A stretch of 64,000 bases of DNA from Pseudomaricurvus alkylphenolicus (lineage in GTDB: Bacteria > Pseudomonadota > Gammaproteobacteria > Pseudomonadales > Cellvibrionaceae). The stretch spans positions 1,054,001 to 1,118,000 of the forward strand of contig NZ_JAAQPI010000001.1 in the NCBI RefSeq assembly GCF_011683955.1, given 5' to 3'. The notes beneath the pieces are model-generated. The model made no database searches. It saw nothing but the letters and a program-made list of their open reading frames with translations, and was not told where the DNA came from. Shown one piece after another: positions 1 through 64,000 of this stretch. Position numbers and translations under genes: made by a program. Numbering within the stretch: position 1 is the first letter of the stretch; each line of letters opens with the position of its first letter.

Positions 1-1017
1 ACCGGACTGCCCTACGCCAGCACCGCGGTAGCCACCGAGCAAAATGGGCTCGAAGTACCCGTGATGCACGCCTGCGGTCACGACGTACATATGACGGTGT
101 TGGTGGGGACCGCCAGGCGTCTGAGGGCATTGAGCGGGCATTGGCAGGGCACACTGGTTATGATCGCACAACCCGCCGAGGAGCGTTTGGCGGGTGCCAA
201 AAAAATGCTGGAAGACGGGCTCTTTGAACGTTTCCCTCGCCCCGATGCCAATCTCGCGTTACATGTCAGTGATCAGTTTGATGCGGGCACCGTGGCATTC
301 ACCGAAGGCTATATGACCGCCAACGTCGACTCCGTTAATATCCGCGTATTCGGCGAGGGTGGACACGGTGCCTTGCCTCATCAAGCCAAGGACCCGATTG
401 TACTGGCCTCTCAAATTGTACTGGGATTGCAGGCATTGGTTGCACGGGAAGTACCGGCGCTAGACCCCGCCGTGGTTACCGTCGGCTCGTTTCAGGCCGG
501 TTCGAAACACAACGTGATTCCCAATCACGCCGATTTATTGTTAACGGTACGAACCTATTCCGATGACGTGCGACAGCAGTTGCTGGAGGGCATCGAGCGA
601 GTCGCCAAAGGTATGGGCATCGCCGCCGGCTTGCCGGACAGACTGCTGGCCGAGGTCAAGATGCTGGAAGAGGAGAGAACCCTGTCTCACTATAACGACG
701 ATCATTTGTCCCGGCAGGTCAAGGCGCTCTTGCAGGAGCGCCTTGGTGAAGAACGAGTGCTCGCCAGCGATAGCGTTATGGGCGGTGAGGACTTCGCTTT
801 GTACAGTCGCGTCGATCCCCCCATTCCAGGACTGATGTTCTGGCTGGGAGCGTCCGACCCGAATAGATCGGACAATCCACACATGCACAATTCCGGTTTT
901 GCACCGCTGGCTTCACCCACCATTCAAACCGGGGTGTTGGCGATGAGTGAGGCGGTACTTAAATTGATGCGATCGCAATCGGAGCGTGGTTATTCCGCTA
1001 AAGATCGATCTCAATAA
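1..1017 (+). CDS. M20 family amidohydrolase, 5' truncated by the window edge
   Basis: The reading frame is open from base 1, so the N-terminus lies outside the window; the internal ATG at 61 is not the start. The family is metal-dependent amidohydrolases of the hippurate hydrolase / N-acyl amino acid deacylase type, which release a carboxylic acid from an amide conjugate. Visible family motifs are HACGHDVHM, QPAEE, the dimerisation-domain segment GEGGHGALPH and the C-terminal MGGEDFALYS. The gene runs toward the reductive dehalogenase gene and their 3' ends overlap by 20 bases. Its place in the aromatic island would fit hydrolysis of an aroyl-amino acid conjugate, but that is inference; substrate specificity cannot be read from the sequence. 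Confidence 0.88.
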   Translation, partial: TGLPYASTAVATEQNGLEVPVMHACGHDVHMTVLVGTARRLRALSGHWQGTLVMIAQPAEERLAGAKKMLEDGLFERFPRPDANLALHVSDQFDAGTVAFTEGYMTANVDSVNIRVFGEGGHGALPHQAKDPIVLASQIVLGLQALVAREVPALDPAVVTVGSFQAGSKHNVIPNHADLLLTVRTYSDDVRQQLLEGIERVAKGMGIAAGLPDRLLAEVKMLEEERTLSHYNDDHLSRQVKALLQERLGEERVLASDSVMGGEDFALYSRVDPPIPGLMFWLGASDPNRSDNPHMHNSGFAPLASPTIQTGVLAMSEAVLKLMRSQSERGYSAKDRSQ

Positions 1018-4000
1018 CACCATTTTCCTCAGCCGCACGGGACTGACAAAGAATCAGGCTCTGCTCACGTTGAGCATTGGACAGCACAAAGTCCCTGTGT
1101 TCAACCTCGCCGGATTTCAACCCGCATTTGCAAACACCACAGATCCCGTCGCCGCATTTAACATCGACATGGATACCCGCTGCGATCAGTGCATCCGCTG
1201 CCGTCTGCTCCGCATCGACTTTAATCTCTCTGCCGGAGTCCGCCAGTCTCAAGGTAAAGTCATGATTCTCGTAATCGGGTGTTTCCGGAATGGTGAAGTA
1301 TTCTTTGTGCAAGGCGGGTTCCGGCCATCCATTTCGCTCCCCGGCCTCCAGTACAGAGGTCATATAACGTTCAGGACCACAGGTATACAGATGGTAACCC
1401 TCATGGTAATCGCTGAGGAGGGCATCCAGATTCACGCGGTTGCCTTCGTCCGAAAAGTGATACTGTACTTTGTCAGCCCAGGGCATAGTCGCCAGGTCTT
1501 CCAAAAAGCCTGCATTTTCACGGCGACTGCATGAGTAGTGCAGCTCAAACTCGGCATTGATGGCATGGAGCCGATGTGCCATGGCAATCATCGGAGTAAT
1601 ACCAATACCACCGCCCATCAGATAGGTTTTGGTTGCGCACTCATCCAGCGGGAAGTGATTGAGAGGGCGCGAGATAAACACCTTGCGGCCTTCCTGGAAA
1701 ATCTTGTGCAGCAGTTTTGAGCCGCCACGGCCTTCATCTTCGCGCAGGACACCAATCTGGTATTTACTGCGGTCTGCCGGATCACCGGAGAGACTGTACT
1801 GGCGGAAAAACTCAGGAGCGACCACCACATCCAAATGCGCACCGGCATCAAACTCCGGCAGTGGCGATCCATCCAGCGAAGTAAACTCATACTTGGTGAC
1901 GCCATCGGTCATGGTTTCCGCCTTGGAGACCTGAACTCGCATAACCGGTGCCGGTCCTTCAGGTTCCTTGTATTCGTGGGCGAGGTGTTCGGTTTCGCCA
2001 CGGGCAAGTTTCGCCCGGTATTGCTCGGGCGTCAGCATATCCTGATAGGCCTTAATGCCGGCTTCGCGATCCATGGGGAACGGGAAGGGATAGGGCGGTG
2101 GTGCCAGGTTCGCCGGATACACCGCGAGCGTTTGGTCTTCAAATTTAAGCTCCAGATCGGTTTGCAGTTCGCGCACATTGCTGCCGTTATCGGAAAGCGT
2201 GTAGGGTCCTTCGTCTTCCATTTCCAGATCCCACCACCACTTCTTCACCGGGTTGATGCTGCCGTTGCCCAGTTTGTCATCCAGTTTGGCCAGGGTTTTG
2301 GCGCCGCCGGGAATATGGCTGGCGGCCCAGCGGAAAGGTGCCTCGGCAAACAGCCCTTCCAGGTTCCAGGGGCAGGTTTTCATGCAGCGGCCACACATGG
2401 CTCCCGCCGCATTGGTCAAACGGTAGGTGGTGCACTTCTGGCTGTCTGACTTCCAGATCTCATAGCCGTTGAACATGGTCTTGGGGCCGGCGGTAATTGC
2501 GCCGGAGGGGCATTCGCGAGCACATTTATTGCAGCTGTTACAAAAGTTCTGTAAACCAAAATCAATCGGTTTGTCATGCACGAGAGGCATATTAGTGGTG
2601 ATGGCGCCGGACTTCAGGCGCGGGCCCAAGTAAGGGTTCAAAATCACTTCGCCAATTCGACTCACCTCGCCCAGGCCGGACAACAACAGCAACGGCGGCT
2701 GCAGTACCTCTCCATCCATGACGGTGTGAGAGCGGGCACTGTAGCCGAGATTGCGGATTTGTTCGGCCACCACGCCTCCCAACAGTGAAAAGCGCAAATA
2801 GGCGCGCATGGACTGACTGCAGGCAATCCAGTCGTCGCCGGAAGCGCCGTCCATGGTTTCATGCCCTTGATCGATAACGACCGAAATCGCGTTTTTGTGA
2901 TAGGGCGCCAGAGGTTCGCCCAGTGCATCGTGAGAATAGTATGTCCAGTCCGGGCAGCGGCTGATGCCAACCGCATCGGCGCCCAGAAAATAGAGCGCGG
3001 CTTTGATGTTGTCGGCATTGCGCTGCGGGTCTTTGGTTGTATCGGACAGCAACGCGTTCTTTTCGCCGTCCTGCAGCAGGACGAATGCGGCCAGCGGTCG
3101 ACGCGGACCGAAACTGGCGGCACTTTTGCGTACATAGTTGCCATTGCGGGCGGCCTGCTGCACGTGTTTGCCCATATCACCAAAAATGGCGCGGGCGAAC
3201 ATGTCGGTTCGTTTGGGCACCCGGGCGACTCGCAATTCGTCGATAAAGGTGGTGGTTTCATCGACCCGCTTGAGTTTTTCAAACGGGAAAGCGCCATCCT
3301 TAAAGCGGCGTTTGGCAAAGGGTTTGGCGTTAAAGGCGTTTTTGACAAAACCACCCTTGGGCGAACCGCCCATCCACCAGGCGGGGCCGTGGCTTTTCAG
3401 CCGCTCGGCGAGCCCCTGATTGGCGCTGGGGGCCAAGGGTAGATCCGGAGCCAATTCAAAGGTGGTGGTAATGGCACCTATACCAAATTCGCGGCCCAGG
3501 TAGGGGTTATAAACGGCGGGGCCTTCGGAGGTTTGTCTGACTTCTCCCAGGCCCGCAGCCACCGCCAACTTGTTCAAGTCGACATCCGAGCAGGCGCCGG
3601 TATGCCCCCGCGCCTCGTAACCCAGCAGACGCAGGTAGTTGCTCAGCACAATCACCGTTTCCGCTGCCCGCAGGCAGGCCCGTTGGGCTTGAGCCTCTTG
3701 AATCCAGTCGCCACCGGTTTCATCGCGCTCGGGATCGCGGGGGAATTCGTACAAGAAAACCAGTGCATGGGTGTGGTGGTCCACGCGGGTGGGCGGTGCT
3801 TCCATGGTGTCTTTGAGCTCCGCCATGACCACATCGATACCGGCAGCCAGGGTTTTGGTCTGCTTGGTGCGCAAGTCCTCGGCCAGTTGCCCGATATCCG
3901 GATTGACGATGGGCTCCGGCAATAGCATTTCAGGGTGCAACTCGCACACACCGGCCTGGGAGGCGTCATGATAATAACCGAAGGCTTTGAGGTGATTGCT

Positions 4001-4264
4001 GCGCTCCTGCCGGTCAGTGGGGACGACTCCTCGCTCTTTTTTGACCAGACCGTCACGAATGGCATCCAGCATTGCCTGGTAACGGGTCATGGCATTCACC
4101 AGGTTTTCCGGATTCGACGGGTCGTGGAAGGAGGTTGCCTGCATGGGTGGTACAGCGGTTAAATCCGGCGGTGTCGATGCTCGCTGCAGTCGCTCCAGGG
4201 GGTAAGGCCCCAAATGTACCGGTCGATCTTTATAGGAAAATACTCGCATCTGCCCTAATCCCAT
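998..4264 (-). CDS. Self-sufficient cobalamin-dependent reductive dehalogenase fused to flavin reductase and [2Fe-2S] ferredoxin
   Basis: Predicted to remove halogen reductively from an aromatic using cobalamin, with electrons from NAD(P)H passed down its own domains. A degenerate dehalogenase-like half (about 95-280) is followed by the active half (about 390-640) with two [4Fe-4S] sites: Cys575, 578, 581, 585 and Cys611, 624, 627, 631. Then comes a ferredoxin-reductase part (about 770-990) with flavin motif RQYSLSGDP (821-829) and nucleotide motif GGGIGITP (884-891), and a plant-type [2Fe-2S] domain (Cys1037, 1042, 1045, 1073). Tyr489, Lys551 and Arg615 have the same spacing as the active-site Tyr426, Lys488 and Arg552 that I recall for RdhANP of Nitratireductor pacificus. 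There is no Tat signal, which argues for a cytoplasmic catabolic enzyme like BhbA of Comamonas. Numbering uses the ATG at 4264; an ATG at 4249 (MRVFSYKDRP) may be the true start. Confidence 0.93.
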   Translation of the reverse strand: MGLGQMRVFSYKDRPVHLGPYPLERLQRASTPPDLTAVPPMQATSFHDPSNPENLVNAMTRYQAMLDAIRDGLVKKERGVVPTDRQERSNHLKAFGYYHDASQAGVCELHPEMLLPEPIVNPDIGQLAEDLRTKQTKTLAAGIDVVMAELKDTMEAPPTRVDHHTHALVFLYEFPRDPERDETGGDWIQEAQAQRACLRAAETVIVLSNYLRLLGYEARGHTGACSDVDLNKLAVAAGLGEVRQTSEGPAVYNPYLGREFGIGAITTTFELAPDLPLAPSANQGLAERLKSHGPAWWMGGSPKGGFVKNAFNAKPFAKRRFKDGAFPFEKLKRVDETTTFIDELRVARVPKRTDMFARAIFGDMGKHVQQAARNGNYVRKSAASFGPRRPLAAFVLLQDGEKNALLSDTTKDPQRNADNIKAALYFLGADAVGISRCPDWTYYSHDALGEPLAPYHKNAISVVIDQGHETMDGASGDDWIACSQSMRAYLRFSLLGGVVAEQIRNLGYSARSHTVMDGEVLQPPLLLLSGLGEVSRIGEVILNPYLGPRLKSGAITTNMPLVHDKPIDFGLQNFCNSCNKCARECPSGAITAGPKTMFNGYEIWKSDSQKCTTYRLTNAAGAMCGRCMKTCPWNLEGLFAEAPFRWAASHIPGGAKTLAKLDDKLGNGSINPVKKWWWDLEMEDEGPYTLSDNGSNVRELQTDLELKFEDQTLAVYPANLAPPPYPFPFPMDREAGIKAYQDMLTPEQYRAKLARGETEHLAHEYKEPEGPAPVMRVQVSKAETMTDGVTKYEFTSLDGSPLPEFDAGAHLDVVVAPEFFRQYSLSGDPADRSKYQIGVLREDEGRGGSKLLHKIFQEGRKVFISRPLNHFPLDECATKTYLMGGGIGITPMIAMAHRLHAINAEFELHYSCSRRENAGFLEDLATMPWADKVQYHFSDEGNRVNLDALLSDYHEGYHLYTCGPERYMTSVLEAGERNGWPEPALHKEYFTIPETPDYENHDFTLRLADSGREIKVDAEQTAADALIAAGIHVDVKCGDGICGVCKCGLKSGEVEHRDFVLSNAQREQSLILCQSRAAEENGVIEIDL

Positions 4265-4343
4265 GCTGCAGTCATTGTCTGCTCATTACTTAAAGCACTA
4301 CTGTATAGGAGTACCTGACATTAGAAAATTATTATAAACTTAT

Positions 4344-4357
4344 ATGTTCTATAACAT
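4344..4357. promoter_or_regulatory. Imperfect palindrome in the dehalogenase/LysR divergent promoter
   Basis: The 117-base gap between the dehalogenase and the divergent LysR gene is AT-rich and holds ATGTT-N4-AACAT, a dyad of the size and symmetry LysR-type regulators bind. It ends 24 bases before the LysR start. A role as operator for both genes is inferred from position only. Confidence 0.4.
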
Positions 4358-4381
4358 TAATGTATAGGTAAGGTCGGACCC

Positions 4382-5329
4382 ATGACACCGAAACAGCTCA
4401 CCTATTTTACCCGTATTGCCGAGTGCGGAAGCTTCGCGGCGGCCTCAAAAGACCTCCATATCGCCCAACCTGCGCTGAGTCAGCAGATTGCCAATTTGGA
4501 AACTCAGTTGGGGGTGGAGTTGTTTTACCGTAAGCCCAGAGGCGTGGAGCTGACGGAGAGCGGTAAGCGACTAATGAATCGGGCCTACGGTATCCTGCGT
4601 GAAATTGAATCCACCGTGTTGGATATCCAGTCGGCTGATTTGCAACCCAGTGGTGAACTTCGCGTTGGCATAGTGCCGGCGATCAATAACGTTATGGCCA
4701 GTCAGCTGGTCTCGCAGATGGAGCAGCGATACCCGCAGGTTGAGCTGGAGGTGATCAGCGGAGCCTCCCGTTACCTCAATCAGCAGTTGGAGGGGCGCAA
4801 AATCGATATCTGCATTGTGCACCCTGACAGCGGCGGTTTTGGAGACTTCACCACCGAACCTTTGCTGCGAGAAGAGTTGTTTTTTGTTGGGGCAGCGACA
4901 AACAGCTATCCCCATATCAAAAAACGGGGCCAGCAGAGGGTGATCCGTTTTGCTGATATTGCACACTACGTCACCTTATCGACAGAAGTTCATGACGGCC
5001 TTGGATTCAGAGTGCATCAGTACGAGGAAGAGACCGGAGTTGAACTCAACAAGAAACGTTCCTATGGACAACTGCTCACCGACTTGAATGTTATTCTGGA
5101 GGGGCAAGCGCAAATGATTTTGCCCTGGTCAGCGTTCTTTCATTTGGCCGGCGACAAACGTTTGGTTATCGCAAAGATTGTCGAGCCGGTACTTCATCGC
5201 GATGTGTTTATGTTGACGTCTCCAAGTCAGCCGTTGACGAACACTCTGATCAAATCCCAGAGTCTGATTAAGGAGCTGGTGGGGGATATTTTTGTCCAGG
5301 GGCGTAGCGTGGGGGAGTCACTGGTATAG
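4382..5329 (+). CDS. LysR-type transcriptional regulator, divergent from the dehalogenase gene
   Basis: A 315-residue LysR-type regulator of usual length. The N-terminal winged helix-turn-helix is clear (MTPKQLTYFTRIAECGSF, then AQPALSQQIANLE), followed by a periplasmic-binding-protein-like effector domain from about residue 90. It is transcribed away from the reductive dehalogenase across a 117-base AT-rich gap, the usual arrangement for a LysR protein and its target. The natural inference is that it controls the dehalogenase gene in response to the halogenated substrate or a pathway intermediate. Its effector cannot be read from the sequence. It resembles the Nac/Cbl-like branch of the family, but that placement is weak. 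Confidence 0.9.
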   Translation: MTPKQLTYFTRIAECGSFAAASKDLHIAQPALSQQIANLETQLGVELFYRKPRGVELTESGKRLMNRAYGILREIESTVLDIQSADLQPSGELRVGIVPAINNVMASQLVSQMEQRYPQVELEVISGASRYLNQQLEGRKIDICIVHPDSGGFGDFTTEPLLREELFFVGAATNSYPHIKKRGQQRVIRFADIAHYVTLSTEVHDGLGFRVHQYEEETGVELNKKRSYGQLLTDLNVILEGQAQMILPWSAFFHLAGDKRLVIAKIVEPVLHRDVFMLTSPSQPLTNTLIKSQSLIKELVGDIFVQGRSVGESLV

Positions 5330-5473
5330 AAAATCTTTCTTGTTCTGGGTTTCCCGGAAAATCTGTGAGCAGTTTTGGTTCAGTCTTTGGCGGGCAAGTG
5401 CCAGAAACTGACCTTCGGCGTGGGTCTCTGCAGAGAGGACGAAAGGGGCTGGTGATTTTGTGCCACAACGGGC

Positions 5474-5609
5474 GGCTGGGTGTCCGTTGGAGGGGCACGC
5501 TACCGGCCCTCCCGGCTTCCCTCAGTCCCCAATGAGCCAAGCAAAAAACGCTTGTCTCATTGACTCCTTCGGCGTTCGCTTGAAATGCCCCTCCAACGAA
5601 CACCCAGCC
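5474..5609. repeat. Long imperfect inverted repeat with nested hairpin
   Basis: The arms 5474-5497 and 5586-5609 are 24 bases each and pair with one mismatch. Inside lies a second 12-base stem with one mismatch (arms starting AATGAG and ending CTCATT, near 5530-5562). The element fills the gap between the LysR gene and the AraC gene. An open frame crosses it on the minus strand, but its product is low in recognisable protein features and is best read as a by-product of the palindrome. Confidence 0.75.
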
Positions 5610-5681
5610 ACCCTTTAGACCTAGGTACACCAACGCTATTGTTCTGAACTTCGCAGCTATAAACCGTTACTCTGGAGAGCA

Positions 5682-5795
5682 CCGGTCGCGCTCGGAGCGC
5701 GCTGCTACGGTTGGTCAGAGAATCTCGTCGTGGCCAGAGGTGGTTGGGGTATCTTGTAGGAGCCCGCTCCGAGGGCGATTGCGCTCGCAGAGCGC
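5682..5795. repeat. REP-like dispersed palindromic repeat, copy 1
   Basis: GC-rich palindromic units such as GTCGCGCTCGGAGCGCGC followed by TGCTACGG, and GTAGGAGCCCGCTCCGAGGG, occur here in opposite orientation. Close relatives lie at 53029-53219 and 60441-60521. The unit style (GTAG-agc plus GC-rich stem) resembles the REP sequences of Pseudomonas. Together with the inverted repeat at 5474-5609 this accounts for the gene-free interval 5330-5911. Confidence 0.75.
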
Positions 5796-5911
5796 ATTTA
5801 TGAACTTCCGGCTATGGCACTTTTCTGACTATCCAATACCGCCTAACGCTTGTTGAAAATAATGCGCAAACAGAAAAGCTCGATCTTCAACATGAATATC
5901 TGGAATGTCAA

Positions 5912-6808
5912 TTAGTGTTGGCTTTTGCGATAAGCGCCGGCCGTTACGCCCTCCAGCTTTTTAAAAAACCGCGAAAAGTACCCCTGATCTTTAAACCCCA
6001 ATAAAAAGGCGATCTCCTCAACAGACTGACGGGTATAAACCAAACGACGTTTGGCTTCAGCCATTAAACGTTGCTGTACAATCGTCTTTGGGCTGGCTCC
6101 GGCGAACTCATGACAGAGGCGGTTCAGCGTCGAGGTGGACACGTGTAACTCTTCTGCATACAGAGAGACGGGCCAGTGCTCACGAAAATGGCGCTCCACC
6201 AACGCACGAAAACGATTGAGTAACAGTGATTCTCGGTCGGCAATATCGGTTTCCAGTCGATTCTGTTGCAGTTGTCGGTTCAGGCTTAACAGGGTCAAGT
6301 TGGCGAGTAGCGCCAGCGCCTGGTTGCGGTCATTGGAGTAGTGGTCAAACTCCTCGCGGATCTGCTCGATATAGCAGAGGAACTGACGGAACTGGCGTTC
6401 CTCTTCGTTACACCTCATCAATTGCGGCGCGAGATGAATTTCCGTAGCGGGATTAAGATGACGGTCGCTGTGCGCTTTGGTCATTATCGATTCATCAACG
6501 GATAATACGAAGCCGCGGCTGTCTGGCTGAAAGCGAAACCCGTGTACCACTCCGGCAGGTATGGTCACCAACCAGCTTCCGCTCAGCTCGTGTTGGTTGT
6601 CATCCAGGGATACCGTCAGTTCTCCATCAAAAATGCATAAGGTCTGGAACAATCGGGTATGGCGATGGGGTTTGATGACCCAGCCCAGCTCGCTGCTGCG
6701 TTCTGCAATGTCCTCAATGTGGACGAATCCCGGGTCACTTTCTATCGGTTGTTCACCGTATAAACCGTAAAGGGGAACCTTATTTTCTGAAGCAGTTTTA
6801 GTAGGCAT
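5912..6808 (-). CDS. AraC/XylS-family regulator with N-terminal cupin, PobR-like
   Basis: A 298-residue regulator with an N-terminal cupin-like sensing domain (motif PHRHTRLFQT) and a C-terminal double helix-turn-helix of AraC type (about 190-295; the second helix pair ends LLGFKDQGYFSRFFKK). The start is placed at the ATG at 6808 (MPTKTASENK) because residues upstream of it look unlike the family. It is divergent from pobA, which begins 154 bases away. AraC-type PobR/PobC proteins activate pobA on 4-hydroxybenzoate in pseudomonads, so this is the likely pobA activator; that assignment is inference. A second, related regulator follows pobA. Confidence 0.88.
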   Translation of the reverse strand: MPTKTASENKVPLYGLYGEQPIESDPGFVHIEDIAERSSELGWVIKPHRHTRLFQTLCIFDGELTVSLDDNQHELSGSWLVTIPAGVVHGFRFQPDSRGFVLSVDESIMTKAHSDRHLNPATEIHLAPQLMRCNEEERQFRQFLCYIEQIREEFDHYSNDRNQALALLANLTLLSLNRQLQQNRLETDIADRESLLLNRFRALVERHFREHWPVSLYAEELHVSTSTLNRLCHEFAGASPKTIVQQRLMAEAKRRLVYTRQSVEEIAFLLGFKDQGYFSRFFKKLEGVTAGAYRKSQH

Positions 6809-6899
6809 GCGGAACTCGTGGTGCTGGTCTATGCAGCAATCATTTCGGACGATGTTGGCACACCTGATTGAAAAGTACAATTTTCAGATCGATAAGTGA

Positions 6900-8174
<1,275 letters not shown>

Positions 8175-8183
8175 TTCACGGCA

Positions 8184-9062
8184 CTAGGAGCCATTTCGGA
8201 AAGCCCGTGGATTTTCACCGCTTTTTTTCTTGAAAAAACGGGTGAAGTGCGAGGGGTCGGAGAAGCCCAATTGATAGGCAATTTCGGCAATACTCCGGCC
8301 GGTATAGATCAGGCTGCGTTTAGCTTCCAGCAGCAGGCGCTGGTGAACTATCTCCAGTGCCGAGTGCTGACTGATTCTGCGGCAGATACTGTTCAGATGT
8401 GGTGGGGTGATGCCGAGTCGCTCGGCGTACTGAGACACTGGCCAGTGTTCGCTATAGTGCTCTTCCACCAGTCGGATAAAGGCATTGTAGTGTATCTGCC
8501 CGCGGTCATGCCTCTCGGGAGCGGGTGTTTCAGGAACATCGCGGCGGCTCAGGCAAACCAACAGCGTCGTCAAACAGGATTCCAGCATCAGCTGCCGGGA
8601 GGTGGCCCGACTCCGGTATTCACGCGCAATGGTGTCAAACAGTGTATCCAACAGTGATTGCTCTGCGCCGGCGATATAGACCTCGGCGGTTTTCAGGGCA
8701 CCGGTGGTGCCTTCCAGAGACTGTGCAATGCGGTTGAGCAGCGGAGAGGCAATGGAGAGTACCTGCCCCTCGGCGTCCGGCGTCCAGACAAAATCATGTA
8801 CGCAGCCCTCCGGTACCACCAGCACACAGGTGGGGGAGAGGTGCGTCAGTACGCCGTCCAGATGAGCCTCGGCGGAACCCTTTTGCAGGTAGAACAACTG
8901 CGTGATACCGCTGTGGCGGTGGGGGTTGATCTTCCAGTTGTGTTGTCGGCTGCGTTCCACCAGGGGCTCACAGTGCAGCATCTCCAGCTCAAGATTCAAC
9001 ACTGAAGACGGTTTGTCCTCGCCATAGACGACGAAATCGGGAATATCAGCGAATTTGGCCAT
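8184..9062 (-). CDS. AraC/XylS-family regulator, second PobR-like copy
   Basis: A 292-residue regulator with the same build as the one before pobA: a cupin-like domain (PHRHSGITQLFYL) and an AraC DNA-binding domain (about 190-290, with YQLGFSDPSHFTRFFKK). The start is placed at the ATG at 9062; a GTG or ATG six codons upstream is possible. It is convergent with pobA (9 bases between stops) and divergent from ligA, with 111 bases between. The layout suggests it answers to protocatechuate or 4-hydroxybenzoate and drives ligABC. The gap before ligA contains ATGGCCAT, a short palindrome that could be part of an operator. The effector is unknown. Confidence 0.86.
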   Translation of the reverse strand: MAKFADIPDFVVYGEDKPSSVLNLELEMLHCEPLVERSRQHNWKINPHRHSGITQLFYLQKGSAEAHLDGVLTHLSPTCVLVVPEGCVHDFVWTPDAEGQVLSIASPLLNRIAQSLEGTTGALKTAEVYIAGAEQSLLDTLFDTIAREYRSRATSRQLMLESCLTTLLVCLSRRDVPETPAPERHDRGQIHYNAFIRLVEEHYSEHWPVSQYAERLGITPPHLNSICRRISQHSALEIVHQRLLLEAKRSLIYTGRSIAEIAYQLGFSDPSHFTRFFKKKSGENPRAFRNGS

Positions 9063-9173
9063 AATCTTCGAAATTGACAACTATCCCCACCATTTGTCCA
9101 TTCATTATGGCCATTAACTAGTGAAAAATACAACTCATCGGAAGGGTAAGTCACCGACTCAAGAGGACCTATT

Positions 9174-9575
9174 ATGGTTTGGCAAGCGCACGACTACGAC
9201 GATATACCTGGAACCTATGTGTTCGATGGTCAAAGGGCCCACAGCTCCTATGCCCTGAACAAGTTGTTCTACTCCTTTAACACCGAGGCCTGTCGCAAGG
9301 AATTTGATGCGGATCCCGCCGCCTACTGCGATAAGTTTGGCCTCAGTCCTGAGCACAAGCAACTGGTGGTGGAACAGGACTTCTTGGGCATTTTGAGAGC
9401 GGGTACCAATATCTACTATCTGGCCAAGTTCTGCGTACCCCGTGGCGTGACCGTGCAGGATGCGGGCGCCGCATTCCAGGGCATCAGCGGCGATGAGTTT
9501 CGGGAAACACTGTTGAAAAAACGCGAGGGTCTGGAAGAGAGACTGGCGCAGGAGGGAGGTTACTGGAATGGCTAA
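9174..9575 (+). CDS. ligA: Protocatechuate 4,5-dioxygenase, alpha subunit
   Basis: The small subunit of the LigAB extradiol dioxygenase, which opens the ring of protocatechuate to 4-carboxy-2-hydroxymuconate-6-semialdehyde. Its 133 residues carry the conserved LigA features IPGTYVFDG near the N-terminus and the central segment NTEACRKEF followed by a helical bundle that caps the beta-subunit active site. A Shine-Dalgarno AGAGGA lies 7 bases before the ATG. The last 8 bases overlap the ligB start, so the two subunits are translationally coupled, as in other ligAB operons. Confidence 0.96.
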   Translation: MVWQAHDYDDIPGTYVFDGQRAHSSYALNKLFYSFNTEACRKEFDADPAAYCDKFGLSPEHKQLVVEQDFLGILRAGTNIYYLAKFCVPRGVTVQDAGAAFQGISGDEFRETLLKKREGLEERLAQEGGYWNG

Positions 9576-10413
9576 AATCATCGGTGGTGTCACCACATCT
9601 CATATTCCCGCCGTGGGCAATGCTATCAGCGACGGTGTTACTCAAGAGCATTACTGGAAACGTTTTTTCGACGGTTACCAGCCGGTGCACGCCTGGTTGG
9701 ACGAGAAAAAACCCGACGTGATTATCGTTGTCTACAACGACCACGGGCTTAACTTCTTTCTCGACAAAGCCCCCACCTTCGCGATCGGCTGCGCGGATCA
9801 ATACGAGAATGCCGACGAAGGCTGGGGCTTGAAACCCACTGCGCCATTTACCGGCGACGCACAATTTTCCTGGCATCTGGCGGAGTCGCTGATCGAGCAG
9901 GAGTTTGATATGTGCACCTGCCAGGAGATGCTGGTGGACCACGGCTTCGTCAACCCGGTGCGGGTTCTGTACGGAGACCACGAGCACTGGCCGGTAAAAA
10001 CCATTCCCCTGGCGGTCAATACCGTTCAGCACCCGCTGCCGAGCGCCAAGCGCTGTTTTAAGCTGGGGCAGGCGTTGAAGCAGGCTATCGAGTCCTATCC
10101 GGAAGACATCAATGTCGCGGTGGTGGGAACCGGTGGTATGTCTCATCAGCTACAGGGGGAGCGAGCAGGTATTATCGACGTCGATTATGATCTGGCCTGT
10201 ATGGATAGCGTCATTAACGACCCGGCCTGGTTCTATAATCAATCCAATGCCGAGATTATCGAAAAGGCAGGCACCGAAGGCATCGAGACGATTATGTGGT
10301 TGGTGATGCGCGGTGCTCTGGGTGACAAGGTGAATTGTCTGCACAAGCACTACCACGCACCGATTTCCAACACGGGTGCCGGTGTATTGCTTCTGGAAGC
10401 TGCCGACGAATAA
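9568..10413 (+). CDS. ligB: Protocatechuate 4,5-dioxygenase, beta (catalytic) subunit
   Basis: The Fe(II)-binding subunit of the class III extradiol dioxygenase. The metal ligands known from Sphingobium LigB (His12, His61, Glu242) are matched by His12, His59 and Glu240, and the catalytic His195 by His193 in GTGGMSHQ; the constant two-residue offset supports the alignment. Its 281 residues lack the C-terminal tail of some homologues. It overlaps ligA by 8 bases and is followed by ligC after 20 bases, so ligABC is one operon. Halogenated protocatechuates can inactivate or divert such enzymes, which makes prior dehalogenation sensible; this last point is inference. Confidence 0.97.
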   Translation: MAKIIGGVTTSHIPAVGNAISDGVTQEHYWKRFFDGYQPVHAWLDEKKPDVIIVVYNDHGLNFFLDKAPTFAIGCADQYENADEGWGLKPTAPFTGDAQFSWHLAESLIEQEFDMCTCQEMLVDHGFVNPVRVLYGDHEHWPVKTIPLAVNTVQHPLPSAKRCFKLGQALKQAIESYPEDINVAVVGTGGMSHQLQGERAGIIDVDYDLACMDSVINDPAWFYNQSNAEIIEKAGTEGIETIMWLVMRGALGDKVNCLHKHYHAPISNTGAGVLLLEAADE

Positions 10414-10433
10414 CTTTTCTTGAGGAAATTAAA

Positions 10434-11378
10434 ATGAAAGTCATGGTTGTAGGGCCGGGAGCCTTTGGTATCAAGCATCTTGATGGGCTTAAGAACATTG
10501 ATGGTGTGGATGTGGTTTCATTAGTTGGTCACAATCTTGAAAAGGCCCGTAGTGTCGCCGAAGCGTACGGCATTGCTCATGTGGCTGATGATTTGGCCGA
10601 GGCGTTGGTAGAAACAGATGCCGATGCAGTCATTCTCTGTACGCCCACACAGATGCATGCCGCCCAGGCTATTCAATGCATGGAAGCCGGTAAACATGTG
10701 CAAGTGGAAATCCCCGTGGCGGACAGCTGGGCCGACGCTGAAGCGGTGATGGCCAAGCAGAAGGACACCGGATTGGTGTGCATGGTCGGGCACACGCGCC
10801 GATTTAATCCCTCCCATCAGTGGTTACACAACCGCCTTGCTCAGGGTGAGTTGAATATTCAGCAGATGGATGTGCAGACCTATTTCTTCCGGCGTAAAAA
10901 TATCAATGCCAAAGGCGAGCCCCGCAGCTGGACTGATCACCTGCTGTGGCACCACGCGGCTCATACGGTGGATCTGTTTGCCTACCAGGCGGGATCACCG
11001 ATTGTTCAAGCCAATGCCATTCAGGGACCGATACACCCTGAGTTGGGTATCGCCATGGACATGTCCATCCAGATGAAGACCGAAAACGGTGCGATTTGTA
11101 CCTTGTCGCTTTCATTCAATAACGATGGCCCATTGGGTACCTTCTTCCGGTATATCTGCGATAACGGTACCTATATCGCCCGCTACGATGATCTGTTTGA
11201 CGGCAAGGAAGAGGCCATTGATGTGACTCAGGTGGATGTCTCCATGAATGGCATTGAGCTTCAGGACCGGGAATTCGTCGCAGCAATCCGCGAAGAAAGA
11301 GAGCCCAATGCCAGCATCTCCAAGGTGCTGCCCTGCTACAAAGTGCTGTATGATCTGGAGCAGCAACTGGCAGGTTAA
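10434..11378 (+). CDS. ligC: 4-carboxy-2-hydroxymuconate-6-semialdehyde dehydrogenase
   Basis: A Gfo/Idh/MocA-family dehydrogenase that oxidises the LigAB ring-fission product (as its hemiacetal) to 2-pyrone-4,6-dicarboxylate with NAD(P)+. The N-terminal dinucleotide fold has GPGAFG, and long stretches match the LigC family closely, for example GHTRRFNPSHQ, PRSWTDHLLWHHAAH and LSFNNDGPLGTFFRYIC. The start is the ATG at 10434, preceded by TGAGGA; an upstream in-frame ATG at 10335 lies inside ligB and is rejected. The next enzymes (LigI lactonase, LigU, LigJ, LigK) are absent from this window and must lie elsewhere if the pathway is complete. Confidence 0.96.
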   Translation: MKVMVVGPGAFGIKHLDGLKNIDGVDVVSLVGHNLEKARSVAEAYGIAHVADDLAEALVETDADAVILCTPTQMHAAQAIQCMEAGKHVQVEIPVADSWADAEAVMAKQKDTGLVCMVGHTRRFNPSHQWLHNRLAQGELNIQQMDVQTYFFRRKNINAKGEPRSWTDHLLWHHAAHTVDLFAYQAGSPIVQANAIQGPIHPELGIAMDMSIQMKTENGAICTLSLSFNNDGPLGTFFRYICDNGTYIARYDDLFDGKEEAIDVTQVDVSMNGIELQDREFVAAIREEREPNASISKVLPCYKVLYDLEQQLAG

Positions 11379-11420
11379 CGACCGGCTAATTCCAATTTTT
11401 GAAGTGGGGTAGGGAATAAA

Positions 11421-12407
11421 ATGCAGCGACAACTGGGAATCCATCAAGTTAATGCCATCGGGCTTGGCTGTATGAATCTGAGCCATGCCTATGGCGTGGC
11501 GCCGGAGAAAAAAGATGCGGTGCGGCTGCTGCAGCGGGCGGTGGAACTGGGGGTGACCCATTTCGATACCGCGGCTCTTTACGGATTTGGTCGCAACGAA
11601 TGTCTGGTCGGTGAGGCGCTTAAACCTTATCGCCAGAACCTTCATCTGGCGAGCAAATGTGGCATGACCGGCGTCGACGGTAAGCGTGTGATTGACGGTC
11701 GGCCGGAAACACTGATGCGCACCATCGAGACGTCGCTCAAAAACCTGCAGACAGAGCATATTGATCTTTACTACCTGCACCGCTGGGACAAGTCAGTCCC
11801 CATTGAAGACAGCGTGGGCGCTTTGTCGCGTATGGTGGAGCAGGGCAAGATCGGTGCGGTGGGCTTGTCGGAAGTTTCCGCCGACACCCTGAAGAAGGCC
11901 AATCAAGTTCACCCGATCACCGCACTGCAAACGGAATATTCCCTGTGGACCCGCAATCCCGAAATTGCGGTGCTTGATGCCTGTCGAGAGCTGGGGGTGA
12001 CGTTTGTGGCCTTTAGTCCGTTGGCCCGTGGCTTTCTCAGTGGCGGGATCAGCGATCCCTCAAAGCTGGTTGAGAAGGATATTCGGGTGAATATGCCGCG
12101 ATTCCAGGAGCCCAATTTCTCGAAAAACCTGAAGCTGTTTGACTCGTATAAGCAGCTGGCGGATGGTGCAGGTTGTACACCAGGTCAGTTGGCACTGGCC
12201 TGGTTGTTAGCCCAGGGGGAAGACATTGTCCCGATTCCCGGAACACGCTCCGTTGAGCATCTTGAAGAAAACCTCGGCGCCTTGGAGTTGACTATTGATA
12301 AAGGGACGCTTGAAGCCGCGGGCGAGATTGTCAATCATCTGACCGTGAACGGGCCACGTTATCCGGAGGCTACACAGGCTGAGATCGATACGGAGGAGTT
12401 TGGTTAG
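11421..12407 (+). CDS. Aldo/keto reductase
   Basis: A 328-residue NADPH-dependent aldo/keto reductase of the YhdN/Tas-like branch. The family tetrad is visible: Asp in FDTAALYG, the Tyr of the same motif, Lys in ASKCG and His in LYYLHRWD. The C-terminal cofactor segment IPGTRSVEHLEENLGA is typical. It lies 42 bases after ligC on the same strand, so it is probably co-transcribed. It could reduce an aldehyde or keto side product of aromatic breakdown, but no such role is established for a member of this operon. The operon ends at a strong hairpin 22 bases after the stop. Confidence 0.9.
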   Translation: MQRQLGIHQVNAIGLGCMNLSHAYGVAPEKKDAVRLLQRAVELGVTHFDTAALYGFGRNECLVGEALKPYRQNLHLASKCGMTGVDGKRVIDGRPETLMRTIETSLKNLQTEHIDLYYLHRWDKSVPIEDSVGALSRMVEQGKIGAVGLSEVSADTLKKANQVHPITALQTEYSLWTRNPEIAVLDACRELGVTFVAFSPLARGFLSGGISDPSKLVEKDIRVNMPRFQEPNFSKNLKLFDSYKQLADGAGCTPGQLALAWLLAQGEDIVPIPGTRSVEHLEENLGALELTIDKGTLEAAGEIVNHLTVNGPRYPEATQAEIDTEEFG

Positions 12408-12429
12408 GCTTCTTCATGCTACATTATCA

Positions 12430-12449
12430 GGCCCCCGTAGTCGGGGGCC
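12430..12449. terminator. GC-rich hairpin between convergent operons
   Basis: A perfect 8-base stem, GGCCCCCG/CGGGGGCC with a 4-base loop, lies between the ligABC-aldo/keto reductase operon and the porin/TRAP operon that ends from the other side. There is no long T-run on either strand, so it may be a bidirectional transcription barrier rather than a textbook terminator. Confidence 0.6.
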
Positions 12450-12472
12450 GATGAGATTAGAATTGTACGGTA

Positions 12473-13510
12473 TTAGAAACTATACTTGGCGCTAAATTGC
12501 AAATAATCAGACTCAGCGCCACTATCGGCCACCTCATAGTTACCAACCTCTGCACCGACCGTTAACTTCGGTGTAAGGTTGGTAAACAGGTTCAGCCCCC
12601 AGTGAATCCTCTCCTCATCTTCAACGTCCGTCTCCGCTTTGCCATAGTAAATAGTGGAGCGCAGGTTGTCATTCCAAAAGTGACGGTAGGCCACCTCAAA
12701 GGCAGTGGTTTCCTCCAATACGGCATTACCCTCTGAGTCCATGACCACATCGGTACTGATCCCCGGTGCCACATAGCGGCCGGATTCTCCAAAATTGTAC
12801 TGGAAACGCAGATCGTCACGACCGATCATAAATTTACCGTAGACATTGCCGGCTACCGCGGTTTCATTGACGCCTTCAGAATCCACGTGTTTCACCAGAC
12901 CGGCGATGCCCAGCTGCCCCCAGTCACCCTTAAAGGTATAGCGAGCCACCATGTCAGGAATAAAGTCGTCATTCTCGGATGCGCCCGTGGTATTTGGGTT
13001 TTCCAACGCCAGTTCCAGACCACCGTTGGTATAACGAATCTGCGATTGACGGATAAACACCAGGCCTACATGGGGGCCACCAAAGTCTGCCGCTTCCGGA
13101 ATAGCGGCCAGAGGCATAAAGGTTGACCAGGTCTGTCCAAGGGTCCAGTTTTCATACTTGATAATGGCGTGACGCAGACGTGGGTCGAAGTTACTGACAA
13201 CTGCGTCGCTGCCGTCGCTGCCGTAAAAGTCCATTTCCAAAAAGGCGGAGACATTGCCGTGACGGTAGGTCAGGTTAAACCGGGTTTCCCGGGCACTGAA
13301 TTCCGATTGTTTGGCATCACCAGAGGTGGCACCCGATGCGATCCAGAAAGGGCGATAGGGCACATCGCCGGATACGGATCGAAAGTCCGCTTTCAGGTAG
13401 CCACCAAACTTGATACTGCTCTCATTGCCGAGTTCCACCTCAAAGGCGGCGTTGGCCAGAGATGACAAGCCCATCAGGGCGGCCAGGGGCAAGATGCTGA
13501 TTTTTTTCAT
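12473..13510 (-). CDS. Outer-membrane porin, DcaP-like
   Basis: A 345-residue exported protein with a signal peptide (MKKISILPLAALMGLSSLANA) and a beta-barrel pattern of alternating residues ending in an aromatic, YSF, as outer-membrane porins do. The segment GYLKADFR after the first strand and the REtRF-like stretch recall the DcaP/porin-4 group, which admits anionic dicarboxylates and aromatic acids. It is 75 bases downstream of the TRAP large subunit on the same strand, so outer- and inner-membrane uptake are probably co-expressed. The likely cargo is a substrate of the adjacent aromatic pathway, by context only. Confidence 0.82.
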   Translation of the reverse strand: MKKISILPLAALMGLSSLANAAFEVELGNESSIKFGGYLKADFRSVSGDVPYRPFWIASGATSGDAKQSEFSARETRFNLTYRHGNVSAFLEMDFYGSDGSDAVVSNFDPRLRHAIIKYENWTLGQTWSTFMPLAAIPEAADFGGPHVGLVFIRQSQIRYTNGGLELALENPNTTGASENDDFIPDMVARYTFKGDWGQLGIAGLVKHVDSEGVNETAVAGNVYGKFMIGRDDLRFQYNFGESGRYVAPGISTDVVMDSEGNAVLEETTAFEVAYRHFWNDNLRSTIYYGKAETDVEDEERIHWGLNLFTNLTPKLTVGAEVGNYEVADSGAESDYLQFSAKYSF

Positions 13511-13585
13511 GTGATTTCTCCAGTCTTTCTTAGGGTTTATTGGCTGTGAAGTCGATCTATCGCTTGCGCTGCTCTCAGGGATTGA

Positions 13586-14866
13586 TCAGTAGAAAATAAA
13601 GTAATCAGGAAACAGAATGATCAGAGCCAGAATGGTCATCTGCAGCAGGATGAAAGGAATCGCCCCTTTATAGATGGTTTTTGTCATCACGGAGCTGGGA
13701 GCAACACCCTTGAGATAAAACAAACTGAAACCAAAGGGTGGTGTCAAAAACGATGCCTGCAGATTCATGGCAATCAGAATGGCAAACCACACCATATTGA
13801 GACCGAGTGCTTCGGCGATGGGTGCGAGAATGGGAACGACAATAAAGGCGATTTCGATAAAGTCGATAAAAAAGCCCAGTGCGAAGATGCCCAGCATTGC
13901 CAGCGCCAGGAAGGTCCATTTTTCACCGGGCAGGCTGAGAATGTATTCCTCCACCAGATAGTCACCACCGGAGTAACTGAATACCATCGAGAAAGCCGTG
14001 GCGCCCAGTAGTACAGCAAACACCATGGAACTGACCTTGACGGTTTCAAGCGCGGATTCTTTGATCACCTTGAGGGAGAAACAACGATAGATTGCTGCCA
14101 GTATCAGGGCACCAACGCCACCCAGTGCGGAAGACTCTGTCGGAGTGGCCAACCCGGTAAAAATAGAACCCAATACAGCAACGATCAACGCCAACGGAGG
14201 CAGTACATTGAACAGCGCACTGCGAGCGACTTTCCAGCGATCTTCTTCAACGGGAATGGGAGGCGCAAAGTCCGGATTGCGTCGTGTGAGATAGATGATA
14301 TAGAGGATATAAGCCAGAATCAGCGCGGCACCGGGCACCACAGCAGCTTTGAACAGGTCTCCGACAGGAATACCCATCACATCACCCAGAATAATCAAAA
14401 TAATAGAGGGCGGTACGATTTGCCCAAGTGTTCCGGAGGCGCAAATAATGCCCGTGGCAGTGGGCTGGTGGTAGTTGTACTTGAGCATAACCGGCAACGA
14501 AATCACGCCCATGGCCACCACGCTGGCACCGACCACGCCGGTAGACGCCGCCAGAAAGGCACCCACCAATACGGTGGAGATGGCCAGCCCGCCGGACATA
14601 CCACCAAAGAGTTTGCCCATGGATTCCAGCAGGCGTTCTGCCAGACCGGTTTTCTGCAGCACCACGCCCATAAAGATAAACATGGGCACCGCCATCATCA
14701 CGGTGTTTTCCATGATGCTCATAATCCGGTAGGGCATCATCTCAAACAGATCGAGCCCCATGGTCAGGCCGCCGACCAGCAATGACACTCCCGCGAAAGT
14801 AAAGGCAATGGGATAGCCGACAAACAACAGCAACAGAGCTGTCACAAACAGGACGATACCGATCAT
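13586..14866 (-). CDS. TRAP transporter large permease (DctM family)
   Basis: A 426-residue inner-membrane protein with about 12 hydrophobic segments, the ion-coupled permease of a tripartite ATP-independent periplasmic transporter. Diagnostic stretches include GASVVAMGVISLPVML, CASGTLGQIVPPSI and NLQASFLTPPFGFSLFYL. It overlaps the small-permease gene by 4 bases, so the two are translationally coupled. Works with the small permease and the periplasmic binding protein encoded just upstream. Confidence 0.95.
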   Translation of the reverse strand: MIGIVLFVTALLLLFVGYPIAFTFAGVSLLVGGLTMGLDLFEMMPYRIMSIMENTVMMAVPMFIFMGVVLQKTGLAERLLESMGKLFGGMSGGLAISTVLVGAFLAASTGVVGASVVAMGVISLPVMLKYNYHQPTATGIICASGTLGQIVPPSIILIILGDVMGIPVGDLFKAAVVPGAALILAYILYIIYLTRRNPDFAPPIPVEEDRWKVARSALFNVLPPLALIVAVLGSIFTGLATPTESSALGGVGALILAAIYRCFSLKVIKESALETVKVSSMVFAVLLGATAFSMVFSYSGGDYLVEEYILSLPGEKWTFLALAMLGIFALGFFIDFIEIAFIVVPILAPIAEALGLNMVWFAILIAMNLQASFLTPPFGFSLFYLKGVAPSSVMTKTIYKGAIPFILLQMTILALIILFPDYFIFY

Positions 14867-15384
14867 TGTTCAGTCTCCTCTTTGGCGCCAATAAAATGCT
14901 GAAATTCGGTCAACATGACCTGTAGTGCACAGAGCATCAAAAATGCTGTAGACGCAGGGATAACGGCGCGAATAATCCAACGATGAGGCAGACCACCGGG
15001 ATCGCCACTGCCTTCGTTCATCAGGAAGGCTTCCTGTGCGTAGCCGTAGCCGGAGGAGAGGATGAGATAAGAAATAGGCAGGGTAAAAACCAGCGTGCCG
15101 ATGATATTGATAATGGCCTGTTTACGAACGGACAAATTCTCAAAGAAGATGTCCACACGAACATGACCATTTTCTTTTAAGGTATAGCCGATACCAAACA
15201 TAAACATGGCGGCGAACAGGTGCCATTCCAGCTCCTGCATAGCGATACTGACGGTATTGAACAGATAGCGCATCACCACGTCGTAAAATACGTTGGCTAA
15301 CATCAACACCATCAGGATGGCGCACAGAATGCCAACAAGATCGATAAAGCGATTCAGCTGTTGCGTTAAAACTCTCATAGTCAA
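14863..15384 (-). CDS. TRAP transporter small permease (DctQ family)
   Basis: A 173-residue protein with four transmembrane segments, of the usual DctQ length. The conserved ELEWHLFAAMFMFGIGYTL and the downstream HVRVD motif are characteristic. It ends in a 4-base overlap with the large permease gene. It is separated from the binding-protein gene by 94 bases holding a hairpin with a T-run, which likely lowers its expression relative to the binding protein. A second in-frame ATG two codons in is an alternative start. Confidence 0.93.
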   Translation of the reverse strand: MTMRVLTQQLNRFIDLVGILCAILMVLMLANVFYDVVMRYLFNTVSIAMQELEWHLFAAMFMFGIGYTLKENGHVRVDIFFENLSVRKQAIINIIGTLVFTLPISYLILSSGYGYAQEAFLMNEGSGDPGGLPHRWIIRAVIPASTAFLMLCALQVMLTEFQHFIGAKEETEQ

Positions 15385-15400
15385 TACATCTTTTTTAGAG

Positions 15401-15435
15401 AAAAAGAGGGGGCTGAAGCAGCGTCAAACCCCCTT
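15401..15435 (-). terminator. Intra-operon attenuator between TRAP binding protein and permeases
   Basis: On the minus strand AAGGGGG pairs with CCCCCT across a loop of about 16 bases and is followed by CTTTTTC. The position, after the binding-protein gene and before the permease genes, is typical of a partial terminator that keeps the binding protein in excess. Confidence 0.6.
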
Positions 15436-15478
15436 GAAAGCGATCGGTAGCCCGATAAATCAGAGAACTGAATTGAAA

Positions 15479-16552
15479 TTAATAAAAGCTATTGAGGTAG
15501 GCCTGATCAGAGAAGCCGGTCCAGTCACGCACTGCTGAGCCGTACTCCTGCTGAGAGGCGATGATCTTGGCTGTCAGTGGACTCTTGTCGGACAGTTCCT
15601 TGAGCAACTCCGAGTTGGCCTTGTGCAGGGCCTGAATCACATCGTCCGGAAAGTCCTGAATCTTGACGTTAGGATAATCCTCACGGATTTGCTTCAGATT
15701 TTCAGCACTGGCGTGGGTGGACTGAATGTACATGTCGTAGGCCGCCACACGCATCGCCGTAGTGAGAATATTCTGCAGGTCTTCGGGCAGGGACTCGTAG
15801 GCCTTTTGGTTCACCATAAACTGAAGTTCGGTGGCCGGCTCATGCCAACCGGTATAGTAGAAAGGCGCAATCTTGTGGAATCCCATGCGCAAGTCCAGTG
15901 AGGGGCCTACCCATTCCAGTGCGTCGATGGTGTTACGCTCCAACGCGGTATAGAGTTCGCCGGAGGGAATATTGGTGGGACTGGCACCGAGTTTGGCGAG
16001 TACTTCTCCGGCAAATCCGGGTATGCGCATCTTCAAACCCTTAAGATCGTCAACGCCTTTAATCTCCTTGCGGAACCAGCCGCCCATCTGTACGCCGGTA
16101 TTACCGCCTGGGAATGACAAAATGCCGTACTTGTCGTAGACGTCCTTCATCAGTTCCATGCCACCGCCATGGTAAAACCAGGCGTACTGCTCGGTGGCGG
16201 TCATGCCAAAGGGCACGGTGGTGAAAAACATGGTGTTGGGGTCTTTGCCTTTCCAGTAGTAAGACGCTGAATGTCCCATTTGGTACTGGCCGCTCTTCAC
16301 AAAATCAAAAATGCCCAGGGCGGATTTATGCTTATTGGATGAATCGATGCGAATGACCAGACGCCCGTCGGACATCTCCTTGACCAACTTCGCCAGATTT
16401 TTGGTGGCATCGCCAAAGATGGGAAAGTTGGGCCCCCAGGTTTCCGCCAGTTTCCATCGGTAAACCTTTTCACCGGCATTGACGACGGAAGCCCCGAGAA
16501 GACTCGCCAGACCGACGGCCATTCCCACTCGTTTTATCATTGTTTTAAACAT
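15479..16552 (-). CDS. TRAP transporter periplasmic substrate-binding protein (DctP/TakP-like)
   Basis: A 357-residue exported binding protein with signal peptide (cleavage after VVNA, about residue 26). The body has the TRAP signature region with LKMRIPGFAGEVLAKLGA, whose arginine clamps the ligand carboxylate, and the ligand-site segment DALEWVGPSLDLRMGFHK. The WVGP and GWHEP segments resemble the TakP group, known for 2-oxo acids and lactate, so the cargo may be a carboxylate other than the aromatic acid itself. It is the first gene of the operon that continues through both permeases to the porin. Its promoter lies in the gap toward the sigma factor gene. Confidence 0.93.
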   Translation of the reverse strand: MFKTMIKRVGMAVGLASLLGASVVNAGEKVYRWKLAETWGPNFPIFGDATKNLAKLVKEMSDGRLVIRIDSSNKHKSALGIFDFVKSGQYQMGHSASYYWKGKDPNTMFFTTVPFGMTATEQYAWFYHGGGMELMKDVYDKYGILSFPGGNTGVQMGGWFRKEIKGVDDLKGLKMRIPGFAGEVLAKLGASPTNIPSGELYTALERNTIDALEWVGPSLDLRMGFHKIAPFYYTGWHEPATELQFMVNQKAYESLPEDLQNILTTAMRVAAYDMYIQSTHASAENLKQIREDYPNVKIQDFPDDVIQALHKANSELLKELSDKSPLTAKIIASQQEYGSAVRDWTGFSDQAYLNSFY

Positions 16553-16872
16553 TATTTGATCCTCTGGAAGCGTTATGGGTCATCAGCTGTCACTGACGAT
16601 GAACAGACTTTAAGAAAACCGGCCAGGCCGGGATATCCGCGACACCACTTAAACGTCCTAAGGGTTTACACTGAGAGTAGGGGGGTAATTTGAGCTGTGA
16701 CCACAAGCTCTAACGCGGTCACAAATAATTTAATAATGAGGTTCGCGCTTTTGTGTTAGTCCGTCTTTATAGGCAGAAGCGGGCTGAATGGGATCTGATC
16801 GCCCGGTACATAGAAGCTCAATGTATTAATAAGACGGGTTTAAAGCGTAGACAGGTCTATAGGGAGCAACCA
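16553..16872. other. Divergent intergenic region between TRAP operon and sigma factor
   Basis: About 320 bases without a supported gene. It must hold the promoters of both the TRAP operon and the sigma factor. It contains a run of seven G near 16679-16686. An in-frame extension of the sigma factor covers the right part, but its residues do not resemble the family. No clear -35/-10 pair or operator was identified. Confidence 0.4.
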
Positions 16873-17385
16873 TTGTCACAGGTGAATGATCAATTCGACC
16901 GAGAGGAGCTGGAGCGCTATCGCAGCGATCTCCTGACCTACGCTCTGGCCAGGGTAAAGGATCGGGCCTTGGCCGAAGATCTGGTGCAGGAATCCTATGT
17001 GCGCCTGTTGGCCAAGGACAACCCGGGCCAGATTGACTGCCTCAAGGGTTACCTGTTGCGCACCATTTACAATCTCTCGATTGATCACTTCCGGTCCCAA
17101 AAGATCCGGCTGATGTCGACGGATGGTGAGGCGGAGATTGAACAGGCCTCAGGCAGCGAAGGTTCGCCGGAACAATGGCTGTCGGAGCGAGAACTGCGGG
17201 CCCGCTTTGAATCGGCCTACGAGGCACTGCCCGAGAAGCAGCAAAAGATTTTCTACTTCAGGCGCATGGAAGGTCAGTCAACAGAGCAGATCGCGAGCAA
17301 GTTTAATATTTCACGGCGTATGGTACAGAAATACATGGCCAAAATTGTCCTTCATTTTCACTCCTATTTACAGGATGACGTTTAA
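16873..17385 (+). CDS. ECF sigma factor, FecI-like
   Basis: About 170 residues with sigma region 2 (LTYALARVKDRALAEDLVQE, YLLRTIYNLSIDHFRS) and region 4 (LPEKQQKIFYFRRMEGQS through the helix-turn-helix SRRMVQKYM). The start is placed at TTG 16873 because AGGGAG lies 6 bases upstream and family homology begins there; the frame is open further upstream to a GTG at 16753. It is followed by a FecR-like gene 11 bases later and a TonB receptor with a signalling domain, the classical cell-surface signalling trio. It would direct RNA polymerase to the receptor gene and perhaps others when the receptor binds its ligand. Confidence 0.9.
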   Translation: MSQVNDQFDREELERYRSDLLTYALARVKDRALAEDLVQESYVRLLAKDNPGQIDCLKGYLLRTIYNLSIDHFRSQKIRLMSTDGEAEIEQASGSEGSPEQWLSERELRARFESAYEALPEKQQKIFYFRRMEGQSTEQIASKFNISRRMVQKYMAKIVLHFHSYLQDDV

Positions 17386-17396
17386 GCGGAATAGCA

Positions 17397-18503
17397 ATGG
17401 CAATCAAACGGAAATACAGTACCACAGAGCAGCAGGCGGCCGAATGGATCAGCATTCTGGACTCGGGTGATATCTCTCCGGAAGAGTTTGAAACGTTTCT
17501 TCAATGGCGGGACCAATCACCGCAGCATAAATGCGAGTTTGAGCGCATGCAGGATGCCTGGAACCGGGTCAGCGCCTACGAAGTCCCTGTACCGGCATCC
17601 CTGAGACCGAAACAAAATCGGCATCGGTCTTTTCGCCAGTGGCTGCAACAGGCATTGCGCCCGTTCTTACAGCCAACGGGTTGGGTGGCTGTGGCTACGG
17701 CGGCTTCACTGTTATTGGCTGTTGTCCTGATCCCTCCCGGAGAGGTTCCGGACACACCCTCCGGGCCTGCGCAGGTAAGCACCGCGGTAGAGACTAAACC
17801 TCAAGTGTATGTGGCTGATCGGGCACAGGTACTCAAGATCAGACTGCAGGACAACTCCATACTGCATCTGAAGCCGTTATCAGAAGTCAAGGTAAGCTAT
17901 ACCAACAGCGTACGTAAAATCGAGTTGCAGAGGGGCGAGGCTTTTTTTGATGTCGCACGCGATCTGCGCCGACCTTTCCGGGTTTACGCCAACGATGGCC
18001 TGGTTGAGGCCCTGGGTACGCAATTTGCCGTGGCGTTGGATGGAATGGACCTTAGTGGAACCCACGACCTCAGTGTCAAGTTGGTGGAGGGGGTGATTAA
18101 AGTCAGTCGTCTGGACGCGCAGCAGGATTTTCAGCGACTGATGACCCGGCCTGGCCATCATTTACTGATCAGTACCGATCAATCGGATGGCGATGCCACC
18201 ACCTGGGCAACCACGGATATTTATGAGTCGTCCCCTGATGCGGGGATTTCCTGGACCCGGGGCCGACTGATATTCCGGGGTACTCAGCTGCAGCTGGCGT
18301 TGGACGAAATCAACCGTCACTCAAGCCACACGCTGGTACTGAAGGACAGGGAATTAAACGATATTCCCATCTATGCTTCCTTTGATGCCGGTGACTGGCG
18401 GGCGGCTCTCAAGGCCATCGAAGCCAGCCTTGATATCCGCTCGGAATCTGCGGGCGACGACCGTACATTCCTCTATGCTCGCTTGAGCACAAAGGCTAAA
18501 TGA
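17397..18503 (+). CDS. FecR-like anti-sigma regulator
   Basis: A 368-residue single-pass inner-membrane protein. The N-terminal cytoplasmic domain (about 10-60, AAEWISILDSGDISPEEFE) binds the sigma factor; a transmembrane segment follows near 100-120 (WVAVATAASLLLAVVLI); the periplasmic FecR domain runs from about 140 (QLQRGEAFFDVAR, EALGTQFAV) and the C-terminal subdomain (LALDEINRHSS) contacts the receptor's signalling domain. It lies between the sigma factor and the receptor. Signal passes receptor, then this protein, then sigma factor; the inducing ligand is unknown. Confidence 0.92.
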   Translation: MAIKRKYSTTEQQAAEWISILDSGDISPEEFETFLQWRDQSPQHKCEFERMQDAWNRVSAYEVPVPASLRPKQNRHRSFRQWLQQALRPFLQPTGWVAVATAASLLLAVVLIPPGEVPDTPSGPAQVSTAVETKPQVYVADRAQVLKIRLQDNSILHLKPLSEVKVSYTNSVRKIELQRGEAFFDVARDLRRPFRVYANDGLVEALGTQFAVALDGMDLSGTHDLSVKLVEGVIKVSRLDAQQDFQRLMTRPGHHLLISTDQSDGDATTWATTDIYESSPDAGISWTRGRLIFRGTQLQLALDEINRHSSHTLVLKDRELNDIPIYASFDAGDWRAALKAIEASLDIRSESAGDDRTFLYARLSTKAK

Positions 18504-18575
18504 CCACAAAGGACGATCAGGAGACTGGCAGGAGCACAGGACCAGACACAATGCGTTAGAAACGCCCAAATTATC

Positions 18576-21155
18576 ATGCAAGCACGAAGCGAAAGAATAA
18601 TAACGACTCCCGTGATCTGCTGTTTGATCATACTGTGCAGCGTGCCCCTCGGTTGGTGCGATGACATCGGTGATCGACGGGTAACCGTGAGCGTTCCGCG
18701 GCAACCCTTACACCAGGCGATGGAAAAATTCTGCCGGCAGACCAATCTGCAATTCCTGTCTACCAGCGGCAGAATCACCTATGCCATCAGCAATGCGGTA
18801 AAGGGCGAATATCCACTTCAACAGGCCCTTCAAATTCTCTTGCAGGACACGGGTTTCCGTCACCGTTTTAGCGACGAAAAAACCATTACCTTGCATCTGG
18901 ACAGCAGCCTGGTCTCCGATACGGCCTCTCTGCTGGCTGGCAGTTATCCCAGTGCGACACAAGCGCAAGAGGATGCGGTTATCTCCTCCAGGCATTTGCC
19001 TTTCGGCGAGCGATACATGGAGGAGATTCTGGTTTCGGCGCGTTTGCATCAGGAGCGCTTGCTGGATACGCCCATGGCCGTGACCAAAGTCAGCATTCAC
19101 GAGCAGAGGGACAGGGACCTCAATGATCTGACCGATTCAACCCGTCTCGCACCCAATGTGGATTTCAGTTTCGGAGGCACCTCGTCCGGTTCAACCTCGG
19201 CGGCGGTAATGTACATACGGGGAGTCGGTCAAAACGATTTCACACCGGTTACCGATCCCGGAGTGGGGGTCTATATTGATGGCGTTTATCTCGGCCGGAC
19301 ATTGGGCAGTGTGATCGAAATCACCGATCTGGAATCAATCCAGATTCTGCGGGGACCTCAGGGTACCTTGTTCGGCCGCAATACTATCGGCGGAGCGATT
19401 CTGTTGCAATCCAGATCGCCCACCGAAGAGTTTGAACTGAGCGGCAATCTCACGGTGGGAGAGCAGGGCCGTAAAGGCGTCAATGTCAGCGCAAATATTC
19501 CCATCGCGGGCAATGCGGGGCTGCGACTGAGTTATACCGGACGACGTATGGATGAATATGTTGACCGTGTACTGACCGGAGATGCCCTCGGGGACGAACA
19601 CACAGATACTCTTCGTGGCAAACTGGTGATGGACTTGGATCAAAATCGCAAACTCAGCCTGTCGGCCGACTTCACCCGTGAACGCGAAAGCTCGGCGCCG
19701 GAAACCTTGACACACATCTATACAGAGTCGGCATTCGTTCAAGCCCACAATCAGGAAGTAGAACAGAGACTCCCCGATGTCTCCTGTTCAGACACCAGCC
19801 CGGCTGCCGTGCTGGCGGGTTGCCTGACCACAGCTTTGGCGGCGGCACCTTACAGGAGTTTTGAGACTGGACCATCGCGTAACCATGTGGACAGTGCAGG
19901 CTTCTCGCTGACATTCGATTCGCCTCTGACCTCAGCCATCGATCTAAAAAGCATTACCGCGGTGCGCGATATAGACGCCCACTTTAACCGCTCCTCCGAC
20001 GGTACTCCGGTTACGGTTATTCAAACCGCCGACAGTTACCAACAGCGGCAGTGGTCCCAGGAGCTGAGGTTACAGAGCAGCGGTGATCAGAGCCGATTCT
20101 TCTGGGTAGGCGGTCTTTATTTTATGTCCGAGAAATCTTCTAACTTCAGTATTATCGAAAGCACCTTGCCGACCTACCCGATCTTTTTTGGCGGTAAAAC
20201 CAATAACTACAATCAGGCCATTTTCTTTGAGGGCAGTTACAAACCCACACCCAAATGGCTGCTGAGCCTGGGGGCCAGGTTGACCTACGAGAACAAGAGC
20301 TTTCTTCCCACCAGCGTTTCGCTTCCCTCAAATACGCATCTGGTCGAACACTCCGAGGAAACACTGAGCTTTGTCGAGCCCAGCTGGCGACTGTCTGCGC
20401 TTTATCATCCCTCGGAAGATTCCTCTCTTTATCTGACCCTGTCACGAGGGTTCAAGAGTGGTGGTTTTGTGCACCGCTATTTTGAACCCGCCCCCGATGG
20501 CCTGATTACCTTTGAGCCGGAGTATGTCACCCAATACGAAATGGGTTACAAGCAGGAATTTCCGCAGCACATGCTCAGGTTCAATGCGCTGGCCTTTTAC
20601 TCCGACTACATAGATATCCAAACAGCCGCCAACCCTGCAGGCCAGCCCGCTACCATTACCGACAACGCCGCGCGGGGCTACATTATGGGTCTGGAGACGG
20701 AGCTCACCTGGTATCCCACCGCCTCAATCAAGGTAGAAGGCTCGCTGGGTTTGCAGCGAGCGGCCTATGATGAAATCGGTTCCGACAATGTGACGGTTGA
20801 CCTCGATGACGACTTTATTCGCACGCCATCGGCCTCCCTGAATATGGGTATTACGCATATTTATCCGGAGTTCCTGCAAGGCTCGCTGGTGAGTCGACTG
20901 GACTGGACGCTGCGGTCGAGAATCGAGTATGAACCGGATAATGATCCCCATGTTGCTGAAAACGGCTATCAGGTTTTTGATGCCAGTTGGACCTATGAAC
21001 CCTACGAGGAGGGTTGGAGTCTACGGTGTGGCGTTCATAATCTGACAGACGAGCGTTACATTATTGCCGGCGATTCCAATCGCTCGTTTGGCTATGCACT
21101 GACCGCCTTTGCCCGCCCCCGCCATTGGTACCTTTCCCTGGACTGGAAGTTGTAG
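18576..21155 (+). CDS. TonB-dependent receptor with N-terminal STN signalling domain
   Basis: An 859-residue outer-membrane transducer. After a signal peptide (about 1-29) comes a secretin/TonB N-terminal (STN) domain (about 31-105, VTVSVPRQPLHQAMEKFC), then a linker, the TonB-box region EEILVSA, a plug (DLESIQILRGPQGTLFGRNT) and a 22-strand-type barrel ending in an aromatic-rich strand. The STN domain is what couples ligand binding to the FecR-like protein encoded just before. The barrel sequence is of the broad class common in marine Proteobacteria, so the ligand need not be an iron chelate; the neighbouring TRAP and aromatic genes leave an organic ligand possible. Confidence 0.94.
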   Translation: MQARSERIITTPVICCLIILCSVPLGWCDDIGDRRVTVSVPRQPLHQAMEKFCRQTNLQFLSTSGRITYAISNAVKGEYPLQQALQILLQDTGFRHRFSDEKTITLHLDSSLVSDTASLLAGSYPSATQAQEDAVISSRHLPFGERYMEEILVSARLHQERLLDTPMAVTKVSIHEQRDRDLNDLTDSTRLAPNVDFSFGGTSSGSTSAAVMYIRGVGQNDFTPVTDPGVGVYIDGVYLGRTLGSVIEITDLESIQILRGPQGTLFGRNTIGGAILLQSRSPTEEFELSGNLTVGEQGRKGVNVSANIPIAGNAGLRLSYTGRRMDEYVDRVLTGDALGDEHTDTLRGKLVMDLDQNRKLSLSADFTRERESSAPETLTHIYTESAFVQAHNQEVEQRLPDVSCSDTSPAAVLAGCLTTALAAAPYRSFETGPSRNHVDSAGFSLTFDSPLTSAIDLKSITAVRDIDAHFNRSSDGTPVTVIQTADSYQQRQWSQELRLQSSGDQSRFFWVGGLYFMSEKSSNFSIIESTLPTYPIFFGGKTNNYNQAIFFEGSYKPTPKWLLSLGARLTYENKSFLPTSVSLPSNTHLVEHSEETLSFVEPSWRLSALYHPSEDSSLYLTLSRGFKSGGFVHRYFEPAPDGLITFEPEYVTQYEMGYKQEFPQHMLRFNALAFYSDYIDIQTAANPAGQPATITDNAARGYIMGLETELTWYPTASIKVEGSLGLQRAAYDEIGSDNVTVDLDDDFIRTPSASLNMGITHIYPEFLQGSLVSRLDWTLRSRIEYEPDNDPHVAENGYQVFDASWTYEPYEEGWSLRCGVHNLTDERYIIAGDSNRSFGYALTAFARPRHWYLSLDWKL

Positions 21156-21285
21156 TTCTTTAACAGCCCGCAGCCTTCCGTCAAAACCTCTGTCAAACCG
21201 ACATCAACTTTTTTCAGATTTTGGTTCGCTTTTTCGATGGTTTCCGTCTTTATCCTATACACATAATAAATAGAGAGAAGACATC

Positions 21286-21930
21286 ATGATTAATCTTTTT
21301 TTGATAGAGCACCAAGAGCTGATACGCACGGGCCTCTTCAATCTCTTGCGTTCCCAAAGCGAAATTCAAATCACCGGCTTTGCGGAAAACTACGAATCCG
21401 CGCTGTCGGCTATTGATCATGCGGAATTTGAAATCCTGTTGCTGGACGTGGATCTTCCCGATCATGACAGTTTGTCTCTGTGTCAGAAGATCAATCGAGT
21501 CAGACCCAATGCCAAAGTCCTGCTGTTGAGCAATGGTTTAAAGCCAGAGGTCCTGCGTCAGTGCCACGCCATCGATATCCGGGGCTACGTCATGAAATGC
21601 ATCACTGGCGATGAACTGATCTTTGCCATTCGCTCCATATACCTGGAACGTAAATACTATGCGAACGAAATCGTTGACTACCTCTCTAATCATCAACCGG
21701 AGTCTCCGGTTGCTCCCCTCACCAGTCGTGAAAACTGTATTCTTCAGCAAGTGGCGAAAGGGTTGAATAACAAGCAGGTGGCCAGTGAACTCAGTATCAG
21801 CGTCCGTACGGTGGAATGTCACAAGCGCAATATCATGAAGAAGCTCAATATCTCCCATTCACCAGAGTTGATCCGCTATGCCCTGCAGATGGATATGGGC
21901 TGGCAGCTCGGCGCGGTGCAGAAGGGCTAG
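21286..21930 (+). CDS. NarL/FixJ-type response regulator
   Basis: A 214-residue two-domain protein: receiver (about 1-120) with phospho-acceptor Asp54 in LLLDVDLPDH, and a LuxR-type helix-turn-helix (about 143-205, LTSRENCILQQVAKGLNNKQVA). The usual acidic pair at positions 8-9 is Glu8-His9, so one metal-binding acid is missing and phosphorylation may be weak or absent. No histidine kinase gene is adjacent. It is followed 5 bases later by a periplasmic binding-protein-like gene, so the two are co-transcribed. Confidence 0.92.
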   Translation: MINLFLIEHQELIRTGLFNLLRSQSEIQITGFAENYESALSAIDHAEFEILLLDVDLPDHDSLSLCQKINRVRPNAKVLLLSNGLKPEVLRQCHAIDIRGYVMKCITGDELIFAIRSIYLERKYYANEIVDYLSNHQPESPVAPLTSRENCILQQVAKGLNNKQVASELSISVRTVECHKRNIMKKLNISHSPELIRYALQMDMGWQLGAVQKG

Positions 21931-21935
21931 GGCGT

Positions 21936-22664
21936 ATGAACGGCTCTCGGATTCTATTTCTGGTCCTGCTATTGTTCGTATCGGCTTGCCCGCAGGCCAG
22001 ACCGTTGGTAATTGGTCTGCCGGAAATGGAACCCTATGCAGTCGAAAAGGGCCAGGGCTATTCCGGCATCTATGTGGACAAGGTTAGGGAGCTGATGGAT
22101 TCCATAGGTGTTGCCTATACCCTGCGCGTACTGCCCGTTAACCGAACCATCCATGAGCTGTCCAGGGGCAACATTGACGCCAGTATTTTCCTGAAAGATC
22201 CAGGTCATCCCTCACAAGCTTTTGTGTACAGTCGGGCGCCCATTGACCTGGTGCGTTTCTCACTGATGATGCGGGAAGGTTCGGGCCGCAAGATTTCCAT
22301 GTCCCAGCTCAAGCATATGAAAGTCGGAGCGCTCAAAGGTTTCTTGCCTGGCCATTATCAACTTGATAAAGAACAGGTCTGGCTACTCGACTCCCGCGAC
22401 CGTTTGCTCAAGGTGTTGTTTGCTGATCGGGTGGAATTGATCCTGGCCGAGGAACGTATCACCCAGGCATTTGCGTTGGAGCACAAATTTCCCAAATTGC
22501 AAAGTTTACTTCAGTTTCTGGGTGAACAGCCGGCATTTATGGTTTTTTCCAGAAAGTCTCTGGGGCAGGAGGCGGATGCCCTCGCCGAGGTGGTGAGTCA
22601 GGCGCTGAGTGGGGGCTATTGTGATGCCTGTCCTCAAGACCAGTTCAGTCTTAATACGAATTGA
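21936..22664 (+). CDS. Periplasmic solute-binding-protein-like protein (ABC type 3 fold)
   Basis: About 242 residues starting at ATG 21936, with a signal peptide (MNGSRILFLVLLLFVSACPQ) and a transporter substrate-binding fold (GIYVDKVRELMDSIGVAYTL; the second lobe near MKVGALKGFLPG). The signal peptide contains a cysteine in a lipobox-like setting, VSAC, so it could be a lipoprotein. No permease or ATPase is nearby. Standing directly after a response regulator, it may be a stand-alone sensor or a ligand-binding accessory rather than part of an importer. This role is inference. Confidence 0.75.
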   Translation: MNGSRILFLVLLLFVSACPQARPLVIGLPEMEPYAVEKGQGYSGIYVDKVRELMDSIGVAYTLRVLPVNRTIHELSRGNIDASIFLKDPGHPSQAFVYSRAPIDLVRFSLMMREGSGRKISMSQLKHMKVGALKGFLPGHYQLDKEQVWLLDSRDRLLKVLFADRVELILAEERITQAFALEHKFPKLQSLLQFLGEQPAFMVFSRKSLGQEADALAEVVSQALSGGYCDACPQDQFSLNTN

Positions 22665-22839
22665 CAATGGTTGTCCTGCCAACCGATAGTTAAAGAAAAA
22701 ATTTGGCAAGGTGCAATACGCGGTCTATATTCAAGTTAAGCATACAGTAACTCTCCCTCGTTGTTATTTGTTGTTATGACCCCTTTGCCTCGACTTGGAT
22801 CGGGGCTTTTTATTGGTGCCCACTTTGTATAACTGCTCC

Positions 22840-23736
22840 TTAAGCTTGAACTTTGCACTCCTCAAGGTCGGACAGGAAAGCAGTCAACAAGGCATGGCGA
22901 TGACCGCCCGTTTTGGTAATCAAATAAAACGACGAATTCCGATTAATCTGATCGGGCAATAGAGCTTTCAGCTCTCCTGACTTTTCCCATCGTTCGGCGT
23001 AGTGTGCAGGTAGAAAACCAATATAATGCCCTGTCAGAATTAACAGCGTTTCCGCTTCAACGTTGTCAATAATAGCTGCGGCACTACCTGCCTTCAGGGC
23101 CTCAATGTCCGCCGAGTTTTCATAACTGTGTGCAATGATCTCGCTGGTTTGTACCTCTTTCTCGGAGATGTCATCCTGGTGATACAGGGGGTGAGTCTCT
23201 CCACAATACAGCAGATGAAGTTCCTCAAACAGCTCCTCGTAAGAAAGCCCTTGTATCTTCTTCGGAAAGGGACCAATCGCCGCGTGCAGGCGGCCATCAA
23301 GAACTTGTTGTGCTAACTCGTTAGGGGATCGGGTTTCTATATGTAGCCGCACATGCTTGGCATGGGTATGGAAATTCCTGATGGTTGGAATCAAAGGAGA
23401 GTCAGAATTGGTGATAATGTTATCTATCAATCCCAGCCTCAGCTCTCCTTGCAATTCACCACTGATACCACTGGTTTCGAGGCGGAAATTCTCTACCGAG
23501 GCCAGGAGTCTCTGCGCTGCGGCATAAGCGATTTCACCGGATTCGGTCAGGCGGAACCCGCCCCGGCCTCGCTCGCATAGCCTCGCGCCGAGCCGCGTTT
23601 CCAATCTATTCATGTGTTCGCTGATAGCAGACTGACCAATATTAAGAATCGATTGAGCTGATGAAAATCCTCCACAACGGACGACAGTCACAAAAACTCT
23701 GAGCAGTTTGATATCGGTATTCTGGACTTGTTTCAT
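22840..23736 (-). CDS. LysR-type transcriptional regulator, divergent from the ureohydrolase operon
   Basis: A 298-residue LysR-type protein with the winged helix-turn-helix at the N-terminus (SILNIGQSAISEHMNRLE) and a substrate-binding-like effector domain with LRLGLIDNIITNSD. It is transcribed away from the ureohydrolase gene across 172 AT-rich bases, so it probably regulates the ureohydrolase-receptor-permease-amidase operon. Two other regulators also belong to this region, so control may be layered. The effector is unknown. Confidence 0.9.
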   Translation of the reverse strand: MKQVQNTDIKLLRVFVTVVRCGGFSSAQSILNIGQSAISEHMNRLETRLGARLCERGRGGFRLTESGEIAYAAAQRLLASVENFRLETSGISGELQGELRLGLIDNIITNSDSPLIPTIRNFHTHAKHVRLHIETRSPNELAQQVLDGRLHAAIGPFPKKIQGLSYEELFEELHLLYCGETHPLYHQDDISEKEVQTSEIIAHSYENSADIEALKAGSAAAIIDNVEAETLLILTGHYIGFLPAHYAERWEKSGELKALLPDQINRNSSFYLITKTGGHRHALLTAFLSDLEECKVQA

Positions 23737-23908
23737 GAGTTAAATACTGCCGAAAATCACTAAAAATCCCACTTAAATTCCATTTTGTTATATATGGAAG
23801 TCCCAATGTTTAATCCGGTAACTATGGATTTTACCCAACCATTAGAGCATTTACATTAACCGAGTAGCAACAAGCATCCACAGAGAATTCGGTGAAATTG
23901 AGGCAGTT

Positions 23909-24880
23909 ATGGATCGGAACAACTATGAAAGCGGCAGGTTGAATTTGCCCTTTGTTGGGCATTGTACGTTTGCGAAATCCCCTATATGTACCAACTGGGA
24001 CAACATTGACGCCGATGTCGCCATTCTTGGGGCGCCAAATGATATGGGCACTCAATGGCGTTCCGGGGCTCGGTTCGGCCCAAGAGCGATACGCGAAGCC
24101 TCAACGCTATTTTCCTTTGGGCATTCAGGGGCATACGATCACGAGGATGATGTGCTCTACCTGACGGAGAGCGAAGTTCGCATCGTCGATGCTGGTGACG
24201 CTGATATTGTTCACACCGATATGGAGGCCAGTCACGCGAACACCGAAAACGCCGTAAGAAAACTGCTCGAATCCAACGTCATGCCGGTTACCTTAGGGGG
24301 GGATCATTCCATCCATGCCCCTGTGATTCAGGCATTTGAAGGCAGAGGTCCCATTCATATTATTCACTTTGATGCACACCTGGATTTTGTGGATGAGCGC
24401 CATGGAGTCCGCTACGGCCACGGCAACCCTCTGCGCCGTGCCTCAGAATTGTCCCATATTAAGGGCATGACGCAGTTGGGCATTCGCAACGTATCGTCAT
24501 CCAATAGAGATGACTTTAATGACGCGCGCAAAGCAGGCGCGGACATCCTCTCCGTCCGAGATGTAAGACGGTTAGGTACGCAAGGTGTCCTGGATCGTAT
24601 TCCAACCGCTGACGGGCTGTCCTATTACATTACCGTTGATATCGATGGCTTTGACCCCTCAATCGCCCCCGGAACCGGCACTCCCAGCCACGGTGGCTTT
24701 TTGTATTACGAGGTGCTGGAAATCATTCAGGGGCTGGCGAAATTGAGCAAAGGCAACATTGTAGGCATGGACCTGGTGGAGGTGGCTCCGGCATACGATC
24801 CCAGTGGCGTTACGTCGATTCTGGCGGCTCAACTGCTTATGAACAGCATCGGTTACATATTTCACGCTCGAAACATCTGA
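23909..24880 (+). CDS. Ureohydrolase (agmatinase / guanidino-acid hydrolase family)
   Basis: A 323-residue member of the arginase/agmatinase family, which uses a dinuclear metal (usually Mn) to split urea from a guanidino compound. Metal-binding motifs are complete: GGDHSIH, FDAHLDFVD and the Asp pair of VDIDGFDP. The substrate loop reads YGHGNPLRR rather than the canonical agmatinase form, so agmatine should not be assumed; guanidinobutyrate, guanidinopropionate or free guanidine are alternatives. It opens an operon with a TonB receptor 47 bases on, an MFS permease and a C45 amidase, suggesting a larger guanidino-bearing substrate that is imported, deacylated and stripped of urea. Confidence 0.92.
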   Translation: MDRNNYESGRLNLPFVGHCTFAKSPICTNWDNIDADVAILGAPNDMGTQWRSGARFGPRAIREASTLFSFGHSGAYDHEDDVLYLTESEVRIVDAGDADIVHTDMEASHANTENAVRKLLESNVMPVTLGGDHSIHAPVIQAFEGRGPIHIIHFDAHLDFVDERHGVRYGHGNPLRRASELSHIKGMTQLGIRNVSSSNRDDFNDARKAGADILSVRDVRRLGTQGVLDRIPTADGLSYYITVDIDGFDPSIAPGTGTPSHGGFLYYEVLEIIQGLAKLSKGNIVGMDLVEVAPAYDPSGVTSILAAQLLMNSIGYIFHARNI

Positions 24881-24927
24881 ACCCTGCCGTCATATGGACT
24901 ATTAACAAATATAACGAGGAGAGTACC

Positions 24928-27354
24928 GTGATCTCAGATAACAGCAAAAGAAGTTTCAAAATCAAATCACTGACTGCGGCTATTGTTGGCCTGGGGCTTG
25001 GAGTGACTCCAATATCGGGTTTCACAAGCGATGATATTCTTCAACTTGAGGAGGTTATCGTTACAGCGACCCGGCGAGCCCAATCCGTACAGGACATTCC
25101 CTATAACATCACCGCCGTGTCTTCCGGCGCGATCCAGGACTCCGGTGCCAGCAACCTGGCGGATCTGATGAAAATCGTACCCGGCGTGGTGTTCGCTGAT
25201 CAAGGCGGAAGAGCCAATGCACAGAACAGCTCTATTGTTCTACGTGGCTTAAATGTCGCAACACAGGGTAACGGTGCGGCCTTTGCTAACCTGACCGTTC
25301 CAACCGTCTCGACCTACATGGATAACACACCACTGTTTCTTAATCTCCAACTGACGGATGTTGACCGAGTGGAGGTATTGCGCGGTCCTCAAGGCACACT
25401 TTACGGTTCCGGTTCCCTTGCTGGTACCATGCGGTTTATCCACAATCGTCCGGAGTTCGATGCGGTTTCAGGTTCTGTGAGCGCCGGTGTTGAGTTTCTG
25501 GGTGAATCGGATGAACAGACCTACACTGCAGACGGTGTCATTAACCTGCCAGTATCCGATACTTTGGCTTTTAGACTGGCAGCGGCATATGAGAACGATG
25601 GTGGGGTGATTGACTCTGTTGGACTCTACCGGCGTGATTCCGACGGTTTTGCCGTGTTGGAAGATCCTGCGAACTTTGTGGGCAGTCCAGCCGCATTGGC
25701 ACCCACTCAACAGGATACCGATGAAACGGAGTCGTTTAGTGCCCGGGCTTCAATACTCTGGCAGCCAAGCGACCGAATTGAGGCTCTCTTTGTTTATCAT
25801 CACCAAACGTTGGAAGCCTCCGGCGATAGCAGACGCGTTGCCTTTCAAGAAAATCAGATTTCTGAAGTGCCTTCACTGCATGACTTTGAACAAGACGCTG
25901 ATTTGATAAGTTTAGATATAGAGGCGGATCTTGGTTTTGCAACAATCACGTCGAGCACGTCCTATTCGGAAATGGAGATTGAGCAGCTCCGAGATAACAC
26001 GACGATTGTCGGACAGCTTGATGAGAGCATTGGCCCCTGCTTTATCTATGGTTGTTTTCCGCGGGGAATATTTGCAGCCGATGAGCCCGGTAATCGAGAG
26101 GACTTTACACAAGAGTTCCGCCTTGTGTCGAACGGAGATGGTTCGATCGATTGGATTGCCGGTGCCTATTACAACAAGCAAGAAGCCGACCTGATTTTGG
26201 ATCAGGTATTGCTGGGTTACGCGCAATGGGCAAATACGCCGGGGACGGATGCCCTGGTGGGTGCGAGCGTGGGCGTACCCGGGGGAGTGGGGTTGTCCTT
26301 CAACGATTTCTTCCTGGCGGGCTTTGTGGCTAATCCCTCAGATGAAAACAGTCAGTTCTTTAACGATCGAAACACTGAATTTGAGGACATGGCCCTCTAC
26401 GGAGAATTAACCTGGCACGTCACCGAGGCCTGGCAGGTCACCCTTGGGGCGCGCTACTTCGATCAGGAGTACGAATCAAAGATGTTCCAGGTATTCTCCA
26501 ATTGTGGCATTTTCTGTTCTCAGGATGGCGTAAACACACGAGGGGTTGCGTCTTCCAGTCAGTCAGAGAGTTTTGAAGATGTCATATTCAAATTCAATAC
26601 ATCCTACGAAATCGACAGCGACACCAATTTCTACTTCACGTGGGCTGAAGGGTTTCGCCATGGAGGCGCAAACGCACTGCCAGTGGGGGCGTTTGACATT
26701 ACCGCAGATGCCGTTCCCTACGAGGCGGACGAAACCCAGAACTGGGAAGTCGGGGTTAAAGGCAGTTTATGGAATGGGCAGCTCGACTATACCCTTGCGG
26801 CTTTTCTGATTGATTGGGACAAACCGCAACTCGATGTGTTTGTCAGTGCGGCATTCCTCCCCGCTGTCGTTAACGGTGAGTCAGCCAGATCGGAAGGGAT
26901 AGAGCTGGAGTTAAGGGGACAATTGACGGAAAATCTGATGCTGACATTCGGCTACAATTATACCGAGGCAGAATTGACGGATGATTTCAGTGTCGGTGGC
27001 GTTATTGGAGTGGATGGATCACCCTTACCGGGGGTTGCGGACCATATGGCCAATGTTGCATTGGATTACAATATGCCACTTGGCAACACGCTGGAGTTGC
27101 GCTGGCATCTGGACGGTCAGTACAAAGGGGAGGCCGAAAATGCTCTGCAAGCAAATCCGGGCCAACGGACTCTGGATTCTTTCTCTCTTTGGAACGCATC
27201 CGTCAGTGTCGAGGAAGAGAACTGGACGATTTCAGCATTTGTCAACAATCTGTTTGACGAGGACAATGCTGTATATACCTGGGGTGTTATTGAAAATGTA
27301 GACGCAGCCGCCAGGCCCAGAAGCGCCGGAGTGCGAGCGGTTTATCGGTTTTGA
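24928..27354 (+). CDS. TonB-dependent receptor
   Basis: An 808-residue outer-membrane receptor starting at GTG 24928 after CGAGGAG. It has a signal sequence (about 1-33), TonB box LEEVIVTATRR, a plug with DVDRVEVLRGPQGTLYGSGS and a long barrel ending in VRAVYRF. It lacks the STN signalling domain of the receptor at 18.6 kb. It is the second gene of the ureohydrolase operon and likely brings the substrate of the downstream permease and amidase into the periplasm. Confidence 0.93.
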   Translation: MISDNSKRSFKIKSLTAAIVGLGLGVTPISGFTSDDILQLEEVIVTATRRAQSVQDIPYNITAVSSGAIQDSGASNLADLMKIVPGVVFADQGGRANAQNSSIVLRGLNVATQGNGAAFANLTVPTVSTYMDNTPLFLNLQLTDVDRVEVLRGPQGTLYGSGSLAGTMRFIHNRPEFDAVSGSVSAGVEFLGESDEQTYTADGVINLPVSDTLAFRLAAAYENDGGVIDSVGLYRRDSDGFAVLEDPANFVGSPAALAPTQQDTDETESFSARASILWQPSDRIEALFVYHHQTLEASGDSRRVAFQENQISEVPSLHDFEQDADLISLDIEADLGFATITSSTSYSEMEIEQLRDNTTIVGQLDESIGPCFIYGCFPRGIFAADEPGNREDFTQEFRLVSNGDGSIDWIAGAYYNKQEADLILDQVLLGYAQWANTPGTDALVGASVGVPGGVGLSFNDFFLAGFVANPSDENSQFFNDRNTEFEDMALYGELTWHVTEAWQVTLGARYFDQEYESKMFQVFSNCGIFCSQDGVNTRGVASSSQSESFEDVIFKFNTSYEIDSDTNFYFTWAEGFRHGGANALPVGAFDITADAVPYEADETQNWEVGVKGSLWNGQLDYTLAAFLIDWDKPQLDVFVSAAFLPAVVNGESARSEGIELELRGQLTENLMLTFGYNYTEAELTDDFSVGGVIGVDGSPLPGVADHMANVALDYNMPLGNTLELRWHLDGQYKGEAENALQANPGQRTLDSFSLWNASVSVEEENWTISAFVNNLFDEDNAVYTWGVIENVDAAARPRSAGVRAVYRF

Positions 27355-27423
27355 TTGATATTGTCTGATTGGAGCCGTCACCAATGTGCAACGCCAATAT
27401 AATTGTGCTCGAAAGGAAGAAAT

Positions 27424-28635
27424 ATGAGGAGTAACGCCACGAGTGACGGCGGAGATTGGCGCAGGAGACAATGGGCGACTTCAGTTCTATCTGGCAGTCC
27501 ATTGGCCTATGTGCTGCTTGCCCTTATCAGCAATGCCGGAGTGCTGTTTATCAATATTATGCCGGCTCTTGTCGGCACCTTGATCGATGTCCGGGGCTTT
27601 AGTGAACAGCAGGCCGGCTATGTTGCGTCCGCCAATATTTACGGTGCTGCATTGGGGGCTTTCCTGACTGTTATGGTTGTCAAGGTAATTCCCTGGAAAA
27701 AAACCATCGCGGTGGTTCTGCTTCTCTATATGGCGGTGGATTGTCTTTCAGCCCTTCCTTTGTCACTACAATCTCTCATCTTCTTGCGTTTCCTGTCCGG
27801 AGTTTTCGGTGGTGCAATCACAACCTCCAGCTATGCGATGATGGCTCGCCTTGAGCAGCCCGACCGGGCTTATGGTCTGGCCGTTGGGTTAGGATTGGCC
27901 CTCGGGGGAGGAGTGATCTACATTCTTCCAGTGCTGTTGGAAAATTGGGGGACTTACGGATTATTCTTTTTGATGACGGGTTACAGTTTAATCGGCCTGG
28001 CTCTAGTTCCGTTTTCACCCAATCTGCCAATACGGGAACATGAGCCAGCTAACGGCGAGGTAAAACACTCACAAAATCAGAAGGCCCTGCCTCTGACGCT
28101 CTTACTTATTGGTATATTCCTTTTTCAAGCGGCCAATCTGGGCATATTTTCTTATCAACAAAGGATCGGTCTGGATGCGGGTCTAGGTGTTGATTGGGTG
28201 AATATGGCTTTGGCCTACGGTCTCTGGATTTCAATCCCAACGTCAATGCTGGTGGTCTTGTTGGGAGCCCGATTAGGTCATTCCAAACCCATTCTCTTTG
28301 CGGGTTGTTCAATGCTTTCTGCATTTTACCTGATGCATCACGCCTCAAATGCTGAGGTATTTCTCTATGCCAGCTTGCTTTTCGCGGTTGCGGTGACAGT
28401 GATGATACCTTACATGTACGGACTCTGCGCCTTGCTTGATGCAACAGGGAAAGGTACGGCAACTGCCAACTTTGTATCCATGTTGGGTTGGGCTTCGGGT
28501 CCATTGATTGGTGCGTGGTTACTTGAATACCACAAATATTCCGAACTACTGAACGCGGCTATGGCTGCTGTTGTTCTCAGTCTTTTTTTTACGTTTCTGT
28601 GTATCCAGCGCATCATTAGAGTACAGGTGTCATAA
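27424..28635 (+). CDS. Major facilitator superfamily permease
   Basis: About 403 residues with roughly 12 hydrophobic segments. The start is placed at ATG 27424, which has GAAAGGAAG just upstream; an ATG at 27403 is possible. The stretch GVFGGAITTSSYAMMARLEQPDRAYG matches the loop between helices 4-5 of MFS importers and exporters. The stop codon overlaps the next start by one base (TAATG), so it is translationally coupled with the C45 amidase. It probably moves the receptor's ligand across the inner membrane to that enzyme. Confidence 0.9.
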   Translation: MRSNATSDGGDWRRRQWATSVLSGSPLAYVLLALISNAGVLFINIMPALVGTLIDVRGFSEQQAGYVASANIYGAALGAFLTVMVVKVIPWKKTIAVVLLLYMAVDCLSALPLSLQSLIFLRFLSGVFGGAITTSSYAMMARLEQPDRAYGLAVGLGLALGGGVIYILPVLLENWGTYGLFFLMTGYSLIGLALVPFSPNLPIREHEPANGEVKHSQNQKALPLTLLLIGIFLFQAANLGIFSYQQRIGLDAGLGVDWVNMALAYGLWISIPTSMLVVLLGARLGHSKPILFAGCSMLSAFYLMHHASNAEVFLYASLLFAVAVTVMIPYMYGLCALLDATGKGTATANFVSMLGWASGPLIGAWLLEYHKYSELLNAAMAAVVLSLFFTFLCIQRIIRVQVS

Positions 28636-29744
28636 TGCAACGCGATTTAGGTGGAAATTTCTATCTCGAACTGAGTGGCGACAGTCACTTGGAAATAGGA
28701 CGTCAGCATGGTGAGATCCTGAAGTCACCCATAGCGGAATCACTGGCTAACTTTAAGGCGTGGTTGGGGAGTCGGATCAGTGAATCCCCGGATGAACTTA
28801 TTGAGAGGTTGGTGACCCAATCCAATTACCTGGCTTCCTGGGAACAGTATGCACCGCATTTACTCGCAGAGTTAAGAGGTATTGCTGACGGTTCCCAACA
28901 ACCCTTTAATCAGATCTTTGCCTTCAATCTACTGGAAGAAGTACTGGACGTGGTCATCAAGAAGGGACCAGGAGCCGCACATTGCACCACCTTTTCTGTC
29001 GTAAACAGGAAGAGTCGGGATAATATTCTGGCAGAGAATATGGACTGGGCCAACTATTACAATGGGGCTCAGGCGGTAATCCGAATTCGATATCCTCAAT
29101 CGGATCTGGAGCTACTTATGTATGGCTTTGCCGGAACGGTGAGTGGTATCGGCGTCAATAATCAAGGCCTTGGGGTTGCCGTAAATACGGTGTTGAATAC
29201 CAAGAGTCGATCTTGGAGCGAAGGTGGTCTTACCTGCATGGCCACTCAAAGGTTGATTCTGGAGCATGATGAATTGGATTCCGCCGCGCAATTTCTGCAG
29301 AGCGTTCCCCATTCTTATGGCATGAACTATATGATCGCCAACGCCAGTGGGGCATTGAGTGTTGAGGTATCCAGGAACGATGTCGCTGTTATTGAACCAA
29401 CGATAGCCAGGCCCTACCTGGCACACTCAAATCATGCGCTAAAGTCCCATGATCTTGCATCGGTGAACAATTACTTCCAGGGCCGTGAAGCGGTAACAAG
29501 CCCCTCAGTTGCTCACACGGTGGAGCGGCTTGAATGCACGGTTGACGCCATTGAGGCCAATGCCGATGCATTTGACTCTTCATCAGCCGCCGCTTTACTC
29601 GGTACAGCCCCTGTAAAGGCCAACGCCGATCCGGACCTGGGCATTCAAACACTTCAATCAATGATTATAGAGTTCGGTGAAAGTAGAGCGGCCCGTTTTA
29701 TGAATCCGGATTATTCAGATACTTACCAGGCCTATCAATATTGA
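28635..29744 (+). CDS. C45-family autoproteolytic acyltransferase/amidase
   Basis: A 369-residue Ntn-hydrolase resembling penicillin acyl-CoA:6-APA acyltransferase and related bacterial amidases. The predicted nucleophile is Cys117 in AAHCTTFSV, exposed by self-cleavage; the following ENMDW and the C-terminal QSMIIEFGESRAARFMNP are typical of the family. There is no signal peptide, so it should act in the cytoplasm after uptake by the coupled permease. Likely role: cleavage of an amide bond in the imported compound, releasing a part that the ureohydrolase can use. The substrate is unknown. Confidence 0.88.
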   Translation: MQRDLGGNFYLELSGDSHLEIGRQHGEILKSPIAESLANFKAWLGSRISESPDELIERLVTQSNYLASWEQYAPHLLAELRGIADGSQQPFNQIFAFNLLEEVLDVVIKKGPGAAHCTTFSVVNRKSRDNILAENMDWANYYNGAQAVIRIRYPQSDLELLMYGFAGTVSGIGVNNQGLGVAVNTVLNTKSRSWSEGGLTCMATQRLILEHDELDSAAQFLQSVPHSYGMNYMIANASGALSVEVSRNDVAVIEPTIARPYLAHSNHALKSHDLASVNNYFQGREAVTSPSVAHTVERLECTVDAIEANADAFDSSSAAALLGTAPVKANADPDLGIQTLQSMIIEFGESRAARFMNPDYSDTYQAYQY

Positions 29745-29833
29745 TGAAGGAACTGAGTCCACGGCTAATTTTTAGCAATGCTTGGGTAAGTTTACGGCCT
29801 TAGAAGCAGGAAGTATAATCATATCGGAAGAGA

Positions 29834-30844
29834 GTGAAACCGACCCGTATTGTCTGGAGATACACATTGCCCCGGCTCATCGTTATCTTGGCTTTCGAAG
29901 GAGTGACGTCGGTAGATGTAGCCTCGGCCGCAGATGTTTTTCACGTAGGTACGCTATACCGGAACAAAAAACAGAAGAAACCCTATGAAATAAAGGTGGC
30001 TTCGGTTGCCGGCGGATTGATCACGTCCATGTCTGGCCTGAGTATAGGCACCATTGGGCTGGATAGCATTGACTATAGGGAAATCGATACGATCATTGTT
30101 CCTGGAGGAGGGCCACCCCACAATCCACCCATTCCGGGTGATCTAGTTGCATGGTTAAAAAAACACGCTCATGGGATTCGAAGAATATGCGGTGTTTGCA
30201 CAGGTACTTTTCTGTTGGCCGAAGCGGGCTTGCTTGAGGGGAAGAGAGCGACTACCCACTGGCAAGCAGAAGCTGTCCTGAGACAGAGATATTCGAACAT
30301 AGACGTCGATATGAGTTCGATTTATATCAAGGATGAAAACCTCTGGACATCCGCTGGGTTTTCAGCTGGGACAGACGTTGCCCTGGCTCTGATCGAAGAA
30401 GACGAAGGCCATGATAGAGCTGTCCAGTTGGCAAAGATGTTGGTGGTCTACCTGAAGCGATCCGGAAGCCAGTCACAAGTCAGTACACCATTGACGTTTC
30501 AGGAAAAATCAGACGATCACTTCTCGAAGCTACATGCTTGGATTGTTGAAAACCTGACCTCGGAGCTTTCAATTGAGCGGCTGGCCGAAGTAGCCGGCAT
30601 GTCGGTAAGAACGTTCGTCAGGCGCTACAAGGAAGCGGTCGGATGTACTCCGGCCAGAACCGTTGAAGCCATAAAGCTGGAAGTTGCCTGTGAAGGGCTG
30701 TCAAACTCCAGCGACTCCATCAAACAAATCGCGCGGGCAAGCGGCTTTGGCGATCAACAGAATATGCGTAGGGCTTTTATTCGGAGCTTTGGAGTTTCTC
30801 CTAAGCAGTATCGGGAGCAGCACAACAGTGACCGAGAAGCTTGA
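29834..30844 (+). CDS. GlxA-type AraC-family regulator with DJ-1/PfpI domain
   Basis: About 336 residues. The N-terminal part is an amidotransferase-like DJ-1/PfpI fold (IVPGGGPPHNPP; CGVCTGTFLLAEAGLLEGKRATTHW) and the C-terminal part an AraC helix-turn-helix pair (about 230-325, IERLAEVAGMSVRTFVRRYKE). Regulators of this kind often control catabolism of amines, arginine or quaternary ammonium compounds. That agrees with the ureohydrolase upstream. The start is GTG 29834, with a purine-rich region very close by; a later start near 29860 cannot be excluded. Confidence 0.88.
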   Translation: MKPTRIVWRYTLPRLIVILAFEGVTSVDVASAADVFHVGTLYRNKKQKKPYEIKVASVAGGLITSMSGLSIGTIGLDSIDYREIDTIIVPGGGPPHNPPIPGDLVAWLKKHAHGIRRICGVCTGTFLLAEAGLLEGKRATTHWQAEAVLRQRYSNIDVDMSSIYIKDENLWTSAGFSAGTDVALALIEEDEGHDRAVQLAKMLVVYLKRSGSQSQVSTPLTFQEKSDDHFSKLHAWIVENLTSELSIERLAEVAGMSVRTFVRRYKEAVGCTPARTVEAIKLEVACEGLSNSSDSIKQIARASGFGDQQNMRRAFIRSFGVSPKQYREQHNSDREA

Positions 30845-30883
30845 GCACTGCCAGTAGATGGACTACCCCCAACTAATTGATGG

Positions 30884-31279
30884 TCAGGCCAGGCTGCTCT
30901 CAAACGTCTTGCTGATAATTTTCCACTCGTCGTTTTCTTTGAGCAGATGGAGATAGTTAGTGAATTCGAAGGGGCCAAAGCCTTTCTCAGTGATAATGGC
31001 GGTACCAATATTGTCACTTGCGTCGACCAAGTCAACGGCGGCATCATAGGGTGCACCGGAAGATTTTAGTGATGGAGTACCCGCCATCTGCTCAAAAAAG
31101 GGCTCTGCCCCGGCTTTCAGCAATTCCCCGTTAAGATAACCATACATGATGGCGGACTCGTCAAACAATCTTCTTAAAGCCTCTACATCGCCCTCAAAAG
31201 TGGCTGTGATATAAGCTTCTGCAACTTTTCTTACAGCTTCTTGGTTGTTGATTGACACAATATTCTCCTGTGGGGGCAA
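30884..31279 (-). CDS. NTF2/SnoaL-like protein (lumazine-binding-2 type)
   Basis: A 131-residue single-domain protein of the NTF2-like cone fold, with AEAYITATFEGDVEALRRLFDE at the N-terminus and the last strand KENDEWKIISKTF, which places it in the putative lumazine-binding subgroup. Such proteins include small isomerases, dehydratases and ligand-binding proteins. It is convergent with the GlxA-type regulator and upstream of its own small gap, with no clear operon partner. Function cannot be assigned. Confidence 0.75.
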   Translation of the reverse strand: MPPQENIVSINNQEAVRKVAEAYITATFEGDVEALRRLFDESAIMYGYLNGELLKAGAEPFFEQMAGTPSLKSSGAPYDAAVDLVDASDNIGTAIITEKGFGPFEFTNYLHLLKENDEWKIISKTFESSLA

Positions 31280-31391
31280 TACAAGCCTATAACAACCTGC
31301 ATTACGGTAAATTGTCGAAGCTATAATAACGCCTAAGGGCGATGATAATTCGCCAATTGCCCTTCAAATTTGGCCAATTCAATCTCTTATA

Positions 31392-32504
31392 TCAGGTAAG
31401 CCGATCGTACTGTCTCATTATGGCCTGCAATGCCTGGTGGTCGATGGCCTCCAGGGTATGGCCAGGTGGTTTAAATGTGGGTACTGATCTGGCAGCAACC
31501 ATGGCGTTCAATACGGACTCCTCTACTGCCTCCACCGCTGCTTCGTGAATCAAATCACAATGGGCATCATTAATGCATTCGAGGGTGAATGAGTGCGGCT
31601 GGTCAGCACCCAATGCCGGCATATGGACATCGTTACCCGTTGAGAAGGCGAGCATAATGTCGCCGGAGAAGTGACCTCCGTAGCTGCCGGTGCGGCTGAT
31701 CCCGAGAGCACCGCGTTTGGCCAGTCGGTTCAGCTGGATCGGCAGCATGGGGATGTCGGTTGCCAGGATCACGATAATTGAGCCGGTTTCATGTCCGGTG
31801 GTGTTTGAAATGATGGCATTGTCCGTCAGATGCCTGCCCACGGGAACGCCACACACGGTGAATTCGGGGCGCAGGCCGTAGTTGGACTGCACAAAGGCTG
31901 CCACGGTATAGCGTTTGCCCGCAATATCGATTAATCGCGAGCTGGTGCCGGATCCACCTTTGAATTCATAGGTTTGCATGCCGGCACCACCGCCCACATT
32001 GCCCTCCTCCACGGAGCCGGAGCGGGCGGAATTCAGAGCCTCCATGACATGTTCGGATCTGAGGTGTTGACCGCAGATATCGTTGACAAGACCGTCGTAT
32101 GTTTCTGCGATGACTGGCAGCGCCCAGGAGTGATATTCATGGAAATACTCAGGGTGTTGCTCAATCATCCAGGCGGTGGTTGCGTCATGAACCACTCCAA
32201 CTGAGTGCGAGTTGGTGATACAGATTGGACTGTTAAAATAACCGGCGTCCTTTATCCAGTGTGAGCCTGTCAGCTCACCGTTTCCGTTCAAGTCAAACTG
32301 GCCGGCCCAGACCGGATTGGGGCGTTGCTGGCGGCCACGTGGAAGGATTGCAGTAACACCGGTGTACATCGGATTTCCGGTAAGCTCCGCTTTACCGACC
32401 AGGGTGCTGTAACCTAACTCCACGCCGGGAACGTCGGTGATGGCGTTCCAGGCTCCGGGAGTTCCATTCAAAGGCAGACCTAAGTCTCTGGCTCTGGTTT
32501 TCAT
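31392..32504 (-). CDS. P1-family (DmpA/BapA-like) aminopeptidase
   Basis: About 370 residues of the self-processing DmpA fold. Gly245-Ser246 in HETGSIIVILATD (numbering from the GTG at 32516) is the predicted autocleavage site giving the Ser nucleophile, close to Gly249-Ser250 of DmpA. Other family features are GYSTLVG, TNSHSVGVVHD and EGNVGGGAGM. The ATG at 32504 is favoured because GAAG lies just upstream. DmpA releases D-amino acids or glycine and BapA releases beta-amino acids, so the substrate is probably an unusual peptide. It is the last gene of an operon with a TonB receptor and an MFS permease. No signal peptide is evident. Confidence 0.92.
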   Translation of the reverse strand: MKTRARDLGLPLNGTPGAWNAITDVPGVELGYSTLVGKAELTGNPMYTGVTAILPRGRQQRPNPVWAGQFDLNGNGELTGSHWIKDAGYFNSPICITNSHSVGVVHDATTAWMIEQHPEYFHEYHSWALPVIAETYDGLVNDICGQHLRSEHVMEALNSARSGSVEEGNVGGGAGMQTYEFKGGSGTSSRLIDIAGKRYTVAAFVQSNYGLRPEFTVCGVPVGRHLTDNAIISNTTGHETGSIIVILATDIPMLPIQLNRLAKRGALGISRTGSYGGHFSGDIMLAFSTGNDVHMPALGADQPHSFTLECINDAHCDLIHEAAVEAVEESVLNAMVAARSVPTFKPPGHTLEAIDHQALQAIMRQYDRLT

Positions 32505-32552
32505 GGGTATCTTCACTCACTCTATTGCGGACACTGAACGTGTCGGAATTTC

Positions 32553-33707
32553 TCAAATTGGCACGGAGTCTTGTTGGCAGCGCCGGGTTGTCGCCAAGCC
32601 AAACAACAGCAAACTTGCGAGTACACCGATGCAGGCCAGGACGTTTACGGCCAAATAGCTTTCCGCAGATATAAACAATACGGCCACCCCGGGGCCCAAA
32701 GCTGAACCCATGCCGTGAAATGCGGGGGCTACTGCAACACTGCGCCCACTGTTGTCGGCGTTATTCACTACCGCATACTGATAAGATAGGGAGTAGTTCC
32801 AGCTAAAGTTGTATAAGGCCAGGCCCAGTACATATTCAGTCCTGGAGAAGCTGCCGCTCAATAACAAAAGGGACAGCACCGAAATTGAGGCAGCCACGGT
32901 GAGCGGACCGAGCCTTCCAAAGCGCTCTCCGCACAGGGAAGCCAGCAGTGCGCCCGGTACTCCAAACGCAACACCGATCGCCAGGCTTTGTCCAATGATC
33001 TCCATAGGCATTCCGGAATTTACAGCCATTCTCTCGATGTAAGTCCACACCACACCGACATTGAAGAAGAACATGAAGCATCCCAGCAACGCCAGAAGTA
33101 CGGGAGGGCTTAAAGTCACAGCAAATTTCTGCCTTTGGGTAACCGACCTGCCGGCAGCGGGTAGCCAGGGCAGCAATATCATGCCCAGGATCAGGCAGAT
33201 CATCAGTGTCAGCAGTATGCCTTCCAGGCCATACCGTTGAATGACATCCGGCAGAAATAATAAACCGACAATCTGAAAAGTAACCTGCGCCGCCACTGAC
33301 AATCCGAAACATCGATCCGCCTGGGGTTGATCGGATAAAACTGTCAATGCGATGGAGTAGGCGGCTCCACCGCCGAGACCGACAAACCACAGTGCAACAA
33401 TAAACAGTGGTATATTTGTCAGCCACAGACAAGCAGCGTTCCCAATCAGCATGACTGACAGCGCTGCACCCGCAGCCCAGCGCCAGTGAACGCGGCGAAT
33501 CCAAAAAATGGCAGCGATGGAGCTGAGGGCAGAGCCGCTCATGCAAGCGGCAGCCATATAGCCTAACTGTACCTCGGTCATTGCCAGGGATTCGGCTGCC
33601 GCTCCGACCAGTAGCGGCAGTATCAGAAAAGCCGACATGGCAATCACGCTGATAGCGACGGCAGCCACCACATTTGAATGCTGTCCTACATCGGTCGATT
33701 GAGTCAT
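32553..33707 (-). CDS. Major facilitator superfamily permease
   Basis: A 384-residue protein with about 12 transmembrane segments. It lies 17 bases after the TonB receptor and 48 bases before the DmpA-type peptidase on the same strand. It therefore appears to be the inner-membrane step of a receptor-permease-peptidase chain. Its sequence is only distantly like the permease at 27.4 kb, although the gene neighbourhoods mirror each other. The cargo is unknown. Confidence 0.88.
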   Translation of the reverse strand: MTQSTDVGQHSNVVAAVAISVIAMSAFLILPLLVGAAAESLAMTEVQLGYMAAACMSGSALSSIAAIFWIRRVHWRWAAGAALSVMLIGNAACLWLTNIPLFIVALWFVGLGGGAAYSIALTVLSDQPQADRCFGLSVAAQVTFQIVGLLFLPDVIQRYGLEGILLTLMICLILGMILLPWLPAAGRSVTQRQKFAVTLSPPVLLALLGCFMFFFNVGVVWTYIERMAVNSGMPMEIIGQSLAIGVAFGVPGALLASLCGERFGRLGPLTVAASISVLSLLLLSGSFSRTEYVLGLALYNFSWNYSLSYQYAVVNNADNSGRSVAVAPAFHGMGSALGPGVAVLFISAESYLAVNVLACIGVLASLLLFGLATTRRCQQDSVPI

Positions 33708-33724
33708 GCTACCACCCCAAGTCG

Positions 33725-35899
33725 TTATTGAAAGCGATAACTCAGTTCAACACCGTAGGTTCGCGGTTCACCGACAAGCCTTTCAAGACCGGTGGTAGAC
33801 TCACCGAATGCCAGCGGCGTAATCGGATACTTCCACAACAGGGAGTCGTATTCTTCATCGGTGATGTTCTTTGCCCACAGATACACCGAAGCCATTTCAT
33901 CAGCTGTGGTATAACCGATTCGGGCGTTCAACAGCGATCGCTGTTCCACTACCAGATCCGGGTCGTTGACCGCATCTGTAAAGTACTCGTCCCGAGAGGT
34001 CCAGTCGAAATGGAAATCGAGGCTGGCGCCGTTGGACAGTGGGTGGGTGTAATCGATATTGGCGGCAGCGGACCAGTCGGATACCAGCTGCAGAGCATTG
34101 CCATCGCAATTTACAGCGGCACCGTTGCAGCCTCGGTAGGAGGTGTATTTATGGTCCAGTAATCCCAGGCTCAATCCCAGCGCCAGGTTTTGGCTCGCCA
34201 TCCACTCCAGTTCAAACTCCAAGCCATCGATTTCTGACTGACCGGCATTGGTAGTGGTAAAGCCCAGGCCCAGTAGTTGGCCGACTTGCATATCGTCATA
34301 CTCTGTACGGAACATCGCGGCATTAAAACGCAGTCGACGATCAAGAAGTGTGGCTTTAAACCCCAGCTCGTAGGAAATGGCCTCCTCGGGGCCAAAGACG
34401 AATAAATCTTCGGAGGTAAAATCGACAATATCGGTTTGGAAACCACCGCTTTTGACGCCCTTTCGAACGGAAGCGTAGAGGTTGGTGGTCTCGCTTAGCA
34501 CATAGCCCAGGCTGATATCACCGGACCAGGCATCATCCTGTTGCGCGGGTGAAAATCTGAGATCGGGGAAACCCACCCCGGCGCTATCCACTTGGGTGAA
34601 GTCACTGTGCTTTTGTTCATCGGTGTACCTCAGTCCGAGAGTAAATGTCAGTGCCTCGGTCAAATAGACATTGGCAGTCCCGAATATGGCCCAGGCCTCA
34701 CTGTCAACAGAGCTTTTGCTGGATATACCAAAGGAGTTGTCCGGATAAGGTACAACCGCAGTGATACGATTGGCGTCCACTTCCTGTTCCAGATAATACA
34801 GCCCGACAATGTAGTCGTAGCTGTCATTAGAAGGTGACGTCAAGCGCAGTTCCTGACTGAAGGTGTCAGAATTATCCTGAAAGTGAGAATAACTCAACGT
34901 TATAGGACCGGCGTCATCGTCGGCCACCAACTTAAAATCCGCGAACCGTTGGGCAGTGATTGATGTCAGGGTAAAGCCAGACTCCAGATCCCAATTGACT
35001 GTCAGTCCGATGCCGCCCGACTCAATCTGTTCTCGATTGGGATCATTTTGATTCACTTTATAGGCCTCGGGCTGGTACCAATCAGGAACAAAGGCATTCA
35101 ATATAGGTTCCAGTGTCTGGCCGAATAATTGCCGGTTATCCTGTTCCAGATAATCTACCGACAGGCTCATCTCCAGGTTGTTAGAGGGGGTCCAGTAAAG
35201 AGCTCCGCGGCCACCCACGCGATCGTCGTCCATGTAACTGTCGCCATCGAAAAAATTGTCTACATAACCGTCTCGCTGGAAGGAAAAACCACTGAGTTTG
35301 CCAGAGAGTACGCCGTCGATTAATGGGCCTGAGACACTCGCCTGCAGGTCTTGACGTTCATAGTTGCCTAAGGAAACCTTGATCCGTGCCTCAAGTTCAT
35401 CGGTAGGCTTCTTGGTCGTAATGTTAATCGCGCCGGCAATGGTATTTCGGCCAAACAGTGACCCTTGAGGTCCGCGCAGCACTTCAACCTGCTGAATATC
35501 GTTCATGGGAAAATTAAAGGATGCCGGGCGACCGGCGAAGACCCCATCGATATAGACACCCAGACCACTCTCCTGGCCGGCATTACGGGTGACACTGACG
35601 ATACCCCGCATTCCCCAGGAATTCAGCGAGTTGCCATTAGGATCCATCGCCAGGTTCGGTACGCTTCCGACCAAATCATCCATGGCGGTAGCCCCGGTGT
35701 TTTCGATCGCCATTTCGCCCATTGAAGTAATGGCAATCGGAATGTCTTCCGCACTTTCTTCGCGCTTTCGGGCTGTGACTACAACCTCCTCAAGGGCGAA
35801 CTCAGGCTCAGCCGCATAAACCGGAGCCACACAGGCCAGAGTGCCGATGGCAGCGGATAAGGCCGCGACTCTGCAGTTGATAGGAAGGCGCTTTCTCAT
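33725..35899 (-). CDS. TonB-dependent receptor
   Basis: About 724 residues. The start is placed at the ATG at 35899 (MRKRLPINCRV), which has GGAG 6 bases upstream and begins a good signal peptide ending near VYAA; upstream in-frame starts are less likely. It has the TonB box ALEEVVVTARKR, plug segment QQVEVLRGPQGSLFGRNTIA and a C-terminal strand ending SYRFQ. It is first in an operon with an MFS permease and a DmpA-type aminopeptidase and divergent from an AraC regulator. Likely ligand: a peptide or peptide-like compound. Confidence 0.93.
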   Translation of the reverse strand: MRKRLPINCRVAALSAAIGTLACVAPVYAAEPEFALEEVVVTARKREESAEDIPIAITSMGEMAIENTGATAMDDLVGSVPNLAMDPNGNSLNSWGMRGIVSVTRNAGQESGLGVYIDGVFAGRPASFNFPMNDIQQVEVLRGPQGSLFGRNTIAGAINITTKKPTDELEARIKVSLGNYERQDLQASVSGPLIDGVLSGKLSGFSFQRDGYVDNFFDGDSYMDDDRVGGRGALYWTPSNNLEMSLSVDYLEQDNRQLFGQTLEPILNAFVPDWYQPEAYKVNQNDPNREQIESGGIGLTVNWDLESGFTLTSITAQRFADFKLVADDDAGPITLSYSHFQDNSDTFSQELRLTSPSNDSYDYIVGLYYLEQEVDANRITAVVPYPDNSFGISSKSSVDSEAWAIFGTANVYLTEALTFTLGLRYTDEQKHSDFTQVDSAGVGFPDLRFSPAQQDDAWSGDISLGYVLSETTNLYASVRKGVKSGGFQTDIVDFTSEDLFVFGPEEAISYELGFKATLLDRRLRFNAAMFRTEYDDMQVGQLLGLGFTTTNAGQSEIDGLEFELEWMASQNLALGLSLGLLDHKYTSYRGCNGAAVNCDGNALQLVSDWSAAANIDYTHPLSNGASLDFHFDWTSRDEYFTDAVNDPDLVVEQRSLLNARIGYTTADEMASVYLWAKNITDEEYDSLLWKYPITPLAFGESTTGLERLVGEPRTYGVELSYRFQ

Positions 35900-35988
35900 G
35901 ATTGTTCTCCGAGTCATTATTATCACGTTGCCCGTCAATTCCACTTGAGTCTATCCGGACCTGAACATGGGCATCGGGTTGTGTATGT

Positions 35989-37122
35989 GTGCAGATACAG
36001 ATGCTAAACTACCCCCATCTGACAGACATAGGCCGGGCATGCCAACATCTGGCACGCTCAGCCCAGAGACGATTTATGACGGTGGAACCAGAATTCTCTC
36101 TACATCAACCCTGTATTAACAGCGTGTTCGCCTCTCTGCTGTTCGACTATATGGAAAAGGTCGCCAATGCCGACGTAGATGCGTTTCTGGCATCATTGCA
36201 GCTCAAGCGCAAGGAGATCGAGGCTCAGGAGCAGATCTCTATGGCAAACTTCTTGCTTCTGATGGAAGAGGGAGCCAAATATCTCCACGACCCTGACCTC
36301 GGTCTGCACTATTACGAAAAACTGGATTACCGACATTTGGGCGTGCTGGGATACGCCTTGATCAACAGCAAGACCCTGGGCGATGCGCTCAATATGGTCA
36401 TGCGCTATTACTGTCTTTTTCAAAATGACATGGAGCACGCCCTCGCCACTACCGCTACCAAAGCCATTTTGTCTTATCGGGTGACCAACAAAAATCTGCC
36501 TCCCAGCCGTCAGGATTCCGAAATGACCCTGATGGCAAGTCTGATATTTATTCGCGATTGTATCGACAGCGATTGGCGACCGGATGAAGCCTACTTTCAG
36601 CATCCGGCGCCGGAGGACCTGTCTGAACACAAGCGTTTGATCTGCGACAATCTACATTTCAATCACCACGCCAATCAGTTGGTATTTGATAAAAGCTGCC
36701 TTGATCTTGCCGTCAAGAATGCCGATGAACTGCTGAGTCAGTCACTTCTGTCAACACTGGAAGAATTGCTGAAATTGCGCCAGCAACCTTCTGACAAGAA
36801 TTGGCTGAACGCAATGCAAAATCAAATTGCAGAACAACTCAGTGAAGGTGTTCCTGCTATCGAAGAGATAGCCGAGCACATGAACATGAGTCGAAGAACG
36901 CTGCAACGCAAGCTTTCCCAGGAGGGAATTACCTTCAAGGGACTAGTCGAACAGATCCGACGGGAACTGGGGAAAAATTACCTGAGCGTATCGAACATGC
37001 CGTTGCAGGATATCGCTTTCCTGCTTGGGTATTCCGATATCGCCGCTTTCAACCGTGCTTTCAAGCGTTGGGAGAAGGTCTCACCGAGTGAATACCGGAT
37101 GCAGCACCAGACCCATTTATAG
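35989..37122 (+). CDS. AraC-family regulator with OruR-type ligand domain
   Basis: Up to 377 residues. The N-terminal two-thirds is the helical ligand domain of the OruR/ArgR-like AraC group (HYYEKLDYRHLGVLGYALIN, LGDALNMVMRYY), followed by an AraC helix-turn-helix (about 285-372, MNMSRRTLQRKLSQEGITF, LLGYSDIAAFNRAFKRW). A start at ATG 36076 (MTVEPEFSLH) would fit the family better than the first ATG. It is divergent from the receptor-permease-peptidase operon across a short gap and is the likely activator. The OruR group tends to sense amino-acid-like compounds, which suits a peptidase operon. Confidence 0.88.
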   Translation: MQIQMLNYPHLTDIGRACQHLARSAQRRFMTVEPEFSLHQPCINSVFASLLFDYMEKVANADVDAFLASLQLKRKEIEAQEQISMANFLLLMEEGAKYLHDPDLGLHYYEKLDYRHLGVLGYALINSKTLGDALNMVMRYYCLFQNDMEHALATTATKAILSYRVTNKNLPPSRQDSEMTLMASLIFIRDCIDSDWRPDEAYFQHPAPEDLSEHKRLICDNLHFNHHANQLVFDKSCLDLAVKNADELLSQSLLSTLEELLKLRQQPSDKNWLNAMQNQIAEQLSEGVPAIEEIAEHMNMSRRTLQRKLSQEGITFKGLVEQIRRELGKNYLSVSNMPLQDIAFLLGYSDIAAFNRAFKRWEKVSPSEYRMQHQTHL

Positions 37123-37345
37123 AATGTTATCCCAAGAAATGCAATTTCCTACAAGGTTGGCGGTCAACCCCGTCTCCTGATGTTGTGCGTTGATCAGCGT
37201 CATCAGTCCAACCGCTTGACATAATGAGTGTGATAGCTGTCACAAGACTCAGAATTTGCTCATTGAATCCTTATTTATTGCACATTTCGACGGCAATTGT
37301 GGTGCATTATTTTTACATGCGCTAACCCGAGAAGAGGATCCCCCG

Positions 37346-38794
37346 ATGAACAAATTTATGCGCGTACATATTCCGATGGCAATGGTCTTTGCGGCATTGG
37401 CCCTTCCGGGCCAGGCACAGGTACCGCAAGGCCCTCCCGACAATCGCGATGGCAGAATGACGCGAGATGCTCGCGATGCCAACAACGATAATCCGCGCGA
37501 CGGTGATCGACGTGACCGAAACAACAACCGAAATCGAGCGGGCACGGCGGAACAGATTGAGTTGGGACAAATGTTATTCTTTGACAAGGAACTCAGTGGT
37601 AACCGCAATATTTCCTGTGCGACTTGTCATCATCCGTTGACTCACACCGCTGATGCTCTTTCGCTGTCCATCGGTGAAGGCGGACAGGGGCTGGGACAAC
37701 TCCGGGATACAGGCTCCGGCGAGGATGCCGTACATGAGAGAGTTCCCCGCAATTCACCGGCTTTGTTCAACCTGGGGCAGCCCAACCTGCGTCATTTGTT
37801 CCATGATGGGCGTGTGGAGATTGATGGCGAGCAGCCTTCCGGCTTTCTCAGCCCTGCGGGTAACGACCTGCCTCTGGGGCTGAATAATGTGATTGCGGTA
37901 CAGGCGATGTTTCCCGTCACCTCGGGCGTGGAAATGGCTGGTCAGGCCGGCGAAAACGAACTCGCCGACGCTGCGGCTGCGGGAGATCTGGCTGGGTCCG
38001 GTGGTGTTTGGGAGCTGCTGGCAGAGCGGTTGCGTAATATACCCGGTTACTTCGAATTGTTCAGCGCGGCCTATCCCGAGCAGGTGACCAGCCCTGAGGA
38101 CATCGACTTCGTCATGGCCGCCAACGCCATCGCCGCCTTTGAAGAGGACGCCTGGTCGGGGCGTAATTCTCCTTTCGATCAACAGCGACGCGGTGAGGAC
38201 GCCATGAGTGAAGCGGCACTGCGAGGGATGGAGTTGTTTAACGAAAAAGGCTGTAACCGCTGCCACAGTGGCCGTCTGCAAACGGATAACCGCTTTCACG
38301 CCATCGCTATGCCGCAAATTGGTCCGGGCAAAGGTGACAATTCCGAAGGCTACAGTGATGGGCGCGAGGATTTCGGTCGCGAGCGGGTAACCGGTGATCC
38401 CGCTGACCGTTTCCTGTTCCGCACCCCTTCTCTTCGCAATGTGGAGCTGAACGCGCCCTATGGCCACGCCGGGGCTTATGGCACCCTGGAAGCCATGGTT
38501 CGCCACTATATCAATCCGGTGAGTGCATTGCAGAACTACGATCGATCCCAGGCCGTGCTGCCGTCTAGGCCGGATCTGGACGCAATTGACTTTGTGGTGA
38601 TGGACGATCCGCAAAGACTGGCGGCCATCGCTGAGGCGGCACGGGGAGAGCGTCGCTTGAGACCGGCGAGTATGACTGATGAGGAGGTGGCCGATATCGT
38701 CGAATTTCTGAAATCCTTGACGGATCCGGCCGCTGTTGATTTGAGTGGTGATATACCTGCCGCAGTACCCAGTGGATTGCCTGTCTCAGACTAG
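37346..38794 (+). CDS. Di-haem cytochrome c peroxidase (CCP/MauG family)
   Basis: A 482-residue periplasmic protein starting at ATG 37346 after GAAGAGGA, with signal peptide MNKFMRVHIPMAMVFAALAL and cleavage near GQA. Two c-type haem sites are present, CATCHH (about residue 93) and CNRCHS (about 310). Between the signal and the first domain sits an unusually charged, Asn/Arg/Asp-rich stretch of about 45 residues, probably disordered. It would reduce peroxide or act as a MauG-like oxidant. It stands alone between an AraC gene and a large inverted repeat. Confidence 0.92.
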   Translation: MNKFMRVHIPMAMVFAALALPGQAQVPQGPPDNRDGRMTRDARDANNDNPRDGDRRDRNNNRNRAGTAEQIELGQMLFFDKELSGNRNISCATCHHPLTHTADALSLSIGEGGQGLGQLRDTGSGEDAVHERVPRNSPALFNLGQPNLRHLFHDGRVEIDGEQPSGFLSPAGNDLPLGLNNVIAVQAMFPVTSGVEMAGQAGENELADAAAAGDLAGSGGVWELLAERLRNIPGYFELFSAAYPEQVTSPEDIDFVMAANAIAAFEEDAWSGRNSPFDQQRRGEDAMSEAALRGMELFNEKGCNRCHSGRLQTDNRFHAIAMPQIGPGKGDNSEGYSDGREDFGRERVTGDPADRFLFRTPSLRNVELNAPYGHAGAYGTLEAMVRHYINPVSALQNYDRSQAVLPSRPDLDAIDFVVMDDPQRLAAIAEAARGERRLRPASMTDEEVADIVEFLKSLTDPAAVDLSGDIPAAVPSGLPVSD

Positions 38795-38816
38795 AGCGTG
38801 ATATTTACTCTGATGG

Positions 38817-38902
38817 GTAGGGTGGATTAGCAAAGCGTAATCCACCGATTGCCGGGAGAGCAGCAGATTAAAGGTGGATTACGCTTTGCTAATCCACCCT
38901 AC
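38817..38902. repeat. Perfect 30-base inverted repeat, GTAGGGTGGATTA family, copy 1
   Basis: The arms 38817-38846 and 38873-38902 are perfect 30-base complements around a 26-base loop. The element lies between the convergent peroxidase and nhaR genes and could also stop transcription. Related copies occur at 52008-52065 and 55385-55475. Confidence 0.9.
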
Positions 38903-38954
38903 GAATATAGCCCATTCGATACGGACTTGTGACAGTTTGGTTTCCGGATGGTCA

Positions 38955-39869
38955 CTAATTGCTCTTTTCCCTGGCGAAGATCTCCTTCGCCGCATCCACC
39001 AGTAGTTTGACCCCGGGGTGGACCAGCTTACGTTCGGGTGATATCGCATAAAACCGCTCCATCACCTGCTCTGTTCTGCCGATCACAGAGACACCATACT
39101 GTCGGGTCACATGTTGTTCAATAATGCTGGGGGTACAAAAAACACCATAACCGGATTGCCCGAAGTATTTCAGCATCGCACTGTCATCAAATTCGCCCAC
39201 TACCTCAGGATAGATTTGTTGCTGGTCGAACCAGGAATTCAGATTGACCTTTTGATTGGATTTATCCCCACACATTAAGAAAGGTCGTTGATGCAGTGAC
39301 TCGGGGAACCGGTTTCGTAGTTTTCTGGCGGTACGGCCATCGGCGTAAAAGCTCAAGCCGCATTCGCCCAAGGGGTGATTGTAGGCGCGGATGGGAACAT
39401 TCGGGGCCAGTGGGCGATCGGACAGGATCAGGTCCAGCCGGTTCAAGGCCAATTCCGACAGCAGTGAATCGTAGTCGCCTTCGCGGCAAACCAATTTAAT
39501 AGGGCCTTCCAACGTGAAGGCGTTCTTCAAAATATTGACCGCCAACATTTTTGGAATAACATCGGTCACACCGACATTAAATATGAATGGTTGACTGGCG
39601 TCCCGGGAGTTTATGGTCTGCTGAAGCTCCGCACCCAGCGCAAAAATATCTTCAGCGTAGCTGAAGACCAGGTGGCCGGTTTCGTTCATCACCAGGCGTT
39701 TGCCCTTGCGCTCGAATAATTGAACCCCAAGATAATCTTCAAAAACGGAGATCTGACCGCTGATGGTTTGTGGCGAAACGTGCAGGGTTTCCGCAGCTTT
39801 GGCAATGCTGCCTTCTTTCGCTATGGCGTAAAAATAACGAAGGTGATTGTAGTTAAGCTGCTGAACCAT
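38955..39869 (-). CDS. nhaR: LysR-type activator of nhaA
   Basis: A 304-residue LysR-type protein. The N-terminus LNYNHLRYFYAIAKEGSI followed by TLHVSPQTISGQISVFE is characteristic of NhaR, the Na+-responsive activator. It is divergent from nhaA, 137 bases apart, in the position expected for control of that gene. Length and domain order are normal. Confidence 0.92.
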   Translation of the reverse strand: MVQQLNYNHLRYFYAIAKEGSIAKAAETLHVSPQTISGQISVFEDYLGVQLFERKGKRLVMNETGHLVFSYAEDIFALGAELQQTINSRDASQPFIFNVGVTDVIPKMLAVNILKNAFTLEGPIKLVCREGDYDSLLSELALNRLDLILSDRPLAPNVPIRAYNHPLGECGLSFYADGRTARKLRNRFPESLHQRPFLMCGDKSNQKVNLNSWFDQQQIYPEVVGEFDDSAMLKYFGQSGYGVFCTPSIIEQHVTRQYGVSVIGRTEQVMERFYAISPERKLVHPGVKLLVDAAKEIFAREKSN

Positions 39870-40006
39870 GTCGCAATCTCCAGAGTGGTTTTTTCATAAT
39901 ACGTTTTTTTCGATGAATATCTCAATAATAATCGACTTTTATTGATAGGGGGTGGGCGCTAGAGTCTGGGTTCCAGGTACCCTACCGTTGATTATGGAGC
40001 TTTGAG

Positions 40007-41212
40007 GTGACGAAAGCCTTTAGACAAATGGTGCAGCATGACGCTGCCGGTGGCATATTGCTGGTGGCGGCGGCTGTTTTGGCCATTATCATTGCCAATT
40101 CACCCTTGGCCAGCGCCTATGAGCAGTTTCACAACCTTCCGGTTTCCGTGGTGGCCGGTGGGTTTTCTATCGATAAACCCCTCCTGTTGTGGATCAACGA
40201 TGGCCTGATGGCCCTGTTTTTCTTCCTGATTGGCCTGGAGGTCAAACGGGAACTGGTTGATGGCCATTTATCTTCTCGTGACCAGATCATTCTGCCTGCA
40301 ATCGGCGCTTTGGCCGGAGTCATAACACCGGCTATTATCTATACCCTGTTTAACGGCGGAGACCCCGTGACCGCAAGGGGTTGGGCGGTACCGGCAGCAA
40401 CCGATATTGCGTTTGCACTGGGTGTACTGAGTCTGTTTGGTCGCAGGGTACCGATCAGCCTGAAATTGTTTTTGCTGTCGGTTGCTATTTTTGATGACAT
40501 TGCCGCGATCATCATTATTGCCCTCTTCTATTCATCCCAACTTTCAGTGTTGTCTCTGATTGTGGCCTCGGTAGGCCTGGCTCTGCTATTTGCGGCCAAT
40601 CGCCTTGGGGTTCGTTATCAAAGCGTCTATGTGCTGATTGGTATCGTGGTATGGGCATCGGTACTGAAATCCGGTGTCCATGCGACCTTGGCGGGTTTTG
40701 CCGTAGCGCTGCTAGTGCCTCTGAATATCAATAATGAACACGGAGAACCCCTGCTGAAGTCTATGGAGCACGGCCTGCAACCTTGGGTGGCGTTCTTTAT
40801 TCTGCCTTTGTTTGCTTTCAGCAATGCGGGTGTCAGCCTGATTGGCATCAGCATTCAGGAGATGCTTAACCCGGTGTCTGTGGGCATCGCCGTGGGTCTG
40901 TTTGTGGGCAATCAGGTGGGCATATTTGGTGCCTGTTGGCTGGCCATCAAATCCGGCCTTGCCAAGCTCCCCACTGGGTCGAGTTGGATGCAGTTGTATG
41001 GCGTGGCCTCGCTGTGTGGTATCGGCTTTACCATGAGTTTGTTTATTGGCTCACTGGCGTTTGATCAAATGAGTGTTTCTTATCTCAACAGTGTCAAAAT
41101 CGGTGTGCTGTTTGGTTCGATCCTATCTGCGTTACTGGGCAGTTTTATCTTACACAAATCTACAGCAAAGCAGCCTGTTCAGGAGGTCCGCTATGAAATG
41201 GCAAAACCTTAA
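40007..41212 (+). CDS. nhaA: Na+/H+ antiporter NhaA
   Basis: A 401-residue inner-membrane antiporter with 12 predicted helices, exporting Na+ or Li+ for H+ and controlling pH and salt. The ion-site residues fall at exactly the Escherichia coli positions: Asp133 in ATDIAFALG, and Asp163-Asp164 in IFDDIAAI. The start is GTG 40007, preceded by ATGGAGC. The 3' end overlaps the next gene by 20 bases. A marine, sodium-rich setting would agree with nhaR-nhaA here. Confidence 0.96.
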   Translation: MTKAFRQMVQHDAAGGILLVAAAVLAIIIANSPLASAYEQFHNLPVSVVAGGFSIDKPLLLWINDGLMALFFFLIGLEVKRELVDGHLSSRDQIILPAIGALAGVITPAIIYTLFNGGDPVTARGWAVPAATDIAFALGVLSLFGRRVPISLKLFLLSVAIFDDIAAIIIIALFYSSQLSVLSLIVASVGLALLFAANRLGVRYQSVYVLIGIVVWASVLKSGVHATLAGFAVALLVPLNINNEHGEPLLKSMEHGLQPWVAFFILPLFAFSNAGVSLIGISIQEMLNPVSVGIAVGLFVGNQVGIFGACWLAIKSGLAKLPTGSSWMQLYGVASLCGIGFTMSLFIGSLAFDQMSVSYLNSVKIGVLFGSILSALLGSFILHKSTAKQPVQEVRYEMAKP

Positions 41213-41666
41213 ACTGGTCGTATCCTTCGCAGCGCTCACGGCGCTAACCACCCCGGCGCAAGCCACCATTGTTGACAAGCTGCCTCAGGTGAGTTTGAAA
41301 CAGGCGTGCCAGTCACTGTTAGCTGAGCAATCCAATCCGGCACTTGATCGGGAATGTAAACACTATATCAGTGGCTATTTTCGCGGGTTGGCAACTCAAC
41401 AACAGGACGCCGAACAGCAGGGGTTGATAACCTTTGAACGCCAGGAGGACGGCAAAACGTTCGAACAGCGGGCTTTGCAAACCAGAGCCGGTGGCCAACT
41501 TAAGCGGCTGGAAAGAATTGCAGAACGACAGAGCTGCCAGACGGACAGTCATCAGCAGTCCATCCACCTGGGGTACATTGCGGATGACTTGGGTTACACC
41601 GGAGAGCAACGAACATTATTGATTAGTGCATTAAGGGACTATCTGCTGGTAAAAGACATTTGTTGA
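41193..41666 (+). CDS. Small exported protein, Rap1a/Tai-like in part
   Basis: A 157-residue product starting at ATG 41193, with AGGAGGT 5 bases upstream, inside the end of nhaA. It has a signal peptide (MKWQNLKLVVSFAALTALTTPAQA). The segment LKQACQSLLAE...CKHYISGYFRGL, with two cysteines, weakly resembles the Rap1a/Tai immunity fold; two further cysteines are near the C-terminus. Nothing nearby suggests type VI secretion, so an immunity role is doubtful. It is translationally coupled to nhaA. Confidence 0.72.
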   Translation: MKWQNLKLVVSFAALTALTTPAQATIVDKLPQVSLKQACQSLLAEQSNPALDRECKHYISGYFRGLATQQQDAEQQGLITFERQEDGKTFEQRALQTRAGGQLKRLERIAERQSCQTDSHQQSIHLGYIADDLGYTGEQRTLLISALRDYLLVKDIC

Positions 41667-41677
41667 GAGGTAATACC

Positions 41678-42034
41678 ATGAAGTGGGATATTTATTTTCG
41701 AAACATGAACGGCGGTGGAGACACTATTGGTTACATTGACCGCCGCTTCTCGTTCACTTTTTCGCGGCTGCGTCATTATATCGACAGCGCCGCTATTACC
41801 CTGACGGATCTGAATGGACCCAAGGCGGGCGTCGACAAGCAATGCAAGGTCGTGATTAAACCGCTTGGACTTAAACCAATCGTGGTAACCGAAAAGCGGG
41901 ATACTCTGGTGGTGGCTATAGATCGTGCCATTACCCGAGCCGGCCAATGCCTCAGTCGTCGACTAAAACGTCGACAAGTGCTGGCCAGAAAACTGCCGGC
42001 AGAGCAGGAGTTGGGGTTGGTTGAGAACCTCTAG
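41678..42034 (+). CDS. HPF/RaiA-like ribosome-associated protein
   Basis: A 118-residue protein starting at ATG 41678 after GAGAGG. The fold pattern of two strands and a helix with the long basic C-terminal helix (AIDRAITRAGQCLSRRLKRRQ) resembles the hibernation-promoting factor family. It is shorter in its first part and has a distinctive N-terminus (MKWDIYFRNMNGGG). It lies 11 bases after the small exported protein and 11 before the CBS gene. Together with NhaA this suggests a stress or stationary-phase operon. Confidence 0.7.
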   Translation: MKWDIYFRNMNGGGDTIGYIDRRFSFTFSRLRHYIDSAAITLTDLNGPKAGVDKQCKVVIKPLGLKPIVVTEKRDTLVVAIDRAITRAGQCLSRRLKRRQVLARKLPAEQELGLVENL

Positions 42035-42045
42035 CGCCATACCCC

Positions 42046-42681
42046 ATGTTTTCAGTTTTTAGTCCACGTGGTCGTCTCTTCTCTGGTGCATTGGAGGAGC
42101 TGCGACGCGTGGAGAAGCTCTCCGCCAATGCTCAATTGCGGCGCAACGCCGACAATGCTGTGTCCGATCAAGTTGCAGATGACCGCTCTCTCGCTCAGGT
42201 GTCGCAGGCAGCTGTAGACCGTTACAAGGCGATGTTGAGTGATCGGGGGCAACCCGAGCCAGTGTGTCATGTCCACCAGATCATGACCCGACCGGTGGAA
42301 ACATTGGCGGCTCACTGGACATTGCATCGGGCCAGAGAGCAGTTTCAATCCCATCCCTACGAGGTCTTTCCTATCGTAGATGCCTGTAGTCGACTTTGCG
42401 GTGCGCTGTCGCGGCTGCACTACTACGAGCTGCTTGCCGCCGAAGACTTCACCAGGCACCGGTTTGGCTGCACGCTTGATCACCTCCTGTTGACGTCAGA
42501 CCACCGAACCTATGCGGTAGACCCTGTTACGGATGTCCGCAGGCTGGCGACGCTCCTGCTCGAAGAAGAGCTCTATTCAATGCCGGTCGTACAGGACTCT
42601 GGGGTAGTTATCGGGATTGTTTCCCGCAGTGATGTGTTGCGCTGTGTGACCGCAAATCCACCACTGTCCCTGTGGTGTTGA
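42046..42681 (+). CDS. CBS-domain-pair protein
   Basis: A 211-residue cytoplasmic protein. A pair of CBS domains occupies about residues 77-135 (VHQIMTRPVETLAAHW, FPIVDACSRLCGALSR) and 145-205 (LLEEELYSMPVVQDSGVVIGIVSRSDVL). The first 75 residues are helical and of unknown function. CBS pairs bind adenine nucleotides. It ends 20 bases from the converging sbtA gene and is the last gene of the nhaA operon. An influence on NhaA or SbtA is possible but unsupported. Confidence 0.85.
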   Translation: MFSVFSPRGRLFSGALEELRRVEKLSANAQLRRNADNAVSDQVADDRSLAQVSQAAVDRYKAMLSDRGQPEPVCHVHQIMTRPVETLAAHWTLHRAREQFQSHPYEVFPIVDACSRLCGALSRLHYYELLAAEDFTRHRFGCTLDHLLLTSDHRTYAVDPVTDVRRLATLLLEEELYSMPVVQDSGVVIGIVSRSDVLRCVTANPPLSLWC

Positions 42682-42701
42682 GTTGCTTGTATCGAATTGC
42701 G

Positions 42702-43637
42702 TCAGCCGGCGATTAGCTCTGTCAGCACCGTAAAGGTGGGGATGCCAATCAGGACGTTAAACGGAAAGGTGATTCCCAGTGAGGCACTGATCGAGAGACT
42801 GTGGTTGGCTTGGGGCAGAGCAACCTGCATGGCAGCGGGTACGGCAATGTAAGACGCACTGGCGCCGAGTACCGACAGCAGGATGGCTCCTCCAGAGGAG
42901 AGACCGATCATCAGTCCCAGCAGGCAACCTGCCAGTCCACCTGCCAGGGGCATAGCCACGCCGAAGGCCAGCATAAAGCTCCCCAGACGCTTGATTTCAT
43001 CAATTCGCTGGGCTGCCATCATACCCATCTTCAGCAGGAACAGCGCCAGAACCCCGTTAAAGAGATCAAAGAAAAAAGGTGTTACCCGTTCAATGCGCTC
43101 ACCGGCCATAAAGCCGACAAGCAACCCGCCTACCATCAATACCATGCCCTGGTTGCAGAACACTTCGTGGACCACTTCGCCGGTATTTTGCTTGTCATCC
43201 GCTTTGTTCCTGGCAAGGGCGATGCCCACGGCGATTGCCGGCATTTCCAGTAACACCACAAACAAGGGAATATAAGCCTCATAGTGAATATCCTGTGCTT
43301 CCAGAAAGGCGACCGCCACGGCATAAGTCCCCACACTGACCGAACCGTAGTGGGCCGCAATGGAGGCGGCATCATAGCGTTTGAGCCCACCGATAAAATA
43401 CAGAATCGGAAACGCAATCAGAGGCAGCAACACTCCTAACAGTAGAACGTAGGCTGATTGGCTGATCAGCGCCCAGGAGGCGTGTTGCGCCAGCGCGACT
43501 CCACCTTTGAGGCCAATGGCCAGCATCAAAAACAAAATCAGGGACTGATACAACCCCTTCGGAAACTGGATATTGGCGCGAATCAGAGTGGCGATCACGC
43601 CGAGAATAAAGAAGGCAATACCGACATCGAGACTCAT
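42702..43637 (-). CDS. sbtA: Sodium-dependent bicarbonate transporter, SbtA-like
   Basis: A 311-residue inner-membrane protein with about 10 helices, of the SbtA family of Na+/HCO3- symporters. Typical segments are KGLYQSLILFLMLAIGLKGG, YGSVSVGTYAVAVAFLE and GASASYIAVPAAMQVALPQA. The usual PII-like partner SbtB is not adjacent. It lies 6 bases after a tiny membrane-protein gene, and both are divergent from a CbbR/CmpR-like LysR gene, the arrangement expected for inducible bicarbonate uptake. In a heterotroph this would feed carboxylation reactions rather than autotrophy. Confidence 0.9.
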   Translation of the reverse strand: MSLDVGIAFFILGVIATLIRANIQFPKGLYQSLILFLMLAIGLKGGVALAQHASWALISQSAYVLLLGVLLPLIAFPILYFIGGLKRYDAASIAAHYGSVSVGTYAVAVAFLEAQDIHYEAYIPLFVVLLEMPAIAVGIALARNKADDKQNTGEVVHEVFCNQGMVLMVGGLLVGFMAGERIERVTPFFFDLFNGVLALFLLKMGMMAAQRIDEIKRLGSFMLAFGVAMPLAGGLAGCLLGLMIGLSSGGAILLSVLGASASYIAVPAAMQVALPQANHSLSISASLGITFPFNVLIGIPTFTVLTELIAG

Positions 43638-43643
43638 GTCGGT

Positions 43644-43856
43644 TCAGTCCCGCGGCTTGATTTCAATAGCGATGGGCAACAGCTGCCCCTGATCTTCTGT
43701 GGCAGCCCCGGGGCGGTTCAGCAGGCTCAGAACAATGATCGCCAGCCCCAATGCCGCCAGGCTAATGCCCACCGATGCCTTGCCGAGAATGGCAAGACCC
43801 AGCCCGATCAGTACCACACCAACGAATAGACTAAATGCAAATTGCCTGGTATTCAT
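43644..43856 (-). CDS. Small two-helix membrane protein upstream of sbtA
   Basis: A 70-residue product with two hydrophobic helices (about 6-30 and 32-46) and a short polar tail. No family was recognised. It stands 6 bases before sbtA on the same strand and is first in the operon, so it is probably co-expressed and could be an accessory subunit. The regular placement and clean hydrophobic pattern support a real gene. Confidence 0.65.
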   Translation of the reverse strand: MNTRQFAFSLFVGVVLIGLGLAILGKASVGISLAALGLAIIVLSLLNRPGAATEDQGQLLPIAIEIKPRD

Positions 43857-43944
43857 AATAAGGTCGCCTCCAGATTTGTCGATTTTCGGGTGGCCATTCT
43901 GAGCGATATCAAATATAGTTAAAAATAGATATTGTTTAATTTTA

Positions 43945-43964
43945 ATATAGATAATTATCTATAT
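43945..43964. promoter_or_regulatory. Perfect 20-base palindrome between sbtA operon and its LysR gene
   Basis: The 20 bases centred at 43954/43955 (ATATAGATAATTATCTATAT) form a perfect dyad in an AT-rich gap between the sbtA operon and the divergent LysR gene, 17 bases before the LysR start. This is a strong candidate operator for the LysR protein. Confidence 0.6.
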
Positions 43965-43981
43965 CATGATTGATAAATAGT

Positions 43982-44935
43982 ATGAAATCTCGTTTACACG
44001 CACATGTGGGTACCCTACGCCAACTGGAAATATTGCTGGCGGTACACGACCAGGGCAGCATCAACCGTGCGGCGAAGGCGCTCTATCTGACGCAGCCCAC
44101 CGTTTCCATGCAGATGAAGAAGCTGTCAGAAGCCATCGGTATGCCTCTCTACAATATCTCCCATCGGCAACTGGTCTTTACCGACGAAGGCCTGGAGCTG
44201 GTGAAAACCGCTGTCGAAGTATTGGACAGCTTTGATCGGCTGGATAGGTCACTGAACAGTATGCGTGAGCTGCAGTCCGGCACATTGCGGCTGGCGGTGG
44301 TCAATACTTCGCAGTATTTTATTCCGCACTTGTTGGGACCGTTCTGCGAGCGTTATCCGGGAATTGATATCCAGCTGAAGGTGGGCAATCGCCAGCAAAC
44401 TGTGGAGCGTCTGAAGCAGGGGGTTGAAGACTTCTTTGTGTTCAGTCATCCACCCCAGGATATGGATACGGAAACTATCGAGTTTGTTGATAACCCTCTG
44501 GTGGCCATCGCGCCGGAAGACCACCCCCTGGCTAAACGCAAGCGGCTCAAGATCACCGATTTGCTTGACGAGCCCTTCCTGATGCGCGAGCAGGGGTCGG
44601 GCACCCGGCACGCGATTGAGGAGTTCATGCGCCGGCACAAGGTACAGTTGAATATCAAGATGACCATTGATAGTAACGAAGCCATCAAACACTCGGTCAT
44701 GTCCAAGTTGGGGATTTCCATTCTCTCGGCTCATACTTTGACCTATGGGGGACAATCCGGGCTGGTCAAGCTGCCGGTTAAGGAATTACCGATTGATTCT
44801 CACTGGTTCTTTGTTTGGGCGAAATCCAAGCGCCGAACGGTCATCGCGTCGGAGTTTTTGAGCTATGTCGAAGAGGAGGGTAAAGATGTCTTGCAGGCAG
44901 AGTTGGCCAAGCATCTCAATTCGCCCAAGGCGTAG
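43982..44935 (+). CDS. LysR-type regulator, CbbR/CmpR-like
   Basis: A 317-residue LysR-type protein. The start at ATG 43982 (MKSRLHAHVG) is preferred to an in-frame TTG at 43970. The DNA-binding part (LRQLEILLAVHDQGSINRAAKALYL, split here for brevity, then TQPTVSMQMKKL) and the effector-domain segment LREQGSGT-like MREQGSGTRHAIE are typical of regulators of CO2 fixation and bicarbonate uptake. It is divergent from the sbtA operon. A role as bicarbonate- or CO2-responsive activator of sbtA is inferred. Confidence 0.88.
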   Translation: MKSRLHAHVGTLRQLEILLAVHDQGSINRAAKALYLTQPTVSMQMKKLSEAIGMPLYNISHRQLVFTDEGLELVKTAVEVLDSFDRLDRSLNSMRELQSGTLRLAVVNTSQYFIPHLLGPFCERYPGIDIQLKVGNRQQTVERLKQGVEDFFVFSHPPQDMDTETIEFVDNPLVAIAPEDHPLAKRKRLKITDLLDEPFLMREQGSGTRHAIEEFMRRHKVQLNIKMTIDSNEAIKHSVMSKLGISILSAHTLTYGGQSGLVKLPVKELPIDSHWFFVWAKSKRRTVIASEFLSYVEEEGKDVLQAELAKHLNSPKA

Positions 44936-45035
44936 TTTTCTGGCAAAGGATTCTCCTATTGTGGGGCAGGCGCGCCTGGCGCCTATAATGCGCTTCAAAT
45001 CCGAGTTGGCATTCATCCTGAGGAGGGAGTGGAGG

Positions 45036-46262
45036 ATGGCGGCAAGAATATTGATTCTTGTGGCAGGTTTACTGGCCACTACATTGTGCCGGGCGGCACC
45101 GAGTACGGCTGTGGAGTCTCTCATCACAGACCGTTTGCGGTTGATGCAGGCGGTTGCGGCTTATAAATGGCAACGCAATCTTCCCGTAGAAGATCTGGCG
45201 CGAGAAGAGAGAGTTCTACAAGCTGCCGTGCATCAAGGCCTCGTACACGGCATAACCGTCGCCAGTAGTGAGGCGTTCTTTCGTGCTCAGATCGGAGCCG
45301 CCAAGGAGGTTCAGAACTATTGGTTCAAGCGCTGGCAGCAGGGCGAAACGTTGCCCGACGCTGTTCCTGATCTGGTCAATGTGGTTCGACCGCAGCTGCT
45401 GACATTGGGCACGGCGCTGATAACAGAGCTTGGGCGCATTCAAGAGACAGGTCAACTCAGTGATATTGCAACCCTAACTGTTAAGGGGCTCTCTCAGCAA
45501 AGTAGTAAAAAGATCTCTCAGGCTCTGCAAGAGATTGATTTTTACCCTGATCGTTTTACTCAAATTCTCGACAGTGATCTGTTGCGTGTGGGCACCACAG
45601 GTGACTATCCACCCTTCTCCTATCGTCCGCAGGGCGAGTCGGAATATAGCGGAATGGATATTGAAATGGCTAGGGATCTCGCCCAGGCGTTGGGTGTGAA
45701 GTTGCTTTTAGTTCCTACCAGCTGGCCCGACCTGACCGCAGATCTGCAGGCGGGCAAATACGATATTGCCATGAGTGGTGTTTCTCGAATTCTTCCGCGT
45801 CAACGACTGGGCTTTTTCTCCCGGCCTTATCACATAGGTGGTAAAACGGCCATCAGCCGCTGCACAGATGCGAAACGCTTTTCCAGTCTTACCAAGATTG
45901 ATAAGCCCGGAGTGCGGGTGATCGTGAATCCGGGCGGTACCAACGAGCGTTTTGTCGATACACAGATCAAACAAGCCAGCAAGTTGCTGCACCCGGATAA
46001 CCGCACCATCTTCGCGCGGATAATAAGCGGAGAGGCGGATGTCATGGTCACCGACCGCATCGAAGCGCAGCTGCAGGCGCACAAACACCCGGAGCTTTGC
46101 CTGCCGGTGGCCTCTACGCTTACCTACCAGCAAAAAGCCTATTTAATGCAGCCGGATATTCGACTTAAGGAATTTGTTGATACTTGGCTCGAATTGCGAT
46201 TGGGAGAGGGGCTGGTAGCCAAGCGTTTAAGCGAGTTCTGTTCCGCTTGTGCATTAGAGTAA
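45036..46262 (+). CDS. Periplasmic chorismate mutase-cyclohexadienyl dehydratase fusion
   Basis: A 408-residue exported bifunctional protein starting at ATG 45036. After a signal peptide (about 1-20) comes a secreted AroQ-type chorismate mutase domain (about 23-140). Arg33, Lys44 and Arg56 show the spacing of the active-site Arg49, Lys60 and Arg72 I recall for Mycobacterium tuberculosis Rv1885c; the Glu109 position is Gln93. The C-terminal part (about 180-408) is a cyclohexadienyl dehydratase (PheC-like), built on a solute-binding fold, with GTTGDYPPFSYR, GVSRILPRQRLGFFSRPY and VNPGGTNERF. Together they would turn chorismate into prephenate and then phenylpyruvate in the periplasm. A plain ABC binding protein is the main alternative for the C-terminal half. 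Confidence 0.87.
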   Translation: MAARILILVAGLLATTLCRAAPSTAVESLITDRLRLMQAVAAYKWQRNLPVEDLAREERVLQAAVHQGLVHGITVASSEAFFRAQIGAAKEVQNYWFKRWQQGETLPDAVPDLVNVVRPQLLTLGTALITELGRIQETGQLSDIATLTVKGLSQQSSKKISQALQEIDFYPDRFTQILDSDLLRVGTTGDYPPFSYRPQGESEYSGMDIEMARDLAQALGVKLLLVPTSWPDLTADLQAGKYDIAMSGVSRILPRQRLGFFSRPYHIGGKTAISRCTDAKRFSSLTKIDKPGVRVIVNPGGTNERFVDTQIKQASKLLHPDNRTIFARIISGEADVMVTDRIEAQLQAHKHPELCLPVASTLTYQQKAYLMQPDIRLKEFVDTWLELRLGEGLVAKRLSEFCSACALE

Positions 46263-46277
46263 CAGGCAGGAACGAGC

Positions 46278-46560
46278 TGCCCGACAAGCCGGGCACCCCA
46301 ATCGCACTCTAGAGAGAGTATAGGCAGAGCGCGTGCTTTATCGCTCCTGAAGGAGACGAGCGATTCTATATAACAATGTTGTCCTTGCCGGCGCCTTTCA
46401 GGGCCAGCATTTCGCGGGCTTCATCCGGGCTGGCGATTTCCAGAGACAATTGTTCGACGATGTGACGGATCTTTGCCACCTGCTGGGCATTGTTTTCTGC
46501 CATCTGGCCCTTACCGAGATAGAGGCTGTCTTCCAGACCCACGCGCACATGTCCGCCCAG
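46278..46560. repeat. Direct repeat of BKACE 3' end, left copy
   Basis: About 283 bases here repeat 49097-49379 in the same orientation at an offset of 2819 bases, with only scattered differences. The repeat holds the end of the BKACE coding region, the following spacer and the stem of its terminator. It flanks the CurA-like reductase and Fic genes on their left. Confidence 0.93.
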
Positions 46561-46620
46561 AATGCCGAAAATACCCTGGATGAGGTGCTCGATGACGTTG
46601 TTGAAGTGTGAGTAACTAAA
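46366..46620 (-). pseudogene. Remnant of a BKACE gene (3' end)
   Basis: The last 60 codons are nearly identical to the end of the intact BKACE gene at 49.2 kb, ending DNIVI versus DNIII. Upstream the frame continues as FNNVIEHLIQGIFGILGG and then jumps straight to HVRVG. Relative to the intact gene 46 codons are missing, between two places that encode ILGG, so a deletion by recombination of short repeats is likely. The first two-thirds of the gene are absent and upstream bases differ. It cannot make a working enzyme. Confidence 0.88.
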
Positions 46621-46672
46621 GCAGATCTGACATATAATTCTCTACAACGTTACATCTTCATTGGTCAGAATT

Positions 46673-47680
46673 ATGGGTACTTCAAACAAGCAACTCTTAT
46701 TGATCAGCTACACCAACGGTTTACCAACTCCTGACCACTTCACTCTCGCGGATGCTGCTGTTCCCAACTGCAATGACAACTGTATCTTGGTCCGCAACCA
46801 CTACCTCTCCGCCGATCCCGCCCAAAAGGGCTGGATGACGGACGTCGCCAACTACGCCAGGGCGGAGTTGGGGGAACCGATGAAGGCACTGGCCGTGGGT
46901 GAGGTTATTGAGTCACGGCTTGAGGGCTTCGCAGTCGGCGATTTTGTCACCGGCTGGTTCGGGTGGCAGGAGTATGCTCATGTCAACCTGGAGCAGATCA
47001 TCCGCAAGGTCGATCCGGCCCAGGCCCCCGTACAGACCAGCTTGGGCGTACTGGGGATCAACGGACTGACTGCGTATATCGCCTTGGAGGATATACTGGC
47101 GCCCAGGGCCGGTGAAACACTGTTGGTGTCATCCGCGGCGGGGGCGGTGGGCAGTATTGTCGGGCAGTTGGCGCGCGCGAAAGGTTGCAATGTTGTGGGT
47201 TTAACCGGTAGCGAAGAAAAGGTACGCCTCGCGCGCGAGGAATTTGGCTATCATGGTGCCATCAATTACAAAACAGCGGATCTTGCTTCGGCTCTGAAAG
47301 CAGCCTGTCCCGAGGGAATTGATGCCTACTTCGATAACGTCGGTGGCGGGATTGCGGATACCGTGTTCGAAAACATGAACGCCCGCGGACGCATCGCACA
47401 GGTGGGCACCGCCAGCGTGGCCAGCTGGGATCCGGTGCCGGTCGGGCCGAGGCGTGAGCGCCAGGTGTTAGTCAAGGAGCTTCGCCACCAGGGATTTGTG
47501 ATTTTTAATCATGAGCACCGCTTTGAACAGGCCTTGCAGGCGCTGGCGGCAATGATCCAGCGTGGGCAGTTGCGCTACCGGGAAGAAATTTACGAGGGGT
47601 TGGAGCAGGCGCCGTTGGCCTTGGAGAAATTGTACGCGGGTGACAACCTGGGCAAGACTCTTATTAAGTTGGTGGAGTAA
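46673..47680 (+). CDS. NADP-dependent medium-chain reductase, CurA/leukotriene B4 dehydrogenase-like
   Basis: A 335-residue zinc-free MDR-family oxidoreductase starting at ATG 46673. Signature segments are the N-terminal NHYLSADPAQKGWM, GINGLTAYIALEDI, the nucleotide-binding SSAAGAVGSIVGQLA and FDNVGGGIADTVF. Relatives reduce the double bond of alpha,beta-unsaturated ketones with NADPH. A TATAAT sequence at 46633-46638 could be its -10 element. It is convergent with the Fic gene and lies between the two BKACE direct repeats. The substrate is unknown. Confidence 0.93.
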   Translation: MGTSNKQLLLISYTNGLPTPDHFTLADAAVPNCNDNCILVRNHYLSADPAQKGWMTDVANYARAELGEPMKALAVGEVIESRLEGFAVGDFVTGWFGWQEYAHVNLEQIIRKVDPAQAPVQTSLGVLGINGLTAYIALEDILAPRAGETLLVSSAAGAVGSIVGQLARAKGCNVVGLTGSEEKVRLAREEFGYHGAINYKTADLASALKAACPEGIDAYFDNVGGGIADTVFENMNARGRIAQVGTASVASWDPVPVGPRRERQVLVKELRHQGFVIFNHEHRFEQALQALAAMIQRGQLRYREEIYEGLEQAPLALEKLYAGDNLGKTLIKLVE

Positions 47681-47766
47681 CAAGTAGGCAGCGGTCAGAT
47701 TGGATGCTCGGTATGCGAACTGGATTCTGAATTTTGGTCTTGACCGCTTATGGCAGTCAGCTATTC

Positions 47767-48924
47767 CTATGGAAACTCAGGCATGTTAAACAAAAGATCA
47801 ATCAACTTGTGGTTGATGTAATAGCTTTCTTTCCCATGACGATGTTTTGTGAGTGATCCCTGTTGAGATAAGGCATCGAGATACCTTGTGGCGGTCGCTC
47901 GAGAGACGTCGAGGTCTCGTTCGAGAAACGCTACTTTTGTGTATGGGTGGCGAAAAAGATTGTTGATTAAATCTTGGCTGTAAAATTTATGATTGCTCCT
48001 TATTTCTTGTTTTGTCTCCAGGAGTAACTGTTGAATTTCTTGAATAAGTCCAATGGTATGGCTGGCTGTTGAACTGATCCCCCTCAACATATATAAAAGC
48101 CAGGCTTCCCACTCTTTGCTATCGCGTACATGTTGAAGTTTAGTGTAGTACTCCGACTTAGTCTGGTTAATATAACGGCTCAAATATAGTACCGGAGTAT
48201 CCAAAAGCCCTGACAAGACCAAGTACAGAATGTTAATAATCCTTCCAGTTCGACCATTACCATCATAGAAGGGATGAATCGTTTCAAACTGGTGGTGAAT
48301 CAATGCCATGCAGACAAGGGGATCAAGAACTTGTTCTGTATTTATGAATTGTTCAAGATCTGACATGTATTTACCGATTCGCTCCGGGGATGGTGGTTCG
48401 AAAACGATCTCACCAGTTTGTTCATTCTTAAGAACCGTACCTGGTGTCTTCCTGAAGCCGGCACGATTTCCTTCAAGTGTTTCTTGAACTTCAAGAATTG
48501 TATTGAGGCTAAGAACTTTTTGGTTCTTTACTTTATCGTAGCCAGAGCGTAAAGCAGTGGCATAGTGCGCAACTTCTTTTGCTACTGGATCGGAGATGGC
48601 GGTCTGTAGCTCTTCCTTGTATAGAGCATCTTGAGTCGTGATGATGTTTTCGATTTCAGAGCTACTTTGTGCCTCCTGCAGTGAAAGAGTCGATATAAGA
48701 ATACCTTCATTAGGAATTGCTTTGGCCACACCTTTTAGTTCTGCCAGATGCCTATGTGCGTTGACCAGCGCCCGTAAGACCCGGGGAGTTTCTAGTTCCT
48801 GCGAGGGTGGTAACTTTGCCAAGGCATCTTTGGACATGCTTCTGGTTGCTCTATCTGTGAGAAGTTCATCTATGTTCTTCTCAATAATAGCGGTTTTTGA
48901 GAAGAAGGGAAGATCTGTTCTCAA
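47767..48924 (-). CDS. Fic-domain protein (AMP-transferase type) with inhibitory helix and C-terminal winged helix
   Basis: A 385-residue class II Fic protein. The N-terminal inhibitory helix carries SSEIEN, matching the [ST]xxxE[GN] motif. The catalytic motif HPFYDGNGRTGR is complete, so nucleotide transfer, usually AMP, to a target hydroxyl is expected. The last 60 or so residues form a winged helix (FLERDLDVSRATATRYLDAL), which suggests autoregulation by DNA binding. The gene is clearly AT-richer than its surroundings: sampled 60-base lines have 20 and 26 G+C, against 40 in the CoA island. It sits between the two BKACE direct repeats, pointing to acquisition. No antitoxin is adjacent. Confidence 0.93.
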   Translation of the reverse strand: MRTDLPFFSKTAIIEKNIDELLTDRATRSMSKDALAKLPPSQELETPRVLRALVNAHRHLAELKGVAKAIPNEGILISTLSLQEAQSSSEIENIITTQDALYKEELQTAISDPVAKEVAHYATALRSGYDKVKNQKVLSLNTILEVQETLEGNRAGFRKTPGTVLKNEQTGEIVFEPPSPERIGKYMSDLEQFINTEQVLDPLVCMALIHHQFETIHPFYDGNGRTGRIINILYLVLSGLLDTPVLYLSRYINQTKSEYYTKLQHVRDSKEWEAWLLYMLRGISSTASHTIGLIQEIQQLLLETKQEIRSNHKFYSQDLINNLFRHPYTKVAFLERDLDVSRATATRYLDALSQQGSLTKHRHGKESYYINHKLIDLLFNMPEFP

Positions 48925-49086
48925 AACCCTCGCTTTCTGAGAAACAGAGTCAAATGCTTGAAAGTGATAATTTCAATAAAAAATATATAAAAATCAGGTG
49001 GTTATCGATTTTTTGAGGGTCCAAAGTGATACGGTGTTACAACGCTCACATCGAAGCACACAATACCTAGGGAAAACAGCCAGAAC

Positions 49087-49117
49087 AAAAAAAGGGTGCC
49101 CGACAAGCCGGGCACCC
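49087..49117 (-). terminator. Rho-independent terminator of the BKACE gene
   Basis: Arms 49094-49102 and 49109-49117 form a 9-base GC-rich stem with a 6-base loop. On the minus strand it is followed by seven T (A at 49087-49093). It lies 67 bases after the BKACE stop. The copy near 46278 keeps most of the stem but has lost the T-run. Confidence 0.88.
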
Positions 49118-49379
49118 TAATCGCACTCTAGAGAGAGTATAGGCAGAGCGCGTGCTTTATCGCTCCTGAAGGAGACGAGCGATTCTATATAATAATATTG
49201 TCCTTACCGGCGCCTTTCAGGGCCAGCATTTCCCGGGCTTCATCCGGGCTGGCGATTTCCAGAGACAATTGTTCGACAATGTGACGAATCTTCGCCACCT
49301 GCTGGGCATTGTTCTCCGCCATCTGGCCCTTGCCGAGATAGAGGCTGTCTTCCAGACCCACGCGCACATGCCCGCCCAA
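49097..49379. repeat. Direct repeat of BKACE 3' end, right (intact) copy
   Basis: This is the source-like copy of the repeat at 46278-46560, belonging to the intact BKACE gene and its downstream region. The two copies bound about 2.5 kb with a reductase and a Fic gene. Confidence 0.92.
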
Positions 49380-50120
49380 AATGGCGGATAAGGTGACGAA
49401 CTTCATCTGGTGACGACCGGCGGCAAGGGTCGAAAGATAATAATCATCACCAAACAGTCGATCGGCAGTCGCCTTAAAGTGCAACAAGTTTTCCGGGTCG
49501 GCACCCATGCCACCCAAGATGCCAAAAATGCCCTGAATAAACAGAGGCCCCTCGATCAAACCACGATCGCGAAAGTGCGCCAGGTTATAGAGGTGGCCGA
49601 TGTCGTAGCACTCAAACTCAAACCGGGTGCCGTTGCGGCTCAACCGCTCGATGCCTTCCTCGATTTGCGCGAAGGTGTTGGTCAACACAAAGTCGCGGGT
49701 ATTTTCCAGATAGGGCTTTTCCCAAGCGTGCTGGAACTCCGGCACCGCATTCACCGCCCCGGAGATATTAAAGTTGATCGAGCCCATATTCATGGACGCC
49801 ACTTCCGGGGCAACTGATTCAGCCGCCTCCAAACGCTGGTCCATGGTCATTCCCAGACCGGCGCCGGTAGTGATATTGATCACGGCATTGCAGTTGCGTT
49901 TGATCTCTGGCAGAAACTCCATAAAAATCTTGGGATCCGGTGATGGGGAGCCATCGGGGTTGCGGGCGTGCAGGTGCAAAATCGCTGCGCCGGCTTCAGC
50001 GGCGGCAATGGACTGCTCCGCGATTTGTGCCGGGCTGACGGGCAGATTCTCCGACATGGAAGGCGTGTGAATCGAGCCGGTGATGGCGCAGGAGATAATG
50101 ACTTTTGTGCTGGCTTTCAT
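49185..50120 (-). CDS. Beta-keto acid cleavage enzyme (BKACE, DUF849 family)
   Basis: A 311-residue TIM-barrel enzyme of the BKACE/Kce family, which condenses a beta-keto acid with acetyl-CoA and cleaves it to acetoacetate and a new acyl-CoA. Zinc and substrate motifs are visible: SCAITGSIHTPS at the N-terminus, LHLHARNPDGSPS with the paired histidines, NMGSINF, and FGILGGMGADPENL. It lies 84 bases after the acyl-CoA dehydrogenase on the same strand, so the two form an operon ended by the hairpin at 49087. Its beta-keto acid substrate cannot be told from sequence. Confidence 0.94.
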   Translation of the reverse strand: MKASTKVIISCAITGSIHTPSMSENLPVSPAQIAEQSIAAAEAGAAILHLHARNPDGSPSPDPKIFMEFLPEIKRNCNAVINITTGAGLGMTMDQRLEAAESVAPEVASMNMGSINFNISGAVNAVPEFQHAWEKPYLENTRDFVLTNTFAQIEEGIERLSRNGTRFEFECYDIGHLYNLAHFRDRGLIEGPLFIQGIFGILGGMGADPENLLHFKATADRLFGDDYYLSTLAAGRHQMKFVTLSAILGGHVRVGLEDSLYLGKGQMAENNAQQVAKIRHIVEQLSLEIASPDEAREMLALKGAGKDNIII

Positions 50121-50204
50121 AGTAGATTCTGCTCTCTATAAATCTCGCTCTAGGCAATCTGACAATACCGCTTTGGGCAGTTCATAATTTTCGCAGCGGG
50201 CTTT

Positions 50205-51350
50205 TTAATCTTTAAACATGTCGCGACCAATGATTTCCCGCATAATTTCTGAGGAGCCTCCGGCAATGCGACGAACCCGTGCGTCGATATAGGCCTTGGC
50301 GATCGGATACTCGAGCATATAGCCGTAACCGCCGAAGAACTGCAGGCATTCGTCCACGGTCTTACACTGCAGCTCCGTACACAGCATCTTGGCCTTGGCG
50401 GCGGTAATGCCGTCGAGTTTGCCATGCATATGCTGTTCGATGCAGTGGTCCACAAACACGCGCATGGCGGTGGCCTCAGCACTCAGTTCCGCCATCTTGA
50501 AGCGGGTGTTCTGAAAGTCGCAGATGCGGTTGCCAAAGGCTTTGCGATCCTTGGTGTAGTCAACCGTCCACTCCAATGCCGCCTCCACGACTGCGAGGGC
50601 GGAGATGGCAATGGTGATGCGTTCCTGGGCCAACTTGAACATCGCCATCTTGAAGGCGTCGCCTTCATTGCCGATCAGATTGCTGGCGGGGACCCGGACG
50701 TTGTTAAAAAACAGTTCAGAAGTGTCCTGGGCCTTGAGGCCGAGTTTTTCCAGATTGCGACCGCGCTCGAAACCTTCACGGTCGCTTTCCACCAGAATAA
50801 AGCTCATGCCTTTGGCGCCGGCGCTGGGATCGGTCTTACAGGCCAAAACCACAAGGTCACACAGTTGTCCGTTGGAGATATACACCTTCTGGCCGTTGAT
50901 GACGTAGTCATCGCCATCACGTACAGCGGTGGTGCGAATCTCTTTCAGGTCACTGCCGGCACCGGGCTCGGTCAGACCCAGGGCGGCAATACAATCACCA
51001 CTGATCAGCTTGGGTAGCCAGCGGTCTTTCAGTTCCACAGAGGCAAAAGTGTCGATATAGGTGGCGGCCATGTCTGAGTGCACCGCGAAACCGGGGCCGG
51101 TGGCACCGGCGCGGGCCAGCTCTTCGGTAATCACCACGTTATACATAAAGTCCGCACCCAGGCCGCCAAACTCCTCGGAGACATTGGGGCACAGCAGGCC
51201 GGCTTCTCCGGCTTTGAGCCAAAGTTCGCGACTGACCTGGCCCTGCTTTTCCCATTCATCGTGATAGGGGGTGATCTCCTGTTCGATAAAGCGGCGCACG
51301 GACTCGCGGAAAATATCATGTTCTTCGCTGAAGATGGATCTGGGCAGCAT
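50205..51350 (-). CDS. Acyl-CoA dehydrogenase, long-chain type
   Basis: A 381-residue FAD-dependent acyl-CoA dehydrogenase that introduces an alpha,beta double bond. Motifs include LTEPGAGSDLKEI near the flavin, DRKAFGNRICDFQNTRF and the C-terminal FGGYGYMLEYPIAKAY. The usual medium-chain catalytic Glu position in the C-terminal motif is Ala (RIAGGSSEIM), and a Glu in ALEWTVDY stands where long-chain and isovaleryl-type enzymes carry theirs. The start is ATG 51350; a GTG at 51359 is possible. It is divergent from the MarR gene. Confidence 0.94.
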   Translation of the reverse strand: MLPRSIFSEEHDIFRESVRRFIEQEITPYHDEWEKQGQVSRELWLKAGEAGLLCPNVSEEFGGLGADFMYNVVITEELARAGATGPGFAVHSDMAATYIDTFASVELKDRWLPKLISGDCIAALGLTEPGAGSDLKEIRTTAVRDGDDYVINGQKVYISNGQLCDLVVLACKTDPSAGAKGMSFILVESDREGFERGRNLEKLGLKAQDTSELFFNNVRVPASNLIGNEGDAFKMAMFKLAQERITIAISALAVVEAALEWTVDYTKDRKAFGNRICDFQNTRFKMAELSAEATAMRVFVDHCIEQHMHGKLDGITAAKAKMLCTELQCKTVDECLQFFGGYGYMLEYPIAKAYIDARVRRIAGGSSEIMREIIGRDMFKD

Positions 51351-51397
51351 AGGGGTCACTCGTGGCTATATTGCTGGGCTAGGGATTTAAGTTATCT

Positions 51398-51495
51398 AAA
51401 TAATAGTATGCATGATAACTAAGTTCAAGTGGTCTCATATATAGGGTGGTATTTTGGCCATGACTATGCTTACTATATGGGTCGTGCTACTATAA
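51398..51495. promoter_or_regulatory. Divergent acyl-CoA dehydrogenase/marR promoter with repeated GCWTACTAT motif
   Basis: The AT-rich gap holds GCATACTATTAT (minus strand, within 51398-51411), GCTTACTATA (51469-51478) and a near copy GCTACTATA (51486-51494). Similar motifs precede other genes in the island. They may be binding sites of the MarR protein, although part of the motif also resembles a -10 element. Confidence 0.45.
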
Positions 51496-51527
51496 GCATG
51501 TTTATAAATAATAAGGTGAGTCTATCT

Positions 51528-51983
51528 ATGAGCCGCAAAGAACCGGATTTTGCCACAGGATTTCTGGTACACGACGTGTCGCGATTGCGTAAAAAGGTCG
51601 TGGATCACGAGCTCAAGCCCTTGGGCATCACGCGCTCCCAGTGGTGGGTGCTGGTCAATATTGCCCGCTATGCGGAGGATGGTATTGCCCAAACCGAATT
51701 GGCGCGCCTGATGAGCGTCGGCAAGGTAAGTCTCGGTGGTTTGATCGATCGTATGGAAGCCTCCGGCTGGTTGGAGCGCCTGCCGGATCCCGAAGATCGC
51801 CGGGCCAAGAAGGTGGTGATGACCAAGGCCGGCGAAAAGCTGTTGGGTGAGATGCAGGGTATTGCCTCTGGCATCAACAAGCGCATTATGAAAGGTATCA
51901 CCAAGGAGCAGAATAAGTTGCTGGATGGTATTCTCAAGACCATGAAACACAATCTGCTGCAAATGGGGGCGGCTGAAGAGTAA
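51528..51983 (+). CDS. MarR-family transcriptional regulator
   Basis: A 151-residue MarR-type regulator starting at ATG 51528, preceded by AAGGTGAG; upstream in-frame starts give residues unlike the family. The winged helix is clear (IAQTELARLMSVGKVSLGG, then the wing DPEDRRAKKVVMT). It is divergent from the acyl-CoA dehydrogenase-BKACE operon. MarR regulators of degradation clusters commonly respond to CoA thioesters. It probably represses the CoA-dependent island on both sides; this is inference. Confidence 0.92.
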   Translation: MSRKEPDFATGFLVHDVSRLRKKVVDHELKPLGITRSQWWVLVNIARYAEDGIAQTELARLMSVGKVSLGGLIDRMEASGWLERLPDPEDRRAKKVVMTKAGEKLLGEMQGIASGINKRIMKGITKEQNKLLDGILKTMKHNLLQMGAAEE

Positions 51984-52007
51984 GGTCAAATTCGCCCGGT
52001 GCGGTTC

Positions 52008-52065
52008 GGTGGATTACGACGCGTTGCGTCTCTTGTGCCCGCTTTTTGGGTAAATCCACCCTACG
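52008..52065. repeat. GTAGGGTGGATTA-family repeat, degenerate copy 2
   Basis: The outer ends GGTGGATTACG and AATCCACCCTAC match the perfect repeat at 38817-38902, but the inside has drifted. It lies between the convergent marR and SDR genes. Confidence 0.8.
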
Positions 52066-52086
52066 GTTCTTCCCATTATTAAGGAA

Positions 52087-52959
52087 TTAGTCAGCGTTGC
52101 GGTAAGACAACCCCGATTCTTTGGGCTTGCCAATGCCCAGCATCATATCCATCCAGCTTGATGGTAGCAGCCAGCTCAGAGCCGTCAGCAGCCTGGCATC
52201 CAGACCCATCTTGTAGCGGGCTTTTGGCCTGGCATTGTCGGCGATAGCCAGTAATCTATCACTCACCTTTTCCACACTGATGGCAACGCTGTCAAATTTC
52301 TTGGTCATCTCAGCGTGGGATTCGTAGGCATGGGCATATAGCCGTTGCTCTTCGTCGCTGGCGTTATTGAGCAGGGTTTTCACGTCTTCGACATGGGCGT
52401 CCATCATACGCGACTTAACCGCACCGATATTCGCCAGAACAATATTAAACCCCATGTGGCGGGTTTCCCGCCGAGCGGCTTCACCCAGGGACTCCAGGGC
52501 CCATTTCGAGGCGGAATAGGCAGACACCAGGGGACCTGAAATACGCCCCCAGAGGGAACTGGCCAGTATCAGGTTGCCGCCGCTGCGCCGCAACCGCGGG
52601 AAGGAGGCCTGCATGATCGCCAGACTGCCCACCGAATTGATGCGGATGATCTGCTCCAGTACCTCGGGTTTGAGGAATTCAACCGTGGACGGACTTTCCA
52701 TGGCGGCGCAGTGAATCACGGCATCCAGGGGGCTGCCGTTCAGCATTCTATCCATTTCGGCAAATGCCTCGTGGATGGAGTCCGGCTGATCCATATACAT
52801 AATCAGGAAGTGCAGCCGCGGATGATCCTGAAAGGTCTCTTTGTGGGCCTCGTTGCGGATACTGGCGAACACCGTTCTGCCCTGCGCCAGGGCCTGATTG
52901 ACAACGTAGCGACCGATATCGCCGTTGGCGCCGGTCACCAGAAGAGTTTGAGCACTCAT
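52087..52959 (-). CDS. Short-chain dehydrogenase/reductase
   Basis: About 290 residues from the ATG at 52959 (MSAQTLLVTG), with GAGG upstream. It has the SDR cofactor motif TGANGDIGRYV and the catalytic pattern SSLWG...YSASKWALE, so Ser, Tyr and Lys are all present. The C-terminal 60 residues are longer than in classical SDRs and end in a hydrophobic stretch. It is the last gene before the MarR gene on the opposite strand. The substrate is unknown; likely an alcohol or ketone of the degraded compound. Confidence 0.9.
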   Translation of the reverse strand: MSAQTLLVTGANGDIGRYVVNQALAQGRTVFASIRNEAHKETFQDHPRLHFLIMYMDQPDSIHEAFAEMDRMLNGSPLDAVIHCAAMESPSTVEFLKPEVLEQIIRINSVGSLAIMQASFPRLRRSGGNLILASSLWGRISGPLVSAYSASKWALESLGEAARRETRHMGFNIVLANIGAVKSRMMDAHVEDVKTLLNNASDEEQRLYAHAYESHAEMTKKFDSVAISVEKVSDRLLAIADNARPKARYKMGLDARLLTALSWLLPSSWMDMMLGIGKPKESGLSYRNAD

Positions 52960-53028
52960 AAGATCTTGCCTCAAATTCTCAAAGGATTAAGAATGAATGT
53001 CACCTACCCAAGCCGATCTTGCACCGTT

Positions 53029-53219
53029 CCCCGTAGCAGCGGGCTCTGAGAGCCTGCCCCGCTTTATCGGGTACTGCGACAAACACCTGGTGCTATATCA
53101 AGTCGCGGTCGGAGCCCGCTGCTACCAGTGTGAGAGTCTTGTAGCAGCCCGCTCCGAGGGCGACCGGGTATGGCAGCGTTGTTTCAGTTCCTGTCGCGCT
53201 CAGAGCGCGCTGCTACGGG
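53029..53219. repeat. REP-like dispersed palindromic repeat, copy 2
   Basis: Contains GTAGCAGCGGGCTCTGAGAG, TCGCGGTCGGAGCCCGCTGC, GTAGCAGCCCGCTCCGAGGG and TCGCGCTCAGAGCGCGCTGC in alternating orientation. It fills the gap between the SDR and the CoA transferase genes and breaks what would otherwise be one operon. Confidence 0.8.
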
Positions 53220-53260
53220 GATTCAAGTTTGTGTAAGTATCATTCGTCCTATGGTTATTG

Positions 53261-54496
53261 TTAGCTCTTTGACAGTTGCTGGTGCCAGGCCTCGCTGAGC
53301 TGTTCGCGAAAGGCTGGGTCGGCAATCTGAATCAACGCCTGTGCGCGTTGCAGAGACGATTTTCCTTTCAGTTCAGCAACGCCGTGTTCGGTCACCACGT
53401 AGTCGATATCCCCGCGTCCCAGGGAGGTGACCTGTCCCGGTTGGAAATGGGGAACAATGCGCGACAACTTGCCCTTGGCAGCCGTAGAAGGCAGTGCGAT
53501 CACGCTTTTCCCTTGTGGGGCATTGCGCGCAGCACGGGCAAAATCCGCCGCACCTCCGACACTGCTGATCTGTCGGGTACCCAGCATTTCCAGGTTAGCC
53601 TGCCCCCACAGATCCACTTCCAGAGCGGAGTTGATGGCAATCAGATTAGTGTGTTGACTAAGATTGCTCGGGTCGTGGGTTTGGTTAACGCCTCTGATGG
53701 TCAGTTGCTGCAGATGTGGCAATTGCTGATAAAAAGCGTCGGAGCCCAGCGCACAGCAGGTGGTATGGGCAAAACCTTCGTCCAGTGCACCACATTCGGC
53801 CAAATGCCAGAAACCGTCAGACAGCATGCCGGAATGGAATCGCAGTTGTTTGAACTCCCCCAGCGCCGCGCAGAGTTTGGTGGGCACATTGCCCAGCCCC
53901 AATTGCAACACCGCTCCGGATTCAATCAGTTCGCTCAGGTGGCCTGCGATCTGATCAGAAACGCGGTCGATGCTGCCTACGTTGTAGGTTACAAGGGGAG
54001 AATCGATTTCTTCCACCTGGTGCAGCTCTTTGATTGACAGTGATGGAGCGCCCGGAACCTGCGGTACATTGGGATTGATTAGCCCCAACAGTCGTTGGCT
54101 GCCCTTGAGAACACTGGGCAGAAACTCCACCGAGGCGCCAAGCGAGCATTGGCCCTGTTGATCCGGGGGTGATAACTGCAGTACCGCCCAATCAAACGAC
54201 TGTTGTTGCAGATAGTTCGCCGCACCGAAATACGACAGCGGTAAAAAATCGACGCGCCCCTCGTGCATCAGCTTATTGCCGCGGGGGAATACCACGGTTT
54301 CGGTCAGCGCGTTGTCTTCTGTGGCGAGCGCGAGCGGGTTGACCCCGGGAACAAAAGAGTTGGTGATGTTCAGGGGCGGAAGCTCGGCACTGACCCGCGC
54401 CAGGGCCTCGACAAACGCCCTGGGTTCGGCCGAAGCGCCGGGGATATACAAGCGCTGCCCGACCTTCAGTTGGCTGAAAAAGTTTGCCATTGACAT
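53261..54496 (-). CDS. Acetyl-CoA hydrolase/CoA-transferase family protein
   Basis: A 411-residue protein of the 4-hydroxybutyrate CoA-transferase/acetyl-CoA hydrolase family. The predicted nucleophile Glu sits in INSALEVDLWGQ, and the oxyanion-loop segment GLGNVPTKL is present. It would move CoA between acids, activating a substrate or salvaging CoA from a product such as acetoacetate. The start codon overlaps the stop of the upstream SDR gene (ATGA), so the two are translationally coupled. Confidence 0.9.
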   Translation of the reverse strand: MSMANFFSQLKVGQRLYIPGASAEPRAFVEALARVSAELPPLNITNSFVPGVNPLALATEDNALTETVVFPRGNKLMHEGRVDFLPLSYFGAANYLQQQSFDWAVLQLSPPDQQGQCSLGASVEFLPSVLKGSQRLLGLINPNVPQVPGAPSLSIKELHQVEEIDSPLVTYNVGSIDRVSDQIAGHLSELIESGAVLQLGLGNVPTKLCAALGEFKQLRFHSGMLSDGFWHLAECGALDEGFAHTTCCALGSDAFYQQLPHLQQLTIRGVNQTHDPSNLSQHTNLIAINSALEVDLWGQANLEMLGTRQISSVGGAADFARAARNAPQGKSVIALPSTAAKGKLSRIVPHFQPGQVTSLGRGDIDYVVTEHGVAELKGKSSLQRAQALIQIADPAFREQLSEAWHQQLSKS

Positions 54497-55272
54497 CAGA
54501 TCTGGGCGCCGCCATCAACGGCAAGCGTCTGCCCCGTCACAAAGCCGGCTTGTTGCGAACAGAGAAACAGGCAGGCGTAGGCGATATCATCGGCGTTGCC
54601 AAATTTCTGCAGCGGGATGGTAGAGCGGCGCAGCTTTTCCACCATCTCGGGTGTCATTTTCTCTTCCATACCTTTCTTGCCGAGACCGGCGTTGATCCAG
54701 CCGGGACCCACACAGTTGGCGCGGATTCCGACTTTACCGGATTCTTTGGCCACACCCCGTATCAGCATTTCAATAGCGGCCTTGGGCGAGGCGGACATAA
54801 TGTCGGCCTTGGGCACGCATTCAACGGCCGAGGTAATGACACCAATGAGATTGCCGCCGCCCTGCTGGCGAAATACCTGAACCGCACTCTGAATCAGGTT
54901 AAAGGCACCGTTAACGTCTGCGTTGATCACCTTCTTCCAGGTGTCCGCGGGGATGTCGCCGATCTTGGCAAAATCGAAGCTGGGACCGGCGGCATAGATG
55001 ACGTGGGCAATACGGCCGTACTTGGCAACGGCGTCTTCAAAGAGGGCGTTGACGGAGTCGGTATCGGAGAGGTCCACCCGGCTGAAGGAGCACTGACCAC
55101 CGGCGGCCTCGATGTCGGCGCCGATGGCCTCGGCCTTGGCGACGTTACTGTTGTAGGTGAAAATCACCGGGGTGCCCGCCTCGGCGAAGCGGCGACAGAT
55201 AGCCTCGCCAATGCCGCCGGTACCCCCGCCGACAATCACGGCGCCCTGGTCAAAACTGAGTTCTATGGTCAT
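54496..55272 (-). CDS. SDR-family protein lacking the YxxxK tyrosine, dienoyl-CoA reductase-like
   Basis: A 258-residue SDR from the ATG at 55272 (MTIELSFDQG). The cofactor loop reads VGGGTGGIGEAI. In place of the YxxxK motif there is IMSASPKAAIEM, so the usual catalytic Tyr is absent. A similar pattern (SASAK without that Tyr) is known from 2,4-dienoyl-CoA reductases, where another Tyr acts, so reduction of an unsaturated CoA ester is possible. Upstream in-frame residues to 55359 are Tyr-rich and are not counted as coding. It is coupled to the CoA-transferase gene downstream. Confidence 0.85.
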   Translation of the reverse strand: MTIELSFDQGAVIVGGGTGGIGEAICRRFAEAGTPVIFTYNSNVAKAEAIGADIEAAGGQCSFSRVDLSDTDSVNALFEDAVAKYGRIAHVIYAAGPSFDFAKIGDIPADTWKKVINADVNGAFNLIQSAVQVFRQQGGGNLIGVITSAVECVPKADIMSASPKAAIEMLIRGVAKESGKVGIRANCVGPGWINAGLGKKGMEEKMTPEMVEKLRRSTIPLQKFGNADDIAYACLFLCSQQAGFVTGQTLAVDGGAQI

Positions 55273-55384
55273 GGTCGGTATGTCATCCGGCAAATAGTGA
55301 TAAAAGTAATAATAAGTAAGCGTATAATATATGTGATGTGCTGGCAATCGTTGCTGCATTGCGTGGGACGTATGGCGTATGGGG

Positions 55385-55475
55385 CGTAGGGTGGATTAGG
55401 CGAAGCCGTAATCCACCTTGAATACGGCACGAGCCAGGAACCATGGTGGATTACGCTTCGCTAATCCACCCTACG
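55385..55475. repeat. GTAGGGTGGATTA-family inverted repeat, copy 3
   Basis: The arms are about 31-33 bases each (CGTAGGGTGGATTAGGCGAA... and its partner ending in CCACCCTACG), nearly perfectly complementary. It is followed by three tandem CTACGCA units to about 55492. It lies between the MaoC and SDR genes and may end the upstream transcript. Confidence 0.88.
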
Positions 55476-55508
55476 CACCTACGCACCTACGCAGCCATTA
55501 AGCCGGTA

Positions 55509-56363
55509 TCAGGCCTTAACCCGAGCCCGTCCCGCGTTCAGCACCTTGACGCCCCGCTCCACAACCGTGGCGGCAAACAGGACATCGCCGTCTTCTTCCC
55601 AGAAGTCCACCTTGACCGTTTCGCCCGGGTACACCGGTGAGCTGAAGCGCAGGCCGACAAATTCCAGTCGCTCCGGCTCCGAGTCGCAGTAGGTGTCCAG
55701 AATCGCCCGGGTGGCCACGCCAAACGTGCACAAGCCGTGCAGAATGGGGCGGTCAAATCCGGCCTTGCGGGCCTTCTCCGGGTCCCCGTGGATGGGGTTG
55801 TAGTCGCCGGACAGGCGGTAGATCAGGGCGGCGTTGTCGGCGGTGGCAATGGTCACGCTCTTGTCCGCTTCACGCTCCGGAATTACCACCGGCGCGGGGG
55901 GCTCATAGCCGCTGCTGCCGCAGCCGCCGTCACCGCGCATAAAGTAGGACGAGGTAACGGTGCTGACCAGATCGCCGCTTTCCTTGTCGGTCAGGGTTTT
56001 TTCCTGATACAGGATCGAGCCCTTGTCTGCACCCTTGTCCACTACCCCCAGAACCCGGTAGTTACCCACGTAGGTTTTGCCCGGAATCAGCGGCTTATGC
56101 TGAGTGATGGTCTGCTCACCGTGCAGCAGTTTGATCCAGTTGATCTCCAGCTCCGGGTCGGTGACCCAGGCGCCGGGGTGGGCAATCACCACGGACTGGC
56201 TGGGGAACGCCTTGAGATCTTTTTCGTAGACGAACTGCAGCTGTTTCGGATCCACCGGGTCCATGCCCAGGCCGATGCCCAGGGAGTAGAGCATGCAGTC
56301 CTTTTCGCTGATGGTGTGCTCCACCGGCTTCAGCTGATATTCCAATACCTTGTTCAGAATCAT
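55509..56363 (-). CDS. MaoC-like (R)-specific enoyl-CoA hydratase, hydratase-2 type
   Basis: A 284-residue double hot-dog protein of the peroxisomal hydratase-2 type. The second half has the catalytic signature YRLSGDYNPIHGDP with the Asp/His dyad and the following AGFDRPILHGLCTFG. It would hydrate a trans-2-enoyl-CoA to the (R)-3-hydroxyacyl-CoA. It lies 24 bases after a HSD17B4-like SDR gene, so the two halves of the eukaryotic D-bifunctional protein are encoded side by side. Confidence 0.94.
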   Translation of the reverse strand: MILNKVLEYQLKPVEHTISEKDCMLYSLGIGLGMDPVDPKQLQFVYEKDLKAFPSQSVVIAHPGAWVTDPELEINWIKLLHGEQTITQHKPLIPGKTYVGNYRVLGVVDKGADKGSILYQEKTLTDKESGDLVSTVTSSYFMRGDGGCGSSGYEPPAPVVIPEREADKSVTIATADNAALIYRLSGDYNPIHGDPEKARKAGFDRPILHGLCTFGVATRAILDTYCDSEPERLEFVGLRFSSPVYPGETVKVDFWEEDGDVLFAATVVERGVKVLNAGRARVKA

Positions 56364-56387
56364 GTGATTTCTCGCCTCCTTCGACCC

Positions 56388-57299
56388 TTACACCGGATCC
56401 CAGGTGAACACGTCCATGGAGCGGTCCAGGTTGTACATGCTGGTGCGGAACGCCGGCAGCACACGGTCGATCACCGCTTGGGTGCTGATGCCTTCGTCGT
56501 CGCCAATGTGCATGGTGCGCAGCGGACGCGGCTGGCTGAACAGATACACCTCATTGGCGCGGGAGCCGAAGATCTGGCCGGTCACGTCCTTGGCGTCGTC
56601 GGACATCAGGGCGCAGGCCAGCGGGGCAATTTTCTCTGGCGCCATGCGCTCAATCACACGCCAGCGCGCCTTATCCTCTTCGGATTCTCGGGGAATGCCA
56701 GCCATTACCATCGGAGTCATGGCGAACGGAGCGATACAGTTGGACCTTACACCAAAGCGCTGCATATCCAGGGCGATGGACTTGGACAGACCCACCAGGC
56801 CCATTTTGCCGGCGGAGTAGTTGGCCTGGCCGAAGTTACCGATGAGGCCGGAGGTGGAGGTCATGTGCACCAGCGAGCCGCTCTCCTGGGCCTTGAAAAT
56901 CGGTGCGGCGACGCGAGAGGTGTTAAAGCAGCCCTTGACGTTCACTTCAAACGACTGGTCCCATTCTTCCTCAGACATTTTATGGAAGATCTTGTCGCGC
57001 AGGATGCCGGCGTTGTTGACGATGCCGTCCACGCGACCCCAGTTGTCCATGGCGGCCTGGATCATTTTCTCGGCACCGGACCACTCGGCCACGCTGTCGA
57101 GAGAGGCGATGGCTTCACCGCCGGCTTCCTTGATCTGGGCACATACCACCTCGGCGGTGTTCTGGCCCTCTTCGTTTTTGCCGAGGTCATTGACGACCAC
57201 GCGCGCGCCCTGGGTGGCGGCTTCTTTGGCAATGTATTCGCCGACACCACGGCCGGAGCCGGTAACGATAACAACTTTACCTTCTAGAATTTGAGACAT
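56388..57299 (-). CDS. SDR-family 3-hydroxyacyl-CoA dehydrogenase, HSD17B4-like
   Basis: A 303-residue SDR resembling the dehydrogenase part of the D-bifunctional protein. Motifs: TGSGRGVGEYIAKEAA, NNAGILRDKIF, and Tyr-Lys in ANYSAGKMGLVG with Ser in TSTSGLIG. The C-terminal extension (about 245-303) is longer than in classical SDRs. It should oxidise (R)-3-hydroxyacyl-CoA made by the adjacent hydratase. The next gene upstream is the thiolase, 24 bases away, completing a beta-oxidation round. Confidence 0.93.
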   Translation of the reverse strand: MSQILEGKVVIVTGSGRGVGEYIAKEAATQGARVVVNDLGKNEEGQNTAEVVCAQIKEAGGEAIASLDSVAEWSGAEKMIQAAMDNWGRVDGIVNNAGILRDKIFHKMSEEEWDQSFEVNVKGCFNTSRVAAPIFKAQESGSLVHMTSTSGLIGNFGQANYSAGKMGLVGLSKSIALDMQRFGVRSNCIAPFAMTPMVMAGIPRESEEDKARWRVIERMAPEKIAPLACALMSDDAKDVTGQIFGSRANEVYLFSQPRPLRTMHIGDDEGISTQAVIDRVLPAFRTSMYNLDRSMDVFTWDPV

Positions 57300-57323
57300 G
57301 GATACGTCCTCTTGTTTGTGAGT

Positions 57324-58526
57324 TTACTGTTCGTAACGACCAATAATGGAAACTGCGGCGACCCCGTTGTAGGGCACGCCACCCAAGTTGTGTGACAGAC
57401 CGATGCGCGCGTCTTTGATCTGGCGCTCGCCGGCGCGGCCCAGAATCTGCAGATAGTTTTCGTAAGTCATGCGCAGGCCGGAGGCGGCAATGGGGTGGCC
57501 AAAGCACTTGAGGCCACCATCGATCTGGCAGGGCACGCTGCCGTCGGCGTCGTAAAACCCGTCGAGAATATCGTTAACGGCTTGGCCATCTTTGGATACG
57601 CCCAGATCCTCCATGGTGACCAGCTCGGTAATGGAGAAGCAGTCGTGCACCTCCATCAAGCTCAGCTCTTCACGAGGGTTGCGAATACCGGCTTCGGCGT
57701 AGGCTTTTTGCGAGGCAATGCGCGTGTTGCGCACGTAACTGCCATCCCAATCGGCGGTGGCGGACTCGCGCCCGGCGCTGAGGGAAAGCTGCATAGCCTT
57801 GATGGTGACAATATCGGTCTTGCCCAGGCTGCGGGCGATTTCCGGCGTGGTGACGATGGCACAGGCGGCGCCGTCACTGACGCCACAGCAGTCAAAAAGC
57901 CCGAGTGGCTCGGCGATAATGGGCGCGTTAAGAATGGTGTCTTTATCAATGGCTTTGCGGATATGGGCCTTGGGGCTCTTGACGCCGTTCTGGTGACTCT
58001 TCCACGACACGTGTGCCAGAGCGCGCTTCAAGTCTTCGCGGCTGGTGCCGTACTTGGCCCGGTAACCGGCGGCCAGTTGCGCAAAACCGGCAGGTGCCGA
58101 GCCATAGGGAAACCACAAGTCGTTGAGCGTACCCTTGGTCGGTGCGGGCAGGCCACCGTAACCGGTGTCCTTGAGTTTCTCCACGCCGATGGCCATGGCA
58201 ATATCCACCGCACCGGAGGCCACCGCGTAGGCGGCGCCACGCAGGGTTTCGGTGCCGGTGGCGCACATATTTTCCATGCGCGAGATCGGGATGCCTTCCA
58301 GGCGCAGTGCCATCGCCAGGGGAATGGCGGAGTTACCGACGTTGATGTTGTCCAGGGCGGAGCCAGACCAGACCGCTTCGATCTGGTTCTTTTCGATGCC
58401 GGCGTCGTCCAGCGCCTCTGAAAATGCCTCGGCGGCCAGATGCTCACTGCCGCTGTCCCAGCGTTCGCCAAAGCGGCTGCAACCCATGCCGAGGATTGCG
58501 ACCTTGTCTCTAATGCCTGTAGCCAT
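57324..58526 (-). CDS. Thiolase family protein, SCP-x-like
   Basis: A 400-residue thiolase of the SCP-x/lipid-transfer branch. The nucleophilic Cys88 is in ENMCATGTE; His in LMEVHDCFSITE and His in GGLKCFGHPIAASGLRM complete the site. The third Cys motif near the C-terminus of classical degradative thiolases is replaced by HNLGGVPYN, as usual in this branch. It cleaves 3-ketoacyl-CoA. DUF35 partners often associate with such thiolases, and the neighbouring upstream gene carries a DUF35 domain. Confidence 0.94.
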   Translation of the reverse strand: MATGIRDKVAILGMGCSRFGERWDSGSEHLAAEAFSEALDDAGIEKNQIEAVWSGSALDNINVGNSAIPLAMALRLEGIPISRMENMCATGTETLRGAAYAVASGAVDIAMAIGVEKLKDTGYGGLPAPTKGTLNDLWFPYGSAPAGFAQLAAGYRAKYGTSREDLKRALAHVSWKSHQNGVKSPKAHIRKAIDKDTILNAPIIAEPLGLFDCCGVSDGAACAIVTTPEIARSLGKTDIVTIKAMQLSLSAGRESATADWDGSYVRNTRIASQKAYAEAGIRNPREELSLMEVHDCFSITELVTMEDLGVSKDGQAVNDILDGFYDADGSVPCQIDGGLKCFGHPIAASGLRMTYENYLQILGRAGERQIKDARIGLSHNLGGVPYNGVAAVSIIGRYEQ

Positions 58527-58568
58527 AGTGTTCGTCTCTTAAAATGTGTCTCACGCGGGGGTTGCTTT

Positions 58569-60011
58569 TCAGAAGGGAGTTGCTTTCCAGAAGTAACGGT
58601 GCAAACCGCGACTGTCGTCCTTCTGCTTGATGCGATAGGTCATGCGCAGCGGTGTGCCGACATCAAAACTCTCGGCATTGACATCCACCATCTCCATTAG
58701 CAGACGGGCGCCGTTATCAAACTGCACCAGTCCCCAATACATGGGTGGGGCGGGGTAGTACTGCAGATTGTCGCTGGAATAGGTGGCCACCCTGGCGCTC
58801 TCGTCGGCCAGTGACTTGCGGCTCATGGGTTCGGTACTGCCGCATTTGACGCAGGTGGACAGGATCGGAAACTGCACGGCGCCACAGCTGCTGCACTCGC
58901 CACCATTAAAGCCGGTGACCTGGTCCTGGGAGCGATAAAGCTGGGAGATGGAGACCTTGTTGTCCACCTCTGCGCGCATGCCCCAGTCCAGCTGCAACTG
59001 TCCGCTGAAGGACAGCAGCTGGTTATAGTGTTCGACGGTGCGGGCGTGATCGTTGACGGTACTGAGCGGAACGGCGGGCTGGTACTCGGTAATAGCGTCG
59101 GTGGCCTCCAGCAACAGAGCGTCGCAGCCGGCACCAAAACCCACCACCAGAATGCGCTCGCCCGGGCTGGCTTTCTCAAGGGCCGCGATCAGCATTAATA
59201 ACGCCTGGGGGCTGCCGGTGTCGCCGATGTCGGCAGCAAAGTTGTCCACCACGGCCTCGGGGTTGATACCCAGTTTTTTGGCCAGTCCGGCGCCCAGTCG
59301 CGCCAGGGTGCCGGGCATGCAAAAGTGCTGGATGGCGTCCGCCGGGGTGCCGGTTTTTTCCAGCAATGTGTTCACCGTGGCGGGCACGATCTTCATATAG
59401 CCTTCGTCGCGAACCCAGCGTTCTTCCCAGTAGTAGTCGTGGTCTGCGCCACTGCGACGGTAGTGGTCGGCAAACTGGGTGGCGTTGCTCTCGGAGCCCA
59501 CAAAACGGGCGATGATGTTGTCACTTCCCACCGCCAGGGCTGCGCTGCCGGCGCCGTAGTGCATCTCTTGCACGCTGCCGGGCTTGGCGAGGCGGCAGTC
59601 GGAGGCTACGATCAGCGCGGATTCGCTGCGGCTGTTTTGCAGGGCATTGAGCAGGGCCGAGGTGCCGGCACGCAGGGAGCCACTGGCATCGCTGGCCTGG
59701 ATATTGGAAGGCAAACCGGTGGCGGCGGCCACACTGGTGGCGTTCTGGTAGTCGGCAAAAGGGGCGGTGGTGGAGGCAAACGTCAGGGCGCCGATGGGTG
59801 CCGCGCCATCGGCGCCATTCTTAAGACAGTTTCTGACCGACTCCACCGCCATGGTAATGGCGTCTTCGTCCCAGCTGCAAAAGGCGCGTGTGCCCTTGCC
59901 CAGGCCGCGCAGCGACGGCAGTGCCCAGGAGTGAGCCTGGGCGATGGCTTTGCGGCTCATCCGCAGCGAAGGTACATAGGCGCCATAGGCGCTGATTCCC
60001 TTGACTTGCAT
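58569..60011 (-). CDS. HMG-CoA synthase/KAS III-like protein fused to DUF35 OB-fold, catalytic Cys missing
   Basis: A 480-residue two-part protein. Residues 1-345 have the thiolase-type fold of HMG-CoA synthase and KAS III. The C-terminal 120 are a DUF35 domain with a zinc ribbon (Cys373, 376, 387, 390) followed by an OB-fold. At the position of the catalytic Cys (ACYGGT in HMG-CoA synthases) the sequence is SLRAGT, so the Cys is replaced by Leu113. It is therefore unlikely to be a mevalonate-pathway synthase; a structural or CoA-ester-binding role for the adjacent thiolase is more plausible. It lies 42 bases before the thiolase gene and heads the operon. Confidence 0.87.
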   Translation of the reverse strand: MQVKGISAYGAYVPSLRMSRKAIAQAHSWALPSLRGLGKGTRAFCSWDEDAITMAVESVRNCLKNGADGAAPIGALTFASTTAPFADYQNATSVAAATGLPSNIQASDASGSLRAGTSALLNALQNSRSESALIVASDCRLAKPGSVQEMHYGAGSAALAVGSDNIIARFVGSESNATQFADHYRRSGADHDYYWEERWVRDEGYMKIVPATVNTLLEKTGTPADAIQHFCMPGTLARLGAGLAKKLGINPEAVVDNFAADIGDTGSPQALLMLIAALEKASPGERILVVGFGAGCDALLLEATDAITEYQPAVPLSTVNDHARTVEHYNQLLSFSGQLQLDWGMRAEVDNKVSISQLYRSQDQVTGFNGGECSSCGAVQFPILSTCVKCGSTEPMSRKSLADESARVATYSSDNLQYYPAPPMYWGLVQFDNGARLLMEMVDVNAESFDVGTPLRMTYRIKQKDDSRGLHRYFWKATPF

Positions 60012-60053
60012 GCTAATCCCCTAAAGTAATTGTAACCAGGATATTAATACCTT

Positions 60054-60152
60054 AAATAATAGTAAGCTAGGTTATCATAATTGTGGTGTGTTTATCCAGC
60101 CTCAGTAAGGCATCTTTAGGTGCTGGAATATAGATAGCTTGCGTACTATAAT
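60054..60152. promoter_or_regulatory. Divergent promoter region with GCKTACTATWAT motifs
   Basis: Holds GCTTACTATTAT (minus strand, 60056-60067), close to the motif in the acyl-CoA dehydrogenase/marR gap, and GCGTACTATAAT (plus, 60141-60152) before the small gene at 60190. It lies between the thiolase operon head and that gene. Confidence 0.45.
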
Positions 60153-60189
60153 GGAGCGATTGTTAATTGAGCTGCGCAAGCGGGGATTT

Positions 60190-60399
60190 ATGAAACTGTA
60201 CGCAAAGGACAATTCAGACCTGATGGAGGTCAGCCGGATCTATCCGGAGGGTAACAACTTGATCGTGGAAGGCACCATTATGGGAGCCATGCCCATTCGC
60301 GCGGTGGTCAAGCCTTCCGAGGTACGTCGGGTGTTTTCGGTGATGAGTCTAAAGACCCTGTTTTTTGCCGCGACTATGTTGTTTCGGGGTACTCGCTAA
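60190..60399 (+). CDS. Small protein of unknown function
   Basis: A 69-residue product starting at ATG 60190, which has GCGGGGA just upstream; in-frame ATGs at 60139 and 60151 give longer forms. The middle is strand-rich (NNLIVEGTIMGAMPIRAVVK) and the C-terminus hydrophobic (LKTLFFAATMLF), which suggests a membrane-anchored tail. It is divergent from the thiolase operon and shares the repeated promoter motif with it, so it may belong to the same regulon. No family was recognised. Confidence 0.6.
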   Translation: MKLYAKDNSDLMEVSRIYPEGNNLIVEGTIMGAMPIRAVVKPSEVRRVFSVMSLKTLFFAATMLFRGTR

Positions 60400-60440
60400 G
60401 AACCGAATTTGTCACTACTAAACCAATCTGGCACTTTACC

Positions 60441-60521
60441 TCCGTAGCAGCGCGCTCTGAGCGCGACGGGGACCGGATAATGTTGCCAAACCTGGTCGCG
60501 GTCAGAGCCCGCTGCTACGGT
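60441..60521. repeat. REP-like dispersed palindromic repeat, copy 3
   Basis: CCGTAGCAGCGCGCTCTGAG and the opposed TCGCGGTCAGAGCCCGCTGC with TACGG at the end. It occupies the gap between the small gene and the convergent VWA gene. Confidence 0.8.
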
Positions 60522-60553
60522 TGGGTGGGGTCTTGTGAGGGCACTTTTCATAA

Positions 60554-62353
60554 TCAGGAAGCCTTAATCTGTCGAATTGCTTTCAACACGGCTGGCCTCA
60601 ACTGTCCCAGCATTTCCTCTTCATCTGCGGCCGCGAGTGTCGAGGCCGCGCCAAAAATGCTCGCCAACTTGTCCTCGTCCTGCCCGCTGGCAATGGTCAG
60701 GCACAGGCAACCGGTGCCCTCGGCGCGGATTTCCTCCAGCGCCTTGCGCGTGTCCTCCTCGCCGTATTTGCCCTCGTAGTCCTGGTCGTAGGCAAAGCCG
60801 TCGGATATCACAATCAGCAATCGATAGGGCAGTCCCGTCTCCGTTTTCAATTTATGTGCTGCATGGCGAAGAGCGGCGCCGGTGCGGGTGTAGCCCACAG
60901 GTTCCAACTGAGAAAAACGCTGATGGATACGGCTGTCGAGGCGTTTCTCCTTAAAGGATTTCAGCCGCAACAGACGAATCAGGGTGCGCCCCCAGGAGTG
61001 ATAAGCGTAGAGCGCCACCTGGTCCCCCAGCTCGTGCAGGGCCCCCAGCATCTGGTAAGCCAGTCGCATTTGCTTGTTGTGAATGCTGTCGCCGTCGGTG
61101 TCGGTCTCCCCTGTGGAGCCGGAAATATCCAACAGGATCATTACCCCCAGGTCCCGCCGGGTCTTCAAGCTTTGTTCAAACAGCTGTTCGCTGGGGGTGG
61201 TGCCCATGCGGTAATCGACGGCGTAGTCGATCACCCGGTCGAGGCACAGGTCTTCGCCGTCGGGCTGGTTGCGGTGGTTTTCAAAACTGAGGCCGATACC
61301 GGCCAGTTTGCGTTTCAACGCATTGGAAGGGGGCTGCAATATTTGCCGCATGGCCTCAGTCGATAGGGGTTCTTCGCACCAGGGATCCATCTCGTCCACC
61401 AGACACCAATCATCGCGATAGGTCTGTTGATGGCAATCCCATTCCGGGTAGCGCTGGCTGCCACTGTCGTTGTGGTTGTCATCGCTGATCAGGTCCAGCG
61501 CCATGTTGGTGAGGGTGGCGAACAGGCCTTTCTTCTTGGCCTGGGTGATGCCGCCCACCGGCATTTCGGCACCGCCACCGGCGTTGGGGTCGTCTTCCGG
61601 CTTGCCGCTACGCCCGGCACCGAGTATGTCATTGAGCATGTCCGACAGGGCCCCGCCGGAGGACAGGGGGTTCTGGAACAACTTGAGGATCTTGGATTCC
61701 TCCGCGTCCTCCTTGTCGTCGTCATCCAGTTCATCCACCGGTTTGAAGGTCATCTTGCCGGCTTGTTGCTTCTCGGTGAGTTCTGCAAAAGCACTGTCGG
61801 CCAGATTGTTGGTCAGCAGTAAAACCGGGCGCAGGGTGCCGATCAGGTCGGGAATGGGCGGAAAGGATTGTCTGCTCCCGGCCAGCTTAAGTGAGTCCTC
61901 ACTGTCCTGGGTTCGGTAAGGGAATGCACCCAGCGCCGGAGCGCTGGTAAATCGACGCGGCAGCAGATGGGCAAAGGCGTTGGCGGCTCGGCAGATCTCG
62001 GCGTAGAGATAGCGTTCAGCCAGTTGCCGCTGACCCACCAGGCGCTGCACCCAGCGCCGCCGCAAGGAGCCGGCACGCAGCAGCAGTGCCTGGGCGATAA
62101 CGCTGAGGCGTTCATTGTCTGCAGTGTTCTTGTCGAGACGGTCTTCAACAGTGCCGAGCGCTGGCAAATAAATACTGCGGCCGTCCGAATAGGCGCGGTA
62201 CTTGTGGCTGCCATGCCAGTGTACGGTGACCGCCCGCCCGGCCACCGCACTGGCGATCAGATTATAGTGGTGCAGCGATGACGAATCGGGCTCGCCGGCA
62301 CTGGTCGCGTCATGGCCGCGACTGTCAGTCCCCGTCAGCATCACTGGGGTCAC
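60554..62353 (-). CDS. VWA-domain protein, NorD/CbbO-like
   Basis: A 599-residue cytoplasmic protein. The C-terminal von Willebrand A domain (about 400-595) has a MIDAS motif, ILLDISGSTGETD, with the later Thr and Asp of the site at GYTRTGAALRHAA and ISDGFAYDQDYEG. The N-terminal part is of the NorD/CbbO type, with an acidic stretch (DELDDDDKEDAEES). It overlaps the AAA+ gene by 4 bases. Such pairs remodel or insert metal centres in partner enzymes (nitric oxide reductase, Rubisco). Neither partner is present here, so the client is unknown. Confidence 0.92.
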   Translation of the reverse strand: MTPVMLTGTDSRGHDATSAGEPDSSSLHHYNLIASAVAGRAVTVHWHGSHKYRAYSDGRSIYLPALGTVEDRLDKNTADNERLSVIAQALLLRAGSLRRRWVQRLVGQRQLAERYLYAEICRAANAFAHLLPRRFTSAPALGAFPYRTQDSEDSLKLAGSRQSFPPIPDLIGTLRPVLLLTNNLADSAFAELTEKQQAGKMTFKPVDELDDDDKEDAEESKILKLFQNPLSSGGALSDMLNDILGAGRSGKPEDDPNAGGGAEMPVGGITQAKKKGLFATLTNMALDLISDDNHNDSGSQRYPEWDCHQQTYRDDWCLVDEMDPWCEEPLSTEAMRQILQPPSNALKRKLAGIGLSFENHRNQPDGEDLCLDRVIDYAVDYRMGTTPSEQLFEQSLKTRRDLGVMILLDISGSTGETDTDGDSIHNKQMRLAYQMLGALHELGDQVALYAYHSWGRTLIRLLRLKSFKEKRLDSRIHQRFSQLEPVGYTRTGAALRHAAHKLKTETGLPYRLLIVISDGFAYDQDYEGKYGEEDTRKALEEIRAEGTGCLCLTIASGQDEDKLASIFGAASTLAAADEEEMLGQLRPAVLKAIRQIKAS

Positions 62354-63153
62354 CCGGCAATATAGGTATTGACGATTTCCCTGAGACTGGCGCTGACCGT
62401 CGCATCGTCACACAGCGGGCCGATCATGCCCGCCTCGACGGCTTCCCGGGGGGACAGCCCGGCCTGCATCAGATCGGCGGCGGCAATCAGCGAGCGGGTG
62501 GAAGACACCTCGGGCAGCCCGGGGATGTCCAGTTGCCGAATGGCGCTGGCCAGGCGCACCAGATCCTCGGCGATGTTCTCGGCGATGCCGGTTTCATTAA
62601 GGATGACGGACCGCTCCACCTCGGCCGGGGGAAAGTTCAGTTCGATGGAGACCATGCGCTGGCGGGTCGAGGGTTTGAGATCTTTGAGAATGCTCTGGTA
62701 ACCGGGGTTGTAGGACACCACCAGCATAAACTCGGGCTGCGCTTTCAGTGCCTCACCCAGGCGGTCCACGTACAGCTCCCGGCGATGGTCGGTGAGGGCG
62801 TGGATGGCCACGGTGGTATCAGCGCGTGCTTCCACCACCTCATCGAGATAGCAGATGGCACCCTCGCGCACGGCGCGGGTCAGGGGGCCGTCCATCCACT
62901 CGGTATCGCCGCCCTTGAGCAGGTAGCGCCCCAGCAGGTCGGCAGAGGTCAGGTCTTCATGGCAGGAGACGGTGATCAGCGGCCGATCCAGCTCGGCGGC
63001 CATGGCCTCCACAAAGCGGGTTTTGCCCACCCCGGTGGGGCCCTTGAGCATGACGGCGTGACGGCTCTGGTAAGCGGCCCGGAAGATGGCTTTTTCGTTG
63101 CCGACGTCTTTGTAAAAGGGAATGTTGCTCACGTTTACCTCACAGCGGATCAT
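62350..63153 (-). CDS. MoxR-type AAA+ ATPase, NorQ/CbbQ-like
   Basis: A 267-residue AAA+ protein with Walker A GPTGVGKT (about 39-46), Walker B AICYLDEV and sensor segment VVSYNPGYQ. The NorQ/CbbQ group uses ATP to drive its VWA partner. It is first in the two-gene operon and translationally coupled to the VWA gene. Its promoter faces that of the efflux lipoprotein gene. Confidence 0.94.
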   Translation of the reverse strand: MIRCEVNVSNIPFYKDVGNEKAIFRAAYQSRHAVMLKGPTGVGKTRFVEAMAAELDRPLITVSCHEDLTSADLLGRYLLKGGDTEWMDGPLTRAVREGAICYLDEVVEARADTTVAIHALTDHRRELYVDRLGEALKAQPEFMLVVSYNPGYQSILKDLKPSTRQRMVSIELNFPPAEVERSVILNETGIAENIAEDLVRLASAIRQLDIPGLPEVSSTRSLIAAADLMQAGLSPREAVEAGMIGPLCDDATVSASLREIVNTYIAG

Positions 63154-63318
63154 CCGCCTCTTGCCATAGGACGTGTGCCATATAATATGGGCACGAAAAG
63201 AACTGATAAATACAATGATCTAGCGTATTATAAGGGTAATAGTGTTAAAGTAGTAGTGGTATGGGGCTCGGAGGCTCCAACCACGTTTCTGAACCAGCTT
63301 CTTTTCTGGAGTAGAAAT

Positions 63319-64000
63319 TTGAATTTCCGCAGTAGCACCGCCCCTTGCGACAATGGCCTTAGGGTCCTGATATGTATCTTCGGTTTATCATGGTTACTGG
63401 GCGGTTGTTCGTCCTCAGACGGCGACACGGAAGTGCGCCTGGTTCGTCCGGTAAAAACGCTCGTATTGCAGACGCCAGAACAACAGTTAACGGTCAGCTT
63501 CCCGGGCCGGCTCGAACCCGTGCATGAGGTAAACCTGGCCTTTGAGGTCCCCGGCCGGCTGGAGCACTTGCCTGTCAGCGTCGGCGACAGTGTGACCGAA
63601 GGCGCCCTGATCGCCCAACTTAACCAGGAAGCCTACCGGGCCAGACTGGAAGCCACCAAGGCTCGCTACCATCAGGCGCGCAGCGACAGTCAGCGGCTGC
63701 AGACCCTATTGGCGACCAATAACGTTTCCCAAAATCAAGTGGACGAAGCCCGGACCCGCCTGGACGTCGCCTCCAGCCAGCTGGCCCTGGACACCAAGGC
63801 CTATGCTGACACCACTTTGCGCGCCCCCTTTGACGGCCAGGTGGTGGCCGTCTATCTGGACAACTTTACTTATCTCCCGGCTTCCACTCAGGTGGCGCGA
63901 CTGGTGGATCTATCGCAATTTGAAGTCTGGGTGGATGTGCCGGAACGCTTTGCCAAACTGCGCTCCCGACTGGTGGAGCATCGCGCCTACGTAGAGGTGG
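63319..64000 (+). CDS. RND efflux membrane-fusion lipoprotein, 3' truncated by the window edge
   Basis: The frame is open from TTG 63319, with TGGAG just upstream, to the end of the window (about 227 codons visible). A lipoprotein signal is clear (FGLSWLLGGCSSSDG, with the modified Cys in LGGC). The fusion-protein core follows: a lipoyl-like half PGRLEHLPVSVGDSV, a coiled-coil hairpin (AYRARLEATKARYHQARSD, NNVSQNQVDEARTRL) and the second lipoyl half LRAPFDGQVV. The inner-membrane pump gene would be expected to follow outside the window. Confidence 0.88.
   Translation, partial: MNFRSSTAPCDNGLRVLICIFGLSWLLGGCSSSDGDTEVRLVRPVKTLVLQTPEQQLTVSFPGRLEPVHEVNLAFEVPGRLEHLPVSVGDSVTEGALIAQLNQEAYRARLEATKARYHQARSDSQRLQTLLATNNVSQNQVDEARTRLDVASSQLALDTKAYADTTLRAPFDGQVVAVYLDNFTYLPASTQVARLVDLSQFEVWVDVPERFAKLRSRLVEHRAYVEV

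Follow-up and report, generated by a model that had tools for sequence, protein, structure and literature searches.

The window, that is, the whole stretch of DNA analysed here, comprises 64,000 nucleotides of Pseudomaricurvus alkylphenolicus. Near its beginning, an unbroken open reading frame of 1088 codons runs on the minus strand from 4264 to 998 and constitutes the gene of a reductive dehalogenase (RDase). The earlier note named no strand; the plus-strand frame over the region contains several stops. Alignment with NpRdhA of Nitratireductor pacificus and BhbA of Comamonas sp. 7D-2 placed the likely start at Met6, window position 4249. The gene and its neighbours are arranged as follows.

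998..4249, minus strand: fused, predicted self-sufficient reductive dehalogenase, 1083 aa from Met6 (listed ORF 998-4264, 1088 aa)
1979..4249, minus strand: catabolic RdhA part, residues 6-762, alignable to NpRdhA (4ras)
2363..2542, minus strand: two [4Fe-4S] sites, residues 575-634
2798..2800, minus strand: Tyr489 codon (NpRdhA Tyr426, proton donor)
2612..2614, minus strand: Lys551 codon (NpRdhA Lys488)
2420..2422, minus strand: Arg615 codon (NpRdhA Arg552)
1295..1942, minus strand: FMN/NAD(P)H reductase part, phthalate dioxygenase reductase type, about residues 775-990
1034..1243, minus strand: C-terminal [2Fe-2S] domain, residues 1008-1077
4321..4365, no strand: conserved RDase-LysR intergenic block, operator-like, with an ATAC-N7-TTAT box at 4351-4365
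4382..5329, plus strand: LysR regulator, divergent from the RDase
5912..6880, minus strand: AraC-family regulator, HpaA-like, below cut-off
6951..8174, plus strand: PobA, 4-hydroxybenzoate 3-monooxygenase (TIGR02360, 646 bits, cut-off 538.7)
8184..9080, minus strand: second AraC-family regulator, HpaA-like, below cut-off
9174..9575, plus strand: LigA-like, protocatechuate 4,5-dioxygenase alpha subunit, below cut-offs
9568..10413, plus strand: LigB-like class III extradiol dioxygenase (NF009901, 441 bits, cut-off 290)
10428..11378, plus strand: GFO/IDH/MocA oxidoreductase, probable LigC by position, family matches below cut-off
11421..12407, plus strand: aldo-keto reductase, family matches below cut-off
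13586..16552, minus strand: TRAP transporter, with a DctP-type binding protein (15479-16552) and, by eye, DctQ (14863-15384) and DctM (13586-14866)

Domain and structure searches revealed a fusion of an RDase carrying two [4Fe-4S] sites with a flavin reductase and a [2Fe-2S] domain, as the earlier note had claimed. The protein matched the reductive dehalogenase family TIGR02486 in two stretches, with 208.3 bits against a cut-off of 160.35 (E 2.4e-61), and contained the domains Fer4 (575-634) and Fer2 (1008-1077). In phmmer searches against solved structures, NpRdhA (4ras) was matched with E 2.5e-164, the best stretches being 6-112 and 163-762 and the alignment covering NpRdhA 1-103 and then 112 onward, and phthalate dioxygenase reductase (2pia) was matched with E 7.6e-55 across 775-1083. 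The latter, which the C-terminal 310 residues resemble, is a separate protein serving an oxygenase. The split matches to TIGR02486 and NpRdhA bear on whether the protein has the duplicated, vestigial N-terminal domain of the self-sufficient RdhA-PDOR subgroup. At the level of sequence, it is confirmed that the gene encodes an intact, one-piece cytoplasmic catabolic RDase with a phthalate-dioxygenase-reductase-type tail, and the claim that NAD(P)H would suffice as reductant is supported, as a prediction, by the fused FMN, NAD(P)H and [2Fe-2S] parts.

Relatives of the window RDase were found at 135 loci in one scan, so the earlier statement that close known relatives are few was wrong; enzymes of this type had been described before and occur widely. 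The best 80 of these 135 loci are L009 to L088, and the window protein together with 47 of those 80 made up a 48-row alignment (A1). The cysteines of the two [4Fe-4S] sites (C575-x2-C578-x2-C581-x3-C585 and C611-x12-C624-x2-C627-x3-C631) and of the [2Fe-2S] domain (C1037-x4-C1042-x2-C1045-x27-C1073) are invariant in all 48 sequences, and residues 575-586 and 611-632 match the motif forms of reductive dehalogenases, CX2CX2CX3CP and CX12CX2CX3CP. The Tat motif RRxF is absent from the first 60 residues, and no strongly hydrophobic 19-residue stretch suggestive of a membrane segment was found (maximum Kyte-Doolittle value 1.28 in the whole protein and 0.23 in the first 60 positions), in agreement with the cytoplasmic location proposed before. 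Membership in TIGR02486 would also fit an organohalide-respiratory RDase, but the missing Tat motif and membrane segment, the fused NAD(P)H reductase and the oxygenase genes nearby make such a role extremely improbable.

Tyr489, Lys551 and Arg615 are likewise invariant in the 48 aligned sequences. Their claimed correspondence to Tyr426, Lys488 and Arg552 of NpRdhA was checked for misalignment, and the residues coincide within a gap-free stretch of the sequence alignment. The pocket is different: NpRdhA positions 290, 310, 311, 419 and 452 are replaced by Met355, Tyr377, Val378, Cys482 and Val515, and Ala372, loosely aligned to NpRdhA Lys307, would be a sixth difference. Therefore, the substrate of NpRdhA is not transferable to the window RDase.

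We consider, with a probability of roughly three in four, that the window RDase is an NAD(P)H-driven cytoplasmic ortho-debrominase, probably controlled by LysR, with a substrate among the bromophenolics. In the scheme we infer, NAD(P)H would reduce the C-terminal FMN, and electrons would reach base-off cobalamin by way of the fused [2Fe-2S] cluster and the two [4Fe-4S] clusters; the genome contains cobamide salvage genes, several of them named by eye, and riboswitches. The halogen of the phenol, ortho to the hydroxyl, would bind at cobalt while Lys551, Arg615 and Ser485 hold the substrate hydroxyl, and Tyr489, assisted by Lys551, would protonate the carbon as the halide departs, with residue roles taken from substrate complexes of NpRdhA (available portion of PMC7565698). 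Bromine would be the likeliest leaving halogen. The product would enter aerobic ring cleavage, for which the nearest route in the window would lead from 4-hydroxybenzoate through PobA to LigAB.

The closest parallel in description is JtRdhA of Jhaorihella thermophila (WP_104007082), which is likewise a full-length RdhA-PDOR fusion with the Tyr/Lys/Arg site and no Tat signal, is driven by NADPH, is active with oxygen present and debrominates ortho-bromophenolics (available portion of PMC10463259). According to the same portion, JtRdhA is about 39% identical to NpRdhA; the window RDase is about 40% identical to NpRdhA, and JtRdhA and the window RDase were compared by description only. NpRdhA (4ras, 6zxu) shares the catalytic residues and the RdhA part with the window RDase, whereas it has no fused reductase. 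BhbA, encoded on plasmid pBHB (L107), is the same fusion with a full-length match and lig genes nearby, but it is 50% identical to the window RDase and shows a different pocket pattern; a paralog in the genome of the window, C11:738k, is closer to BhbA (56%). Ros_A3X954 of the marine bacterium Roseobacter sp. MED193 is also a cytoplasmic debrominase without a Tat signal; unlike the window RDase, it belongs to the short RDases, its [4Fe-4S] motifs lying at 283-294 and 337-345 (PMC13101508). Its activity is reported to be lost upon oxygen exposure (PMC13101508), which counts against the reading proposed here for the window RDase. MED193 also encodes a fused protein (L023) with 65% identity to the window RDase. 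The identification of L023 as Ros_A3X954 was rejected because the published motif positions fit a short RDase.

Phylogenetic analysis separated the window RDase from BhbA. The first family tree contained 94 rows, 90 of them different (L098-L100 and G338 repeat L030, L009, L010 and L013), and was built without L056 and L083, from which no ORF was extracted, and the truncated L088; L135 and L163 were left out of the analysis, and L121 served the tblastn search and tree purposes only. BhbA and the OM-1 RDase grouped with paralog C11:738k (100/98 for BhbA). In an AU test on a tree of 29 rows, with NpRdhA left out and the test groups named after the first tree had been seen, placement of the window RDase within the BhbA clade was rejected (p-AU 0.0002). 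The RDase of G030, a genome belonging to the same family as the window's, and that of an Exilibacterium MAG (L010; Gammaproteobacteria) are identical at every column compared, which bears out the gammaproteobacterial host proposed earlier; the relatives suggest that the host lives in a marine habitat. No relative was found in the viral contigs searched, and the GC3 of the RDase gene, 0.644 versus 0.642 for PobA, gave no sign of foreign composition. The term 'reductive dehalogenase' was absent from the literature matches listed for Cellvibrionales/Halieaceae. With the window RDase, a debrominase family in which many members have been sequenced and few tested gains a gammaproteobacterial branch.

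The RDase is probably under the control of the divergent LysR, judging from gene order and sequence conservation, and its transcription would most likely be set through the common intergenic region. L009 and L030 carry a LysR homolog of 70-71% identity at the equivalent position, and 27 of the 45 columns of the intergenic block are identical among these two loci and the window. In the clade members L010 to L013, no LysR homolog of at least 40% was found in the available flanks.

PobA and the genes resembling LigA, LigB and LigC are located at distances of 2.7-7 kb from the start of the RDase and fit the aerobic catabolic island claimed by the earlier note; among relatives, the gene seldom stays linked to pob/lig genes. 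This neighbourhood suggests, tentatively, a dedicated BhbA-like debrominase that would convert 3,5-dibromo- or 3-bromo-4-hydroxybenzoate to 4-hydroxybenzoate for the adjoining PobA, LigAB and LigC. Lig genes also lie near the RDases of Comamonas pBHB and Nitratireductor OM-1, at the own-genome paralog locus L089 and at L058, and the best tested substrate of JtRdhA was 3,5-dibromo-4-hydroxybenzoate (available portion of PMC10463259). However, among the best 80 of 135 loci, only L058, an alphaproteobacterial MAG, has homologs of LigA, LigB and LigC in the vicinity of its RDase (L078 has a 26% GFO/IDH match), and PobA was found near the RDase in none, flanks of about 8 kb on both sides being available in 49 of the 80. 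In addition, it is C11:738k that groups with BhbA and is nearer to its pocket pattern, and the AU test excluded the window RDase from that clade.

About as likely, though still less likely than not, is that the substrates are simple bromophenols such as 2,6-dibromophenol and 2,4,6-tribromophenol, which would be detoxified or enter phenol catabolism, the pob/lig genes being adjacent by chance. These genes were not seen in most clade relatives, nor in the available flanks of L009 and L030, both close relatives, where LysR and RDase stay paired and the remaining neighbours change; of the 74 loci for which 1.5 kb or more of upstream sequence was available, 30 have a MarR gene ahead of the RDase, and bromophenols are common in the sea (PMC13101508). 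Against this, the rate of JtRdhA on 2,6-dibromophenol was 6.8% of its best (available portion of PMC10463259).

The claim that bromine or chlorine is removed from marine phenolics stood in part, the pocket differences, the scarcity of pob/lig linkage among relatives and the assignment of the BhbA-clade enzyme to another gene weakening it. Its chlorine part is unsupported because JtRdhA binds, and is inhibited by, the chlorinated compounds tested but does not turn them over, as stated in the available portion of PMC10463259. The window RDase has the active-site core of NpRdhA, which can reduce chlorinated compounds, in contrast to JtRdhA (same portion); additional dechlorination of natural or pollutant chlorophenols by the window RDase is nevertheless unlikely.

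This genome encodes four full-size catabolic RDases, each from a lineage of its own, of which three are fused and one is unfused; N. pacificus also has more than one RDase (available portion of PMC10463259). Compared with the known enzyme type, this four-lineage set is the less expected observation. A recent duplication as the origin of the three fused RDases was rejected, since a tree that keeps all three in one group is worse by 160 log units (p-AU 2e-15). The paralogs in this genome include C11:738k, which is predicted to act best on bromo-4-hydroxybenzoates, and C45:229k. The unfused RDase is the last gene of a row (L091, 4880-10622) that includes a 2-oxoacid:ferredoxin oxidoreductase and a 7Fe ferredoxin. 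At six further loci with unfused RDases that were examined (L117, L118 on a 4.5-kb contig, L119, L120, L161 and L162), this oxidoreductase was not found, and the idea that it commonly accompanies such RDases was rejected; the literature matches listed, as titles and abstract starts, contained no report of the pairing. A speculative reading, which we advance with less than even confidence, is that the organism is an aerobic dehalogenation specialist that gathered four RDases from four lineages and supplies them with electrons by two routes: fused NAD(P)H reductases for three, and the dedicated oxidoreductase and 7Fe ferredoxin for the unfused one. The electron supply of NpRdhA was not reproduced in vitro using partners from its own cluster (available portion of PMC10463259); if the oxoacid-fed RDase operates in the way implied by the gene order, it would be informative about the electron supply of unfused catabolic RDases. 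Four paralogs with differing pockets in a single host would also allow the determinants of substrate choice to be tested. One or two short RDases are additionally present in the genome, and a 415-aa protein encoded in L092 has a motif spacing equal to that of Ros_A3X954.

The window protein is a real, intact and predicted self-sufficient catabolic reductive dehalogenase (RDase) of an already known kind; its most likely role is ortho-debromination driven by NAD(P)H, under the control of a LysR regulator. Its open reading frame runs stop-free from 4264 to 998 on the minus strand (1088 codons), and translation of the plus-strand frame over this stretch revealed several stops. Because NpRdhA, the unfused Nitratireductor pacificus enzyme, and BhbA, the fused enzyme of Comamonas sp. 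7D-2, start at the residue equivalent to Met6, the gene is probably 4249-998. The reductive dehalogenase model TIGR02486 (NCBIfam) matched the middle of the protein (208.3 bits, cut-off 160.35). In a search of solved structures, residues 6-112 and 163-762 matched NpRdhA (4ras, E 2.5e-164) and residues 775-1083 matched phthalate dioxygenase reductase (2pia, E 7.6e-55), while Pfam placed a 4Fe-4S part at 575-634 and a 2Fe-2S domain at 1008-1077. These matches bear out the earlier note, which described a dehalogenase with [4Fe-4S] sites joined to its own reductase and [2Fe-2S] domain; its claim that a Tat signal is absent also held, as neither a Tat motif nor a membrane segment was seen in a sequence scan. 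According to PMC10463259, most catabolic RdhAs carry a reductase domain of the JtRdhA type. The fused JtRdhA of Jhaorihella thermophila is described there as NADPH-driven and working with oxygen present; it debrominates and deiodinates ortho-halophenols, and chlorinated compounds merely inhibit it.

Our alignment joined 47 of the best 80 of 135 relatives to the window protein. Tyr489, Lys551 and Arg615 had been equated with Tyr426, Lys488 and Arg552 of NpRdhA, and a gap-free aligned stretch confirmed this, with a second alignment in agreement. NpRdhA Ser422, Met423 and Phe291 are retained as Ser485, Met486 and Phe356. All six residues are invariant in the 48 sequences, as are eight [4Fe-4S] and four [2Fe-2S] cysteines; the same holds for Arg821, Tyr823 and Ser824, a flavin-site motif. 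The pocket differs: NpRdhA Phe290, Phe310, Pro311, Ala419 and Asn452 are replaced by Met355, Tyr377, Val378, Cys482 and Val515, and Lys307 by Ala372, where the alignment is loose. Among the 48 sequences, Val515 occurs in all, Tyr377 in 46, Met355 in 41, Val378 in 39, Ala372 in 34 and Cys482 in 32; thus, most of the pocket differences are shared across the window's clade. Functions of the active-site residues are taken from the NpRdhA study (PMC7565698), in which Lys307 contacts the carboxylate of a bound ligand.

One scan of genome contigs revealed 135 loci encoding relatives. The best 80 share 61-81% identity in the best segment and, by title, come mostly from Rhodobacteraceae or Roseobacter-type genera, which are marine; the closest among them (78-81%) belong to Cellvibrionales MAGs and an Exilibacterium MAG (Gammaproteobacteria, Cellvibrionaceae). 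The RDase of the Exilibacterium MAG shows no difference, in the columns compared, from that of G030, another genome of the window's own family, which makes the host gammaproteobacterial. Eight plasmid-borne relatives cover at least 80% of the window protein, including BhbA on Comamonas pBHB. Of 97 sampled related genomes, own genome counted, nine matched, four via the reductase part only, leaving five with an RDase; none of five other genomes of the window's genus matched. Putative BhbA homologs are widespread among Roseobacters, according to PMC13101508.

The following genes were found in the window:

PobA, 646 bits (cut-off 538.7)
LigA-like subunit, below cut-offs
LigB-like dioxygenase, above its subfamily cut-off
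GFO/IDH oxidoreductase, probably LigC from its position
two HpaA-like AraC regulators, below cut-off
TRAP binding protein

PobA, the LigA/LigB-like proteins and the probable LigC indicate an aerobic route from 4-hydroxybenzoate to protocatechuate 4,5-cleavage near the RDase. The earlier note had placed the enzyme in an aerobic catabolic island; the route genes are indeed nearby, but few of the scanned loci show such linkage, and the pathway link fits a paralog in the same genome better than the window gene. Among the best 80 of 135 loci, whose flanks vary in length (about 8 kb either side in 49), L058 alone has LigA, LigB and LigC homologs beside the RDase, apart from a 26% GFO/IDH match at L078, and none has PobA beside it; at L123, outside the scan, PobA lies about 5-6 kb away.

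In L009 and L030, two close relatives, the divergent LysR gene (70-71% identical) stays with the RDase, while the other neighbours differ; no LysR homolog of at least 40% was found in the covered flanks of L010, L011, L012 and L013. In the RDase-LysR intergenic region, the window, L009 and L030 agree at 27 columns of a 45-base block (mean 10.5 and maximum 16 in 200 mononucleotide shuffles). All three also carry an ATAM-N7-KTAT box, a motif form typical for LysR regulators. Other loci have a MarR gene instead: among the best 80 of 135, it lies ahead of the RDase and in the same orientation in 30 of the 74 whose upstream sequence reaches 1.5 kb or more. These MarR-preceded RDases are among Rhodobacteraceae loci L029-L087, and a gene read by eye as MttB-like occurs there in 29 of the best 80. 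On the other side, genes for a TonB receptor and an M20-type amidohydrolase point towards the window RDase (window 1-1017, L094 7130-11018). The amidohydrolase gene shares 20 bases with the 3' end of the RDase gene; conceivably, an amide-linked compound is taken up and then cleaved. A sigma factor, a FecR-like regulator and a TonB receptor, named by eye, lie in a row at 16753-21155.

The own assembly (8.88 Mb, 70 contigs, given as 99.6% complete with 2.1% contamination) encodes four full-size catabolic RDases, three fused and one unfused, and two short family members. The loci outside the window are:

L089 649-13347 (G000:C11:729500-749400), fused C11:738k near a LigB-like gene, P450, oxalomesaconate tautomerase and amidohydrolase
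L090 6377-15787 (G000:C45:220000-239900), fused C45:229k beside a TonB receptor, GMC oxidoreductase and MFS-type gene
L091 4880-10622 (G000:C70:190500-210400), gene row ending with unfused C70:199k at 8346-10622
L092 5840-7087, short RDase, 415 aa, TIGR02486 194 bits, above cut-off
L093 4149-5279, short RDase-family protein, 376 aa, TIGR02486 94 bits, below cut-off

In the phylogenetic tree, the window protein clusters with 19 scan loci (support 100/100), C11:738k with BhbA and Nitratireductor OM-1 (100/98), C45:229k falls outside both groups, and C70:199k lies outside the fused RDases (100/100). AU tests, with groups named after an earlier tree of the family, rejected the window protein inside the BhbA clade (p-AU 0.0002) and the three fused RDases as one group (p-AU 2e-15). 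C11:738k is the better candidate for bromo-4-hydroxybenzoate. It has the BhbA pattern at the listed pocket positions, save Ala versus BhbA Ser at 419. Its gene and an aldehyde dehydrogenase gene have four bases in common, in the same order as in Nitratireductor OM-1, and the nearby amidohydrolase is read as LigI-like (4-sulfomuconolactone hydrolase family match below cut-off). No lig homolog was found in the C45:229k locus. More than one catabolic RDase per genome is not new: a legend in PMC10463259 names both RdhA2 and RdhA3 of N. pacificus. The 415-aa protein spaces its [4Fe-4S] motifs as reported for Ros_A3X954, the Roseobacter debrominase of PMC13101508; that enzyme is a short RDase and is described there as losing activity upon oxygen exposure.

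At L091, genes for 2-oxoacid:acceptor oxidoreductase alpha (TIGR03710, 664 bits, above cut-off; closest solved structure 6n2n) and beta (PorB_KorB, 238 bits, below the cut-off of 262) and FdxA (NF045490, above cut-off; matching ferredoxin I structures, some titled 7Fe) precede the co-oriented unfused RDase, the genes being spaced 15-34 bases apart given an FdxA start at 8007. An oxoacid-driven electron supply to this RDase is possible, and since a second alpha subunit is encoded on C23, the L091 oxidoreductase may be dedicated. Six other loci with an unfused RDase, one of them on a 4.5-kb contig, yielded no homologs of its subunits. Searching with the unfused paralog gave matches in 7 of 369 Gammaproteobacteria and, phylum-wide, in 18 of 398 genomes, own genome counted in each. 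In two other genomes (L118 927-4460, L120 6164-9764), the immediate neighbour of an unfused RDase reads by eye as a flavin monooxygenase-like gene.

With 150 of 450 genome candidates scored, the genome has at least three cobalamin riboswitches, all at other sites and none at the window RDase. One heads a cobamide salvage cluster:

L134 6563-18425 (G000:C34:343000-362500), CobQ above cut-off, BtuB-like receptor below cut-off, and by eye cobU, cobT, cobS, cbiB, btuF, btuC and btuD

Because matches to CobI/CbiL, the corrin-ring gene searched for, fell below cut-off, cobamide salvage is likelier than full synthesis. The TonB-B12 receptor model also matched the genome at least 88 times (86 candidates scored out of 386, some receptors matched twice), indicating that it is rich in TonB-dependent receptors.
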